A stretch of DNA of 64,000 bases from Buxus sempervirens (Eukaryota > Streptophyta > Magnoliopsida > Buxales > Buxaceae), in the NCBI GenBank assembly GCA_947561395.2, contig OX387182.1, positions 41,967,949-42,031,948 on the forward strand. The letters are read 5' to 3'. The position numbers and the translations under genes are program-made. The notes beneath the pieces are model-generated. The model ran no database searches. It was not told where the DNA came from and was given only the letters and a program-made list of their open reading frames with translations. Below are positions 1 through 64,000 of the stretch, piece by piece. The first letter of the stretch is position 1; every line of letters begins with the position of its first letter.

Positions 1-97
1 CTCCACTATTTATATTATCCCCTACATTAATAAAATATTTCCATCAATTAAATTCCCAAAGATATTATATTATTTAAGGAAAATTCGGGGTTTTACA
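1..97 (-). repeat. Start of element A 3' LTR (continues beyond the window)
   Basis: The reverse complement begins TGTAAAACCCCGAATTTTCC directly after the polypurine tract. This is the same start as the LTRs of element C at 43941 and 51052. Only the first 97 bp lies in the window. Confidence 0.85.
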
Positions 98-114
98 TCC
101 TCCCCTCCTAAAAG
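98..114 (-). other. Polypurine tract of element A
   Basis: On the minus strand a purine run (AGGAGGGGAGGA) directly precedes the LTR start. This is the expected plus-strand DNA primer site of a gypsy element, and it matches the tract of element C at 51040-51051. Confidence 0.8.
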
Positions 115-2790
115 AAAATTTTCGTCCTCGAAATTTACCTGGTGATTCTGGAAATAGGTGAGGATACTTCCTCTACATCTCTGACTCCAACTCCCAAGTA
201 GCTTCCTCAACTATGTGATTTTGCCAAAGCACTTTCACAAGTAGAATCACCTTAGTACAAAGAACTTGCTCCTTCCTGTCTAAAATCTCAACTGGATGTT
301 CCTCATATGTCAAGTCCCCTCGCACTACCAGTGGTTCATGCTGAATGATATGAGTAGGGTCATGTACGTACTTCCTTAACATAGAAACATGGAATACGTC
401 ATGAACTCCTTCCAGCTGTGCAGGCAAAGCCAATTTGTATGCCACTGGTCCTACTGTACTTTTAATCTCAACTGGACCTATATATCTTGGTGCCAACTTG
501 CCTTTCTTTCCAAATCTCTTAATCCCACGAGATGGAGATATCTTCAGAAATACCGAATCACCAACCTTGAAATACAAATCTCTCCTCCTAGTATCTGCAT
601 ATCTCTTCTGACGACTCTGGGCTGTAAGCATATTCTGCCTAATCTAATTTATCTTCTCAATACTATCCTGTACAATCTGCGGCCTAATAAGTTGTCTTTC
701 TCCAACTTCCACTCAGCACACTGGGGATCTACACGCTCTGCCATAAAGCGCCTCAAATGGTGCCATCTAAATACTCGCTTGATAGCTATTATTATAGGCA
801 AACTCCACCAATGGTAGGTGCTGATTCCAACTGCCACCCCAATCCATAACACAACACCTCAGCATGTCTTCCAACGTCTGAATGGTACGCTCAGACTGTC
901 CATCTGTCTGAGGATGATAGTTGGTGTTGAAATTAAGCTTAGTTCCTAAGGCTGCCTGAAATGCAAGCCAAAAGCGTGCCGTGAATCGTGCATCTCTATC
1001 AGACACTATGGAAACTTGAACTCCATGAAGTCTCACTATCTCCTTGACATATAGTTCAGCCAAAGACTTCAACTGCTGCGTAGTGCTAATAGGCAAGAAA
1101 TGTGCTGACTTAGTCAGTCTATCCACAACAACCCAAATAGCATCTTCTTTCTCTGCTGTCAATGGTAACCCAGATACAAAATCCATGGTCACATGCTCCC
1201 ACTTCCATTCTGGAATAGGAAGTGACTGAAGTAAACTAGGCGGTTTCCAATGTTCAGCCTTCACTTGCTGGCATATCAAGCACTTTGCAACATACTCTGC
1301 AATTTCTCTCTTCATTCCTGAACACCAATAGATTTCTTTCAAATTCTTGTACATCTTTGTACTTCCTGGGTGAACTGCATACCTCGATCTATGACCCTCT
1401 GTCAATATTTTCTCCTTAATCTCCTCATCAGTTGGAACACAAATACGGCCTCTATATCTCAATAGCCCATCTCTATCTGAAAAGTCTACAGCTGCCTCAG
1501 ATCCTCTACTCATCATCTCCTTGGTTTGAATCAACTGTGGGTCAGTCAACTGTCTCTCCCGAATCAACTGAACCAAATCTGGCTCAATCTGAACACGGGC
1601 AACCCTGATCACTCCATCCTGTGGCATGCTAAACTCTCCCTGCCAATCTCTGACTGAATCCACCAATCTACACTGGCTCATAATAAAAGCTGCTAAAGTG
1701 GCTACTTGATCCTCAATTGCACTTTTTTTGCTCAAAGCATCGGCCACAACGTTTGCTTTACCAGGGTGGTATTGTAATGTAAACTTGAAATCCTTAAGCA
1801 GATCCATCCACCAACGCTACCTCATATTCAAGTTTCTCTGTGAAAACAGATACCTCAAGCTCTTATGATCAGAAAATATCTCAAACTCTACCCCATAAAG
1901 GTAATGCCCCCATAGCTTCAGTACGAAAACTATAGCTGCTAACTCTAGATCGTGAGTAGGGTAGTTCTTCTCATGCAGCCTCAACAATCTCGAAGCATAC
2001 GCTACAACTCTGCCCTGTTGCATCAAAACACATCCCAAGCCAATCCTAGAAGCATCACAATATACTGCAAATACCTAATCCATGGATGGCACAATCAAAA
2101 CTAGGGCCGTAGTCAACCTCTGCTTCAACTCCTGGAAACTCTGCTCACACTTCTCGTCCCATTGGAATTTCACTGCCTTCTTGGTTAGGTTCGACAAAGT
2201 TGTAGCTATACAAGAAAATCCTGTGATGAATCTCCTATAGTAACCTGCCATACCAAGGAAACTCCTGACCTTTGTCACTATAGTGAGTCTAGGTCATTCT
2301 GCCACTGCCTTAACCTTCTCAAGGTCCACAGATATACCTTCACCTGAGATAACATGACCTAAAAATGAAATATGTCTCAGTCAAAACTGACACTTGCTGA
2401 ATTTCCCATACAGCCTGTGGTCTCTCAAGGTGTGCAATACTGCTTTCAAATGCCCAACATGTGCCTCTCGGTTCTTAGAATATATTAGGATGTCATCAAT
2501 GAACACCACTACAAAATTGTCCAAGTATGCATGAAAAATCCTGTTCATGAGGTCCATGAAAACAGCTAGGGCATTGGTCAGCCCAAACGGCATAACCAAG
2601 AAGTCATAATGCCCATAGCGTGTACAAAAAGCCGTCTTCTCTATGTCCTCCTCTGCCACTCTCAACTGATGGTAGCCTGACCTCAAAACCAAGATGCACC
2701 TCCTAACTGGTCAAACAGGTCATCAATCCTAGGCAACGGATACTTGTTCTTCACTGTTACTTGATTCAGTTGCCTATAATCAATACACAT

Positions 2791-3815
2791 TGTAAGCGTG
2801 ACAACTCACACTCCTTTTTATGGCAAATGTTTGACAAATTATGTCTTCTAATGAAGCTTCAAGATGTGCAGATTAAACAATGAAAATTCAGTGAATTGAG
2901 TAAAGAAGAAGAAGTTGATGCCACCACACTGCTACCACGCCGCTGCCACCTCGCTGGCAGCGCATAAGGGAATTAGTGTTTTGAAAGAAAGGTCCGTGCA
3001 CATGCCGCTTACTCTCCCGCTAGCAGCACGCTTTTAACTGATTCAACTTACTCTGAGCGGGACTTGAGTTCGCTTCCAGCCGTCTACATCGATCGCTTCA
3101 CGACGCCACCAGCACTCGACGCGATCTGAGTTTTTATTCTTTAAATAGACGTGTTGTAATTTTTAATTGTGACTTTTTCTTTGGATCATTTTGATTTCGA
3201 ATCTTGAGGTAGTTGAGATTCGATCAAATCTTCTTTAGAGAGTCGACAACCGAGTGAGGGGGAGATCTGAGATAGATCACCTGGAATTGAAGATAGAGGA
3301 TTCTTCTTCAATTCGGAACTTCATCTGATCGTGTGATCACCTGGACTGGTGATCGGCCTTGATTGATGCGTAGGTGGATTCCTACTGCATTGGATCGTCT
3401 CAGTGGATTCTGAGGGGATTGCTGCGATCTGGATTGATCGTGTTCTGCAGCTTGTGGATTCAAGCTGTGTTGCAGTTCGTGGATTCGAACTGTGGATCAC
3501 TGGTAAGTGATTGTCTGCGATCTGGACTGATCGTGTTCTGCAGCTTGTGGATTCAAGCTGTGTTGCAGTTCGTGGATTCGAACTATGGATTGCTGTTGAG
3601 TGAGTCAAATTGTAAAGGTTAAGTATGTACTCCTTTGTAATTGTCTTTTCATTCAATAGTGGATTTCGAAGGGTTAGTCGCCTCATATAGACTCGAGGTT
3701 TTTCCTGGATCTGGATCCAGGTTTCCTCGTATAATTCTCTGTGTATTGTTTCCGCATTGTTCAATTCTGAATTGTTATAGATCGTGGACCTATAGAGTAG
3801 TCCTCTACTCTTTCA
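2791..3815 (+). mobile_element. Solo LTR, probably Ty1/copia, inserted in element A pol
   Basis: This 1025-bp block starts TGTAAGCG and ends TTTCA. It is flanked by the perfect 5-bp TSD CACAT (2786-2790 and 3816-3820), and it splits the reverse transcriptase region of element A. There are no coding motifs, so it is a solo LTR left by LTR-LTR recombination. Copia assignment and plus orientation are inferred from the general look of the right part (a polyadenylation-like, T-rich end) and are not certain. It contains a 76-bp tandem duplication (3422-3590). Confidence 0.8.
3422..3590. repeat. Two 76-bp near-identical direct repeats inside the solo LTR
   Basis: Units at 3422-3497 and 3515-3590 (period 93) differ at only two or three positions. 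They share CTGCGATCTGGA and CAGCTTGTGGATTCAAGCTG. This looks like a recent slippage or unequal-exchange duplication within the LTR. Confidence 0.85.
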
Positions 3816-4261
3816 CACATCCTCATACTACCATCCTTCTTTTGCACAAACAAAACTGGTGTGCCCCATAGCGACACACTCGGCCTAATGAATCCCTTCT
3901 CCTGAAGCTCATCTAGCTGCTTCTTCAGTTCCTCTTGTTATAGTTTCGCAAGCCGATAGGGTGGCTTCGAAACTGGAGCCGTACCAGGCATCAACTGGAT
4001 CCTGAACTCTACTCCTAGAGCAGGTGGTATTCCAGGTAATTCCTCTGGAAACACATCTGCAAACTCTTGAACTACAGGTACATCGGAGATGACAAGGGTG
4101 TCACTCCTAAGCTCCTATGCTACCACAGATGCTACCAGAACAATCCGCGACTTCAACCCTTCACATTTGAAACAATGAGTGGTTTGATCTGGCACTCTAA
4201 CTATCACCCTAACTATCACCGTCCCCGCATAGCAATCCAACATCACATGATGTTTACATAA

Positions 4262-5780
4262 CTAGTCCATCCCCAATATCACATCGAATCCTCCAATATC
4301 TAAGGCAATCAAATCACCAGACAACTCCAGTCTACCCAATCTAATCATGCAGTCTCTATACATATATTCCACTCTAGTAGACTCTCGCAAAGGTGTGTGT
4401 ACATACAATGCATTATCTAAATCCGTGGGTGACAATCTAATCCGTCGTGCACAAATAGGCGATATAAATGAATGTGAAGCACCAGAATCAAACAAAACAC
4501 ATGCTGATCTACCACAAATAAAAATAATACCTCCGATCAGCTCAGGTGTCTCATGATCAGCCTCGATCTCCTCCACACGCTCAGGCTCATACTCCTCATG
4601 TGCCTCCACTGCATACACCCTCGCTGGTTGCGGCTGCTGAGCAGGTACTGCCTACCTCTAACCTCCTCTCTGAACTGATCCCCTGCCCTGGGACCTCTGT
4701 CCTACTAGCGCCCTCTGAGCTGGTTGCTAAAACTGTGGCCTCTGTGGGAAAGCAGGCGCAGGCTCTGTCTGTGGTAAAGTTGGTCGTGGCACTGCTAACG
4801 ACTAATAGCTCGGAGAGAAACGACAGTCAGTGATCCTATGACTCGCCTTTCCACATCTGTAACAGGTGCCCGGTGCTGCGACATACGGACCCGGTACATG
4901 ATACCTGCCACAAGTGGCACATCCCCTCTGAGCTGGTCTATACATCTTACCTCTTGGAGACTCTGCCCTAGTCGAGTCTCTGGGCCTCTTGTTCCCACTA
5001 AGGAAACCTCTCTGATCTGCAGGCCTCATAGGTGGTCTAGCCCTGCTCTGGCTCACTCTGGCCTCTATATCATTCTCAGCCCTGGTGGCTCGACGTATCA
5101 CGTCCTTCAGTTCTGTGCATAAAAGTACCATCAACATGCTCTTAATCTCAGGCTTTAGACCCCACTCAAAATGTGAAGTTAGCCTCCTCTCATCCTGTGT
5201 CATATGGGGTGCAAAACGAGATAGGGCTGCAAATCTAGCCTCATACTGGGCCACTGTCTGGCTCCCCTGGGTAATCTCCATGAATTCCCGCTCCTTCTTG
5301 AGTCGGACCTCCTCAGAAAAATACTGGTCGTAGAATACCTCTCAGAATCTATCCCAAGTCATATAAGTAGCCTGAGGGTCCTGCCTCTTCCTAGTTGTCC
5401 ACCAGTGAACTACCTCACATGGCCTCGAAGATCCACTCCACTTGCATCAGCCATCGCTCTACCTCCATCGGATCTGGTTGTCCACTGAAAATAGGTGGAT
5501 CCAACTTCTTGAACAGCTCTAGATCCTTGGCCGTCTGTATCTCTCTCTCATGTATAGGCGCATCCCCGTGACCATTGCCACCATTTCCACCATTGCCACC
5601 ATTTCCATGCTGGCTCAATCTCTCCTCCCTTTCCTTGGCAAGAAGCTCTGCCAAGCTACTAACAACAGCCCACACGTCACCCCCTGGAGGTGGTGGAGGT
5701 AATGGAACATCCTGCTGCCGCTCCTCAACCTCAGCTCTCTCTACAGTATCAGCTCGAGCACGTCTCCCTCTACTAGCCAT
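4262..5780 (-). pseudogene. Element A gag and protease remains
   Basis: The gag start is recognisable at about 5780 (MASRGRRARADTVER, then a proline run and a glycine-asparagine repeat GNGGNGGNGG). The capsid-like middle follows, then a CCHC zinc knuckle (CYRCGKASHRITDC, about 4830-4870). The retropepsin block CVLFDSGASHSFIS lies at about 4480-4520. This is the same architecture as in element C. The stretch is a fossil with several breaks. Confidence 0.86.
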
Positions 5781-5890
5781 CTACAAAATACAAATTTCAC
5801 TTGTTAGAATCCAATAATTCTAGGGGTTATATCTAGCGTACTTACAATCCCATTCCCCTAAGGCTGGCTATTTATGGTTAGGACCATTTG

Positions 5891-5902
5891 CTCTAATACC
5901 AT
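5891..5902 (-). other. Primer-binding site of element A
   Basis: Minus-strand TGGTATTAGAGC lies four bases inside the LTR end. It resembles the initiator-Met tRNA-complementary site TGGTATCAGAGC that element C carries in intact form. Confidence 0.7.
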
Positions 5903-6112
5903 CTCTGTAACGCCCCGAACCCGGGTCAATGCAAAAACCAACATCCGACCCAAACTCAGTTCGCTACTGTAACAACCCGAATTCAGTCCATCAACCAAAT
6001 CCAAGATGTTACTGGCCCATATCAAATAAACATTAAGAATATACCAGACTAAAGAAATAAATGATCCATTCATTAATTAACTATCAGAGTACAGAACATG
6101 TATGTGCAGAAG

Positions 6113-8398
6113 TGTAAAACCCCGATATTTTCTAAGAATTATTTTTATTTATTATTTATGTGGACAAATAAACTTAAGGAGCTGTGTGTATATGTAGGAA
6201 TTTCGGTGGGCGAGCACACACCAAATCAAGGGTTTTCAAAAGTTCGTCGAGTGGCAAGGTAATTATGGAAGGTATAAATACTTAAGGAAAATTAGGTTTG
6301 TGGGTTTTTGGAATACTCGTATACCTTTGCTGAAGTCGATTGCGGCGATTGATTTAGATTTTGGGAGAGAAGAAGAACTGTTAGTTTTCCTCCTGCCGAT
6401 CTGTGTGTTCGAATCAAGTTTTTGAAAAGAGTTTTACTCTTGCGAACAGAGGATCAACCGGGTGTCGATAGCAAGCAGACGACCGACTATTGGCGACTGT
6501 TGGCGATCGATTGAGGGTTTTCAGATTCAAGCAGTTGCTGTTGCAAGGATTTAAGCGTGCAAGAGGTGAGTAGCATCGTTTTAAAAATAGGTTTTGGATT
6601 TGATTCATGAGTTTGGTCTTGATGCATATGTTTTCTGGAAAAAACAGTTCGAGCGTAAGTTTTTTTAGGATTGTTAGAGATAAATATAAAGGTGTTTAGA
6701 ATAATTTCAAAACTTGTTTAAACATCTTCTGGGGATAGTAGGAGACTAAGAAAATTGTTACAGACAGAAAAATTACAGTCAGTCGTGGAGATCTTGAATT
6801 AACAGAGACTTGAATATCGGAGGTAGCATCCGCCGGGTTGGCGCCTACCTAGCGCCAACTGGTTTGAGTCGGCGCAAGACCGAATTTTCTTACCGCCGAG
6901 CTCGCGCTCATCGCGCGCCTATCTCGCACCGAGCGGATTTCCTTAACGCCAAGCTCACGCTTATCTCGCGCCTAGTCTATTTTAGGTAAGCGCGACATGT
7001 AGTTTAACTATTGACTTATCGCTGACCTCGCGCCAAGCGCCAGAGGTCAGCGCAAGTCCCAAATCTTTGCTGAAATGTGAGATTTGACCAATCAAGCTAG
7101 ATTTTAGTACTTTGAGGGTTCAAACACTTAGCCAATGACTTGTTTAGAATTTTAGAAATACTGTTACCTGTTCAGTTACTCTGAGAATATTAAGTGGAAT
7201 TTCTAGAAATTCTTAGGAGCATCCAAGGTGAATTTTAGGGCTATCGGTAGGTGATGTTATTGTTCCTAACACTAGGAGTTCCTGATTTAGTTTCCCTTTG
7301 TTTATACACTGTACTTAAATGAGAATTTATTTAATCGGGTTTTACTTGATTGCAAGTTCTGAAATGTAATGTAAAGATTTCTCTTGGTGTGAGTAAATGG
7401 GTTTTATTACCAATGGTCATGTGTTGTGAATTTTGAGTAAATACTGAAGGTACATGAGGTACTGTTCTGGTCCAGAGGGACATCTGGTGAGCTGTGTTGA
7501 GTTATACATGATGTTGAATGTATTGTTTTATTGTGATGTCAGAGTTGAGATTTTACGATGGTTTGCTGTTTTGGTTTAGCTTGTCTTGGATCCATGCTTA
7601 AGCTTAGTAATGTAATGTTATTGTTGGTTGTTGTAATTGCATGGCATTGTGTGTTGTCACGACCAGTGTAGAGCAGCCAGAAACCTTGAGTAGGCCTAGT
7701 TGTCAATGCCGAAACCCGGGGAGTAGGCCAGCATTGGATGACGAAACCCTGAGTAGGCCGTCATTTCAGAGTTTCCGAAACCCTGAGTAGGCCGAAACTG
7801 TGTACATGGAGGTGTTGAGTGTCTACTTGGCATGTTTAATTTATCAACTTAACAATAGTCATGACATTGACCAATCGATGTGTTGTCAGTATTGAATTGA
7901 AATGTGATTGGAAACAATTATTGGTTTTGGTTTTAAACTTGGAGATTGTATTGGTTGCTTAATCATACTGGTTATTTATCGATGCATAATTTGAACTGTG
8001 TTAACTATTTTCTGCATGCATATGCTACTCGCTGAGATATTCGTATCTCATTTTTTTGTTTTTGTTTTTCAGATACTCGAGGTGAGGCGACTACTGGGGT
8101 AGATCCGACTGAGACATATAAGGAGGAAGATTACTATTACATTCCTTAGACCTATAGGTTATTTTGATTGAACTTTTGAATTAATTGAATTTTTGAGGTG
8201 TAATAAAATACACTGAGGTTGAACCATTTGATCTTAGCTAAGTTTGAATATTGAATTCTTAGATAAAATATGATTGTGCACTCTGATATGGTTTAGTTTA
8301 GCTGATTATCCAGGGATCACAAATGATTAAGATCCTTACCTAACACTCCGTGAGATGTGTTATATCTTTATTGAACAACACGGATCCGGGGCGTTACA
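6113..8398 (+). mobile_element. Solo LTR of a second gypsy-like family, inserted in element A 5' LTR
   Basis: The 2286-bp block begins TGTAAAACCCCGATATTTTC and ends GATCCGGGGCGTTACA. The flanks AGAAG (6108-6112) and GGAAG (8399-8403) are a TSD with one mismatch. A TATA-like TATAAATA lies at 6273-6280, about 160 bp into the LTR. A GC-rich block of GCGCC-type repeats lies at about 6830-7060, and a stem-loop array at about 7675-7800. It is related to the solo LTR 53833-57041. No coding sequence. Confidence 0.85.
7675..7800 (+). repeat. Array of four stem-loops with the shared core GAAACCCTGAGTAGGCC
   Basis: The core GAAACC(C/T)..GAGTAGGCC occurs four times in about 115 bp. Three copies are framed by different complementary arms: CAATGC/GCATTG (7704-7709 with 7731-7736), ATGACG/CGTCAT (7738-7743 with 7759-7764) and GTTTC/GAAAC (7771-7775 with 7794-7798). 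The array is downstream of the LTR TATA box, so it would be in the transcribed leader. Confidence 0.8.
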
Positions 8399-10193
8399 GG
8401 AAGTATGGTCTAAAATCCTCAAGGAAACTAATATAGTTAACCATCAAAATCAATATTAAAGTCTAGTAAAATAAAAGGGGTCACTAATCTTTCAACTCTC
8501 TAATACATCAAATCAAAATGAATAATAATCTGATAAAAAATAACTAAATCTATATCAATCCACAACCTCAAACAATATCCGAATAATAGTACTCCTCTGG
8601 CAAATAATCAGCTAGCTCTCCCTGGAAATCACTGCAATGATCCCCATCTCGCGTATCAGCTAAAAAATGAAATAAAGGTAGGGTAAGATACGAATATCCC
8701 AGTAGGTAACACATGCATGTTTAAACAGTTAATATAACTAAAATAATAGTTCATACACGATTAAGCAATCTTGACTAAACAGACTCGTATAATCATTCGT
8801 ATCGATCATGAATACAAAACAGTATAATAAACAGTTCTAATTATAAGTTTCAGCAAGTTCTATTATAGGAATCCAATATCAGAAATCAATAGCATAATCC
8901 ATACGTTACAAGGATGCACTAAACAGTCACATCCAACCTACCAATTACATGCCTCCAGCATGTATACAATAATAACATGTTCCTGTGATTTTAGTGTCAT
9001 TGTAGGACTCACAAAGATAGATAAACCTTTTGAGATGATTCTCGACCAATCACTATACCATCGTGCGGCTTAGGTGCAGTGCTACTAATGATACTCAAGC
9101 CCCATGCAGCGCAGCTTAGACAAGAGCCGTAGTCACTGACTTATTGCACACATACCCATCAAAATTGGCATGTAGCACCAGCATGTAGCACCAGAATCAA
9201 TACATGGAGATGGTCGCTTATCCACATGTACAAGGAATCACCAGCGACTCACCGGGGTGTCCCTCCAGACATAGGACCTTCCCAAACAAACCAACTTGCA
9301 AAGGAAGCGCGTTCGCACAAGGGAGAAACTCAACCCAAATGAAATATCCCTTAGCTATCTAGCCACAACTATGGATCCATAACCAGCTATGCCCACTAGA
9401 CTCCAAATATCCCTAAAGTCTAACAATTCTATAAGGGTTGGTGCCTAGCGGCATATAAAGAGTAAATCTGGCATTTCCTTCAATATTCAGGTTAACTGAG
9501 TTGAATTTATGATCTGAATTTTCTTTATGTATTTATCTGATTTATAGTGTAATTTAGAAAGGTTCTGGTAATCAAATAATAGGTCAAATCTTCCAAGTAC
9601 TAGATTTCACAGTTTCATACAAAGTTTGGCAACTAGTGTCCTAAATATCTCCCTAATTTATTTTTCTATAAAATAGGAAATTTGATAAATTTTTTTGGTC
9701 TTAAAACATCTTAATTAATCATTAAAATTGACTAAAAATAGTTTGGAATTGAATCAAGGTTTGAAATTACGAAATTCTGCATTTTCTGCACAGAGCGCCT
9801 AGGATCGCCCCAGCAATCTAAGGTAAACGGTAGTTCATTTTATGTTGCCGACGATAAGTCGTCTCGCGATCTCGGGCTGTAAAACCCTGAATTTTCCTTA
9901 AATAATAAATTAAATTAATAAATAATATTACTGAGATTTATAATTGATAGATATAATTTATTATTGTAGGGGATGATCTAATTAGTGGAGATCCAGAATT
10001 GGACGCAGATCTGACCGTGCGATCATGAGATATCGAAGTATGTATTCTGATTGGGCGTGTGTATGGAGTTTGGTGTATGTGAGATACATGGGATAAGTGA
10101 GTATAAGTATTAGTTTAATAACCTAAATTTATACTTCGTATTCTCGCTCGTATTGAATAGCCGCAAGCGATAGCCTTGAGCGAACGAGCAACC

Positions 10194-10214
10194 GAAGAAG
10201 AAGAAGAAGAAGAG
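10194..10214. repeat. (GAA)n microsatellite
   Basis: Six to seven GAA units in the LTR leader. Purine-rich GAA/GGA tracts recur at the equivalent place in the related LTRs (for example about 25410-25440 and 60057-60080). Confidence 0.8.
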
Positions 10215-10422
10215 GGAGAAGAAAAGCTTGGGTTTTTGAGTTCTTCGTCGTCCAGAGTGTTGCTGGGTGACAGAGAATCATTGTTGAAAGAAGAGAGGAA
10301 GAGGAACATTCGTTCAAGAGGTAGGTGACATCGTTTTCCTTCGTTTTTGGCTTTACATGTGATTAATCGACAAAAGTATGTTTTTATGATATATAATGAT
10401 GTATATATGTTGATAATCATGT

Positions 10423-10449
10423 TATATATATATATATATATATATATAT
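10423..10449. repeat. (TA)n microsatellite
   Basis: An uninterrupted run of about 13 TA units. Confidence 0.95.
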
Positions 10450-11257
10450 GTTAGAATGAGTTTAGACGAGAAAAATCATGTTTTGTAATTGATTCTGATT
10501 GTTTTCTAACCACCGCCGACCTCGACTGTGCTCGGCGATCGTCGGCGATCTTAGGCGCTTGTATTAAATTTCAGACCGCCGTAGACTGCTTGAAGACGTA
10601 TCGTCGGTGTTCGATTTTGAACTACCGCCGACCACAGACCGCCGGGGCGATCCTGAGCGATCCTAGGCGCTCTGTTCAGATTTTGCAGATTTTCATAATT
10701 TTACACCCTGATTCAATTCCAAATATTTTTAGACAATTTTAATGATTAAATAAGATGTTTTAAGACCAAAATAAACTATCTAATTCCCTGTTTTACAGAA
10801 AAATAAATTAGGAAGGTATTTAGGACATTAGTTGCCAAACTTTGAAAGAAATGGAGAAACCTAGTTTTTGGAAAACCTAACTTGGAACAGTGAAAGACTT
10901 GGCCCTTCTCTCCTTCCTTCTTCTTCTTCCTCAGTCGTTCTCGGTTGTTTCTTTCTTGCGACTGTCGAATACGAACGAGTATTCCAAAACGTATAAGGTT
11001 ATGGTAATAAACAAGTATTTATATCTCTTTGATCCCACGTAGCCCACCTACAAGTTTTCCTATGTACACTGCCCAATCAGAACACAACAACTTAAAATAC
11101 GAATCATACCTTGATAACTCATGATTGGACGATCGGATCTGTGTCCAACTCTGGATCTCCATTATTTATATTATCCCCTATATTAATAAAATATTTCCAT
11201 CAATTAAAATTCCCAAAGATATTATTTATTAATTTAAGGAAATTTTGGAGTTTTACA

Positions 11258-11512
11258 TATTGCTCGCCATTGAAGGAAAAGGAGAAAGGAAAGACAATAG
11301 TCGAAAGAGACAAGGAAAATAAAAATCGGCTACGGTATTTTATAAGTAGGCCGGAAGACGAAGCCCAAAAGGTCTTATCATGTCGATCGTGGAAATGTGG
11401 CGAAATGATGGCAGATCTTTCGTATCAAGCAATGGACAAAAGAAATTTCGAAAAAACCAAAAATACTTACGCATTACACCGACCGATGACGGTGTAATAA
11501 GTAGGGGGGCAA
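11258..11512 (+). mobile_element. Possible 3' internal remnant of a Tat-like gypsy element
   Basis: This is unique sequence between element A and the LTR-like block at 11513. It ends in the purine tract AAGTAGGGGGG (about 11499-11509), as expected just upstream of a 3' LTR. A short open stretch covers 11380-11500 but matches nothing I recognise. The assignment rests on the adjacent LTR-like block. Confidence 0.35.
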
Positions 11513-12351
11513 TATTTACACCCTATACAGACCGACGAATAAGAGAAGGCCACGTGATATCTACATGGCCTACTGAGGTCATATCATAAGAACACGTAAG
11601 TTTTGATTCAGTCAGGTAGGCCACGTCAGCATACATGTAGGCCGAGATTTCAGTTAAAGCCACGTAAGCCTATGTAACGAACCATATACATATGGTTCAA
11701 AGGATCGTATCACTGAGAAAACTACAGATGACCAGCCTCCATGAAAATCGCGCAAGAGTGGGACGTTGAGCAACCGTCAAAGATTAGCTATAAAAGGTAC
11801 AAACTTGAAGAGCTCGAGGACACAATCCATCAAACCGCAACTAGTTATAATATTATTTTGATCATCCGTGATCTTTATCCCCTCTCCTACACTGTAGCCA
11901 AAAGGATAAACTAAGACTTCTCTCACTGCTTCCAGTCTCAGTGACACCTTAGACTCCTCTTTACTCCGATCAACGCCAGAATCTTGCCACCGGAAAGTAA
12001 GTTGAGGCCGCCCCTGACTCGCAGTTCTGTACCCCTAACATGGCTACAGAATCCCGAGCAGCTAGTCCCGAGACTCACTTTGACCAAGCCAGGTGACTTG
12101 CGTATTTTCGGTTAAATAGCAATCCAAGGTGAACCCCCCGAATTGGCTTTGTTAGTAGCCGCCCCTTCCTCCTGCTCTTATACCCTGATTACGGTTATAA
12201 AATCAGGACAGGCCGGTCCTGCAAGCTTTGTCAGTTTTCTTTTTGGCTTTTATTCCCTTTTGGGGATTATCTGTTGTAGCTTACGGCCATAGGCCGATTT
12301 TATAATAAAAGAGTTTTGTGGCATTAGTTGCTTTCGCTTTCAAACACTTAC
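11513..12351 (+). repeat. LTR-like block, possibly the 3' LTR of a Tat-like gypsy element
   Basis: This block of about 840 bp follows a G-run polypurine tract. It has a TATA-like TATAAAAGG at about 11791, about 280 bp in, and an AATAAAA polyadenylation-like signal at about 12304. It ends CACTTACA at about 12351. The start is uncertain because the first bases do not read TG. No second copy is present, so the LTR call rests on these signals alone. Confidence 0.45.
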
Positions 12352-14220
12352 AAGAACCCAAACGAAGACTGAACAACATCATGATAATTCCAAAACAACT
12401 TCATTTTTCCTGACTCCCCAATGAATAGGAGAGCGCTTAGGATAACTGGGAGAAAGGATCAGGGGAAAATTTTCTTTTCTTCTTCTGAGAAGGTGAAACT
12501 TCATTGGAGTTGTGCCTCCGTATCCATTTCCACACTTGCGGTATACTTATCCCCTGTCAGTTTAAGGAATCTGGATCTCCGTCTATGATGCTTAGGAGGC
12601 TGGGTCTCAGGGATCTCTGAAATGGAAAGGTGGGGATTGGCCAATACTCTCATGTCCTTCATCTTCGAGCTACTTTGCGAATTACTTCGAAAAAAATCAG
12701 TAAAAAGCAAATGTATAGCTCTGCTCTCAAATTTGCAGGACTCCACTTCGCTGAGAAGGTAAAAGAAGAACTCGAGACTAGGGAAGGCTCATTAAAAGAT
12801 GGGCTTGCATCCAATAAGGGTAACGAAGGGGACAAGGAGGCCCTCCACGACACCGCCTCGCTCAAGAAATCTTCGGCTTTTTTGTCAACTTTCGGCCCAT
12901 ATATAGAACTGGGCTTCAAAGAAGGAGACCCAGAATCCGGCCTATCATAAGACCCATTGACTAATATAGACTTGCCCTCCGGATCAGGTTCAGGTTCAGA
13001 CCCATCCAAGCCACCCCACCCGCTCAGGAACCGCACAGGGTCCAGGGAGTGGGGTCCAGCGATTTCCTTCTTCACCGAAGTCCGACATCACCGACAACCG
13101 ACAGCACCGGCAGCCTACTATGTTCAGATTTGAGTAACGCGGCGACACCTCCCCTGATGGCATATTCAGCAGCTTGCCCGGCCGCAAATTGGAGCAACTA
13201 TTCAAATTATGCCCTAAAGTAGAAACAAAAGTCAAGAATACCTTCATTAGCAAAAGATACCCCAACCTAATTTGCTTGCAAGTCTTCAACGAATATCCCA
13301 GCTCGAATGGGTTCTGAAAATGGAAGAGACCACTTGATACAAGCATGTTGGAAATCCGGCAGAGCATGTATCTCAACTTCGAAGGTTTTCCCAAACACAT
13401 TTCCCAGACAAAAAAAAGATATGAGAACCCCTAAGAGATCTGGGAAGATCAACCAGCTGAGACCAAATGATAAACTCTGAAAACACATAAGAATCAGCTT
13501 CCTCCGGCTTTTGAATCTCTTCAGTGAGGATAAGGATCCATTCAGGAACCACGGCCTTGCTGTCGACATATCCCCTAGATCCTTTTGTGATCCAAAAGCC
13601 AAAAGGAATATAGACGACGACATCGTGGTAATGGATACGCCTTAAAAGGTTTCCAAGCTCTATCAACGAAGTTCTTCATGGCATTTAGGACGGGATGCAT
13701 TCAGTCATTCAAAAATTGCCAAAAATTTCCACTTCTCCATAAGTCAATTGTTTTTCGACTTCTAGTAACGAGAAGATTCTGGATCTGATTTGCAAAATCA
13801 TCCATACTGCACGGAAAATAAAACGGAAAAAGAAGCAACCCAAGGAAGAAGGAGCTTAGAACATAATAAGCAAAGCACCCCATTGACCCAAACCCCGGAA
13901 CAAACACCAAAACCAACTAAAAAAGAAACCAAACGACCCAACCAATGAGAACAGAAGGAAATCGGATCGGCAATCGCAATGAAACAGATCTCCGGGAAAC
14001 ACCAACACCCAACCAACGCGGAAGAAAACACAAAGGGAGTGAAGAGATGAGAGCAGAGGACAGAAAAAACACCCACAGGGACCGAAGAATAGCGATGGGG
14101 AGAAAATAGAGAGCAGACTGGGGAGAAAAGGCGAAGGCAGAAGGAAGACAGAGACCGAAGGACAGCGCAGAGGGAAGGATGACAGAAAAGGCTAGAGCTC
14201 AAATGAGGAAGACTTACCCC
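12352..14220 (-). pseudogene. LINE fragment: 5' leader and decayed ORF1 with DUF4283-like domain
   Basis: On the minus strand a pyrimidine-rich leader (about 14220-13810) leads to an open start near 13802 (MDDFANQIQNLLV). Further blocks, in shifting frames, are NAMKNFVDRAWKPF (about 13655), RPWFLNGSLSSLKRF (about 13540), a LVDLPRSLRG-like segment (about 13440) and LGWVSFANEGILDFC (about 13240). This order matches the DUF4283 plus zinc-knuckle ORF1 of plant L1-type LINEs. A basic C-terminal part (KHHRRRSRFLKLTGDK, about 12560) follows. Stops and frameshifts are frequent, so it is dead. The endonuclease and reverse-transcriptase ORF2 is absent; the sequence ends at the LTR-like block at 12351. 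A retroposed DUF4283 host gene is the alternative. Confidence 0.62.
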
Positions 14221-14940
14221 AAAACAACCAAAAGGCTAAATTAATTTTCAATGATACTTTATGAAAGTAATTAAAAGTCAGTCAGCGGTATTTCTGACTC
14301 GTAAAATTTCTTTTTTCTGACTTTTAAATTGCTTTCATTTTCATTCTCAGAACTATTTATTCCTAATAAAAGATGAATAAATTATTCCTACTAAAAGATG
14401 AGTAATTATGTCTTAAAGAGCAAAGAAAGCAAAGGTGTCTCCTTAATCCCCAAAGTTGGCCATTAACGTGTCTGCCTCTTCATTTGGCCCTTTCTCCCAA
14501 TCCTTCGTCTCCTCCATCCAAGCTGTTCTCTAGCTTCTGCTCCAAAATCAATTGCAATGACTCTTTTCAGAATGCTCATGGTTACTGGTGGTTCCATTCC
14601 TTACCCCACTTGGGATTCTTGCAAGAGTTTCATCATCAGCTATACTTTACGCTAAAAGACAACTACCGCAACCTATCTCTGTATGTGCACATCAAGTAAT
14701 GGTTTTCCATGTAATAATTGTTTTTCTCTCCCTCTCCCTTCTACTCGATTTTTTCAGATAGTCTCTCAAATTAGGGTAGCGATGGGAACAGTGGCGACTT
14801 TGCCATTCTCAGTAACTTCAACCGATTAAATGCATTCCCATATGGCAATTACAAATATAGATTCATTTATTTCAGTTGTACGAGGAAAAACAGTTCAAAG
14901 CATTTCCTCATTATAACGTCAAATTTTTGGTCTTTTACAG
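14221..14940. other. Non-LTR sequence; no certain gene
   Basis: AT-rich start, then a C/T-rich stretch that is open on the plus strand from 14484 to 14699 (71 codons), with a second open frame over 14560-14700. A short open stretch starts MGTVATLPFSV at about 14782. None matches a family I recognise. Together with the exon-like segments downstream it may be captured or decayed host-gene sequence. Confidence 0.4.
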
Positions 14941-15310
14941 GTTATCATAGACATTGATGTTGCTACAGAATTCCTACAGGTTCAATTGCAGGTCTCTTCT
15001 CAATAGGATTGGATCACGAAAAAGGATCAATCTTCTGTAAACTATTAGTCTACGTAATTTCTACATGTTCATTGCAGGTCCTATCTCTCAGATCCTGTTG
15101 CTAACTAATAACTTTTAATAATCCTCAGACGACATTGTTCAATTGTACTCCCATGTTTATTCTGACTAATAACTTTTGATAATCCTCAGACGACACTGTT
15201 CAATTGTGGGTCTGCTTGTTGAATTCATGTCGATGAGCTGTTTGTTTAATTGCTGCAGAGATTGGGTCCTGATGTCCATGAAGGAAAACACAGACATTTC
15301 AGTTACATAG
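14941..15310 (+). pseudogene. Two small exon-like segments of an unrecognised gene
   Basis: Segment 14941-14991 (51 nt) reads VIIDIDVATEFLQVQLQ. It is preceded by a TTTTACAG acceptor-like end and followed by GTCTCT. Segment 15259-15310 (52 nt) reads RLGPDVHEGKHRHFSYI. It is preceded by TTGCTGCAG and followed by GTTGGT. The splice-site context and protein-like composition suggest real exon remains, but I do not recognise the protein and cannot show that the two belong together. Between them lies a 43-bp tandem duplication. The context may be a non-autonomous Helitron carrying gene fragments (see 17443-17470). Confidence 0.4.
15104..15207. repeat. 43-bp direct duplication
   Basis: Copies at 15104-15146 and 15165-15207 (period 61) share ACTAATAACTTTT and ATAATCCTCAGACGACA, with two differences. 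It looks like a local tandem duplication inside intron-like sequence. Confidence 0.85.
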
Positions 15311-16580
15311 GTTGGTAGTTTTTTCTTCAACAATGCAAAGTGATTGTACTTTATTGACTGCCATTATCTAATTGTTTGGTTGCTATTTTTTCATCAATTT
15401 TGATTCTCAGTAATTTCATTTCTAGGCACAAGAGTTTGGATCTATATATGTACAAAAAAAAGGAAGCGACCTTAATTGAATGAATAAAATTAATAGTTTT
15501 AGAAATTTTGATTTGAATTATTTACACGCAAAAAGTGTTTTAGAAATTAACACCTAATAGAAAGGCTTGGGTAAATTTATTTTCTTATCTTAAAATCAAA
15601 ATATGGATATTTTAATGTATCTGAAAATGGTTTAACCAACTAATGAGAGGATTCTTTTGCTCTCTCCATTTTATGATAAGATGCACTAGCTTAATCATTC
15701 TTGTTGTATTCATTATCCTGCCAATTATAATTCACTCTCTCTGTTTCATTACATGGCTGTTTTAAGGCTTGTTGACGAGGAACTACTCAAGCTTTCAATC
15801 CTTCCATTGCAATCATCAAAATGCCTATGACTTAAAAGAACATAATTTTTATGTTTTCCATGGTGTTAAACCGATTTTGTCTTCCCCAAAAGGATAGCTA
15901 GAGTAAGAATACTTTCAGTGGCACGACATTTCTCACTTTCCTGGCAATTGGACGTGCTTGCCATGACCATAAAAAAAACAACATAGGGACCACTAGCTTC
16001 TAGAATGGATTCACTATTGCATCAAAGGTTTACTTTTTCCTTTAGCTGTGGAGCATTGGGGCCTTGTATACTTGCAGGAATATGGGTTTATTTGTTAAAA
16101 ATATAGGACATTTTTAAGGAAAATTTTCCAGGTTAGATGTACATAATGAGAATTCATATAGCAAGACTTTTTGATCTGTACACCATGCATGCTGACATGT
16201 TCATTTGATAAATTTTTTTATCTATGAAAGTATAGGACATTGTCCATTGATGACAACATTTTTCACCACATTAAGGCTTGAAGAATTTTTACTTTGTTTA
16301 GCAACCAAATTACTGATTATGCCACAACTATTTTCTTGTGCCTCATAAAATTTGATGTACTATACTTTGGAGTTCTGCTCTTAAAGTGTTTTGAGGAAGA
16401 TCCTTGCCCAGGGATGATAATCAACCGATTGAGCTGGTCTGTGATTTACTACTTTGCATATAATTCTTATAAATTTTATTTTTTTGTCTTGAAGACAGTT
16501 ATCCCATACTATATTTACCAATATCTTTTATCATTTGTATAATTTTTTTCTCTTTATTTTTATTGTTCTCTCTTTTGGGT
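15311..16580. other. AT-rich, intron-like sequence without a recognisable gene
   Basis: Long T-rich stretches, no convincing open frame, and no terminal or inverted repeats that I could find. The plus-strand open stretch at 16294-16542 is T-rich and looks like chance. Confidence 0.5.
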
Positions 16581-17010
16581 GGATTCATACTCGGCCATTG
16601 TTACTGAAGGGTGCATTTTATGAGTTATTAGACCAAGACATGGAGGAACTAGACGTCTATGATAGTTATAAGGTGATGTGTTATTTCACTCAATGCACCA
16701 TGCATGACTGATACATTTGCTCGACCAGGCATAAGCCAAATGAGTCACTTGCTTCACCTTAAAACATTTTCTTCCCAAATGAGTTGTGAGGTACTTAGCT
16801 AACATTTTTTTTTCATTATGTATTTTTAAGTGGTTTCTATTCTTAGAGGCGACGAGTTATGTTAAATGCATACGTCTCCATCATTAGATGGCAGTGTAAA
16901 CGGAGATCCAAGGTGAAGAAATTCACAAGATTGACAGAGATTGTACTTACAAGAAGTTGTGATCGGGGTGAAAATACACTAAATATCAACAATAACAGTT
17001 TAGGTAGGTT
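16581..17010 (+). pseudogene. Two further exon-like segments of an unrecognised gene
   Basis: About 16581-16672 reads WIHTRPLLLKGAFYELL, then DQDMEELDVYDSYK, and ends at AAG followed by GTGATG, a good plant 5' splice site. Its acceptor is unclear. 16847-17010 follows a TTCTATTCTTAG acceptor-like end and stays open for about 55 codons (RRRVMLNAYVSIIRWQCK, then a lysine-rich stretch). The amino-acid composition is protein-like, but I recognise no family. It could be the 3' part of the same gene as the small exons at 14941-15310. Confidence 0.4.
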
Positions 17011-17442
17011 GTGAAGATTGTTTGGTAGTTCTACAATATCCCATGCCAATAGTTAATGTAGGGGTCAATTAGAACTACCAAGGATTGGACCCTAATCGTA
17101 TCCTATTTGCATGATTTATGCATAAATGTTTATTTTGATTTTGTGCTCCCAATAGAAACAAAATTGATGCTGGTAGTGTTGAAATGCATAAATTATCTAC
17201 CATTAATTATTTTTTTATTAGTGATTCTTTCTTCTTTGCATCAATAAGCTGAATAGTCATTTTTTATTAAGGATTTTGTAACTATAAATTATGTGATACA
17301 TGTATTCCGAATGTGATTGGAATGTAATTTTTTTTAATTAATATTTGGTTGCCAAACCATCTCTCTTAAAAACATATGATAATATTTATTTTTCCAAATA
17401 ATATTTCAAAATATATGTTTAATAACTAAGTTTTTTGAATTG

Positions 17443-17470
17443 CCTGTGCATCGCATGGGGTTTTTGCTAG
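17443..17470 (+). mobile_element. Helitron-type 3' terminus
   Basis: A short hairpin (CCTGTGC / GCATGGG, 17443-17449 with 17453-17459, allowing G-T pairs) is followed seven bases later by CTAG (17467-17470) and then T. A hairpin about 10 nt before CTRR with insertion next to T is the canonical Helitron 3' end. I could not find the matching 5' TC end, so the length and content of the element are unknown. It may extend upstream over the exon-like segments. Confidence 0.55.
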
Positions 17471-17813
17471 TGGATATTTATGCAAATCAACAAAAGGTTA
17501 GTTGCCATCTAAAAAGAAAGACGACTGAACCATAGTCTAAACAGAAACACAATATCCATAGCAATCGTAAGTATAATATATTATGTGAAACTGTTGAAAA
17601 ACAGCACCAAATAGACAAGGATACTTGCAACTATTAACTTAATTACTATTGAATTCTTTTATTCTATCGCAGAAGCTATGGAAAGAACATATAGGATTTG
17701 CACGCTACAAAGTATGTAGACTATTCTTTCTGGAAAATGGCATTTCATTTCACCACAAAAATATTTTACAAAAAAGATAAGCGACAAATTATTTCCATTC
17801 TATCAGAAATGGT
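17471..17813. other. Unannotated flanking sequence
   Basis: AT-rich, with no open frame and no repeat structure that I can recognise. It ends at the TSD of the next solo LTR. Confidence 0.5.
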
Positions 17814-17818
17814 TAGCT

Positions 17819-20771
17819 TGTAACGTCTCGGATCCGGTAGCTTTTTTTTTTCCTAACGGATCAAGGCATTACTTGAATGATACAGAGCAATTAATTACAT
17901 AAGCATAAAGAGAATAAGTAGTTTAGAGTGCACTAAGAAACTTCTCTTTATTTTATTATTATCCTCAAAATTCCATTACATCAAGTTCATCAAATATAAA
18001 GGATAACTATAGCTCACTATCTCTCAAACACTCAATTAGACCTCCTACTACTACTCCTAGAAAAGAAATAAACTCTTACCAATAACCTTTAAGTCTCTAA
18101 AACCTTCAAGCCTTCTATTCCGCAGCGTCTTCTCCAATGATACCTAAAACAAAACATTTGAAAACAAGGATGAGATATAAAATTTCAAGAAGTAGTAACA
18201 GCATGCTAAAAAACTAATAATGAATACCTTTGAATCATATGTATAAGATTACGGAAACCCTTTGGTAAAACCAAACAATCATGATAGCATTTAGCACAAG
18301 ACATTCATTCATAATATCATTAATAACATGAGGATTTATCATATAAGGCATCCAAGCAACAACATATATCATGCATATCAATATACATGGCTAGGTGTGT
18401 GCCAACTAGGTGGCTCAAATACAAGGCCAAATGTGGCTGTTGCGGCAAGATGATGAACACTGCCAAAATACTACATGGCTAGGTGCATGCCAACTAGATG
18501 GCTCAAATACAAGGCCAAATATGGCTGTTGCTGCAAGATGATGAGCACTGCCAAGATACATGGCTAGGTGTGTGCCAAGATACATGGCTCATATACAATG
18601 CCATAAAGGCTGTTGCGGCATGAAGCATGAACACGGTCGATAACGGCTCACGTGTATGTCATTACTTGGCTAAGTACACAACCGATAACGACTCACGTGT
18701 AGGCTAATAATTGGCTAACGATACCTGCAAGAATAAAAGATGAGCCTTCCACAAGATACAATAATTCACATCCAATCATATTCACCATATAGTGCAACAT
18801 GTTTAATATTTAATTCCCAACTCAATTTCATGCCACTATTACCTCAAATATCAACTCAGTAATCCAACATGTTCAAAAATCCATTCCATGAATAGAAAAC
18901 CCAAGGATATCAACCAATGTTGATGTAAGCACCGAACCATATGTTAGATATGAAAAGTACACCAAATCCATGCTAAAATATGTCAAAATCAAGAAATACA
19001 TTCATATTAGATATACAGAGGCCAAAAATCAATTAAGATGCAACTATTTAGTATGTCTAAAGCAAAAGTGATACCCATTCAAACCTCCAAATCCACCAAA
19101 GAACCAAAATCTCCTTTTTCACCAAAATGTACTCAAATTCTGTATGGAAATCCAAATAATGTTTAGACCAATGCAAACACTCTCAAAATACCCCAATCTA
19201 GTTGGTACATAAGTTGGAAATTCCCAGAAACAAGTTTAGAATCAAAAATAGGTCAAAGAGCAAATTCCTAAAAAAATCTGACAGTGGGTGCTCGAGTGTT
19301 GTCGGGTGTTCGAAGAAATTTCATCTCTGGGTTTGGTCGCTCGAGTTGGTGCTTGAGCGCGGTGTTGGGCATTCGGTCTAATCAATTTTCTAAGTTTCGG
19401 GTTTTGAAATTTTCTAAAAACATAGGCGGGGCGCTTGACATGGCGCTCGAGGGCCGTGCCAGGAGTTCCCATAAAACTGGAAAATTCCGAATTTTCTAAA
19501 TTTTGCAAATTTTCATTCTAAATTCAAATCACACCAAACCAACTCCCCAAATTACTTCTAAATTATGTAATATCATCCTTTAAACATGCTAGTTTATTTC
19601 AAACACAACGAGATATGAGTTTACAAGTATTCCTAATCAAATCCATACTTTCCTTTAAAACAAGATTAACAACTCTCATAAATTTCTAATCTAACAATAT
19701 TTAATCCATCAAGCATATCCAATTTCATCCAATCAATGCAATCAAAATATGATTTGGCGATTAATCCAGAAGACACGAAGTAATTTTAGAAGGGTTACTA
19801 TTTACCTCAAGAATGTGAAATCTCTCTTCTTCAATAAACATCAAGGTATAGCCGTTTTTCTGAAATTTTCGCACGGCTCTAAGGATCTCCAAATCAAATC
19901 TTCACCATTCAGATTGAAGAACTATCAGTCAAGAGAAAAAACTTCAAATTTGAGGCCGATCCAATAGTTAGATTGCTTTAGATCTCCGTTTGATGGTTGC
20001 TGGTGGGAATTTTCTACAACAACCCTTTTCTCTAAAGAGTGTCTTTATTCTTCTCCTTTCTCTTTCTATATTTTCCTCTATTTGAGAGCACAAATTTTCT
20101 CTCTATTTTCCACACGTTTGAAGATGTAGGAAACCCCAAATCTTCCCTAAAGCCTTCCTTTTATAGGCTCACCCAAATACAAGTTTTAATTAGATTAGGA
20201 AACCTTCTAATTAGGAGTCCTAATTCTATTTGGAAACTTTCTTATCTTGTCTCCTATTTCTAATTCCTCTTTAAGAATTCCATACAAAGAAACACCTAAT
20301 TTAATCTATTTTTGTGCTAATTAGTTTCCCTATTTTTAAATATTACTAAAACTCCTCATTTTCCCCAACTTAAGATTCCTAATTAACCATAATTACTAAT
20401 ATGCCCTTTTGTCATTTATTAAACTATAGATCTCACTTTTTATATTCAAATCAAAACTAAATTAGGTTAACTTAATTTCTTAAGCCTAATGATCATTAAT
20501 TAATTAATTTTTTATTTTTGCTAATTTGAAAATGACAAAAATACCCGTTTCTTTAATTTGGTCATATTTAACCATTAATTTTCTTCCAAAATTTCCAGAT
20601 TTAATATTGTCATTATTTTAATCAATTATGCACTTTGGATTGATGAGAAATTCCCCAAATCATTGTACTATATATTCAATTCAAATTTGTTTCAAATAAA
20701 ATCATTATCGTTACAAATATTAATATTTGATTTCTCTTTTTTATTTATTTATAAAAATTTGAGATCTCCCA
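17819..20771 (-). mobile_element. Solo LTR of a third gypsy-like family (minus orientation)
   Basis: 2953 bp with perfect TSD TAGCT (17814-17818 and 20772-20776). In element orientation it starts TGGGAGATCTC and ends GATCCGAGACGTTACA. The same family makes up the outer LTRs at 21601-30295 and 41376-57235 once their inserts are removed (about 2.96 and 3.2 kb). It contains an imperfect minisatellite (about 18380-18640) and a GC-rich motif block (about 19280-19460). No coding sequence. Confidence 0.85.
18380..18640 (-). repeat. Imperfect tandem repeat, about 100-bp units
   Basis: Three degenerate units share CATGGCTAGGTG, GGCTCAAATACAAGGCC and GGCTGTTGCGGCAAGATGATG. The same array, in the other orientation, is at 43585-43935 in the sister LTR, so it is a family feature. 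Confidence 0.8.
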
Positions 20772-20776
20772 TAGCT

Positions 20777-21345
20777 AGCCATTTAGAGAGTATTTCGATT
20801 CCCCAATCATACTAATGCTCAAATGTCCCAAAAAGCAGAAAAAAGAAGAAGAAGCTCTAATTACTTCTGTAAATGGCTAGCTACCAAGTTCTATAGATCC
20901 TCTCATGAACAATTGTTATTGATAAAATAAAAAAATGTTCCATGGATGGACAAAAATTAAAACCCTTGTAAAATGAGCAATAGCAGATTAATATGGGCAT
21001 TATACAAAATAAAATGCATCATGTTAATAAAAAACAAAAATAGAAAAAAAAACAAAAAAACAAACGTAGCTAATCATTTAACTCATTAAAACTTAGAACA
21101 AAGATCTAACAACACAGTATTTAAAGACTATTAAAATTCAGAACAAAGATCTTTGTACTCTTAATGGCTATCTTCAGGTTTTCTAAAGTCTCTTGGTGGT
21201 AGTCCACACGATCCTAGGTGAAGCCGAAAAGTGCAACTAACAAGAAATTTAATGAAATTTATCATAAATTCCAACTCTCAAACTGTGACCTCATTAGACA
21301 AGAGAACAGGGCTAAGGAGCTACAAAGCCTTCTAACTCAGCTATG
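20777..21345. other. Short fold-back and otherwise plain AT-rich sequence
   Basis: TAGCTAGCCATTTA (20772-20785) is matched by its exact reverse complement at 20870-20883, giving a 14-bp stem with an 84-nt loop. The left arm overlaps the TSD of the neighbouring LTR, so part of the match could be coincidental. The rest is AT-rich with no gene that I can support. Confidence 0.5.
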
Positions 21346-22225
21346 TGTCACGGGTCTCCATCCCACATTGTATAGGAAAGGGGAGATCTTGGGCCATATA
21401 AGGGTGGGTAGGTAGCATCACCTAATAGCTTAAGCTTTTGGGTCAAATGGCAAGCACCCAACCCATGACAAGTGGTATCAAAGCGGCCCAATTCCTGATC
21501 CAATTCCACACCAAGCACTTCAAGGGGAAGCAGGCAAGGTGCTCCGACCCTCTCCGAGGGCGGAGTCAGATTCGGGTGGGGGAGAATGTCACTGGTCTCC
21601 TGTAACGCCTCGGATCCGGATAAATATCCCAAACCCGTGGTGTTAGTGAAAGAAGGCAAAAGCATCTAAAATCCAGAATAATTTAAGACGTTTACTGATT
21701 TCATTATTAGAGTAAAGTGCGGAACCATGAAATAAGTTCATTAATAATTAAGGCTTAACATTTACAAAATTTTCTAAACTCATAAAACTACTCAACTTAT
21801 AAATACTACCCCATTTACAAACTAGCCCAAAGCTAGTCGTCATCGCCTAAAGTACTTGAAAAATGGGAAAACTGGAGTGAGAATAAATCTCAACAAATAG
21901 TAATGTGCATGCGGTAAAACAGTCCATAATCTTACAAAATAAGTCATGAGGTAAAACGATAAAATAAAATCACGATATATATCCAAAGCAATTTATCAAT
22001 CCAAACCAAACATGTGTGACATGACATGACTCATGATATGAAACCTCTTAATAAGTTATTCCTGCCCCCATTGTCGCCACCTCACGGATTACATGATAAT
22101 GGAGCCGAGAAAAATACGAATCATCCATTCCTCTGTCAACCATCAATGCAGATCACCTCGGAAATACACGGATAGGCTGGCGCGTACAATCCAATCAACT
22201 GCAAATAAATAACCCGGGGAATACC

Positions 22226-23891
22226 TGTAAGATCCCAACTTTCTGATCAATCTTTAAGTTATAGTTGTAATATTATAACTGACACAGGGTTTGTGTTGTG
22301 AAGGTGATCCTTGAAGTAGAGTCCTCAAAGTAAGAAGGACCTTAAGCTTGGAGAGAAGACAAGGTTGGAAATTTGAAGAAAATAGTATTTTGATTTCGTA
22401 TTGGGGTTGCCAAAGCTAAGAAGAAGGTGATTATAGCTTCAAGGTAAGCAACACCCTTCTAAGAAAACCTTGTTTTAGTTTTCTTGAATTCAAAATGAAT
22501 TTCGGATCTCTGTTGCAAATATGAGATTAATATTATTATATGTTGCTGTTAAATAAGTTGCAATTTATTTTAGATGCATGTGACTATAGTAGGTTTGCGA
22601 ATTGAGATAAATGTGATATTCTGTTTGCATAAGAAATCATTGCCTGAATTTATACATGAAATGCATGGAAGCATGAGGGCATAGGCCCATGATCTGAAAA
22701 CGAAATGTAAACCATGAGGCAATGGATTGGATGATTGTGAACTAGTAGCCCTATGGGCTGTGTTTGAGAAACATAGTTCTATTGACATGGAAATGATTGT
22801 GTGAGATACCAAATAAAATGAAAGGCATAAAATTTTAACTTAAGATGCGGATCCGTATAACTTAAGTCGGTGTGTTTAATATAAATGCCATGACCTTGGA
22901 TACTATTGTTTCATCATGTGTGGATTCTATTGATACCGGCTAGAGGCCGACAGTTGTACTGAATTCCAGCACCAAGGGGAATCGGTGGCTGATGCCCAAG
23001 CTTCATTTGGATGCCCTACGCTAAGGGGAATCGGCGTTAGGATGCCCAATACCAAGGGGAATCGGGTTGGATGCCTAACCTATATGGGAAACCTATAGAG
23101 TTAGATGTGGTCATGACGTTTACAATTAAACCACCTAATTAACTCTATAAATAGAATGAGATCAACATGGTTGTTGTTGTTAAGAGTTAGTATATTTTAA
23201 TGCTGGTTTCCATTGATTAATGAATGCCTTTGTATGCTTGTGCTAAATATCATGAATGATAGGCAAAGATGTATATCGGCATTATTACATCGGTTTTCGA
23301 TACATTGCTATGCATCATGGAATTGAAAAGATATGGCATGAACTGTGGTTTTCAAAAGCATGCATAGTGTTGCTTACTGGGACCTTTCGTCTCATCAACC
23401 GTGGTTTATCGGTTTTGTTTTAGATCCATCGACGTCTGGAGCTAAAGCTGATAAGGGGAAGGAGAAAGCTTTGGGCTACAGAGAGGAGGATTTCTTCAGG
23501 CCAGCTAGGTCTCCTTAGATAATGTATATCTTATTTTGGATTTATGTAGATAGAAAGAGAGAAAGAGAGGGATGTGACATGCTTAGATGACCCACTTTTG
23601 TAAAACCATGTATATAACTTTTAATGGGTTCTTTTGATACATTTCCCTCATGGTTTATACCTTAAATGCCTCTTTTATAGTTAGTTTGACTGTACACATA
23701 TAGTATATGTTGCACCCACGTTTATCAGGCATTTCTCACACTTGGATATTGTCCATTTTCTAGGCGTTATATACGCCTTTTGTCGAAAAAAATAAAGGAA
23801 AAACCTTACCATCATGTTTATTAGGACCTGGTTAACATCCTTTAGCTGATCTTAGTCCAAAGGGATGAGATGCGGTTATTGGGGTGTTACA
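22226..23891 (+). mobile_element. Solo LTR of a fourth family
   Basis: 1666 bp, TGTAAGATCCCAAC...GGGGTGTTACA, with perfect TSD ATACC (22221-22225 and 23892-23896). It contains a stem-loop array at 22967-23104. The ends resemble the other gypsy-type LTRs here, but no coding part is present, so the clade is not known. Confidence 0.85.
22967..23104 (+). repeat. Array of four stem-loops with the shared loop AAGGGGAATC
   Basis: Three units share the loop AAGGGGAATC between changing arms: CAGCACC with GGTGGCTG (22967-22973, 22984-22991), CCTACGC with GCGTTAGG (23015-23021, 23034-23041), and CCAATACC with GGGTTGG (23046-23053, 23064-23070). A fourth unit, with a related loop, has CTAACCTATA with TATAGAGTTAG (23075-23084, 23094-23104). 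Three of the four right arms hold one extra unpaired base. Confidence 0.75.
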
Positions 23892-23896
23892 ATACC

Positions 23897-25051
23897 AATC
23901 CAATCATAGATATATGGATCATCGACAAACACAGCTAATACCAGTACATGTGCAAGTCACAAGTGAACTACAAGCACGGCCAAAATATAGCTTTCATATG
24001 CGAGTCACAAGTAACCTAAAATATTACCAATATAAGGCTCGTGTAAGTTGATGTCTCATTAAAGCACACGGTGGTAACCCAAATAAACCAATACCGAACA
24101 AACTCGGCTAAGACCAGGTCGAGGTAACACAACGGTCTGGATTACTGCCCTCGTCGAAAACATGACGGAATGCATACTAGGAAAAAACTAACATGTATAA
24201 CTTACCAGAAAATTTCATTTTACTTCCTAGCTAAGCTATGGATCCATACTAAGCACTGTCTGCTAGACACAACTCACAATCAAAAACATTTAATAACCTG
24301 ATAATGCATAAATCAATAATAACAAACCCCATACGAGGAGACACCAATGTGTTGAATAGTGTGTCTACAATCATCACCAAAATCTCGGTTGCAAACCAAC
24401 AGATATTTAAAATAACCAAAATCAGGTCTTTAAAACAAGATAAGTATGAAACCATGTCATCTTTACTAAAATATGCCAAATTCTTTGATTAATTATTAAA
24501 TTGTAATTTATTAGTGTGAATACTCCTAATTTACCCATATGGAAGTGTTAGGTTATTGGTCAAATCAGTATTTTATGATTTACTAAGATTCATCCCCTAG
24601 TTGGTTGTTATTCTAGATATTCACCAAAGAATACCCAAAGTTCCCCTTTTTAAGAACCTAAGGTGTCAAAATTTATTAACTTTGATGTTTATCCCTTCCA
24701 GAGGTAAATCTAGGTCTTTGGTGAAGTTTAGGAATAGGTGAAACTGCCCAAATTAGATCTAAATGGATTGTGACTTCTTTCTACTCATAACCTCTCCAAA
24801 CATTTCTTCTTTACAATCATCGTCTTAAATTACTATCCTTTAATCCAAATTTAATTCCGTCACTTCCTACATCTCACATTACCCTAATTACAGGTGTTAC
24901 AATCTTAAAATTCTAAAAACAAATCATTAAAAATTAGATTTGGGCTCGAATCCCAAAATCTGGAAATTCTGACATAGGTCACTCGAATAGGCGCTTGAGC
25001 GACCTGACAGGCATTGGAGAATTGGTTTCTGTTACAAATACACAGGCCTGT
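23897..25051 (-). repeat. Second piece of the split solo LTR 21601-30295
   Basis: Continues the third-family LTR between two insertions. It holds the GC-rich motif block around 24970-25010 (GCGCTTGAGCGACC). No gene. Confidence 0.75.
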
Positions 25052-27681
25052 TGTAAGACCCCGAATTTTCCCAAATATTAAAATAAAATAATAATTAATA
25101 TTCTTGAGGATTATTATAGATGGAAATAATTTATTATTGTAGAGGATATTGTTATTAGTGGAGATCAGGAGTTTAGCGCAGATCGGAGCGTCTGATCGCG
25201 AGTTATCGCGGTAAGATTAATATTTTAAAGTTGATGTATTTTAATTGAGCGAGTGTGTAGTGTTTAATGCGTATGTGTTGCGTGAGATCGTATGTATATA
25301 AATAGGTATAGTATTAACCCTAGCACATACGGTCGTCATAACTATTCGTATATTGCCTTGTACTCGCCAGCCTCAAGAGAGAACCCACGACCGAGAGCGA
25401 CCAAGGAAGAAGAAGAGGAAGAGGAAGGAGGGAGGGAGAACCAAGTTTCTCCTTGTTCAAAGGTCTGTGGCCTGCAACCGTGAAGAGGTGTGGGTATTTC
25501 TGTTTAGGAAGGAAGAGGAGAACGCACGATAAGAGGTAAGTAGCACAAGTTTTTACGTTCGTTTTGTGCTCTTGAGATTGATTGAATCGTTTGCATGTTT
25601 TTATGATGTATCTATATATCTTTAGTTTGTTAATCACCTTATATGTATGTTAGAATCACTTTAAATTGGAGAAATCGGATTTCGGAACACCTTTTGGACG
25701 TTTTTGGGAGACCGCGAAGCTCACTGTGCTAAGCGATCTTCGGCGCTCCCAGGCGCTCGTTGAAAAACTTTGACCGCTATCGAGCACTAACTGATTAGTC
25801 GTCGGCGATCAATTTTGAACTACCGCTGACCATAGACCGCTCAGGCGATCCTGAGCGCTCTAACCAGAAAATGCAATTTTTCGTATATTAAACCCCTGAT
25901 TCAATTCTAAATTATTTTTAACCAATTTTAACCTTTAAATAAGAAGTTTTAAAATCAAAATAAATTATCAAATACCCTGTTTTAGCAGAAAAATAAATAG
26001 GGAATTGTTTTAGGTAATTAGTTGCTTAACTTGATCTGAAATAAGAAATTCTAAGTTTAATGCAGATAAATCTCTATAAATTAGAGTAAGTAATTAAGAG
26101 ACATTAAATTATATATCAGTAACCAGATTTCTACAAATAAAGACTTTATATCAGAAACTCAACCCAGTTGAACCATCTTTGATAAATAGCAAGAACCATA
26201 TTATCCCTATACGTAAGTAAATAGAAAATATCTGATTACTCCTAAACTGCACCTCTAAATTGCTTTATAACTTCACATAACCTCGAAGATACTTCAATTG
26301 ACCCCACCACTACCTCTAATCACTCGAGTCATCTAATACTTTAATTATCCCATAATTAGACCCAGTTATTGTGACTACAGACTAATGAATTAATTGTTGA
26401 ATAAGGTTTGGATATATAGACTAATTGGGATCAAGTTGTTATGAATACTCAAAATATAATTTGGACTGTGGATTAGATGCCATGATGGCTATAAGAGATT
26501 TGTACTATCTACGGATGAGATTTGATACCTCCTGCGGGAGAGATGAGACTTCCTGTTGGGGGAGATGTGATCCGGTTTGGATTGCATCCCACAGGGGAGA
26601 TATGCGACCACCTGCGGGTGAGATGAGACCTCTTGTGGGAGAGATGTAATCCGGTTTGGATTGCATCCCACATGGGATATATGTAACCACTTGCGGGTGA
26701 GATGTAATCCGGTTTGGATTGAATCTCACAGGGGAGATATGTAACCACCTGCGGGTGAGATGAAACCTCCTGTTGGGGGAGATGTAATCCGGTTTGGATT
26801 GCATCCCACAGGGGAGATATGTAACCACCTGCGGGTGAGATGAAACCTCTTGTGGGGGTGATGTAATCACGATGTGATTGCATCCCACAAGAGAGATATA
26901 TGTGACCACCTGCGGGTGAGATGTAATGACTCCTGCGGGAGAGACCTCATGTAGGGTCGATGTGATTACTACGTGATTGCATCCTACATGGGAGAATGTT
27001 GATATCAGATTGTGAGATTCACTATTAATTATGAATGACATGATTTACATTTAAATAAGAAGAGTTTAATTAAACGGTTTAACTGTGACTGGATTTGAAT
27101 GACTCTAAATTAGAATATTTCAAGAACTAAATAAATATTGGTTTCGTATGGTGATTATTCGTTCTTATTATCGACCGTGACTACCCGATTGTTTTATCGT
27201 GCATGAATGATTACTTTTATATATAAACTGTTTCTAGCATGCATGTGTTACCTACTGAGATATTCGTATCTCATCCGACTTTATCTTATTTTTCAGCTGC
27301 TTCACGTGAAAGAGTCCTTGGGGTTGACACGAGGAGGAGTTGTAGATTACTGAGTTGAGGATCTTTCTTATTTCGTTTAGATCTTTCTTTTAGAGGTTGA
27401 TATAGATGTACCTTGATGGATATCTTATGATTTAATTGAAAATGAGAGAAAGAGTGTTAGAAAACCCATTTACCAGATTTATGAATTTATATTGATAAGT
27501 TAGTTTGATGGTTATATTTATCCACGCATATTGATGAAATTAATGTTTTAATTCTCCACACTCTGATAATTAATGGAATTAGTTGAATTTAAATGTCTGG
27601 TAATTAGTAGCTTTTGGCCAGTATCACTTCGGATTCGGGTTTGGTGCTTGTTTGGCATAGATCCGGGTTCGGGGCGTTACA
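25052..27681 (+). mobile_element. Solo LTR, Tekay-like (related to the LTRs of A and C)
   Basis: 2630 bp, starting TGTAAGACCCCGAATTTTCC and ending GGTTCGGGGCGTTACA, with perfect TSD CCTGT (25047-25051 and 27682-27686). A TATA-like TATAAATA lies at 25297-25304, followed by a GA-rich leader and a GC-rich block (about 25710-25860). It shares the TTATTATTGTAG and GAGATCAGGAGTTT segments with the solo LTR at 59698. It differs from the other Tekay-like LTRs in carrying a long hairpin array (26511-27000). Confidence 0.86.
26511..27000 (+). repeat. Hairpin minisatellite, about six units of 70-105 bp
   Basis: Units carry GATGTAATCCGGTTTGGATT and ACCACCTGCGGGTGAGATG. Each GATGTAATCC...GGATTGCATC forms a stem extended by outer arms. 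The stems change in pairs: TGTGGG/CCCACA (26634-26639, 26667-26672), CTCTTGTGGG/CCCACAAGAG (26847-26856, 26884-26893) and CATGTAGG/CCTACATG (26948-26955, 26983-26990). Small CACC-TGC-GGGTG hairpins between them alternate with CTCC-TGC-GGGAG. The long open frames that cross the array on the minus strand are products of the repeat, not genes. Confidence 0.85.
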
Positions 27682-27686
27682 CCTGT

Positions 27687-28395
27687 ATTGGAGCTCGAGT
27701 GGTAATTCGAGCACTCAGCCAAATTTCTTAATTTTTCTGGATTTTACATATTTCCGAAATCTCTAAATTTTTTATACTTTTTATTTTTGTCTAAACATAT
27801 GAATTTCCTTCTAAACTACTTCTGAGACAACTCTAATCTAATCCCATTGACTATAAATTTATCTAAGTTTCTTACTAAATTTAATCTCATTATTAATACT
27901 TTTCTAGGTTCTCAAAGAGGGTATAAAGCAAAAAGGAATCAAGATTATAAATCACCCAATTCTTCAAACGAAATCGAAATTAGATTAAACTACGATTAAT
28001 CCTCTGAAACACACGAAAATCATGCAATCTCCAGTTCTCAAAAAGGGGTTTGCTACTTGCCTCATTATATGAACCCAGATCTACCGAAATCCCTATTTGT
28101 GTACCCATTTTCTGAGCTCGATCACACCCCTTTAGGCTCCTCCAAATCAAATCTCTACCGTTCATATTGAAGTCCCACATGTGTAGATCAAAAACTCAAA
28201 ATTTCAGGCCGATCCAACGATTGGATCTCCCTAGATCTTCACTCGAACAAGGCTGGTCGGCCATCTGCAGTACTCCTTCTTCCTAAAACTCTCTTTTCTT
28301 TCCCATATTTTTCTCCAGGCCTAGGCACAAATTTTCCTTCTCTTTTCCTCTCATTTTAGTCTAATTTCGGAGCCTTAAACTCCTCTAGACCTCTC
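27687..28395 (-). repeat. Third piece of the split solo LTR 21601-30295
   Basis: Third-family LTR between two insertions. It aligns with about 19500-20150 of the intact copy (segments CCGATCCAA.GATTGGATC and CTCTACCGTTCA). No gene. Confidence 0.72.
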
Positions 28396-29817
28396 TGTCA
28401 GCACCTCATTTTTGCACTATAAAATTGCCCAAGAATCATATCTTAAACCAGCATATATGTGGGTACGTAAATCGAGGTTTTTATAGTAGACCCGTCTTTT
28501 TGAAATAACAAGTCCATAATAAAGGGAATTCTGAGCCGATTCCGATGCACCAAACCGTGCTCAAATCGGATATCAAACGGCTAAGTTATGAATAAAAGAA
28601 ATAAAGGGTAGTTTGGGGATTTTTACAAAACCGAAATTGGATGCCACATGGCAGCCACGTGTACGCCATGATGGCTACCATGTAACCAATGAGAAATTAA
28701 AATTTTGTGGGGTTGTTTTAGTAAATAAGTAAGTTTCATAATGGGGTTTCTTATGCAAATAAATAACAAAGTTAATAAAAGTTTAAGATTAAAAAATAAT
28801 AATAATAATAAACAAAGAAAAATGAGTTGGACGAATTGGTCCAACTCATATTCTCTTGAGATATTGAGATACAGCTTAAAAAAAGCGTATTGTATTTTAT
28901 GTTTAGCCCTTCTTTAAAACCCTTTTTTGAGAACCCTTAGGTTTCATTTATTATTTCTTTATTTCTTTCATGTCATTTCTTTAATTCTTTTCTTAATTTC
29001 TTAATTATTTTTAGATAATATGCTTAATTAACATATTTAACTATACTAACCAGATTTTTTTAATTCTTTTCTTCATTCTTAGATAATAGGCTTAAATACC
29101 ATATTTAATTTTAATCATAGGCTTAAACATTTGTAACTTTTATTAATTTCTTATAACACTTCTCATCTTATCCAAATCCTTAAAAAAAAAAAAAGGAAAA
29201 AAAAAGTGTAATCTTCAATGATTAAATATGATTGAATTTTTTTACACATGCTTTGTGTAAATAAATTATCATAAAAAAAAAAGAAAACAATAAAAAATGA
29301 TTTGGATAATGGAGCATGTTAATTCCTCTAATCGCTTGTATATATGAGAAAGATAAGATAAAAAATAAATAATAAAAATAAAATAAATAAATATTTTGAA
29401 GTAACCAAGTACATTGCTCCATGATAAAATGTTTGATTTAGATTTCTTTATTTTGGATTTTTTATATATGTATTATACATGATGTAGTATAGCAACCTTC
29501 ATTCTTCCAATATTTGTATACATGTGATCATAAAAAGAATAAATAAAAAATATATAAAAGATAAAAGAAAAAAAAAGAATTAAATAAGAGTAAAACAACC
29601 TAAATATTATCCAACTAATTTAAGAGAACCCATTTTGGTAGGGTAACCCAGGTTGTTCAAGGACTTCCCTGGGTTGTAATTGGTTCACTTATCCGGAATC
29701 ATTGCTATAGACCAAAAGTCAACAACGTGTCTACCTGTACCATTTTAGGTAGTAGCGACTCCATAAACAATGTAGCATGCTTTTTCCGCTCGCCCGAGGT
29801 GCGCACCCTCTCTTTTA
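28396..29817 (+). mobile_element. Solo LTR of a fifth family (TGTCAGCACCTC type)
   Basis: 1422 bp with perfect TSD CTCTC (28391-28395 and 29818-29822). The start TGTCAGCACCTCATTTTTGC matches the start of the solo LTR at 34063. Near the end it has AGTAGCGACTCC (29751-29762), as in the other members. ACATGGCAGCC/GGCTACCATGT (about 28645-28685) is an inverted pair in the U3-like part, with CACGTG inside. The family may be Tat/Ogre-like, but no coding part supports this. Confidence 0.8.
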
Positions 29818-29822
29818 TAGTC

Positions 29823-30295
29823 TCACTAATAAGCAACTCTAATTAGGTTAGCCTTACTTTAATTTCTACCAATATTTCCTCTTCTACCCTTTTTCCTAAA
29901 TTATTTCCCTTAAACTCTCTTTTAAAGAGTTTTCTAATTAATTTCGTGCTAATTCTCATCCTTAATTTTTAATTTTAATTAGACACTTATTATCCTTCCA
30001 TATTATCAAATTAAGAACCCTAAATAATATAATTACCATTAGGCCCTTATTCCTTCTCTTAAACCTTAAAGTTCTTATTTTACATTCCACTAAACTAAAA
30101 TTTGGTCTAGTTTAGTTTATTAACTTAATAATTAATTATTTTATTTCTTTCATGAATTTAACTAATTGAAAATAACCAAACTACCATTCTCTTTAATTTC
30201 CTTTCTAATTGCCTTTACAGCTAAATCTCTCTAATTTATTCCTTACTTATTAAATTATTTATTTATTTTATTTTAGCAAAAACCAGGATTTTACA
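29823..30295 (-). repeat. Fourth piece of the split solo LTR 21601-30295
   Basis: AT-rich LTR beginning, ending at the inner boundary of the TRIM TSD. No gene. Confidence 0.72.
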
Positions 30296-30537
30296 TTTTC
30301 GACCCACATCGGATAGGAAAGAGGAGATCTTGGGCTATATAAGGGTGGGTAGGCAACATCACCTAATATTTAAGGTTTTTGGTCAAATGGCAAGTGCCCA
30401 GCTCGTGACATAAGGCCCTTCTTTTCCTTATTCCCAAGGGCAAAAACTGCGAAGATTGTAAGAGGGATTATTAATGATGTAGCGAAGATACCTGATACAT
30501 CAGATCTTTAGGTTTCCTTTCATAAATATGAAAATAA

Positions 30538-30911
30538 TGTTGAGTTGTGTGGAGCCTGATCATACTGGACACCCAGTCGCAGCTGGCGGGTTGAACTCCG
30601 TTGTGAGCTCACAGGGGCAACGTTCCCTACCCGTAAGGTGGGGGTCCGGGGATGGAGCCCCTGAGGTGAAAATTCGCAAAAGGGTATTTCGGGTATTTTC
30701 ATTGTATTAGGGTTATATTATCCTTTGTATTGTTCCATCTTTTGTAAATTTCGACCATTTTGAGATTATAGTGAAACAGCACCAGCGGCCGTGGACATAG
30801 CTCTATTCTAGGGTGAACCACGTAAAATCTCTGTGTCTAATTTCTTGTTTGATTCTTTCTATTGTTCTCTTTGTTTCTGACGATCTCTAGGAATCACGTC
30901 GGATTCCTACA
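30538..30911 (+). repeat. Element B 5' LTR
   Basis: Starts TGTTGAGTTGTGTGGAGCC. A decayed primer-binding site (TTGTATCAAAGC, 30914-30925) follows. It shares GAAACA.CACCAGCGGCCGTG and AGGGTGAACCACGTAAAATC with the 3' LTR. Confidence 0.9.
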
Positions 30912-31305
30912 ACTTGTATCAAAGCTTTGGTTTGAGTGGGAGCAATGGCCGTAGAAGATGGAAAGATCAAGATCGAGAAGTTTGATGGTTTAGACTTCGG
31001 ATTCTGGAAGATGCAGATTGAAGATTACTTGTATGGCAAGGATCTATATCTACCTCTTGCAGGAGAGAAACCGAAAGAGATGAGTGATGTAGATTGGGCG
31101 ATTCTTGACAGAAAAGCCCTAGGGGTTATTCGTCTATCGCTAACTCGCAAAGTTGCGTTTAACATAGCGAAAGAAACAAGTACAGCATCTCTCATGAGAG
31201 CCCTATCAGATATGTACGAGAAACCTTCTGCCTGTAATAAGGTATATCTGATGCGATGTCTATTCAATCTGAGAATGGAAGAAGGTGCCTCTGTGACAAA
31301 ACATC

Positions 31306-33643
31306 TGTAGACACCCCAAATTGCACTGTCAAATGATCAATAATCATCAAAAATCATTATCTCCTTGAAGGCCAGCACAGAATTTGAGAAAATGAGCTTT
31401 TTCCTTATATCCGGCAACTCAGGCCGGATACAGTGCTTTTCTTCGTATCCGATGGAACATACCGGATACAAGCAGACCTCAGTGTATTTGGCATCATATG
31501 CCGGATACATTAAGGCACTTGTGTATCCGGCCTGACATGCTGGATACACTAATTTTGCTCAAAATTAGGGTTTTCCGAGAGATTTCACTTTTTACCATCA
31601 TGTCCCTCATTAAATAAGGGGAAATCTCGGAAATAGCCTTAGGGTTAAGGTTGGTGGGCTATAGACATTATGTTGTGTCTACCATTCTCACTAACCCTAA
31701 CCCTAACCTTTGCCTATAAATAGGAGGCTCCTCCTTAAGCAAATGGCCATTAATTCTCTTGCCAATAATTCTTGCCAAGAATCTCTTCCAAGAAGAGCTC
31801 CGAGTGAAGAGGGAAACCACTGCGGAATTGCTTCTAGAACTCAGGTAAGCCTCAAACTTATCTTTTATTTTCTATTTTACATTTCTAGATCTAGATCTCT
31901 TCTTCTACCTTTCTGTAGAATAAGGCCTTTTTGTGTGTATGAAAATCCTTCTCCGGCTCAAAGTATCTCAAGACTCCCCCTAGCCGTAAAACGTGAAGGC
32001 GGGATTTAGGAGAAACGAGACTGGGGATTGACCCTAGTACTAGAACCTATTTAGAATAAAGCCTTTTGAATCTTTGAAGCCCGTTTCATATTTAAAGTAC
32101 CCCAAGATTATCTTGAAGAACCGTGTTTAACGGGGAGAGAGAACTAAGGGAAACAATAATGGAACGGAATCCTAGGTTGCTTTTAGAACCCTATTTTAAA
32201 TGAATGAGAATGCATGCTATGTTGTTATATTGTTCTTGAATGATTTTCACTTACACATGCATTGCACCCGTTTTGGCGGGATAGGCTCATATTTTGGGTT
32301 TATTACATTTATTGTGATAAATCTGAAATAAATGGCCTCAATCAATTCTGGAATGTTTTTAAAAGATTTGGATTCATCTTGCACGAATCACACACACTTT
32401 ATCACAGTTTTGAGTTGGTTTTGTTCAAAAAAGGCTTAACTTGACAGCAACTATACCCCTACTTCGGACACTCATAACTTCATCGTCCGGATGAATTTTT
32501 GAATGTTTTCAGAACCATGGGAAAGGTGAGGCTGTCTAGTTTATGCCTACCAAATTTCATTAATTTCTATCAAGCGGATTTTTGACACTGTCGAAGTTGA
32601 TTGGACAGTTCAGGTTTAAATACGGAACTTGTCACTTCGACGGAGCGCCATGTGTTCGTTTTAAATCCGATCCGAATGATTTTTGTTTCTGGGCACTCCT
32701 TTATGAGTTTATTTTCAAATCCAGTTGATTTCATAATTGTTTGACTCCATTTATATTATTGGTAACAGATTTACTCAGAGCTGTTCATCAGCACTTTTCT
32801 GGGTAAATCTGTGATCTCGGGGCCTGTTCGGGAGACTACCCAAGGCACATCCGAATGAATTTTTGTATGAGGCTAGTTTCATCTGAAAGTTGGCCATACA
32901 GACTTCAATCACACCAAATTTCGTGGATTTTTATGGAGTGGATTTTTCTAGATAATTTTCCAAACTTGCATGCTTATCACTTTTGATTTTCCCCAACAGC
33001 AACTTTAAAGAAGCATAACTCCTAGGATTTCAACTGGATTTACTTGAAATTTTGCATGAGTCTCTTATTTACCATGATCTTTCAAATGGATTTGGTTTGA
33101 TTCAATTTAAAATTGATTTTGAATGATTTCAAGACAAATGGCATTACTTTTCACCGAATTTTCCGGATTTAACTCAACTTGGTTTTGCGCAACTTTTGCT
33201 TTGGATTTCCATTTTTGTTGATATTCCAGAAATGATATTGACATAAAAAGGGATCTGAAATTCATTTGGATCTTCATGTGGAGATATCATATATTTGGCC
33301 TTTTTCAAGGTTTTTGATAATTTTTAGCAAGCTTTCTTATTTCTTTTTTTTTTTTTTTGCATGAACAAACACTTGGCAACCACCTTGTGTGGATGAATGG
33401 GGGTGCCGAATACCTTCTCTCGTTCATAATCTAATCCCCTTACCCATCTCTGGATTTGATTTTCAAGTAGGGTTATTTTTACCCTAGAATTTGCCTTTTA
33501 GCTATTTTTGCTTATCTTTAATCTTTTGGTGTCCATTCTCACCCAAAATTCTGAATGGTGGCGACTCTCCCAACTTTTTAAGTCGAGCCCCGTGTATTGA
33601 CGGAGGGATGATCATCTCCGGTGATTTTTTCCCGTGTCTCACA
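31306..33643 (+). mobile_element. Solo LTR (fifth family) inserted in element B gag
   Basis: 2338 bp, TGTAGACACCCC...GTGTCTCACA, with perfect TSD ACATC (31301-31305 and 33644-33648). A TATA box, TATAAATA, lies at 31715-31722, preceded by four regularly spaced palindromes (31408-31547). GGTGGCGACTC lies at 33557-33567, near the end. The end region is shared, in reverse, with the LTR at 62936-64000. Family position (Tat/Ogre-like?) is uncertain. Confidence 0.86.
31408..31547 (+). repeat. Four palindromes, period about 38 bp, upstream of the LTR TATA box
   Basis: TATCCGGC/GCCGGATA (31408-31430), GTATCCG/CGGATAC (31445-31469), GTATTTGGC/GCCGGATAC (31484-31508) and GTATCCGGC/GCTGGATAC (31523-31547). 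Every imperfect pair is a T-G pair, so all four can fold as RNA from the plus strand. They lie about 170-310 bp before the TATA box. Confidence 0.85.
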
Positions 33644-34062
33644 ACATCTAAATGAGTTCAACATTGTCACAACTCAGTTAAGTTCTGTAGATATTGATTT
33701 CGAAGATAAAATCAAGGCTTTGATTCTCCTTTCATCTCTGCCAGAAAGCTGGAATGGCACTGTGACAGCAGTGAGCAGTTCTGCAGGAAAAACGAAATTA
33801 AATTTCAATGATGTGTGAGATCTGATTCTAAGTGAGGATGTTCGCAGAAGAGAACTGAGCCAAACATTAGGATCAGCTTTGAATATAGAGAGCATAGGCG
33901 GGATGACAGATAGGAAAAATGGTCATGCTAGATCAAAATCCAAACATAGAAACAAGCCAAAATCCAGGGGTTCATCAGAGTGTTGGAACTATGGAAAACA
34001 GGGACATTTCAAACATGAGTGTCGAGCACCCAAGAAGAAGTTTGACAAAGGTGAAAACAAGT

Positions 34063-36483
34063 TGTAGACACCTGATTTTTGCACCCCTAAAATGAAGAAA
34101 AATGAAAAGTCAAACCCTGAGGGGGTAAAAAAATTGACCTTTTGATTCGAGCGAATTTGGCCATCAAACTTCATCTCATTGAAAAAATCATTTCGACACG
34201 GTTCTAACGCAATTGAGTTTGCTGGAATCGGAATCCGTATGAGGAAGTTATGAGTTGGTCAAACTTTTGGGGAGCGAAAATTTGACTTTTTGCTCGACCC
34301 CAATTCAGCTGCCAAACTTGATCCCAGTGGAAAGGTGGTTCCAAGCCGATTCCAACGACACCGAATTTGCTGAAATCGGACATCGGACGGAAAAGTTATG
34401 GGCAGTTGAAGTTTCAAAGAAAGCTGCCCATGTGGCAAAACAGCAGCAAAAAGCAAGATAAATGAATTAAATAAATAAAATAATCATTTAATAGAAATAT
34501 CTTTATTTTTAATAATATTTTAATAAAAGAATCTCGTTTTTATAAATATAATAATCATAAAATCGGAATAAAATCTTGCAAAAAATCAAATTGAATAAAG
34601 GTTTGAAATCCAGACATTTTAAAAACGTGCTAGACCGTATTTAAAATACGGGCGAGGCATGCCCGTATTTCAAATACGGGCAAGCTTCTAGAAGGGGACG
34701 CGTGTCGCTGTACGGCGGGACACACGTCCCGTACGACCGATTTTGCGAGATTTAGAAATGTGCGTTTTTCGTCCGTATTTGAATTATGGGCAAGGCACGC
34801 CCGTACTTGAAGTACGGGCAAGGCATGCCCGTACTTAAAATACGGGCACGACATTTTTGCCTATAAATAGAGAGGCCAGCCCCCCATTCGAAGAAGCCAT
34901 GACTTAAGGCCTCCTCCCTCTCCCTCTCCTACTAGCCACGTCCAAGCTCTGCCCAATTGCCGCCACCCCTAAACCCAAACCTTTTTTGTTCCCAAAATAC
35001 CCCTGTCTCACCCAAACCATGTCTAAACTCTTCTTTTTCATCCTTTGAACATCAAGAACCCACCAAACCTCTGCCAAAACCATTCTAAGAAATCCCGAAG
35101 GACGCGGAAGCGCTACCCAATTTACTCGGAGGAACCATAACCAGCAAATAATCCATTTGTAAGTATGTTAAGCTTTACAATATAACATTATCAATTTCAA
35201 TATCTCTTCCGGTTTCTTTTCTATATTTTGTTCTTGTTACCACTAATCCAATTGATGTTTTTGAAAATCATGAGAGGCTAATTTCAGGCAGATGATCATC
35301 ATAAAAAAAAGGGGGAAAGAAAGTGTCTAGAGGACACTTTAATCGGCTAATTCAATGATCCATTTTGTTCTTTAGCATGACTCCTTTGAAGATACATGAA
35401 TTTTTGTAATCTCCCTTTCTCTTTCATGAATGAGGGTTGTGGTTGGTTGAACAAATAAAAAAGGGAAAGAAGCCATGACCCAAATAACCTGAAAATAGAA
35501 GAAAAGTGGCTTTTTGAGCCTAATGAAGCCAATGCAGCATCTTGAAGGAACTCAGGAGCCCAACAGAGGTCGCCGAAGCACCCAAGAAGATAGCCGGAAC
35601 GGAACCCAAGCAGAACCGGCAGCAAAAATGCAAAATTAGCTGCGCCCGTAAACTCAGAGCTGTCCGGGCAGGCCCGTGTTTGTTTCACGGGCGAGCCAAA
35701 CCGGATTTCATTCACGGGCAAGGGCAGCCCGTATAACAAACACGGGCCAGTACAAATAATTTAAAAAATTCAATTTTCTCGACCCGGTTGGATTTGTTCC
35801 GACCCAAGTTGGTTTAACCCGACTCAAATTGGCATTTGGGCTATTTTTAGCCCATTTGTGGACTGTGGGCCTAGAAGGGCCCACCAAGACCCCCTTTGGC
35901 CCACTTGAGTGGCCCACATTTTGACTGGTCTATACCAGGCCTGTTTTCAATAAACAGGCCCAGGCCCCTTGACTCTGGCTAATGGGCTAAATCCAAGCCC
36001 AAATAAAAAAAATGTAAATAAATAAAGCTTAATAAGTAACCAAACGGGTTACCTAATAACCCAACTGGGCCCAAAGCCCAACCATGGCAGCCCACGGGTC
36101 TTCCAACGGGACCCAGGTCCGACCCACTCCACTAAATAAAAGATAAAATCAAAATAAAAGGGACCCACACCTTCAGAGGGCCCCGCCAGACCCAATAAAT
36201 AGCGTGCTGGTCTAGGAAGGGTGAGATTGACTCAAAAACCAGGGAGACCCGAGGGACCCGTCAAACCGACGGGGCGGGCCGGGGTGTCTTAGGGCTTCCC
36301 CGAACGTAACCGAGGACTTAGCTAGATCTCTAAAAAGCCGCAGACCAGACTTAGACTCGGATAGGGCAAACATCGTGTCTGCCTGCACCTCTCAGGCAGT
36401 GGCGACTCCGAATGTCCCGAGGCACACACAAAACCCTCCATGTGCGCCTCGTGTGCGATCTAGGCCAGATTTAGGTGCGCACA
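34063..36483 (+). mobile_element. Solo LTR (fifth family) inserted in element B between gag and protease
   Basis: 2421 bp, TGTAGACACCTGATTTTTGC...GGTGCGCACA, with flanks CAAGT (34058-34062) and CAAGC (36484-36488), a TSD with one mismatch. A TATA box, TATAAATA, lies at 34862-34869, with palindromes upstream (34635-34847) and two more downstream (35672-35692, 35727-35747). AGTGGCGACTCC lies at 36398-36409. It is richer in GC than its surroundings near its end. Confidence 0.86.
34635..34847 (+). repeat. Five palindromes upstream of the LTR TATA box
   Basis: CCGTATTT/AAATACGG (34635-34651), GCCCGTATTT/AAATACGGGC (34661-34681), an imperfect member at 34771-34791, GCCCGTACTT/AAGTACGGGC (34799-34819) and GCCCGTACTT/AAATACGGGC (34827-34847). 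The last three have a 28-bp period. CGTATTT/AAATACG against CGTACTT/AAGTACG is a paired change between arms. Confidence 0.87.
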
Positions 36484-36489
36484 CAAGCA

Positions 36490-39400
36490 ATCTGTGAATG
36501 TTATCGAAGAGATTAGTGATGCTCTTATTCTCAGTGTGGACAGTCCGTTTGAATCATGGGTATTGGATTTAGGAGCATTGTTTCATTCTTACCCACATAA
36601 GGAAATCATAAAAAACTATGTTAGTGGTGATTTTGGAAAGGTTTACTTGGCTGATGATGAACCTTTGAGTGTTGTGGGAAAGGGAGATGTTCGGATCAAG
36701 ACCCTTAGCGGAGGTGTTTGGGTACTGCAGAATGTGAGGCACATTCCGAGTTTGAAGAGAAATCTAATTTCTGTTGGGCAACTTGATGTTAAAGGGTATG
36801 CAGTATCCTTCATGGGTGGATTGTGGAAAATCACCAAAAGTGCCATGACAGTGGCTCGTGAGAGAACAACGGGCACACTTTATATGACTACCAGCATCCA
36901 AGATACTGTTGTTGTTGCAAACAAAGAAGCAGATTCAAATATATGGCATTGCAGACTTGGCCACATTAGCAAGAAAGGAATGAAGGTACTCTATTCAAAA
37001 GGAAAACTGCTGGGACTTAAATCAATCGATATTGGTCTTTGTGAAGACTATATTTATGGTAAACAGAAAAAGGTGGGATTCTCAAAGAGTGGCAGAAAAC
37101 ACTGAAGATATAAAGGTTAGAGCTGGTTCACACTGATTTATGGGGGCCTGCTCCAGTTTCATCCCTTGGTGGCTCATTTTATTATATTACCTTCATTGAT
37201 GATTCGACAAGGAAGGTATGGGTTTATTATCTGAAAAATAAATCTAATGCTGTTGATACTTTCAAGAACTGGAAATCCTCGGTAGAAAATGTAATAGGTT
37301 TGAAGCTGAAGTGCTTGCGATCTAATAATGGAGGAGAGTACAATCTTACAGAATTCAAGGAATACTGTGCTGTCAATGGAATTAGGATGGAGAAAACAAT
37401 CAAGAGAACCCCTCAACATAATAGAGTTGCAGAACGTATGAACAGAACTCTTAATGAGAGGGCTAGATGTTTGAGGATTCATGCCAGGTTACCTCAGATG
37501 TTTTGGGCTGATGCAGTTAACACTGCATCATTTCTAATTAACTAAGGACCTTCTGTACTTTTAGATGAACGTATATCAGAGGAGGTTTGGAGCGGAAAGG
37601 AAGTAAATCTTTCTTTTCTAAAAGTCTTTGGTTGTATTTCTTATGTGCACATAAATTCTACTGCTAGAAATAAGCTTGATGCTAAGTCTGTGAAGTGCAC
37701 TTTCATTGGGTATGGTGGTGATGAATTTGAGTATCGATTTTGGGATGATCAGAATCGGAAGATAATTCAAAGTAAAGATGTCATATTCAATGAGCAGGTT
37801 ATGTACAAATACAGATTTGGAGCAGTAGATTCTGACAGTGCAGGTGCCTAGGTTAAAGACTCTGAGTATGTAGAGTTAGAAGATATTATTGACTATGATA
37901 CAAAGGGGAGTACTCAAAACAGTTAGGAGGTAGCAAGTCTACAAGTAGAATCCAGTACACTAGTTACTGAATCTAGAAGGTCAACCAGACAACACAGAGT
38001 TCCACAAAGATATTCACCATCACTTCATTATCTGCTATTAACAAATGGTGGTGAACCTAAGAGTTATAATGAAGCTTTGTAGATAGAAGATGCAAGCAAG
38101 TGGGAGTACGCGATGCAAGATGAAATGGATTCTCTAATGTCAAACAGGACATGGGAATTAACAGAGCTCCCTAAAGGCAAAAAGGCCTTACATAACAAGT
38201 GGGTTTACAGGATAAAGAAGAAATTGATGGCAACAAACAGTTTAAGGCTAGGTTAGTTTTGAAAGGTTTTCAACAAAAGGAAGGTGTCGATTACACAGAA
38301 ATCTTCTCACCCGTGGTGAAGTTAACTACTATCAGATTGGTTCTGGGAATTGTGGTTGCTGAGAATTTGTATCTAGAGCAGATGGATGTAAAGTCGGCGT
38401 TTCTCCATGGTGATCTAGAGGAAGAGATTTACATGAAGCGACCACATGGTGTTGTAGTTGAAAGCAAAAATGAGCTTGTGTGTAAGCTGTAAAAGAGCTT
38501 ATATGGTTTGAAACAGACCCCAAGACATTGGAACAAGAAATTTGATGGATTCATACACAAGATTGGTTTCTTTCGATGCCAAGCAAATCATTGTTGTTAT
38601 GTGAAAAGGTCTGACAATAGTTTCATTATTTTACTTCTGTATGTGGATGATATGTTGATTGCAGGGTCTTGCATTCAAGAGGTAAATAATGTGAAGAAAT
38701 TGTTGTCTGAGCAATTTGCAATGAAGGATTTGGGAGTTGCAAATCGGATTCTTGGAATGCAAATTATAAGAGACACAGTGACTGGTACCTTAAAGCTATC
38801 ATAGGCTGACTATGTCAGAAAAGTCTTAAGCAAATTCAATATGCAGAATGCAAAGCCAGTAAACAGTCCTTTAGCTAATCATTTCAGACTAACTAAAGAA
38901 CAATCACCTACAACCGAGGTGGAGCGTGCCTACATGGAAAGAACTCCCTATGCTTTAGCAATTGGCAGTCTTATGTATGCAATGGTGTGTACTAGATCAG
39001 ACATAGCACATGCAGTGGGAGTAGTAAGTAGATACATGAGTAATCCAGGAAAGCAACATTGGGAGGCAGTGAAATGGATCCTTCGGTATTTACAGGGTAC
39101 CACAAATACAGCATTGTGCTTTAAAGGAGGAGGCTTAAAATTGCAGGGTTATGTCGATTCTGATCTAGCTGGAGATGTTGATAATAAGAAGAGTACTACA
39201 GGGTATATTTATACCTTGAATGGCACTGGAGTTGGTTGGATCTCTCAATTGCAGAAAATTGTAGCTCTTTCTACAACAGAAGAAGAGTATGTTGTAGTTA
39301 CAGAAGCTAGCAAGGAGATGATTTGGTTACAAGGTTTCTTAACTGAATTGGGAAAAGAGATAGGAGAATAATGTTTTGTACTGTGACAGTCAAAGTGCCA
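36490..39400 (+). pseudogene. Element B pol remains: protease, integrase, reverse transcriptase, RNase H
   Basis: Blocks in order are: protease region (SWVLDLGALFHSYPH, about 36550); gag-pre-integrase (IWHCRLGHISKKGMK, about 36940); integrase core (LVHTDLWGPAP-like start about 37125, RTPQHNRVAERMNRTL about 37410); reverse transcriptase (ARLVLKGFQQKEGVDYTEIF about 38250, EQMDVKSAFLHGDLEEE about 38370, LLYVDDMLIAG about 38635); and RNase H (GYVDSDLAGDVDNKKSTTGY about 39150). Order and motifs are typical of Ty1/copia, Tork-like. Fossil. Confidence 0.9.
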
Positions 39401-39709
39401 TCCATCTTGCTAAAATCCAGTATTTCATTCAAGAACCAAGCACATACAGTTGAGGTACCATTTCATTTAGTTTTTATTAGAAGATAAAGTATTGGCTCTT
39501 GAGAACATTCTAGGAAGTGAAAATCCAACTGATACGTTAACCAAAACAGTCACTTTTGACAAACTGAAGCTATGTAGAGCTTCAGTTGGTTTGGGCACTT
39601 GATGATTGAGATCTTTGTCACTGGTCTGTTGTTTGGCTATGTTTCTTTGAGGATTTGAAGCTTGAAAACTTTTATGAGATTAGTCTCCAAGTGGGAGATT
39701 GTTGAGTTC

Positions 39710-40067
39710 TGTGGAGCCTGATCATACTAAACACCTAGCCACAGCTGGCAGATTGAGCTCCGCTGTGAGCTCGCGGGGGACAGCACCCCCCTGCCCGTAA
39801 GGTGGGGGTTCAGGGTTCGCCCCCGAGGCGAAAATTTGCAAAAGGGTATTTCAAGTATTTCCATTATATTAGGGTTATATTTCCCTTTGTATTGTTCCAT
39901 CTTCTGTAAGTTTTGACCATTCTGAGATTATAGTGAAACAACACCAGCGGCCGTGGATGTAGCCCTATTCTAGGGTGAACCACGTAAAATCTCTTTGTCT
40001 TGTTTGATTCTTTCTATTGTTCTCTTTGTTTCTCATGATCTCTAGGAATCACGTCGGATTCCTAACA
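39710..40067 (+). repeat. Element B 3' LTR with adjoining polypurine tract
   Basis: The purine tract AAGTGGGAGAT ends at 39709, and the LTR starts TGTTGAGTTCTGTGG and ends CCTAACA. TSD AATAA follows directly at 40068. It differs from the 5' LTR at roughly one site in eight. Confidence 0.9.
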
Positions 40068-40092
40068 AATAAAAAAGTGGATATATACATAC

Positions 40093-40606
40093 ATTCACCC
40101 CTACTTGTAGGAGCACTTGCATGCAGGTGATCTTTAGTAGCCAACATAAGGAACCTATACCAATCAAGGAAAAATAAGTAGTAAAACAATGGAAGATAGT
40201 AGAAAGATAAAATGAAGGATCAATCATTTCTTAATCGAAGCATAGAAGATGAAACATCAAAAAGCAAATTCACCTGTTTATGACGATTCAAGAAATCTGG
40301 ATGAACAGATCGATCTAAAATCTGAAAAAGAAACTTGCTAAACCCACCAACTCGCAGCCATAAACAAAATCAAGAAAAACCCACCATTTAAAACCTGGAA
40401 AATCCCAACGAACCCATAATCCGGCAAACCAACCAAAGAAAATCAACGAAACAAAAACCCCACTTGGATTCAACAGCTATATGAAATGCAAAATTCCTAT
40501 CATAAATGGTGGTCTGATGTAGAAGACTTGGGCCTCTCTGCAACATAGCTTCAAACTGATGCAATTCTCCGACTTGAGCAGCAGCGAAGAGTACCCAATC
40601 AAAATG
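40093..40606 (-). pseudogene. Fragment of an XBAT31/XB3-like ankyrin-repeat RING E3 ligase gene (exons 1-3)
   Basis: Exon 1 (about 40606-40464) reads HFDWVLFAAAQVGEL, then FEAMLQRGPSLLHQTTIYDRN and HIAVES, close to the N-terminal ankyrin region of plant XBAT31/XBAT35/XB3 ubiquitin ligases (family form: GLFSAVQ.GDLETVEA.LERDPSLLH.TT.YDR.SPLHIAA). Exon 2 (40321-40274, 48 nt) reads ILDRSVHPDFLNRHKQ, framed by TTTTTCAG and GTGAAT. Exon 3 (40154-40093) begins after TTGGTATAG with PLMLAT and then needs a frame change of about 8 missing bases to read KITCMQVLLQVGVN. It ends at a consensus donor, GTATGT. An in-frame stop lies just upstream of exon 1, and no start codon, later ankyrin repeats or RING domain are seen. 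Copia element B sits just inside intron 3; the far flank (30411-30532) shows no exon 4. The fragment is dead and probably predates B. Confidence 0.8.
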
Positions 40607-40786
40607 ACAAGGGAGCAATAATCAAGTGAGAAGAAATCTATGTTACGAACTTTAACGATGAGACCATTGAGACCGAGGCAGAATCAGGAGTTGTGTACAC
40701 ATGGACATGGATGAAATCGAGGCAAAATCGGGAGGAGACGAAGCTAGCGACAGCAAGAAGGATGAGGGAGGACAATATTTTGGGGA
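40607..40786. other. Upstream flank of the XBAT-like fragment
   Basis: No coding match. On the minus strand this would correspond to the 5' end of the gene, but I cannot identify a start codon or promoter. Confidence 0.4.
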
Positions 40787-41155
40787 TGTCGGGTCAAGGT
40801 CCAGCATCCTGCTATGGTATAAGGAAATAAAGTTGTGCTTTAAGTTATTGGTCTAATATTGCACACTGTGGTTGTGGTAGGTGTTGGCTGTCCGCCTATG
40901 GTTCACAAGTTCAAGGAGGGACCCTGGAAAGGTTGTGGGTTTGAGTTCGACTAGGGGGTCCAAGAAGCATGTTGCATTTGGCAAGTGTTGGCCTGCAATT
41001 TGCCCCCAATTGGTAGGTGTTGGCTTGCAGTCGCAAATGCTGGAGGGGTGATTGCCGGGGATGTTAGGCCAAGGTCCAACATCTAGCTATAATATAAGGA
41101 AACAAAGTTGCGCTCTAACCAATAACTTAAGTTATTGGTCTAGTGGCAAGCGCTT
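40787..41155 (+). mobile_element. Second TRIM-like element (direct repeats about 275 bp apart)
   Basis: Direct repeats at 40787-40865 and 41062 to about 41155 share TCAAGGTCCA-, ATAAGGAAA.AAAGTTG- and TTAAGTTATTGGTCTA- segments. The second starts TGTTAGG after a G-rich stretch that ends GCCGGGGA. GGTCTAGTGGCAAGCGC resembles the GGTCAAATGGCAAGCAC segment of the TRIM at 21346, so the two may be related. The internal part has no coding capacity. A B-box-like GGTTTGAGTTCGA (about 40948-40960) raises a SINE as the alternative. Confidence 0.5.
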
Positions 41156-41375
41156 GATCTTAAAACAAGCATATGAGGCATTGCCATAATCGTCATTGCC
41201 GTTCGCAAGAAGGTTATAAAGAGGAAGCAAGATGCGTTATTCTTGTGCTTGCTGCTGCTACGGAGGTGGAGGAAGTGGATAGTAGTACATTGGTTCTCCC
41301 TTTGCTACCTCCTTATTATAGATTACATCGACAGAAGACAAATGCTATGCTTTGGTTAAACAATTGGATCGTCTA
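41156..41375. other. Unassigned sequence before the next LTR
   Basis: No family recognised. A 76-codon open stretch on the plus strand (41173-41403) runs into the LTR and looks like chance. Confidence 0.4.
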
Positions 41376-43548
41376 TGTGAGATCCCAAATTTTCAGTAAA
41401 TGAGTAAAAAGAAATAAATAAGAATATTTTGTGAGATAATGATTTTATTTGAAACAATTCGAGATTGAACATATATTATAATGATTTGGAGAAGTGTTCA
41501 TTAATCTAGGATACCTAATTGATCCAAAATAATAAGGATGTTAAATCTGGAAATTTTGGAAGAAAGTTAATTGTTAAATATAATCAAATTGAAGAAAAGG
41601 GTATTTTATTCATTTTCAAATAAGCAAAAATAACAAATGAATTAATTAATGGTTATTAGGCTTAAGAAATTAAGTTACCTAATTTAGGTTTGATTTGAAT
41701 ATAAATAGTGAGATTTATATAGCCTAGTCGGTGACAAAAGGGCATATTGGTAATTATGGTTAATAAGGAGCATTAAGTTGAGGAAAAAGAAGAGTTGTGA
41801 GGTGTTTTAGTAATATTTACAAATAGAGGAAATAATTAGCAAGAAAATAGATTAAATTAGGAGTTTCATTATTATGGGATTCTTTAAGGAGGACTTAAAA
41901 AGGAGAGATAAGATATGAAGTTTTCCATATAGAATTAGGAGTCCTAGTTGGAAAGTTTCCTAATCCAATTAAGATTTGTAATTGAGTGAGACTATAAAAG
42001 GAAGGCTTTAGGGAAAATTTGGGGTTTCCAACTAAGTCAAACATGTGGAAAAAAGAGGAGAAAAATGTGCTCACGTCTGGAGGAAAATATAGAGAGAGAA
42101 AGGAGATAAATAAAGGCACTTTTAGAGAAAATACATGCTGCAGAAAATTCCGACCAGCAACCATCAAACTGAGATCTAGAGCAAATCGACCATTGGATCA
42201 ATCTCAAATTTAGAGGTTTTGTTCCTGACTAGTAGTTCTTTAATCTAAACAGTGGAGATTTGATTTGGAGATTCCTAGAGTGGTATGATAATAGCAGAAA
42301 CATGGCATGGCTGCACTTTGAAGTTTATTGAAAAAGAGGATTTCATGTTTTTAAGGCAAGTAGTAACCCTTCTAAAAATATTTTATGATTTCCAGATTAA
42401 TCGTCAAATTATATTTTGTATGGATTGATTGGATGAATTTGGACATGCTTGATTGTTTAATGTTAGTTAAATTAGAAGTTTATGGAAATTGTTAATCATA
42501 TTTTAAAAGTATGGATTTCCCTTAGGTCTTGATTAAGAATACTTGTGAATTCATTTTTTTATGTGTTTGGCATGATCTAGCATGTTTTAAGGATGATGTT
42601 ACATGATTTAGAAGTGATTTTGGGAGTTGGTTTGGTGTGATTTTGATTTAGAATGAAAATTTACAAAATATAAGAAAAACCCAGAATTTTCCCGATTTAT
42701 ATGGACGCCTGGCAGAGTGCTCGAGTGCCAAGCCAAGCACCATATTAGCAAAACAAACATTCTTTACCGCTCAAGCGCATCAAAGGCGGGGCCACCTGTG
42801 TGTTTTTTAGAAAATTAGAACCCGAAACCTAGAAATTTTTATTTGATCGGGAGCTTGGGATATGGCTCAAGTGCCATCCCAAGTGACCAAAACCTGGAAT
42901 TGAAGTTCTAATGAGCGTTGACATAACGCCTATCAGCGCTCGAGCTCCCATGACAAATTTTTGAGCAATTTTGGATTTTACCAAGTTTTTGACTCTAAAC
43001 TTATTTTTGAAAAATTCCAACTCATGTACCAATTAGTTTAGGGTATTCTAAGATTGTTCACATTGGCCTAAACATTATTTAGATTTTCATAAAGAATGTG
43101 GATACGTTTTGGTGAAAAAGGAGATTTTGGTTCTTTGGTGGATTTGGAGGTTTGAATGGATATCACCTTAAATTTAGACATACTAGATAGTTATATCTTA
43201 GTTGGGTTTTGGCCTCTGTATAGCTATTATGAATATATTTATTTGTTTGACATATTTTGGCATGGATTTGGTGTATTTTTCACATCTATTATGTGGTTTA
43301 GTGCTCACATGAACATTGATTGATTTTTTTGGGGTTTTCTATGCATGTATTGGATGTTTGAACATGTTAGTTGTTGAGTTGATATTTGAGTTAATATTGG
43401 CATGAAATTGGGCTTCAAATTAGATATGCAATTATTTATACACTATATGGTGGATATTATTGGATGTGGAATATTGTATCTTGTGGAAGGTTCTTTTATT
43501 CTTGCAGGTATCCTTAGCCAATTATTGGCCTACATGTGAATCGTTATC

Positions 43549-43935
43549 GGCTGTATACTTATCCAAGTAATGGCATACAGCCATTATCGACCGTGTTCAT
43601 CCTTCATGTCGCAATAGCCTTTACGGCCTCGTATTTGAGCCAAGTATTAGCACACACCTAACCAAGTATTTGCAGTGCTCATCATCTTATCGCAACAGCC
43701 TTTATGGCCTTGTATTTGAGCCACATAGTTGGTACGTACCTAGCCAAGTATTGCCAGTGCTCATCATCTTGCCGCAATAGCCTTTATGGCCTTGTATTTG
43801 AGCCACCTAGTTGGCACGCACCTAGTCAAGTATTGGCAATGCTCATCATCTTGCCGTAACAGCCATGTTTGGCTTTGTATTTGAGTCACCTAGTTGGCAT
43901 ACACCTAGCCACGTATTGGCAGTGCTCATCACCTT
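43549..43935 (+). repeat. Minisatellite, about four 96-bp units, preceded by a perfect hairpin
   Basis: Units share AAGTATTGGCAGTGCTCATC, CTTGCCGCAA.AGCC and GGCCTTGTATTTGAGCCA. In front of them GGCTGTAT/ATACAGCC (43549-43556 with 43575-43582) forms a perfect 8-bp stem. The last unit is cut by the insertion of element C at 43940. Confidence 0.82.
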
Positions 43936-43940
43936 GCAGC

Positions 43941-46248
43941 TGTAAAACCCCGAATTTTCCTTAAATAATAAATTAAATTAGTAAATAATATTACTGAGGG
44001 TTATGATTGATGGGAATATTTTATTATTGTAGGGGGCGATCAGTTTAGTGGAGATCCAGAATTAAATGCAGATCTGATCGTCCGATCTTGAGATATCGAG
44101 GTATGTATTCTAATTGGGCGAGGTGTATAGGAGAGTTACATGGGAGATACATGGGATCAGAGGGTATAAATATGTATTAAAATAACCTAATCGTATTGTC
44201 GCTCGTAATACTCAGCCGCAAACGACGAGAGTTGAACGACCGAGAAGAGAAGAAAGAGAAGGAGGGAGGAAGACCAAGTAGACTTGCTCGGAGCATTGCT
44301 TTGCAACTAAAGAGAGATTTGGGGGTTGCCGTTCAGAGGAGAAGATGAGGAACGCGCGTATACGAGGTAGGTGACACCGTTTTGCTTTCGGAATCGGATT
44401 TTCCTTCGTTTACTCGCAAACGCATGTTTCTATTATATGTATTGGTGTATTTAGCTAGATAAGCATGTTATAAATACATTAGAATGAGTTTAGACGAGAA
44501 AAATCATGATTTAGAATAGTTTCTGCTCGATTTTGTATGACCGCCGACCTCGACTGTTCTCGGCGATCATCGGCGCTCTTCGGCGCTAGTAAAAAAAATT
44601 AGGACGCCGCAGACCGCGAGAAGACGGACCGCGGGCGCTCGAATTTGCACTACCGCCGACCTGAGACCGCCAGGGCGATCCTGAGCGATCCTAGGCGCTC
44701 TATGCAGAAAATCCAGATTTTCATAATTTCGAACCTAATTCAATTCTAAACTATTTTTAGACAATTTTAATGATTAATTAAGGTACTTTAAGACCAAAAT
44801 AAACTACCTAAATCCCTGTTTTACAGAAAAATAAATTAGGGAGATGTTTAGGACATTAGTTGCCAAGTTTCAAAGGAAATTGAGAAATGTGATTTTGGAA
44901 AAGCTAACTACACTTCGATTATCAAAACACCTCTAAATGACATTATAAATCAGAATACATTCTAAAGAGAATTCAGAATTCAGATGAACAAATATGGAAG
45001 TAAATGTACAGTTATAACCATTATATGCCGCTAGGCACCAACCCTTATAGAAATATGATACTTTAGGGAATTTTGGAGTCTAGTGGGCATAGCTGGTTAT
45101 GGATCCATAGTCGTAGCTAGATAGCTGAGGGATATGTCATTTGGGTTGAGTTACTCCTATATGCGACGCGCTTCCTTTGCAAGTTAGTTTGTCTGGGAAG
45201 GTCCTATGTCTGGAGGGACACCCCGGTGAGCCGCTGGTGATTCCCTGTACATGTGGATAAGCGACCATCTCCATGTATTGATTCTGGTGCTGCATGCTGG
45301 TGGTACATGCCAACTCTGATGGGTACGTGTGCAATAAGTCGGTGACTACGGCTCTTGTCTAAGCTGCGCTACATGGGGCTTGAGTATCATTAGTAGCATC
45401 GCTCCTAAGTCGCACGGTGGTATAGAAATTGGTTGAGAATCATCTCAAAAGGTTTATCTATCTTTGTGAGTCCTACAGTGACACTGAAACCGAAACACTT
45501 GGTATTATTATTGTATACATGCGGGAGGCATGTGATTGAGATATGGGTCGGATGTGACTGCTTAGTACATCCTGACAATGTGTGAACTATGTTACTGATT
45601 TGACTATTGTATTCTTCTATTAAAACTTGCTGGAATTCATCTTTAGAACTGTTTAGCATATTGTTTTGTATTCATGAATGATACGAATGATTATACGAGC
45701 CTGATTAGTCGATGTTGCCTAATCGTTCATGAACTGTTACTTTCCGTATATTAACTGTTTAATCATGCATGTGTTACCTACTGGGATATTCGTATCTCAC
45801 CCTACTGTTATTCCATTTTTTCAGCTGATACGCGAGAGGGGGATCTCTTAGACTTCCAGGGAGAGATAGCTGAGTATTCTCCGGAGGATTACTATTATCC
45901 AGATCTTGTCTGAGGTGGATTGTTGCTATAGACTTAGTACATTTGATTGGATTATTATTATTGTTGGGTTGATGTATTGAGAGATGAGAGAGATAGTACC
46001 CAGTTATTTTACCAGACTTTGATAGTACTATTTGATGGTCAAACTTTATGTTCATTTGAGGATTTTGAACTACACTTCCGCACATACTTGTTTCCGTAAC
46101 TCTGATAGTATAATTAGATAATGGATTTTGAATTCTTTGGTCTGGTATATTTTGATGTTGTTTATGATATGGGCCAGTAACACCTCGGATTTGGTTGTTG
46201 AACTAAATCGGGGTTGTTACAGTAGCGACCCGGGTTCGTGGCGTTACA
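43941..46248 (+). repeat. Element C 5' LTR
   Basis: 2308 bp, TGTAAAACCCCGAATTTTCC...CGTTACA. TATA-like TATAAATA lies at 44165-44172, then a GA-rich leader (about 44250-44350) and a GC-rich block (about 44540-44700) with GGCGATC/GGCGCTC motifs. TATGGATCCATA near 45100 is a perfect 12-bp palindrome. Open stretches inside are chance products. Confidence 0.95.
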
Positions 46249-46252
46249 GAGA

Positions 46253-46264
46253 TGGTATCAGAGC
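46253..46264 (+). other. Primer-binding site of element C
   Basis: TGGTATCAGAGC, four bases after the 5' LTR, is complementary to the 3' end of plant initiator-Met tRNA. This is the usual primer of Tekay/Del elements. Confidence 0.92.
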
Positions 46265-46375
46265 AATGGTCCTAACCTTAGAAATTAGCCAAACTTTAGG
46301 GGAATGGGATTGTGAGTACGCTAGATAGAACCCCTAGAATTATTGGATTCTAACAAGTGAAATTGTATTTTGCAG

Positions 46376-49300
46376 ATGGCTGGCAGGGGAAGACGTGCTA
46401 GAGTTGATCCTATTGAGGAGGAGCAGCAGGATGTTCCACCACCTCCACCACCTCCAAGGGGTGATATATGGACTGTTGTTAGCAGCTTGGCAGAGCTTCT
46501 TGCCAAGGAGAGAGAGGAGAGACTGAGCCAGCATGGCAATGGCGGAAATGGTGGCAATGGTCATGGAGAGGAGCCTGAACATGAGAGGGCCATACATACG
46601 ACCAAGGATCTTGAGCAGTTCAGGAAGTTGGATCCACCTATCTTTAGTGGACGACCAGATCCTATGGAGGCTGAGAGATGGCTGATGCGGGTGGAGTGGA
46701 TTTTTTAGGCCATGGGATGCCCGATGGACAGGAGAGTGCGGTTGGCAGCATTCTTATTTGAGGGAGAGGCGGTGCACTGGTGGACAGCCAGGAAGAGGCA
46801 GGATCCACAGGCTACATACATGACTTGGGATAGATTCCGGGAGGTCTTCTATGACCAGTACTTTTCTGAGGAAGTTCGGCTCAAGAAGGAGCGGGAATTT
46901 ATGGAGATTACACAGGGAGGCCAGACAGTGACTCAGTACGAGGCTAGATTTGCAGCCTTGTCCCGATTTGCAGCTCATATGACACAGGATGAGAGGAGGC
47001 TGACTTCACATTTTGAGCGGGGTCTGAAGCCCGAGATTAGGAGTATGCTGACAGTACTCCTGTGCACCGAACTAAAGGACGTGGTCCGTAGAGCCACTAG
47101 AGCTGAAAGTGACTTGGAGGCTAGAGCGAGCCAGAGCAGAGTTAGGCCGCCTATGAGGCCTGCAGATCAGAGAGGTTTCCTTAGTGGGAACAAGAGACCC
47201 AGAGACTGGACTAGGGCAGAGCCTGCAGGAGGACAGTATAGGGCAGTTCCGAGGGCATGTGTCTGTTGTGGCAGATACCATGTACCTAGACCATGTGTTG
47301 CAGCGCCGGGCACCTGCTACAGATGCGGGAAGGCAGGTCATAGGATCAAGGATTGTCGGTTCCCTTCTAGTTATCAGCCGTTAGCAGTGCCACGACCGGC
47401 ATTACCACCGCCAGAGACCGCGCCTGCTTTTCCACAAAGGCAGCAGTTTCAGCAGCCAGCTCAGAGAACATCGGTTGGGCAGAAGCCCCAGGGCAAAGGA
47501 CCAGTTCACAGAGGAGGCCAGAGGCAGGCAGTACCTGCTCAGCAGCCACAGCCAGCGAGGGTATATGCAGTGGATGCACATGAGGAGCGTGAGCTGATCG
47601 TATGGAGGATATTGAGGGTGATCCCGAGGCACCTGAGTTGATTGGAGGTATTCTTTTCATCTGTGGTAGATCAGCATGTGTTTTGTTTGATTCTGGTGCT
47701 TCCCATTCATTTATATCACCTGCTTGTGCACAACGGATTGGTTTGTCACCCACTGAGTTGGATACTGCATTGTCTGTGCACACACCTTTGGGAGAGTCTA
47801 CTCGAGTGGAGCATATGTATAGAGACTGTATGATTAGATTGGGTAGATTGGAGTTGTTTGGTGATTTGATTGCCTTAGACATCGGAGGTTTTGATGTGAT
47901 ATTGGGGATGGATTGGCTATGTAGACACCATGTGACATTGGATTGTTATGCGGGTACGGTGATAGTTAGAGGGCCAGATCAGACCACTCATTGTTTCAAA
48001 TGTGAGGGGTTGAAGTCGCGGATTGGTCTGGTAGCATCTGTGATAGCAGAGGAGCTTAGGAGTGACTCCCTTGTCATCTCCGATGTACCTGTTGTACAGG
48101 AGTTTGCGGATGTGTTTCCAGAGGATTTGCCTGGATTACCATCTGCTAGAGGAGTAGAGTTCAGGATACAGTTGATGCCTGGTACGGCTCCAGTTTCAAA
48201 ACCACCCTATAGGCTTGCAAAACCAGAACAGGAGGAACTTAAGAAGCAGTTAGATGAGCTCCAGGAATAAGGTTTCATCAAACCGAGCGTATCTCCGTGG
48301 GGCGCTCCAGTTCTATTTGTACAGAAGAAGGATGGGAGCATGAGGATGTGTATTGATTATAGGCAACTGAATGAAGTAACAATGAAGAACAAGTATCCGT
48401 TGCCTAGGATTGATGACCTGTTTGACCAGTTAGGAGGAGCATCTTGGTTCTCCAAGATATACTTGAGGTCAGGATATCATCAGTTGAGAGTGGCAGAGGA
48501 GGACATAGAGAAGACAGCTTTTCATACAGGCTATGGGCATTATGAGTTCTTGGTTATGCCTTTTGGGTTGATCAATGCCCCAGCTGTTTTCATGGACCTC
48601 ATGAACAGGATTTTTCATGCATACTTGGACAGTTTTGTAGTAGTGTTCATTGATGACATCCTAGTATATTCTAAGACCCGAGAAGCACATGTAGGGCATT
48701 TGAAGGCAGTATTGCACACTTTGAGAGACCACAAGTTGTATGGGAAATTTAGCAAATGTCAGTTTTGGCTAAGGCAAATTTCTTTCCTAGGTCATATTAT
48801 CTCAGGAGAGGGTATATCTGTGGACCCTGAGAAGGTTAAGGCAGTGGCAGAATGGCCTAGACTTACTACAGTAACAGAGGTCAGGAGTTTCCTTAGTATG
48901 GCAGGTTACTATAGGAGATTCATTGCAGGATTTTCGCGTATAGCTGCACCTTTGTCTAACCTAACCAAGAAGGCAGTGAAGTTCCTATGGGATGAAAAAT
49001 GTGAGCAGAGCTTCCAGGAATTGAAGCAGAGATTGACTACTGCACCAGTGTTGATTGTGCCATCTATGGATGAGGCATTTGCAGTGTATTGTGATGCTTC
49101 TAGGATAGGCTTGGGATGTGTATTGATGCAGCAGGGCAGAGTTATAGCGTATGCTTCGAGGTTATTGAGGCCACATGAGAGGAATTACCCTACCCACGAT
49201 CTAGAGCTAGCAGCCATAGTCTTTGCATTGAAGCTATGGAGGCATTACCTTTATGGAGTAGAGTTTGAGATCTTTTCTGATCATAAGAGTTTGAGATATC

Positions 49301-51000
49301 TGTTTTCACAGAGGGACTTGAACATGAGGCAGCGAAGGTGGATGGATCTGCTAAAGGATTTAAAGTTTACTTTGCAATACCACCCTGGTAAGGCAAATGT
49401 AGTGGCGGATGCTTTGAGTAGAAAAAGTTCAGTTGAAGGTCAAATAGCTACTTTAGCAGCTTTCATGATGAGCCAGTGTAGATTGATTGATTCAGTCAGA
49501 GATTGGCAGGGAGAGTTTAGCATGCCACAGGATGGAGTGATCCGAGTTGCTCGTGTTCAGATTGAACTAGATTTGGTTCAGTTGATTTGGGAGAAACAAT
49601 TGATTGACCCACAGTTGATTCAATCTAAGGAGATGATGGGTAGAGGATCTGAGGCAGCTGTAGACTTTTCGGATAGAGATGGGTTATTGAGATATAGAAG
49701 TCGTATTTGTGTTCCAGCTGATGAGGAGATTAAGGAGAAGATATTATCAGAGGGACATAGATCGAGGTATGCAGTTCACCCAGGAAGTACGAAGATGTAC
49801 GAAAACTTGAAAGAAATCTATTGGTGGTCGGGAATGAAGAGAGAGATTGCAGAGTATGTGGCAAAATGTTTGATATGCCAGCAAGTGAAGGCTGAACATC
49901 GGAAACCACCTGGTTTACTTCAGTCACTTCCTATTCCAGACTGGAAGTGGGAGCATGTAACTATGGATTTTGTATCTGGATTGCCATTGACAGCAAAGAA
50001 AGAAGATGCTATATGGGTTGTCGTGGATAAACTGACTAAGTCTGCGCATTTCTTGCCTATGAGCACTACATAGCCATTGAAGTCTTTAGCTGAGTTATAT
50101 GTCAGGGAGATAGTGAGACTTCATGGAGTGCCAGTTTCTATAGTGTCGGACAGAGATGCACGATTCACAGCACGCTTTTCGCTTGCATTTCAGGCAGCTT
50201 TAGGAACTAAGCTTAATTTCAGCACTAGCTATCATCCTCAGACAGATGGGCAGTCTGAGCGTACAATTCAGACGTTGGAAGATATGCTGAGATGTTGTGT
50301 TATGGATTGGGGAGGCAGTTGGAATCAGCACCTACCATTGGTGGAGTTTGCCTATAATAACAGCTATCAGGCGAGTATTCAAATGGCACCATTTGAGGCA
50401 CTTTATGGCAGACCTTGTAGATCTCCAGTGTGTTGGGTGGAAGTTGGAGAAAGACAACTTATTGGGCCGCAGATTGTACAAGATAGCATTGAGAAGGTGA
50501 ATTAGATTAGGCGAAACATGCTTACAGCCCAAAGTCATCAGAAGAGCTATGCAGATACCAGAAGAAGAGACTTGCATTTTGAAGTTGGTGATTGGGTATT
50601 TCTGAAGATATCACCATCTCGTGGAATCAAGAGATTTGGAAAGAAAGGTAAGTTGGCTCCAAGATATATAGGTCCGTTCGAGATTAAGGGTACAGTGGGA
50701 CCATTAGCATACAGATTGGCTTTACCTACACAGCTGGAAGGAGTTCATGACGTATTCCATGTTTCTATGTTGAGGAAGTACGTGCATGACCCTACTCATA
50801 TCATTCAGCATGAGCCGATAGTAGTGCGAGGGGACTTGACTTACGAGGAGAACCCAGTTGAGATTTTGGACAGGAAGGAGCAGGTTCTTCGTATTAAAGT
50901 GATTCCACTTGTGAAAGTACTTTGGCAGAACCACACAACTGAGGAAGCTACGTGGGAATTGAAATCGGAAATGCAGAGAAAGTATCCTAACTTATTTCCA
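46376..51000 (+). pseudogene. Element C gag-pol region
   Basis: Gag begins at 46376 (MAGRGRRARVDPIEEEQQD), with a proline run, the GNGGNGGNGH stretch, a capsid-like domain (about 46600-47100) and a CCHC knuckle CYRCGKAGHRIKDC (about 47320-47360). Protease has CVLFDSGASHSFIS (about 47670-47710). Reverse transcriptase runs about 48250-48900 ([25 protein letters not shown]). RNase H runs about 49070-49420 ([30 protein letters not shown]). Integrase runs about 49700-50500 ([46 protein letters not shown]). A chromodomain-like tail lies at about 50590-51000 (LVKVLWQNH..EEATWEL, ending RKYPNLFPEP). Broken in about five places overall. Confidence 0.93.
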
Positions 51001-51039
51001 GAACCACAATGTAAATTTCGAGGACGAAATTTTTCTTTT

Positions 51040-51051
51040 AGGAGGGGAGGA
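51040..51051 (+). other. Polypurine tract of element C
   Basis: AGGAGGGGAGGA directly precedes the 3' LTR start at 51052 and is the same tract as in element A. Confidence 0.92.
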
Positions 51052-53350
51052 TGTAAAACCCCGAATTTTCCTTAAATAATAAATTAAATTAGTAAATAAT
51101 ATTACTGAGGGTTATGATTGATGGGAATATTTTATTATTGTAGGGGGCGATCAGTTTAGTGGAGATCCAGAATTAAATGCAGATCTGATCGTCCGATCTT
51201 GAGATATCGAGGTATGTATTCTAATTGGGCGAGGTGTATAGGAGAGTTACATGGGAGATACATGGGATCAGAGGGTATAAATATGTATTAAAATAACCTA
51301 ATCGTATTGTCGCTCGTAATACTCAGCCGCAAACGACGAGAGTTGAACGACCGAGAAGAGAAGAAAGAGAAGGAGGGAGGAAGACCAAGTAGACTTGCTC
51401 GGAGCATTGCTTTGCAACTGAAGAGAGATTTGGGGGTTGCCGTTCAGAGGAGAAGATGAGGAACGCGCGTATACGAGGTAGGTGACACCGTTTTGCTTTC
51501 GGAATCGGATTTTCCTTCGTTTACTCGCAAACGCATGTTTCTATTATATGTATTGGTGTATTTAGCTAGATAAGCATGTTATAAATACATTAGAATGAGT
51601 TTAGACGAGAAAAATCATGATTTAGAACAGTTTCTGCTCGATTTTGTTTGACCGCCGACCTCAACTGTTCTCGGCGATCATCGGCACTGGTTAAAAAAAT
51701 TAGGACACCGCAGATCGCGAGAAGACGGACCGCGGGCGCTCGAATTTGCACTACCGCCGACCTGAGACCGCCAGGGCGATCCTGAGCGATCCTAGGCGCT
51801 CTAAGCAGAAAATCCAGATTTTCATAATTTCGAACCTAATTCAATTCTAAACTATTTTTAGACAATTTTAATGATTAATTAAGGTACTTTAAGACTAAAA
51901 TAAACTACCTAAATCCCTGTTTTACAGAAAAATAAATTAGGGAGATGTTTAGGACATTAGTTGCCAAGTTTCAAAGGAAATTGAGAAATGTGATTTTGGA
52001 AAAGCTTAACTACACTTCGATTATCAAAACACCTCTAAATGACATTATAAATCAGAATACATTCTAAAGAGAATTCAGAATTCAGATGAACAAATATGGA
52101 AGTAAATGTACAGTTATAACCATTATATGCCGCTAGGCACCAACCCTTATAGAAATATGATACTTTAGGGAATTTTGGAGTCTAGTGGGCATAGCTGGTT
52201 ATGGATCCATAGTCGTAGCTAGATAGCTGAGGGATATGTCATTTGGGTTGAGTTACTCCTATATGCGACGCGCTTCCTTTGCAAGTTAGTTTGTCTGGGA
52301 AGGTCCTATGTCTGGAGGGACACCCCGGTGAGCCGCTGGTGATTCCCTGTACATGTGGATAAGCGACCATCTCCATGTATTGATTCTGGTGCTGCATGCT
52401 GGTGGTACATGCCAACTCTGATGGGTACGTGTGCAATAAGTCGGTGACTACGGCTCTTGTCTAAGCTGCGCTACATGGGGCTTGAGTATCATTAGTAGCA
52501 TTGCTCCTAAGTCGCACGGTGGTATAGAAATTGGTTGAGAATCATCTCAAAAGGTTTATCTATCTTTGTGAGTCCTACAGTGACACTGAAACCGAAACAC
52601 TTGGTATTATTATTGTATACATGCGGGAGGCATGTGATTGAGATATGGGTCGGATGTAACTGCTTAGTACATCCTGACAATGTGTGAACTATGTTACTGA
52701 TTTCACTATTGTATTCTTCTATTAAAACTTGCTGGAATTCATCTCTAGAACTGTTTAGCATATTGTTTTGTATTCATGAATGATACGAATGATTATACGA
52801 GCCTGATTAGTCGATGTTGCCTAATCGTTCATGAACTTTTACTTTCCGTATATTAACTGTTTAATCATGCATGTGTTACCTACTGGGATATTCGTATCTC
52901 ACCCTACTGTTATTCCATTTTTTCAGCTGATACGCGAGAGGGGGATCTCTTAGACTTCCAGGGAGAGATAGCTGAGTATTCTCCGGAGGATTACTATTAT
53001 CCAGATCTTGTCTGAGGTGGATTGTTGCTATAGACTTAGTACATTTGATTGGATTATTATTATTGTTGGGTTGATGTATTGAGAGATGAGAGAGATAGTA
53101 CCCAGTTATTTTACCAGACTTTGATAGTACTATTTGATGGTCAAACTTTATGTTCATTTGAGGATTTTGAACTACACTTCCGCACATACTTGTTTCCGCA
53201 ACTCTGATAGTATAATTAGATAATGGATTTTGAATTCTTTGGTCTGGTATATTTTGATGTTGTTTATGATATGGGCCAGTGACACCTCGGATTTGGTTGT
53301 TGAACTAAATTGGGGTTGTTATAGTAGCGACCCGGGTTCGGGGCGTTACA
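51052..53350 (+). repeat. Element C 3' LTR
   Basis: 2299 bp, TGTAAAACCCCGAATTTTCC...GGTTCGGGGCGTTACA, with TATA-like TATAAATA at 51276-51283. It is about 99% identical to the 5' LTR. The differences cluster somewhat in the GC-rich block about 600 bp in. Confidence 0.95.
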
Positions 53351-53355
53351 GCAGC

Positions 53356-53832
53356 TATTTACTGACCTTGAAGTAACGGTAAAGGTAAAGTTAAGCCATG
53401 TAATGGCACTGGTAAAGTATATGGGTGAATATTGATATGCATGATATGTTATTGTTGTTTGGATGCTTTATATGATAAATCCTCATGTTATTGATAATAT
53501 TATAAATGAATCTCTTGTACTTGATGCTACCATGATTGATCGATTGGTTTTACCAAAAGGTTTTCCATAATCTTATATGTATGATTCAAAGGAATTCATC
53601 ATTGGATTTTCTTAGCATGCTGTTACTACTTTCTGAGATTTTATATCTCATCTTTGTTTTCGATTGTTTTGTTTTAGGTATCATTGGAGAAGACACCATG
53701 GAATAGAAGGCTAACGGGTTTCAGGACTTAGAGATCTTGATGGTTATTAGTTAAGTTATTGATATAGAAGTTTATTTCTTTCTAAGAGTAGTAGTAGAAG
53801 GTCTAATAGATTGTTTTGAGAGATAGTAAATT
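53356..53832 (+). repeat. Second piece of the outer LTR 41376-57235
   Basis: Resumes the third-family LTR after element C, with CATGATTGATCG and ATATCTCATC segments that match 18150-18330 in reverse. No gene. Confidence 0.72.
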
Positions 53833-56800
53833 AGTAAGACCCCAGTTTTGAGTAGAAAAAAAATAATAAATAATAAAATAATAAAATGAAATAATAATAA
53901 TAGAATAAAAATAAACAAATAATAACAGTAGATAAAATAAAAGTATATGCACATATGGATGTATGTACAGGTTAAATCAACTTTATTATTGCTAGAAATT
54001 TGTGGTCATTAGGGTTAAAGAAAATGAGGTGGAAATATTTATACGTAGGTCATATTCGGACCGGAAATAAATAAAAAAATGGGTCAATGGTTAAAATCCG
54101 GGAAAACCCTACACTAAGGAGGGGTAGAAAGGGGATTCCCAGGGTAAATGGTGAATTAGGTTAAACCCTCGCGGTGTATAAATAGGTAACTGATATAAAT
54201 TTTCGGGGTTTTGGGGGAATGTTGTTACTCTGAAATTAGGGCGGCTACTGTGGCGATTAGGGTTTCGCTGGGAAGAGATGAGAACCGCAAGAGTTGCTAG
54301 GAGTTTATTGGAGTCGGATTTCTGCGGGTTATCTCTCTCGCGAGCAGAGGAGTTGTTCGGCTACCATTTCATCTTCGCGCGCACCCGGAAATCGCGATCG
54401 GCCGAATGGGGAAGAAGCTGTTGTTCTGGGATTAAGCGCATACGGTGAGTAGCAATGATTTACAACTGGGATTTGTGTTTTCTGTTTCTCTCGAGATTAT
54501 TCTGATGCATGGTTTATATATCAACTGATAGTATGAGTTTTTCTGGTTTTCGGGAAGTTACCTGAACAGAGTCTCCGGATTTAATTTTATAATTGAAAAT
54601 GAAAGTGTTTAGATTAATTCCAAATATGGTTGGGAAGTCTTCTGGGAGTATTAGGAGTGTATTGGAGTAGTTACAGACCTTCACAAACCGGCCAGTCATG
54701 TAGATCTCAAAATAACAGGGAAATGAAAACCACAGGGGGTATCCGCTCACAGGCGCTCACCTCAGAGGTAGGCGCCCCGTTAATAACGACCAACCGCCGA
54801 GCTCGCGCCCATCTCACGCCCATCTCGCGTTCATCTCGCGCTCACCTAGCGTCGGGTGAGCGGCAGGTCGATTTTACCCCATTTCTTCACCGCCGACCGG
54901 CGCTCACCTCAGGAGGTGAGCGCATAGTCCAATACACTTGCCGAATTACAGAATTTGTTGAAAATAGCCCCTTAATTACATGAAAGACATTTAAGTAAAT
55001 GTCCTGTGTATTTATTGCTCCATTTACTTAAGTCTTTACATGTAAATAAGGTTTTACCCCCCATTTGGAACCAATAAAAATACTTCCAAGGTCTAATTCC
55101 CAGCCAATAAAAAGTCAACTTTCCAGTTCATGCCTAAATCCCGGTTTTAATCAAAATGCCCGGTTTGGGTTTAATACCCAGATGAGTGATTCAGGAGCCC
55201 AGAAAATTCTAGGAGATGTGTTTACCCACCAATAGACTACAACCAAAATTTGAGCCCGAAACTCCTTGTAGATTTGTCTAGAAAAATTATATACCAAAAG
55301 TCAACGTTTTTAACCAGACTTAGAATATTTTGAGGTCCGAAACTTTTTGTCTCAGAATTGATTGCTTTTTGGTATGATGACCTTATAGGGGATCCTAAGA
55401 TTATTCCACTCATCCAAAATGTGTTTCCAGGGTTTTATGACATTCATTTGATTGATTTGGATTATGAAAGCGAAATTTAGAATCTAGGAGCTGTTTTGCT
55501 GGATTATGTTTAATCGAAGTTTGGATACTGAAATCATTTCTGTATAATGTGCTTTATTCTGAAAAGTCAGTTTTGAAATCATATTGTTTTGCTAAAATAC
55601 CTCTACACTATTATGCTAGTTCACCTTTGAATGCACGGTGCACTTCAGGAATGATTTACTTGAATATTGTTTTATACACTGTTTTGATTGAGGAGTTATT
55701 ATATTCTGGTTTCACTTGTTGGATAATTTTAAATGTATTGTAAAGATTTTCTTGATATGAATGATTGAGTTTTATTCCAAATGGCATGTGTTACGGAAAT
55801 GAGAAAATACTGAAATTACTTGAGGTACTGCTTGGTCCAGAGGGACAGGTGATGAATTGTGATGAGTTTTACATGATATGAAATGAATGGTTTTTCTTTG
55901 ATATTGGAATTGTGATTATACGATGTTTTACTGTTTTTGTCTAGCTTGTCCTGGATCCAGAGTCTAAGCTTAGTAATGTGATGTTATTGTTGGTTGTTGG
56001 AATTGCATGGCCTTGTGTGTTGCCACGACCGGTGTAGAGCAGCCAGAAACCCTGAGTAGGCCTGGTTGTCAATGCAGAAACCCGGGGAGTAGGCCTGCAT
56101 TGGATGACGAAACCCTGAGTAGGCCGTCATTTCAGAGTATCCGAAACCCTGAGTAGGCCGGAACTGTGTACATGGAGGTGTGGAGTGTCTACTTGGCATG
56201 TTTAATTTATCAACTGAACAATAGTCATGACATTGACCAATGTTGGTACTTGATTTGGTTTGACGTGATATGTTTTATTCGCTGGTTTGTTGGTATTTAT
56301 GGTTCATGGAATATTGTTTACCGATTATTGGGTATTGTACCTCCCGCCGGTGTAGAGCAGCCAGGAACCTTGAGTAGGCCTGGTTGTTAATGCAGAAACC
56401 CGGGGAGTAGGCCTGCATTGGATGACGCAGTCATTTCAATATCCGAAACCCTGAGTAGGCCGGATATACATTTGGAGGTGTGGGCATGGTTATGAGAAGA
56501 CTTGGTGTTATGTGACATTGGTATATCTGGAATTATATCTTGAGATACAAAATTATGCTTATTTGCTATGTTGTTGCCAATTAATCATTATTTTATCGAT
56601 ATCTTCGGGATTGGAAACGGACTGTTATTGCTTGATTTACCTGATGGTTTTCCGCACTGATATGAATTGGATTATTGAAGTTTAGTCGGATTATTCGGAA
56701 TATGCGTATTATCCTCATTGTACATGGTTATAATCGTGGCATGTTTTAGAACTGAAATAAATGTATTTGTGCATGCATGTGCTGCTCACTGGGATATTCG

Positions 56801-57041
56801 TATCTCATTCCGTATTGTTTTGTTTTGTTTTCAGCTGCTCCTGGAGAGGACGATACTTGCGGGTAGTTACTTGGTCATGTGAGTTTTATTTTAGCTTGGG
56901 GAATATTTTAGCGCACTCTGTTATATAGTTATTGTTGTATTCATGTTTTTCCTTCACTCTGATATTGCGATCCTGAGTTTTATAATAACCTCTGGAGACG
57001 AGTTACGGGTTTTTCATGTGACTCGGATCCGGGGCGTTACA
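53833..57041 (+). mobile_element. Solo LTR of the second family, 3.2 kb
   Basis: 3209 bp with perfect TSD AAATT (53828-53832 and 57042-57046). It ends GGATCCGGGGCGTTACA like the family member at 6113-8398. A TATA-like TATAAATA lies at 54177-54184. A GC-rich block (about 54745-54925) repeats CTCGCGCCCATCTC-type units. The stem-loop array occurs twice (56040-56160 and 56355-56467). An AT-rich low-complexity run lies at 53855-53945. Open frames within it are not genes. Confidence 0.83.
56040..56467 (+). repeat. Two clusters of stem-loops with the core GAAACCCTGAGTAGGCC
   Basis: The arms differ between units but stay complementary: CAGCCAG/CTGGTTG (56040-56046, 56062-56068; one G-T), CAATGCAG/CTGCATTG (56070-56077, 56095-56102), ATGACG/CGTCAT (56104-56109, 56125-56130) and, in the second cluster, ATATCCG/CGGATAT (56439-56445, 56461-56467). 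The cluster is duplicated about 320 bp apart. It is homologous to 7675-7800. Confidence 0.85.
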
Positions 57042-57235
57042 AAATTATAGTTGCCTTTTATATTTACAAAACTTGATGTAATTGAATTTTAAGGATTATA
57101 ATGAAATAAAGAGAAGTTTCTTAGCGCACTCTGAATTACTTTATTCCCTTATGTTTTTGTTCTTAATTGCTTTATTATCATTCAAGTAATGCCCTAATTC
57201 GTTGAAAAAAAAACTACCAGATTTGAGGCGTTACA

Positions 57236-57340
57236 GACGCAAGGAACATGAAAAGACGAAAGCATTTTAAACGCTTGGATTGTCTACATGAAAAACATGA
57301 AAAGACAAAAGCATTAGGATCTAAAGTATGTAAGAAAGTA
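57236..57340. other. Short flank with an internal near-repeat
   Basis: ATGAAAAGACGAAAGCATT and CATGAAAAGACAAAAGCATT are near-copies about 50 bp apart. The open plus-strand frame through here runs on into the fold-back element and is not a gene. Confidence 0.5.
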
Positions 57341-57744
57341 GACAATGATGTGGAGCTACGAGGGTTGAGGGATGGAGGTTTGGAGCTCTCTCAGCGAAAA
57401 CCTCTTGTTATATATTTTATATAGATGAGGACTTAGTTGACTGTAAACAAGTTATAGACACAAATGAAAACTGAATAAAGAAAATCTACATGTGATCATG
57501 AACAAATTAATAACTCAAAATCTATCGACCTAAAGTTTACATATCATTCATTGATATAGAAAAATCAGTAAAATCACTTAAATAAACACTAAATAGATTA
57601 ATCTACTTCAAATTGTTTAAATTTTATCAATCTTCGTGCATTCTACATGTCTTTGCTACTATTATATATAGCAAAAGGTTTTTTCTTATATTTCATGAGA
57701 AAGCTCCAAACTTAAAGCTCGTACCTTGGTAGCTCCACATTGTC
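57341..57744. mobile_element. Fold-back (MITE-like) element with long inverted arms
   Basis: The left arm, about 57341-57425, and right arm, about 57660-57744, are imperfect reverse complements. Both read GACAAT..GTGGAGCTAC at the ends, then GTTTGGAGCT.TCTCA and a TATATA-rich part. The middle is AT-rich, with no transposase. No clear TSD was found, so the superfamily is unknown. Confidence 0.6.
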
Positions 57745-57811
57745 TCTAATGTGGCTGTCTGTTCAGAGAACTTAAATCCTTTCATTGGGATGAAATCGTC
57801 CACCATGTTTA

Positions 57812-57966
57812 CCTGAATTTTTCCCTACTTTGGTCGTGAGATGCTTTTATATGGTCATTGTTTTTCCATGAGGCCCCACTTGAAACATTTAAAATAGTCA
57901 AAAAACAATAATCGTGAGATGCTCCACAAGGCAGCATCTCACGGTCACAATAGGGACCAATTCAGG
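57812..57966. mobile_element. MITE-like element, 155 bp, with 33-bp terminal inverted repeats
   Basis: The left end CCTGAATTTTTCCCTACTTT... and the right end, reverse-complemented CCTGAATTGGTCCCTATTGT..., match at 27 of 33 positions. An inner perfect hairpin CGTGAGATGCT/AGCATCTCACG lies at 57913-57923 and 57933-57943. It is non-coding, and no certain TSD was found. Confidence 0.6.
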
Positions 57967-59697
57967 CAACCAACAAGTAGCAAATCAGTCCAATTTATGC
58001 AATAGTCATGAGGTTAAATGATTAATCAAAACAACGATAATCATAACCAAAGGAATAGACAATCATTCCCAACACAACATGTGACATTACAGGACTAATG
58101 ATGAAAGATAAGTCTTTGAAAAGTTACTAAGTCCCCACTATGCCACCATACATCTTATTGCAATGCCAGTAATCCACGATCCCATCATACTAGCAACAAA
58201 TCAATCTAGAAATATGTGGTATGGCCATTGGATTGTTACATAAGAAACTCACATACCATTAGCAAATCAATCTATAAATATGGAGTTTGGCATGTACTAC
58301 CATGCATGCAGCACCATAAATCACATCATGGGGGTAACCGTATTATCACCACATACAGAGATAACCTTATTGATGTGAGCCTCACCAGTAACAAATAAAT
58401 CTGAAATGACTCCTGTTTCTACATGAGAACCCTCCCATGCAAATTAACTTGCAAAAGAAGCGCATAACGTGGAGCAAGAGTAACTAGCTAAAGGAAATAG
58501 CTCTTCACTATCTAGCTTAACCTATAGACCATACACCGTTATGCCCGCTAGACACAATTCACATTCAGCAAATATATTATCTTGTTTACAAATAAAACTG
58601 TCAACCAATATGCAAAATTTCCCAATTAAATTCATCCACTCCAAGGTTCACAAAATAATTTCAGTAATTCCAATATCAAATCCATAATTCCATATGCAAA
58701 CATTTTCAAATATGATTCTGTGTTAAATAGAATTTCTCAAATCAAGAAATAAAACAAGAAATCTCTTTTATAACTCAAAAGCATACATATTGAAGGAAAT
58801 CGTACCCAAAACCTTGATTCACGCTTTTAAACAAGATTTATCAATGTAGACATACATAAATCATGCTCCTTTAGGTGTTAGACAAGTTATTGGTCCGTGT
58901 TACTTGCTTACTTATATTCCTATGTCTTGATAGAACTTCTTTATATTAAACTACCCAATAATGTTAAAATTTCCTCATTAAGAACCTAAGGTATCAAATC
59001 TTGCCAACTTTGTTATTTAACTCTTCCAAAGGGTAATTTAGGTCTATATTGATGTTTAGGACTAGGTTCTACACTCTTATCCCAAATGTAATTATGCCAA
59101 GTCCACTAGATCACTCAAACTGACTAATTAAATCCCTATTTGCATTCATTGTTCCAAATTAATGATCTTTAATCCAAATATAATTCCATCACTTCCTTTA
59201 TCTCAAATTATCCTATATACAGGTGTTACAATTATTAAATTACTAGAAAAATCATTTAATATTAATTTGGGCTTAATTTCAAAAAATTCTAAATTCTATC
59301 AATCTGCGCTTGACAAGGTGCTCGAGCAGCCTGTCAAGCGCCCGCCCAATTTCGGGAATTTTTCTGGGTTTTCAAATTACAAGTTTTTTAGTATTTATTT
59401 GGTTTTTAATTGATTCTAACAAACTCAATATCATCCAAAATGACCCCTAAAATACTCTTGACCTATTCTTATAAATTATTTGTTGATTTAAGGTTGTCTA
59501 CAAAGATCAAACCTTTTCAAAACAATATCTTTCTTAAACTTTTTCAAGAACACAAAAACTACCCGGAGAACCTTTGAATCATCCCAATCAAATTTTAAAT
59601 CAAATCGAAACATCAATGATCATTTAAAATCTATAAAACATGCAATTTCTCCAGTTTTCAAGTAATTGCTACTTGCCTCAATATAAGAATCCACAAT

Positions 59698-62110
59698 TGT
59701 AAGACCTCGATTTTTCTCTAAATAATTAAATAAAATAATAATTAATATTATGGAGGATTATTATTGATGGAAGTAATTTATTATTGTAGGTGATATTATT
59801 ATTAGAGAGGATCAGGAGTTTGGGGCGGATTTGACCGTCTGATCATGATATATCGAGGTATGATTAATATTTTGATTCTGATGTGATATGATTGGGTGAG
59901 TGCGTTGAGTTTGGTTCATGTGTGTTGCGTTGAATAGAGGGTATATAAATAAGCAAATACCCTAATAGAATACAAGAGGTATTCTAATCGTATATTACAT
60001 TCGTATTGATTAGCCGCAAACACCAAGAGCGCACGACTGAGTGACCAGAGAATAAAAGGAAGAGAAGAAGAAGAAGAAGGGAAGGGGTTACTTTGATTTT
60101 CTTCATCCCAAGAGGTGTCTTCGTGTCTGAGTGTTGCTGTTTAGAGAAGGAAGAGGAGAACGACTGTAAGAGGTAGGTAACGCACAGTTTTGACGTTCGC
60201 TTTGTTTACATGGTTAATCGATTCGTTTGCATGTGTTTTATGGTGTATTTATATATATTTAGTTTGATAATCATCCTATATGTATGCTAGAACTGCCCAA
60301 AACACAAAAATTTTGATTTTACACAATCGGTTTGCCGTTTTTGGTAGAGCGTCGACCTGGCCTGCGCTCAGCGCTCCTGAGCGTCGGTCGGTGTTCGTTA
60401 TAAGTCTTTGAATGCCCACGACCGCTAACTGACATGAAGTTGGAGTTTGAATTTCAACTATCACCAACCTAGAACACCCAGGCGTCCCTGAGCGCTCTTG
60501 AGCGCTCAAAGCAGAAAAAACTGAATTTTTCCAAATTCAATACCTGATTCAATTCTAAACCATTTTTAACCAATTTTATCAATTAAATAAGATGTTTTTT
60601 CACTAAATACCTTGATTTGCAAAAAAATAAAATAGGGAGTTAATTTAAGTTATTAGTTGCTGGAATTGGTACATCACAAGAAAACAACCAGGTTTTATTA
60701 CAAATAGACTTCTAAATTGGGTTAACTGAATTATGAGACATTGTATTAGATATTATTAACCAGATTTCTATATATTGAACATCTTGATCAGAATTTCAAC
60801 CCGGATAACCCAATATTGACCAAAATTACAGATTTACCTTTGTATGCGCCACTGGGCACTATTATTTACATATTATTAGTCCTTAGGGATTTTTGGTGTC
60901 TAGTGGGCATAGCTGATTATGAATCCATAGTTTTGGCTATATAACTAAGGGATATTTCATTTGGTTGAGTTACTCCCTTGTGCGAGCGCGCTTCCTTTGC
61001 AAGTTAGGTTTCATTTGAGGGTCCTATGTCTGAAAGGACACCCCGATGCGTCGCTAGTGATTCCTTGTACATATGGATCAGCGGCCATCTCTATGTATTG
61101 ATTTCAGTGCTGCATGTTAGTGGTTCATGCCAACTCGGTTGAGTCATGTGCAATAAGTCGATGACTATGGTTCTTATCTAAGGAGATGTCTCGGGTTTGA
61201 GTATCATTAGTAGCGTCGCCCTTAAGCTGCACGGTGGTATAGCATATGGTTGAGAGTCATCTCAAACGTATATCTTTCTTTGTGAGTCCTACAATGACAT
61301 TGAAATCATGATCACTAGTTCTTATTATCTTGTCACATGCTGGAGGCATGTAATTAATATATTATGTTTGGATGTGACTGTTTAGTACATCCCAGTTTTT
61401 CTTGGATTGTACTGTCAAATTCTGAATCTTGTCTCTTGATATAAATGATACTATTCTCTAATTCTTAAAATTGATTATATGCTGTTTTGCATTTCATATT
61501 CGTTATGAATGTTTATACAAGCTTGCTTATCCGTAACTACTTAATCGTGCATGAATATCTATTTTCATCTATATGAACTGTTTATAGCATGCATGTGTTA
61601 CCTACTAAGATATTTGTATCTCACCCTACTTCTTAATTCATTTTTTTAGCTGATACGCAAGAGGGGGATCATAGTGGTGATTTCCAGGGTGATCTTGTTG
61701 ACTTTTCACCAGAGGAGTACTATTATCTGGATTTGATCTGAAGTTGAGGAGTGATGAGGACTTATTATTTTTGACAGTTATTTTGGTTATTTGGTTTTGA
61801 TGTATCTGAGAGATTGAGAGTTTTAGTAACCCTTTTGATACCAGACTTGATTATTTGGATTGGATGGTTTATTTTATTTCATATTTTTAATGATGTTAGG
61901 TTACACTTCCACACATTATGTTTCCGCACTCTAATAGTTTCAAATGAATGGATTATTTGATTGTCCTAGTCTAGTTTATTATGATGATTGTTTGATATGG
62001 GCCCAATAGCATCTCGGATTCGGTTGTTGAACTGGATTTAGGTTGTTACAGTAGCGAACCGGATTTGGGTCAGGTGCCGGTTTGCATTGACCCAGGTTTA
62101 GGGCGTTACA
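59698..62110 (+). mobile_element. Solo LTR, Tekay-like
   Basis: 2413 bp, TGTAAGACCTCGATTTTTC...GGTTTAGGGCGTTACA, with perfect TSD ACAAT (59693-59697 and 62111-62115). TATAAATA lies at 59944-59951, a GAA-rich leader at about 60057-60080, and a GC-rich block at about 60350-60510. It aligns with the element C LTRs along most of its length (for example GGTCCTATGTCTG..GGACACCCC) and lacks the hairpin array of its relative at 25052. Confidence 0.86.
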
Positions 62111-62115
62111 ACAAT

Positions 62116-62873
62116 CATGAAAGTCTTCAAGATCACTTCTTCCGTTCTTCATCTTCTTTTCACCCGGCATTAACCTCTCTTCTATATTTCTTTCTCTCAT
62201 GCATGTGATGATCATCAAAACCCTATTCCTTAATTTTCCGCTTCTTTAAACAAGCCTTTAGTTCTCTTCAACTTCTTCTAATTTTGGAATCCTTCTAATC
62301 CAACTTACTTCCCACTTTTCACAACTCTTTTTATTTTATTTTTGTTTCTATTTCCTCAAGCTCCTTTACAAAAGAAAGTCCTATTTTTTCTAATTTTCGG
62401 AATATTTTAATGCCCTATTTTTAAACCTTACCTAAACACATCAATAAGTTACTTATTTCCCAAATTAAGATCCCTCATTAATCATAGTTACCAATATGCC
62501 CTTTTTCTTTCTTTTAAACCTTAAATAATATCAATTAAACTCAAAGATAACCCAATTCAATTCTAATTAAAGTTTTCTCAAATCTACTATCTTAATATAT
62601 TAATCGATACATTAAAATTACTAAAATACCATTTTCATTTCCTAAATTGATTTTCTTTCTAAAATTCTCATTTTAATTCTTTACTTTGTAATATTGTTTA
62701 TTTTTAGTTCTATAATTCTTTATTTTATTATTTCTTTCATTTTATTTTGAATTCTTATTTATTTATATTATTATTCTTCTATATTTTCCTCTTTTCTTCT
62801 CAAATTTATTTAGACCCCTATTTTCTTCTTATCTATGCCTTATTCATTTCTATAAAATTTCAGGGTTTTAAAT
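62116..62873 (-). repeat. Proximal piece of the split 3' LTR
   Basis: AT-rich LTR start, read on the minus strand. It shares CATAATTACCAATATGCCC-like text with 20385-20410 and 30030-30050. No gene. Confidence 0.68.
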
Positions 62874-62935
62874 CCTACCCACCTAACAAATAAATTTTGC
62901 CCTCAAAATTTGAAACACTTATATTCCATACATAC
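62874..62935 (-). mobile_element. Last internal bases of a minus-strand Tekay-like element
   Basis: On the minus strand the stretch reads ...TTTGAGGGCAAAATTTATTT then GTTAGGTGGGTAGGA. It is a decayed version of the 3' internal end and polypurine tract of elements A and C. The body of this element, if present, lies beyond the window, past the LTR inserted at 62936. Confidence 0.65.
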
Positions 62936-64000
62936 TGTGAGACATGGAGGAAAAAATCAATTCAATGACTTTCCTCTAATCATCACACGGGCTCAATAAA
63001 AAAACAGGGAGGTGCCACCATTCCTTTTTTAAGGTGTGAATGGACACCCAAATAATCAAATAAAATAAATAATAAAAGAAAACAAATTAGAGTAAAAATA
63101 ACTCTAATTCAAAAAGTAAACTAGAGATGGGTAAGGAGATTAGATTATGAACAGGGTAAGGTGATAGGCACCCCCATTCATCCACACAAGGTGGTTGCCA
63201 AATTTTGTTCATGTTTTTAAAAAGGCTTGCTAATAGAAATCAAAACAAAAGTAAAAGGAAAAAAGAATGTATGGCTTTTTCCATGGGAATGATCCAATTA
63301 ATTCTGAATTCTTCTTATGAAAACAAAAGCCATTTCTTGGGATTCATTATTGACTGAAATCAAGATAAAGAAAACATATCTAAAGTAAAAACTTCAAAAA
63401 TCTAGCTTTAAGTTAAATCATTGAAATCTAGGAATAAAAAATATATATTATTTTTACAAAATATTGAAGAATTGAATCTGAACAATCCAGGACACAGATC
63501 TGGCCCAAATTTCTCATTAATTACAAAAATCTAAACCAAATACACTTACGTTGGTGAAAAACATCAAAATGGGAGAGTTTAGACCGTAGGGTCTTCTTCC
63601 AAAAATCAACTCATGAAACCCTAGAGATTACTTGAAGGCTTTTGATTTCAGATCTACCATATTAACCATGGCAGATCCAAGATCCCAGACTAATGATTAA
63701 AAGCATGAAAAAAACATAAAAAGGAAGAAAACAATGTGAAAAATCAAAATCCAGACTAATGATTTCTCATTAACCATGGTATTCCTCCATATTTCATCAA
63801 TAATCAATTATACAACCTAAAAAGAATATTACAATTACATATTTCTAAGATTACAGGATATGGGGGTCTGCCCTACGGATCCATTCCTGTCCTCCTTTCC
63901 CCGAGAACTCTCTTCATGTTTTACGGCTATAGAAGATACTTGAGGTACTTGGATTTAGGTTTGGGGTTGCAATCACACACAGGCCTTATTCTACAGAAAG
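62936..64000 (-). mobile_element. LTR of the fifth family (minus), cut by the window edge
   Basis: The plus strand starts TGTGAGACATGG. Its reverse complement follows the last kilobase and more of the solo LTR 31306-33643 (for example CACTTGGCAACCACCTTGTG-like text near 63190, GTGGCACCTCC near 63010, and CTTTCTGTAGAATAAGGCCT at the window end). The left flank is CATAC; the other end and TSD are outside. Confidence 0.78.

Follow-up and report, generated by a model that had tools for sequence, protein, structure and literature searches.

In retroviruses, the packaging and dimerisation region lies between the splice donor and gag. As far as the accessible portions of the respective sources extend, Tat/Ogre plant LTR retrotransposons carry hypervariable tandem repeats in their 3'UTR (PMC7004042), and the BARE element possesses spliced and unspliced RNA pools of different fate, with splicing yielding a Gag-only RNA (PMC3735527). 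Template switching at hairpins has also been described, and it predicts multi-base compensatory change, according to the part of that source available (PMC8794818).

We examined a window of 64,000 nucleotides from Buxus sempervirens (contig OX387182.1; all positions below are those of the window), in which tandem-repeat detection and folding placed a hairpin array, a palindromic minisatellite, at about 26515..26997 of the plus strand. This array unites the tandem arrays of plant LTR retrotransposons with hairpins showing compensatory change. Similar to the retroviral packaging and dimerisation region, it would comprise stable hairpins carried by unspliced RNA only; however, it is found inside an LTR and is missing from the sister LTRs. 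The intron of another plant Ty3/gypsy element is located between coding regions in the accessible part of its description, whereas the putative intron considered here is in the LTR. The Tat/Ogre repeats resemble the array as short tandem arrays in a plant LTR retrotransposon that vary between elements, but in that source, as far as available, they lie in the 3'UTR (PMC7004042), and the present array lies within the LTR itself, the element being probably of the chromovirus type, and has a long hairpin as its unit, with arms that covary. Template-switch hairpins, in the part of the report at hand, share stems with multi-base compensatory change (PMC8794818); unlike what would be expected of them, wobbles persist here, G-T pairs are far above A-C pairs, and a single switch was unsupported. 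BARE, another LTR retrotransposon of plants, likewise has both spliced and unspliced RNA, which are putative at our locus, yet it obtains a Gag-only RNA by splicing, and no hairpin array is named in the accessible portion of that paper (PMC3735527). Among titles and abstract openings of the open-licence literature, and in the available parts of PMC7004042 and PMC6317226, no hairpin array in an LTR was found described, which is no proof of absence; the same literature gave no report of an intron within an LTR, including Tekay.

An earlier note, made from the letters of the window, had assigned the array to a solo LTR, and this assignment was borne out. The LTR (TGTAAGACCC...GGGCGTTACA; 25052..27681, plus strand) runs from TGTAAG to GTTACA with the TG...CA ends, is flanked on both sides by the 5-bp target duplication CCTGT (25047-25051 and 27682-27686), and is without an internal region. 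Its TATA box (GTATATAAA; 25294..25302, plus strand) has counterparts at 44164, 51275, and 59941 and precedes the start of the array by 1221 nt. The solo LTR was compared by alignment with the LTRs at 43941, 51052, and 59698. Over its first kilobase, the match to the LTRs at 43941, 51052, 9878, and 59697 was 65-70%, with a value of about 66% for the pair that belongs to the two-LTR element at 43941-53350. Several LTRs in the window also matched a block around 27187-27299 at 78-85%. To characterize the affiliation, we drew on the two-LTR element at 43941-53350, which possesses a GCAGC duplication at either end and reading frames interrupted by stops. The frame pieces were recognized as Retrotrans_gag, RVP_2, RVT_1, RNaseH, Integrase_H2C2, and SH3_Tf2-1, and a chromodomain match reached 16.8 bits, under the cut-off of 25.1 bits. 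The Pol piece matched retroelement proteins at 57-67% identity (best 10 of 120 listed), with the named top rows from plants (Cucumis, Vitis, Tanacetum), and no match was found against viral contigs. The earlier note had called the array-bearing LTR Tekay-like; we take its element to be Ty3/gypsy and probably of the chromovirus type.

The array is organized in tandem periods of 79/80, 58, and 21 nt. Six quasi-palindromic units had been proposed, and we located six 25-nt cores of the GATGTAATCC/GGATTGCATC type, starting at 26564, 26643, 26701, 26781, 26860, and 26959. Each core is contained in a long plus-strand hairpin, namely unit 1 (26547..26597, core to 26588), unit 2 (26627..26676, core to 26667), unit 3 (26685..26734, core to 26725), unit 4 (26764..26814, core to 26805), unit 5 (26844..26893, core to 26884), and unit 6 (26943..26992, core to 26983). 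The long hairpin consists of an outer stem of about 9-10 pairs, a 5' bulge of about 4 bases, a core of 10-11 pairs, and a loop. The loop is not the constant one of the earlier description, as it reads GGTTT in units 1-4, GAT in unit 5, and TAC in unit 6. The apex is altered in both of the last two units (AATCAC GAT GTGATT in unit 5), and unit 6 has the outer stem ATGTAGG/CCTACAT, while the six cores differ little in the inner AAT/ATT region of the dyad.

Seven small hairpins with a TGCG loop accompany the long ones on the plus strand. Five are of the CACC type, comprising four CACC TGCG GGTG copies (26609..26620, 26746..26757, 26826..26837, and 26907..26918) and one CACT TGCG GGTG copy with a single T-G wobble (26688..26699), and two are CTCC TGCG GGAG hairpins, one at each array end (26529..26540 and 26930..26941). 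The order along the array is thus CTCC, five CACC-type, and CTCC, and not the alternation of the two types claimed before. The array has as its smallest brick a 21-mer of the form ACC-x-CC-TGYG-GG-y-GAGATG, which forms a small hairpin of its own, and a second 21-mer, identical to the CACC-type one at 16 of 21 positions, forms the left arm of the long hairpin in five of the six units. Unit 3 is without this second 21-mer; its register is shifted by the deletion, and the preceding hairpin 21-mer now serves as the left arm. In the right arm of unit 3, one C-to-T difference lengthens the pairing in the shifted register, and one C-to-A difference disrupts a core pair. The array is palindromic at two scales.

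We searched for relatives of the array within and beyond the window. A covariance model of the unit returned no believable match elsewhere in the window, the best being 55360-55423 (E = 0.051), which was rejected since 199 of 200 shuffles of it folded at least as well. This search agrees with the earlier statement that related LTRs are without the array. The further proposal that the array is confined to one lineage stands insofar as the sister LTRs in the window do not carry it, but a gain in this lineage is not separable from losses elsewhere. A pattern scan found no array relatives in viral and genome contig collections, which may omit records near the source genome; short pattern matches in one viral contig and one Ruegeria record were taken as chance. 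At E <= 1, Rfam yielded no match within the array, and outside the array only MIR5298 (24.8 bits against a gathering threshold of 70; E = 0.65). It was also noted that a minus-strand open frame of 179 aa covers the array (26505-27044), together with a second of 145 aa. No protein relative of the minus-strand array frame was found at E <= 1 among 148 candidates. The minus frames of the array contained 1/161, 0/160, and 5/160 stops and the plus frames 8/161, 12/160, and 8/160, and the open frame was read as a likely by-product of repeat composition and period.

The position of the array relative to sequences resembling splice sites was then considered. A donor-like GAG|GTAAGT occurs at 25533..25541 and an acceptor-like TTTTTCAG at 27289..27296, both on the plus strand and both of patterns common to the LTR copies. 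The pattern GAGGTA[AG]GT was found at five plus-strand places (10318, 25533, 44364, 51475, and 60170), every one in an LTR copy, and nowhere on the minus strand of the window. TTTTT[CT]AGCTG was likewise found at five places, all in LTR copies (27289, 45817, 52919, and 61642 on the plus strand and 8667 on the minus strand). Because donor-like and acceptor-like sites are common to related LTRs, occurring together in four LTR copies of three elements, we read the interval between them as a putative leader intron, which would span 25536..27296 (1761 nt, plus strand) in the solo LTR and 44367-45824, 51478-52926, and 60173-61649 in the other LTRs (1449-1477 nt from donor to acceptor). The array thus probably lies in an LTR leader intron. 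Donor conservation here rests on the pattern search, as the three-way LTR alignment shifts the donor (one of nine columns identical). The pattern AGGTAAGT is used for scoring GT donor sites. By simple match to it, the common donor tops all GT sites in four of four LTRs, with a tie at 43941. The fragmentary copy at 9875-10882 has the donor-like site only. The minus-strand copy has the acceptor-like site only, its donor region being missing or replaced as read from self-matches. A distant LTR ending near 57041 carries TTTTCAGCTG near its end and, by eye, GGTGAGT after its TATA box, outside its five best donor scores, and an LTR-like piece ending near 8398 carries TTTTTCAG.

Upstream of the acceptor-like site, we found a conserved hairpin, TGAGATA TTCG TATCTCA (27256..27273, plus strand), that is located 23 nt before the acceptor's last base. 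The most conserved 30-nt stretch of the three-way LTR alignment starts at 27244 (0.90 identical) and holds this hairpin; the runner-up scored 0.87 at 25901, and ungapped columns overall 0.45. The TGAGATA/TATCTCA pattern was encountered at seven places in the window, all in LTRs or LTR-like pieces, the others being 8031, 45780, 52882, 56788, and 61604 on the plus strand and 8703 on the minus strand, with wobbles in some and with the loop TTTG and one A-C pair at 61604. Its 3' arm holds CTCAY/CTTAC, which we take to be branch-point-like. From the end of the array to the acceptor's last base there are 299 nt. Four GAGATA motifs in the array (26597, 26734, 26814, and 26893) could pair with the TATCTC of this hairpin, although chance is likely because the four motifs are copies of one.

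Since the array is inside the putative intron, spliced RNA would lack it, which would make a role in translating spliced RNA unlikely and would leave a role limited to unspliced RNA. The earlier suggestion that the array is present in element RNA is in keeping with its place downstream of the TATA box, but, if the intron is real, would hold for the unspliced RNA alone.

We assessed the folding strength of the array against dinucleotide shuffles. The plus-strand RNA reached -216 kcal/mol, compared with -157 for the shuffles (z = -10.3), the minus-strand RNA had a z of -5.7, and the array as DNA a z of -7.9; none of 100 shuffles was as good in any of the three. A fold survey was conducted as 262 jobs, consisting of 130 non-overlapping 490-nt segments over bases 1-63700 on both strands and the exact array on both strands, with z taken from 12 shuffles per job and a pooled standard deviation. 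The plus strand of the array ranked top of the 262 (z = -10.65) and its minus strand sixth (z = -6.15). The next places were at 31361 (-9.3 / -8.9) and 34301 (-5.9 / -7.7), with strands more even than in the array. The sense strand also folds better than the minus strand in all six units. When the outer arms were examined alone (17 nt per side, Watson-Crick local alignment, 1000 shuffles), they exceeded the shuffles in unit 5 (1/1000 as good) and unit 6 (23/1000), and no excess was seen in units 1-4 (320, 141, 619, and 257 of 1000 as good, respectively). The core is the firm part of the structure in units 1-4.

Paired change was counted in a hand alignment of the six units over 20 pairs (120 cells), which was used for the main counts because MAFFT misplaces the additional T found in units 1 and 4. 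Among the 120 cells, 116 were paired (96 Watson-Crick and 20 G-T), and the four unpaired cells were A-C, A-G, and G-A (unit 3) and T-T (unit 2). Both sides had changed in 4 of the 20 pairs. The first of the outer pairs occurs as G-C or A-T and the second as C-G, T-A, or A-T, with T-G in unit 3 and T-T in unit 2; two adjacent apical pairs are doubly changed in common in units 5 and 6. The specific replacements reported earlier were recovered, with the inner AATCC/GGATT becoming AATCAC/GTGATT in unit 5 (GATTAC/GTGATT with wobbles in unit 6) and the outer TGTGGG/CCCACA of unit 5 becoming TGTAGG/CCTACA in unit 6.

These counts were compared with a neutral simulation on a neighbour-joining unit tree with a paired consensus root (20000 runs; simulated mean pairing 82%). 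The observed pairing was reached in 2 runs, the observed number of double-changed pairs in 168, and both together in none. Without the apical block, the corresponding numbers were 288, 1468, and 23; without the apex and unit 3, 36, 565, and 1; with units 2, 4, 5, and 6 only and without the apex, 43, 746, and 0; and without unit 3 alone, 2, 54, and 0 (all of 20000). When rate and transition bias were varied over six settings, 0 of 4000 runs at each setting gave both together, and double change alone came up in 33 to 833 of 4000. The MAFFT alignment paired 112 of 120 cells, or 93.3% compared with 86.9% when shuffled (0/500 as high), and its shuffles equaled the covariation score in 0/500, the double-changed pairs in 7/500, and the further pair types in 35/500. 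Sliding the partner by 1-3 columns in this alignment lowered pairing to 35-50%, a control inflated by the stem having been defined from these very sequences. Both stem and tree came from the same six units to which the tests were then applied. Considered over its full length, the array has retained more arm pairing than drift would permit, and a change of the arms together beyond drift is supported within this one array. The covariation proposed in the earlier note is thus upheld inside the array, but kept structure and palindrome copying are not cleanly separated with six units at one locus.

The imperfect pairs showed a pronounced asymmetry, with 20 G-T cells compared to 1 A-C cell, or eight columns compared to one, and the sole A-C cell was found in unit 3, the register-shifted unit. 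The equal T-G and A-C mismatches that the earlier note had set against its own reading were therefore absent. The G+T share of the array (0.569, or 56.9%) favours G-T by itself, and a sign test of the 8 columns against 1 gave a one-sided value of about 0.02 by hand and about 0.1 when allowing for this share. Between the LTRs at either end of the element at 43941-53350 there are 21 differences (14 transitions, 5 transversions, and 2 undetermined), and the transitions, polarised with other LTRs, comprised 7 G-T-making and 7 A-C-making changes, so that no strand bias was seen in these small numbers. The excess among the imperfect pairs suggests a fit to sense RNA, with few independent events.

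As an explanation, we tentatively prefer one that seems possible, if somewhat short of probable: a retrotransposon minisatellite was kept paired in unspliced sense RNA. The minisatellite would have arisen inside the LTR of a Ty3/gypsy element, where a 21-nt hairpin brick may have been tandemly repeated and then joined to a palindromic core, and slippage or unequal exchange may then have amplified the 79-80-nt unit. As long as the LTR lineage stayed mobile, selection would have held the arms complementary in sense RNA, with G-U pairs tolerated, A-C mismatches scarcely so, and some pairs altered on both sides. The array, being between the donor-like and acceptor-like sites, would occur only in unspliced RNA, and its stable hairpin row could influence how the leader intron is spliced, or could tag the genomic RNA or bring about its dimerisation. 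Such maintenance fits most of the observations, with few independent events. Against it stand the single locus, the six units with their few independent events, and the double change that is not rare alone under drift without the apex (1468/20000). The apical change affects two pairs together with the loop, and such clustering may reflect a single mutational step. The array is not essential because related LTRs in the window are without it, and selection through the element is no longer possible on this copy because it is a solo LTR. As the outer arms rose above shuffles in units 5 and 6 only, we rated maintenance in sense RNA slightly lower, and both a drifted relic and palindrome copying slightly higher. 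The main rival is palindrome-directed copying without function, in which template switching would rewrite one arm from the other and the array would have grown likewise; we regard it as doubtful, though to be taken seriously. Its mechanism is a described one that predicts compensatory change over several bases, in the accessible part of that work (PMC8794818), the two scales of palindromy accord with it, and the apex change struck two pairs and the loop together. However, all six units retain one T-G pair in the core, and further wobbles have lasted where thorough copying would lead to Watson-Crick pairs, which speaks against copying having run through entire palindromes, and the 20 G-T cells to 1 A-C are not predicted by it. 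When the 30 ordered unit pairs were searched by brute force for a single exact reverse-complement tract of 6-25 nt, such a copy accounted for at most 4 differences, and the lowest null counts, 5 and 7 of 200, were unremarkable given 30 comparisons; no footprint of a single switch between units beyond the null was found by this search, which is low-powered for two-step corrections.

That the units are drifted copies of one ancestral palindrome, the paired changes reflecting chance and one clustered event, appears unlikely. There are six units only, at least two double-changed pairs alone arose often enough in the simulations without the apex, and the outer arms of units 1-4 were no better than shuffles alone, but pairing and double change occurred jointly in 23 of 20000 runs without the apex and none with it, and pairing alone in 288 and 2, respectively. 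Boxes in plant LTR promoters typically show dyad symmetry and occur in tandem, and the BI and BII boxes of Tnt1 are reportedly tandem or palindromic boxes in a plant LTR promoter. A DNA-level control element with repeated dyads bound by dimeric regulators would share these features and the nearly invariant AAT/ATT part; we nevertheless consider it improbable, as the array begins well over a kilobase downstream of the TATA box, the dyad apex changes, and an excess of G-T over A-C would not be expected from DNA binding. Returning to the maintenance of pairing in sense RNA, a more specific form of it is very improbable in our estimation, namely that a Ty3/gypsy lineage gained a covarying hairpin row in an LTR intron that would mark unspliced genomic RNA for dimerisation, packaging, or intron retention. 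We give just as slim a chance to the analogy that goes with it, in which the row would be a counterpart of the retroviral packaging region that was derived from a minisatellite and is situated near the acceptor hairpin common to the LTR copies of the window. If the pairing was selected, the array would show how a retrotransposon made a series of RNA structures out of a minisatellite, and the stages could still be followed within it. If copying was responsible, the array would be a compact natural case of self-maintaining palindromes and a caution against taking covariation within tandem palindromes to prove function. In both cases, the acceptor hairpin and the putative LTR intron form a testable frame for the possible production of two RNA kinds from long LTRs.

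Several other features of the window were recorded. The segments at 31361-31850 and 34301-34850 fold strongly and contain inverted repeats with 22-50-nt arms that are 75-91% complementary in the pairs listed, and the arms at 34301-34850 repeat a palindrome of the CCGTATTT..AAATACGG kind. Self-matches suggest that the LTR of a minus-strand element at 5906-11237 is broken up by pieces of other LTR copies, including the plus-strand fragment at 9875-10882 and the more distant piece ending near 8398. Tandem arrays with an 82-88-nt unit were found in opposite orientations at 18379-18634 and 43610-43937, and both adjoin sequences that match each other (18383-20774 / 43833-41373).
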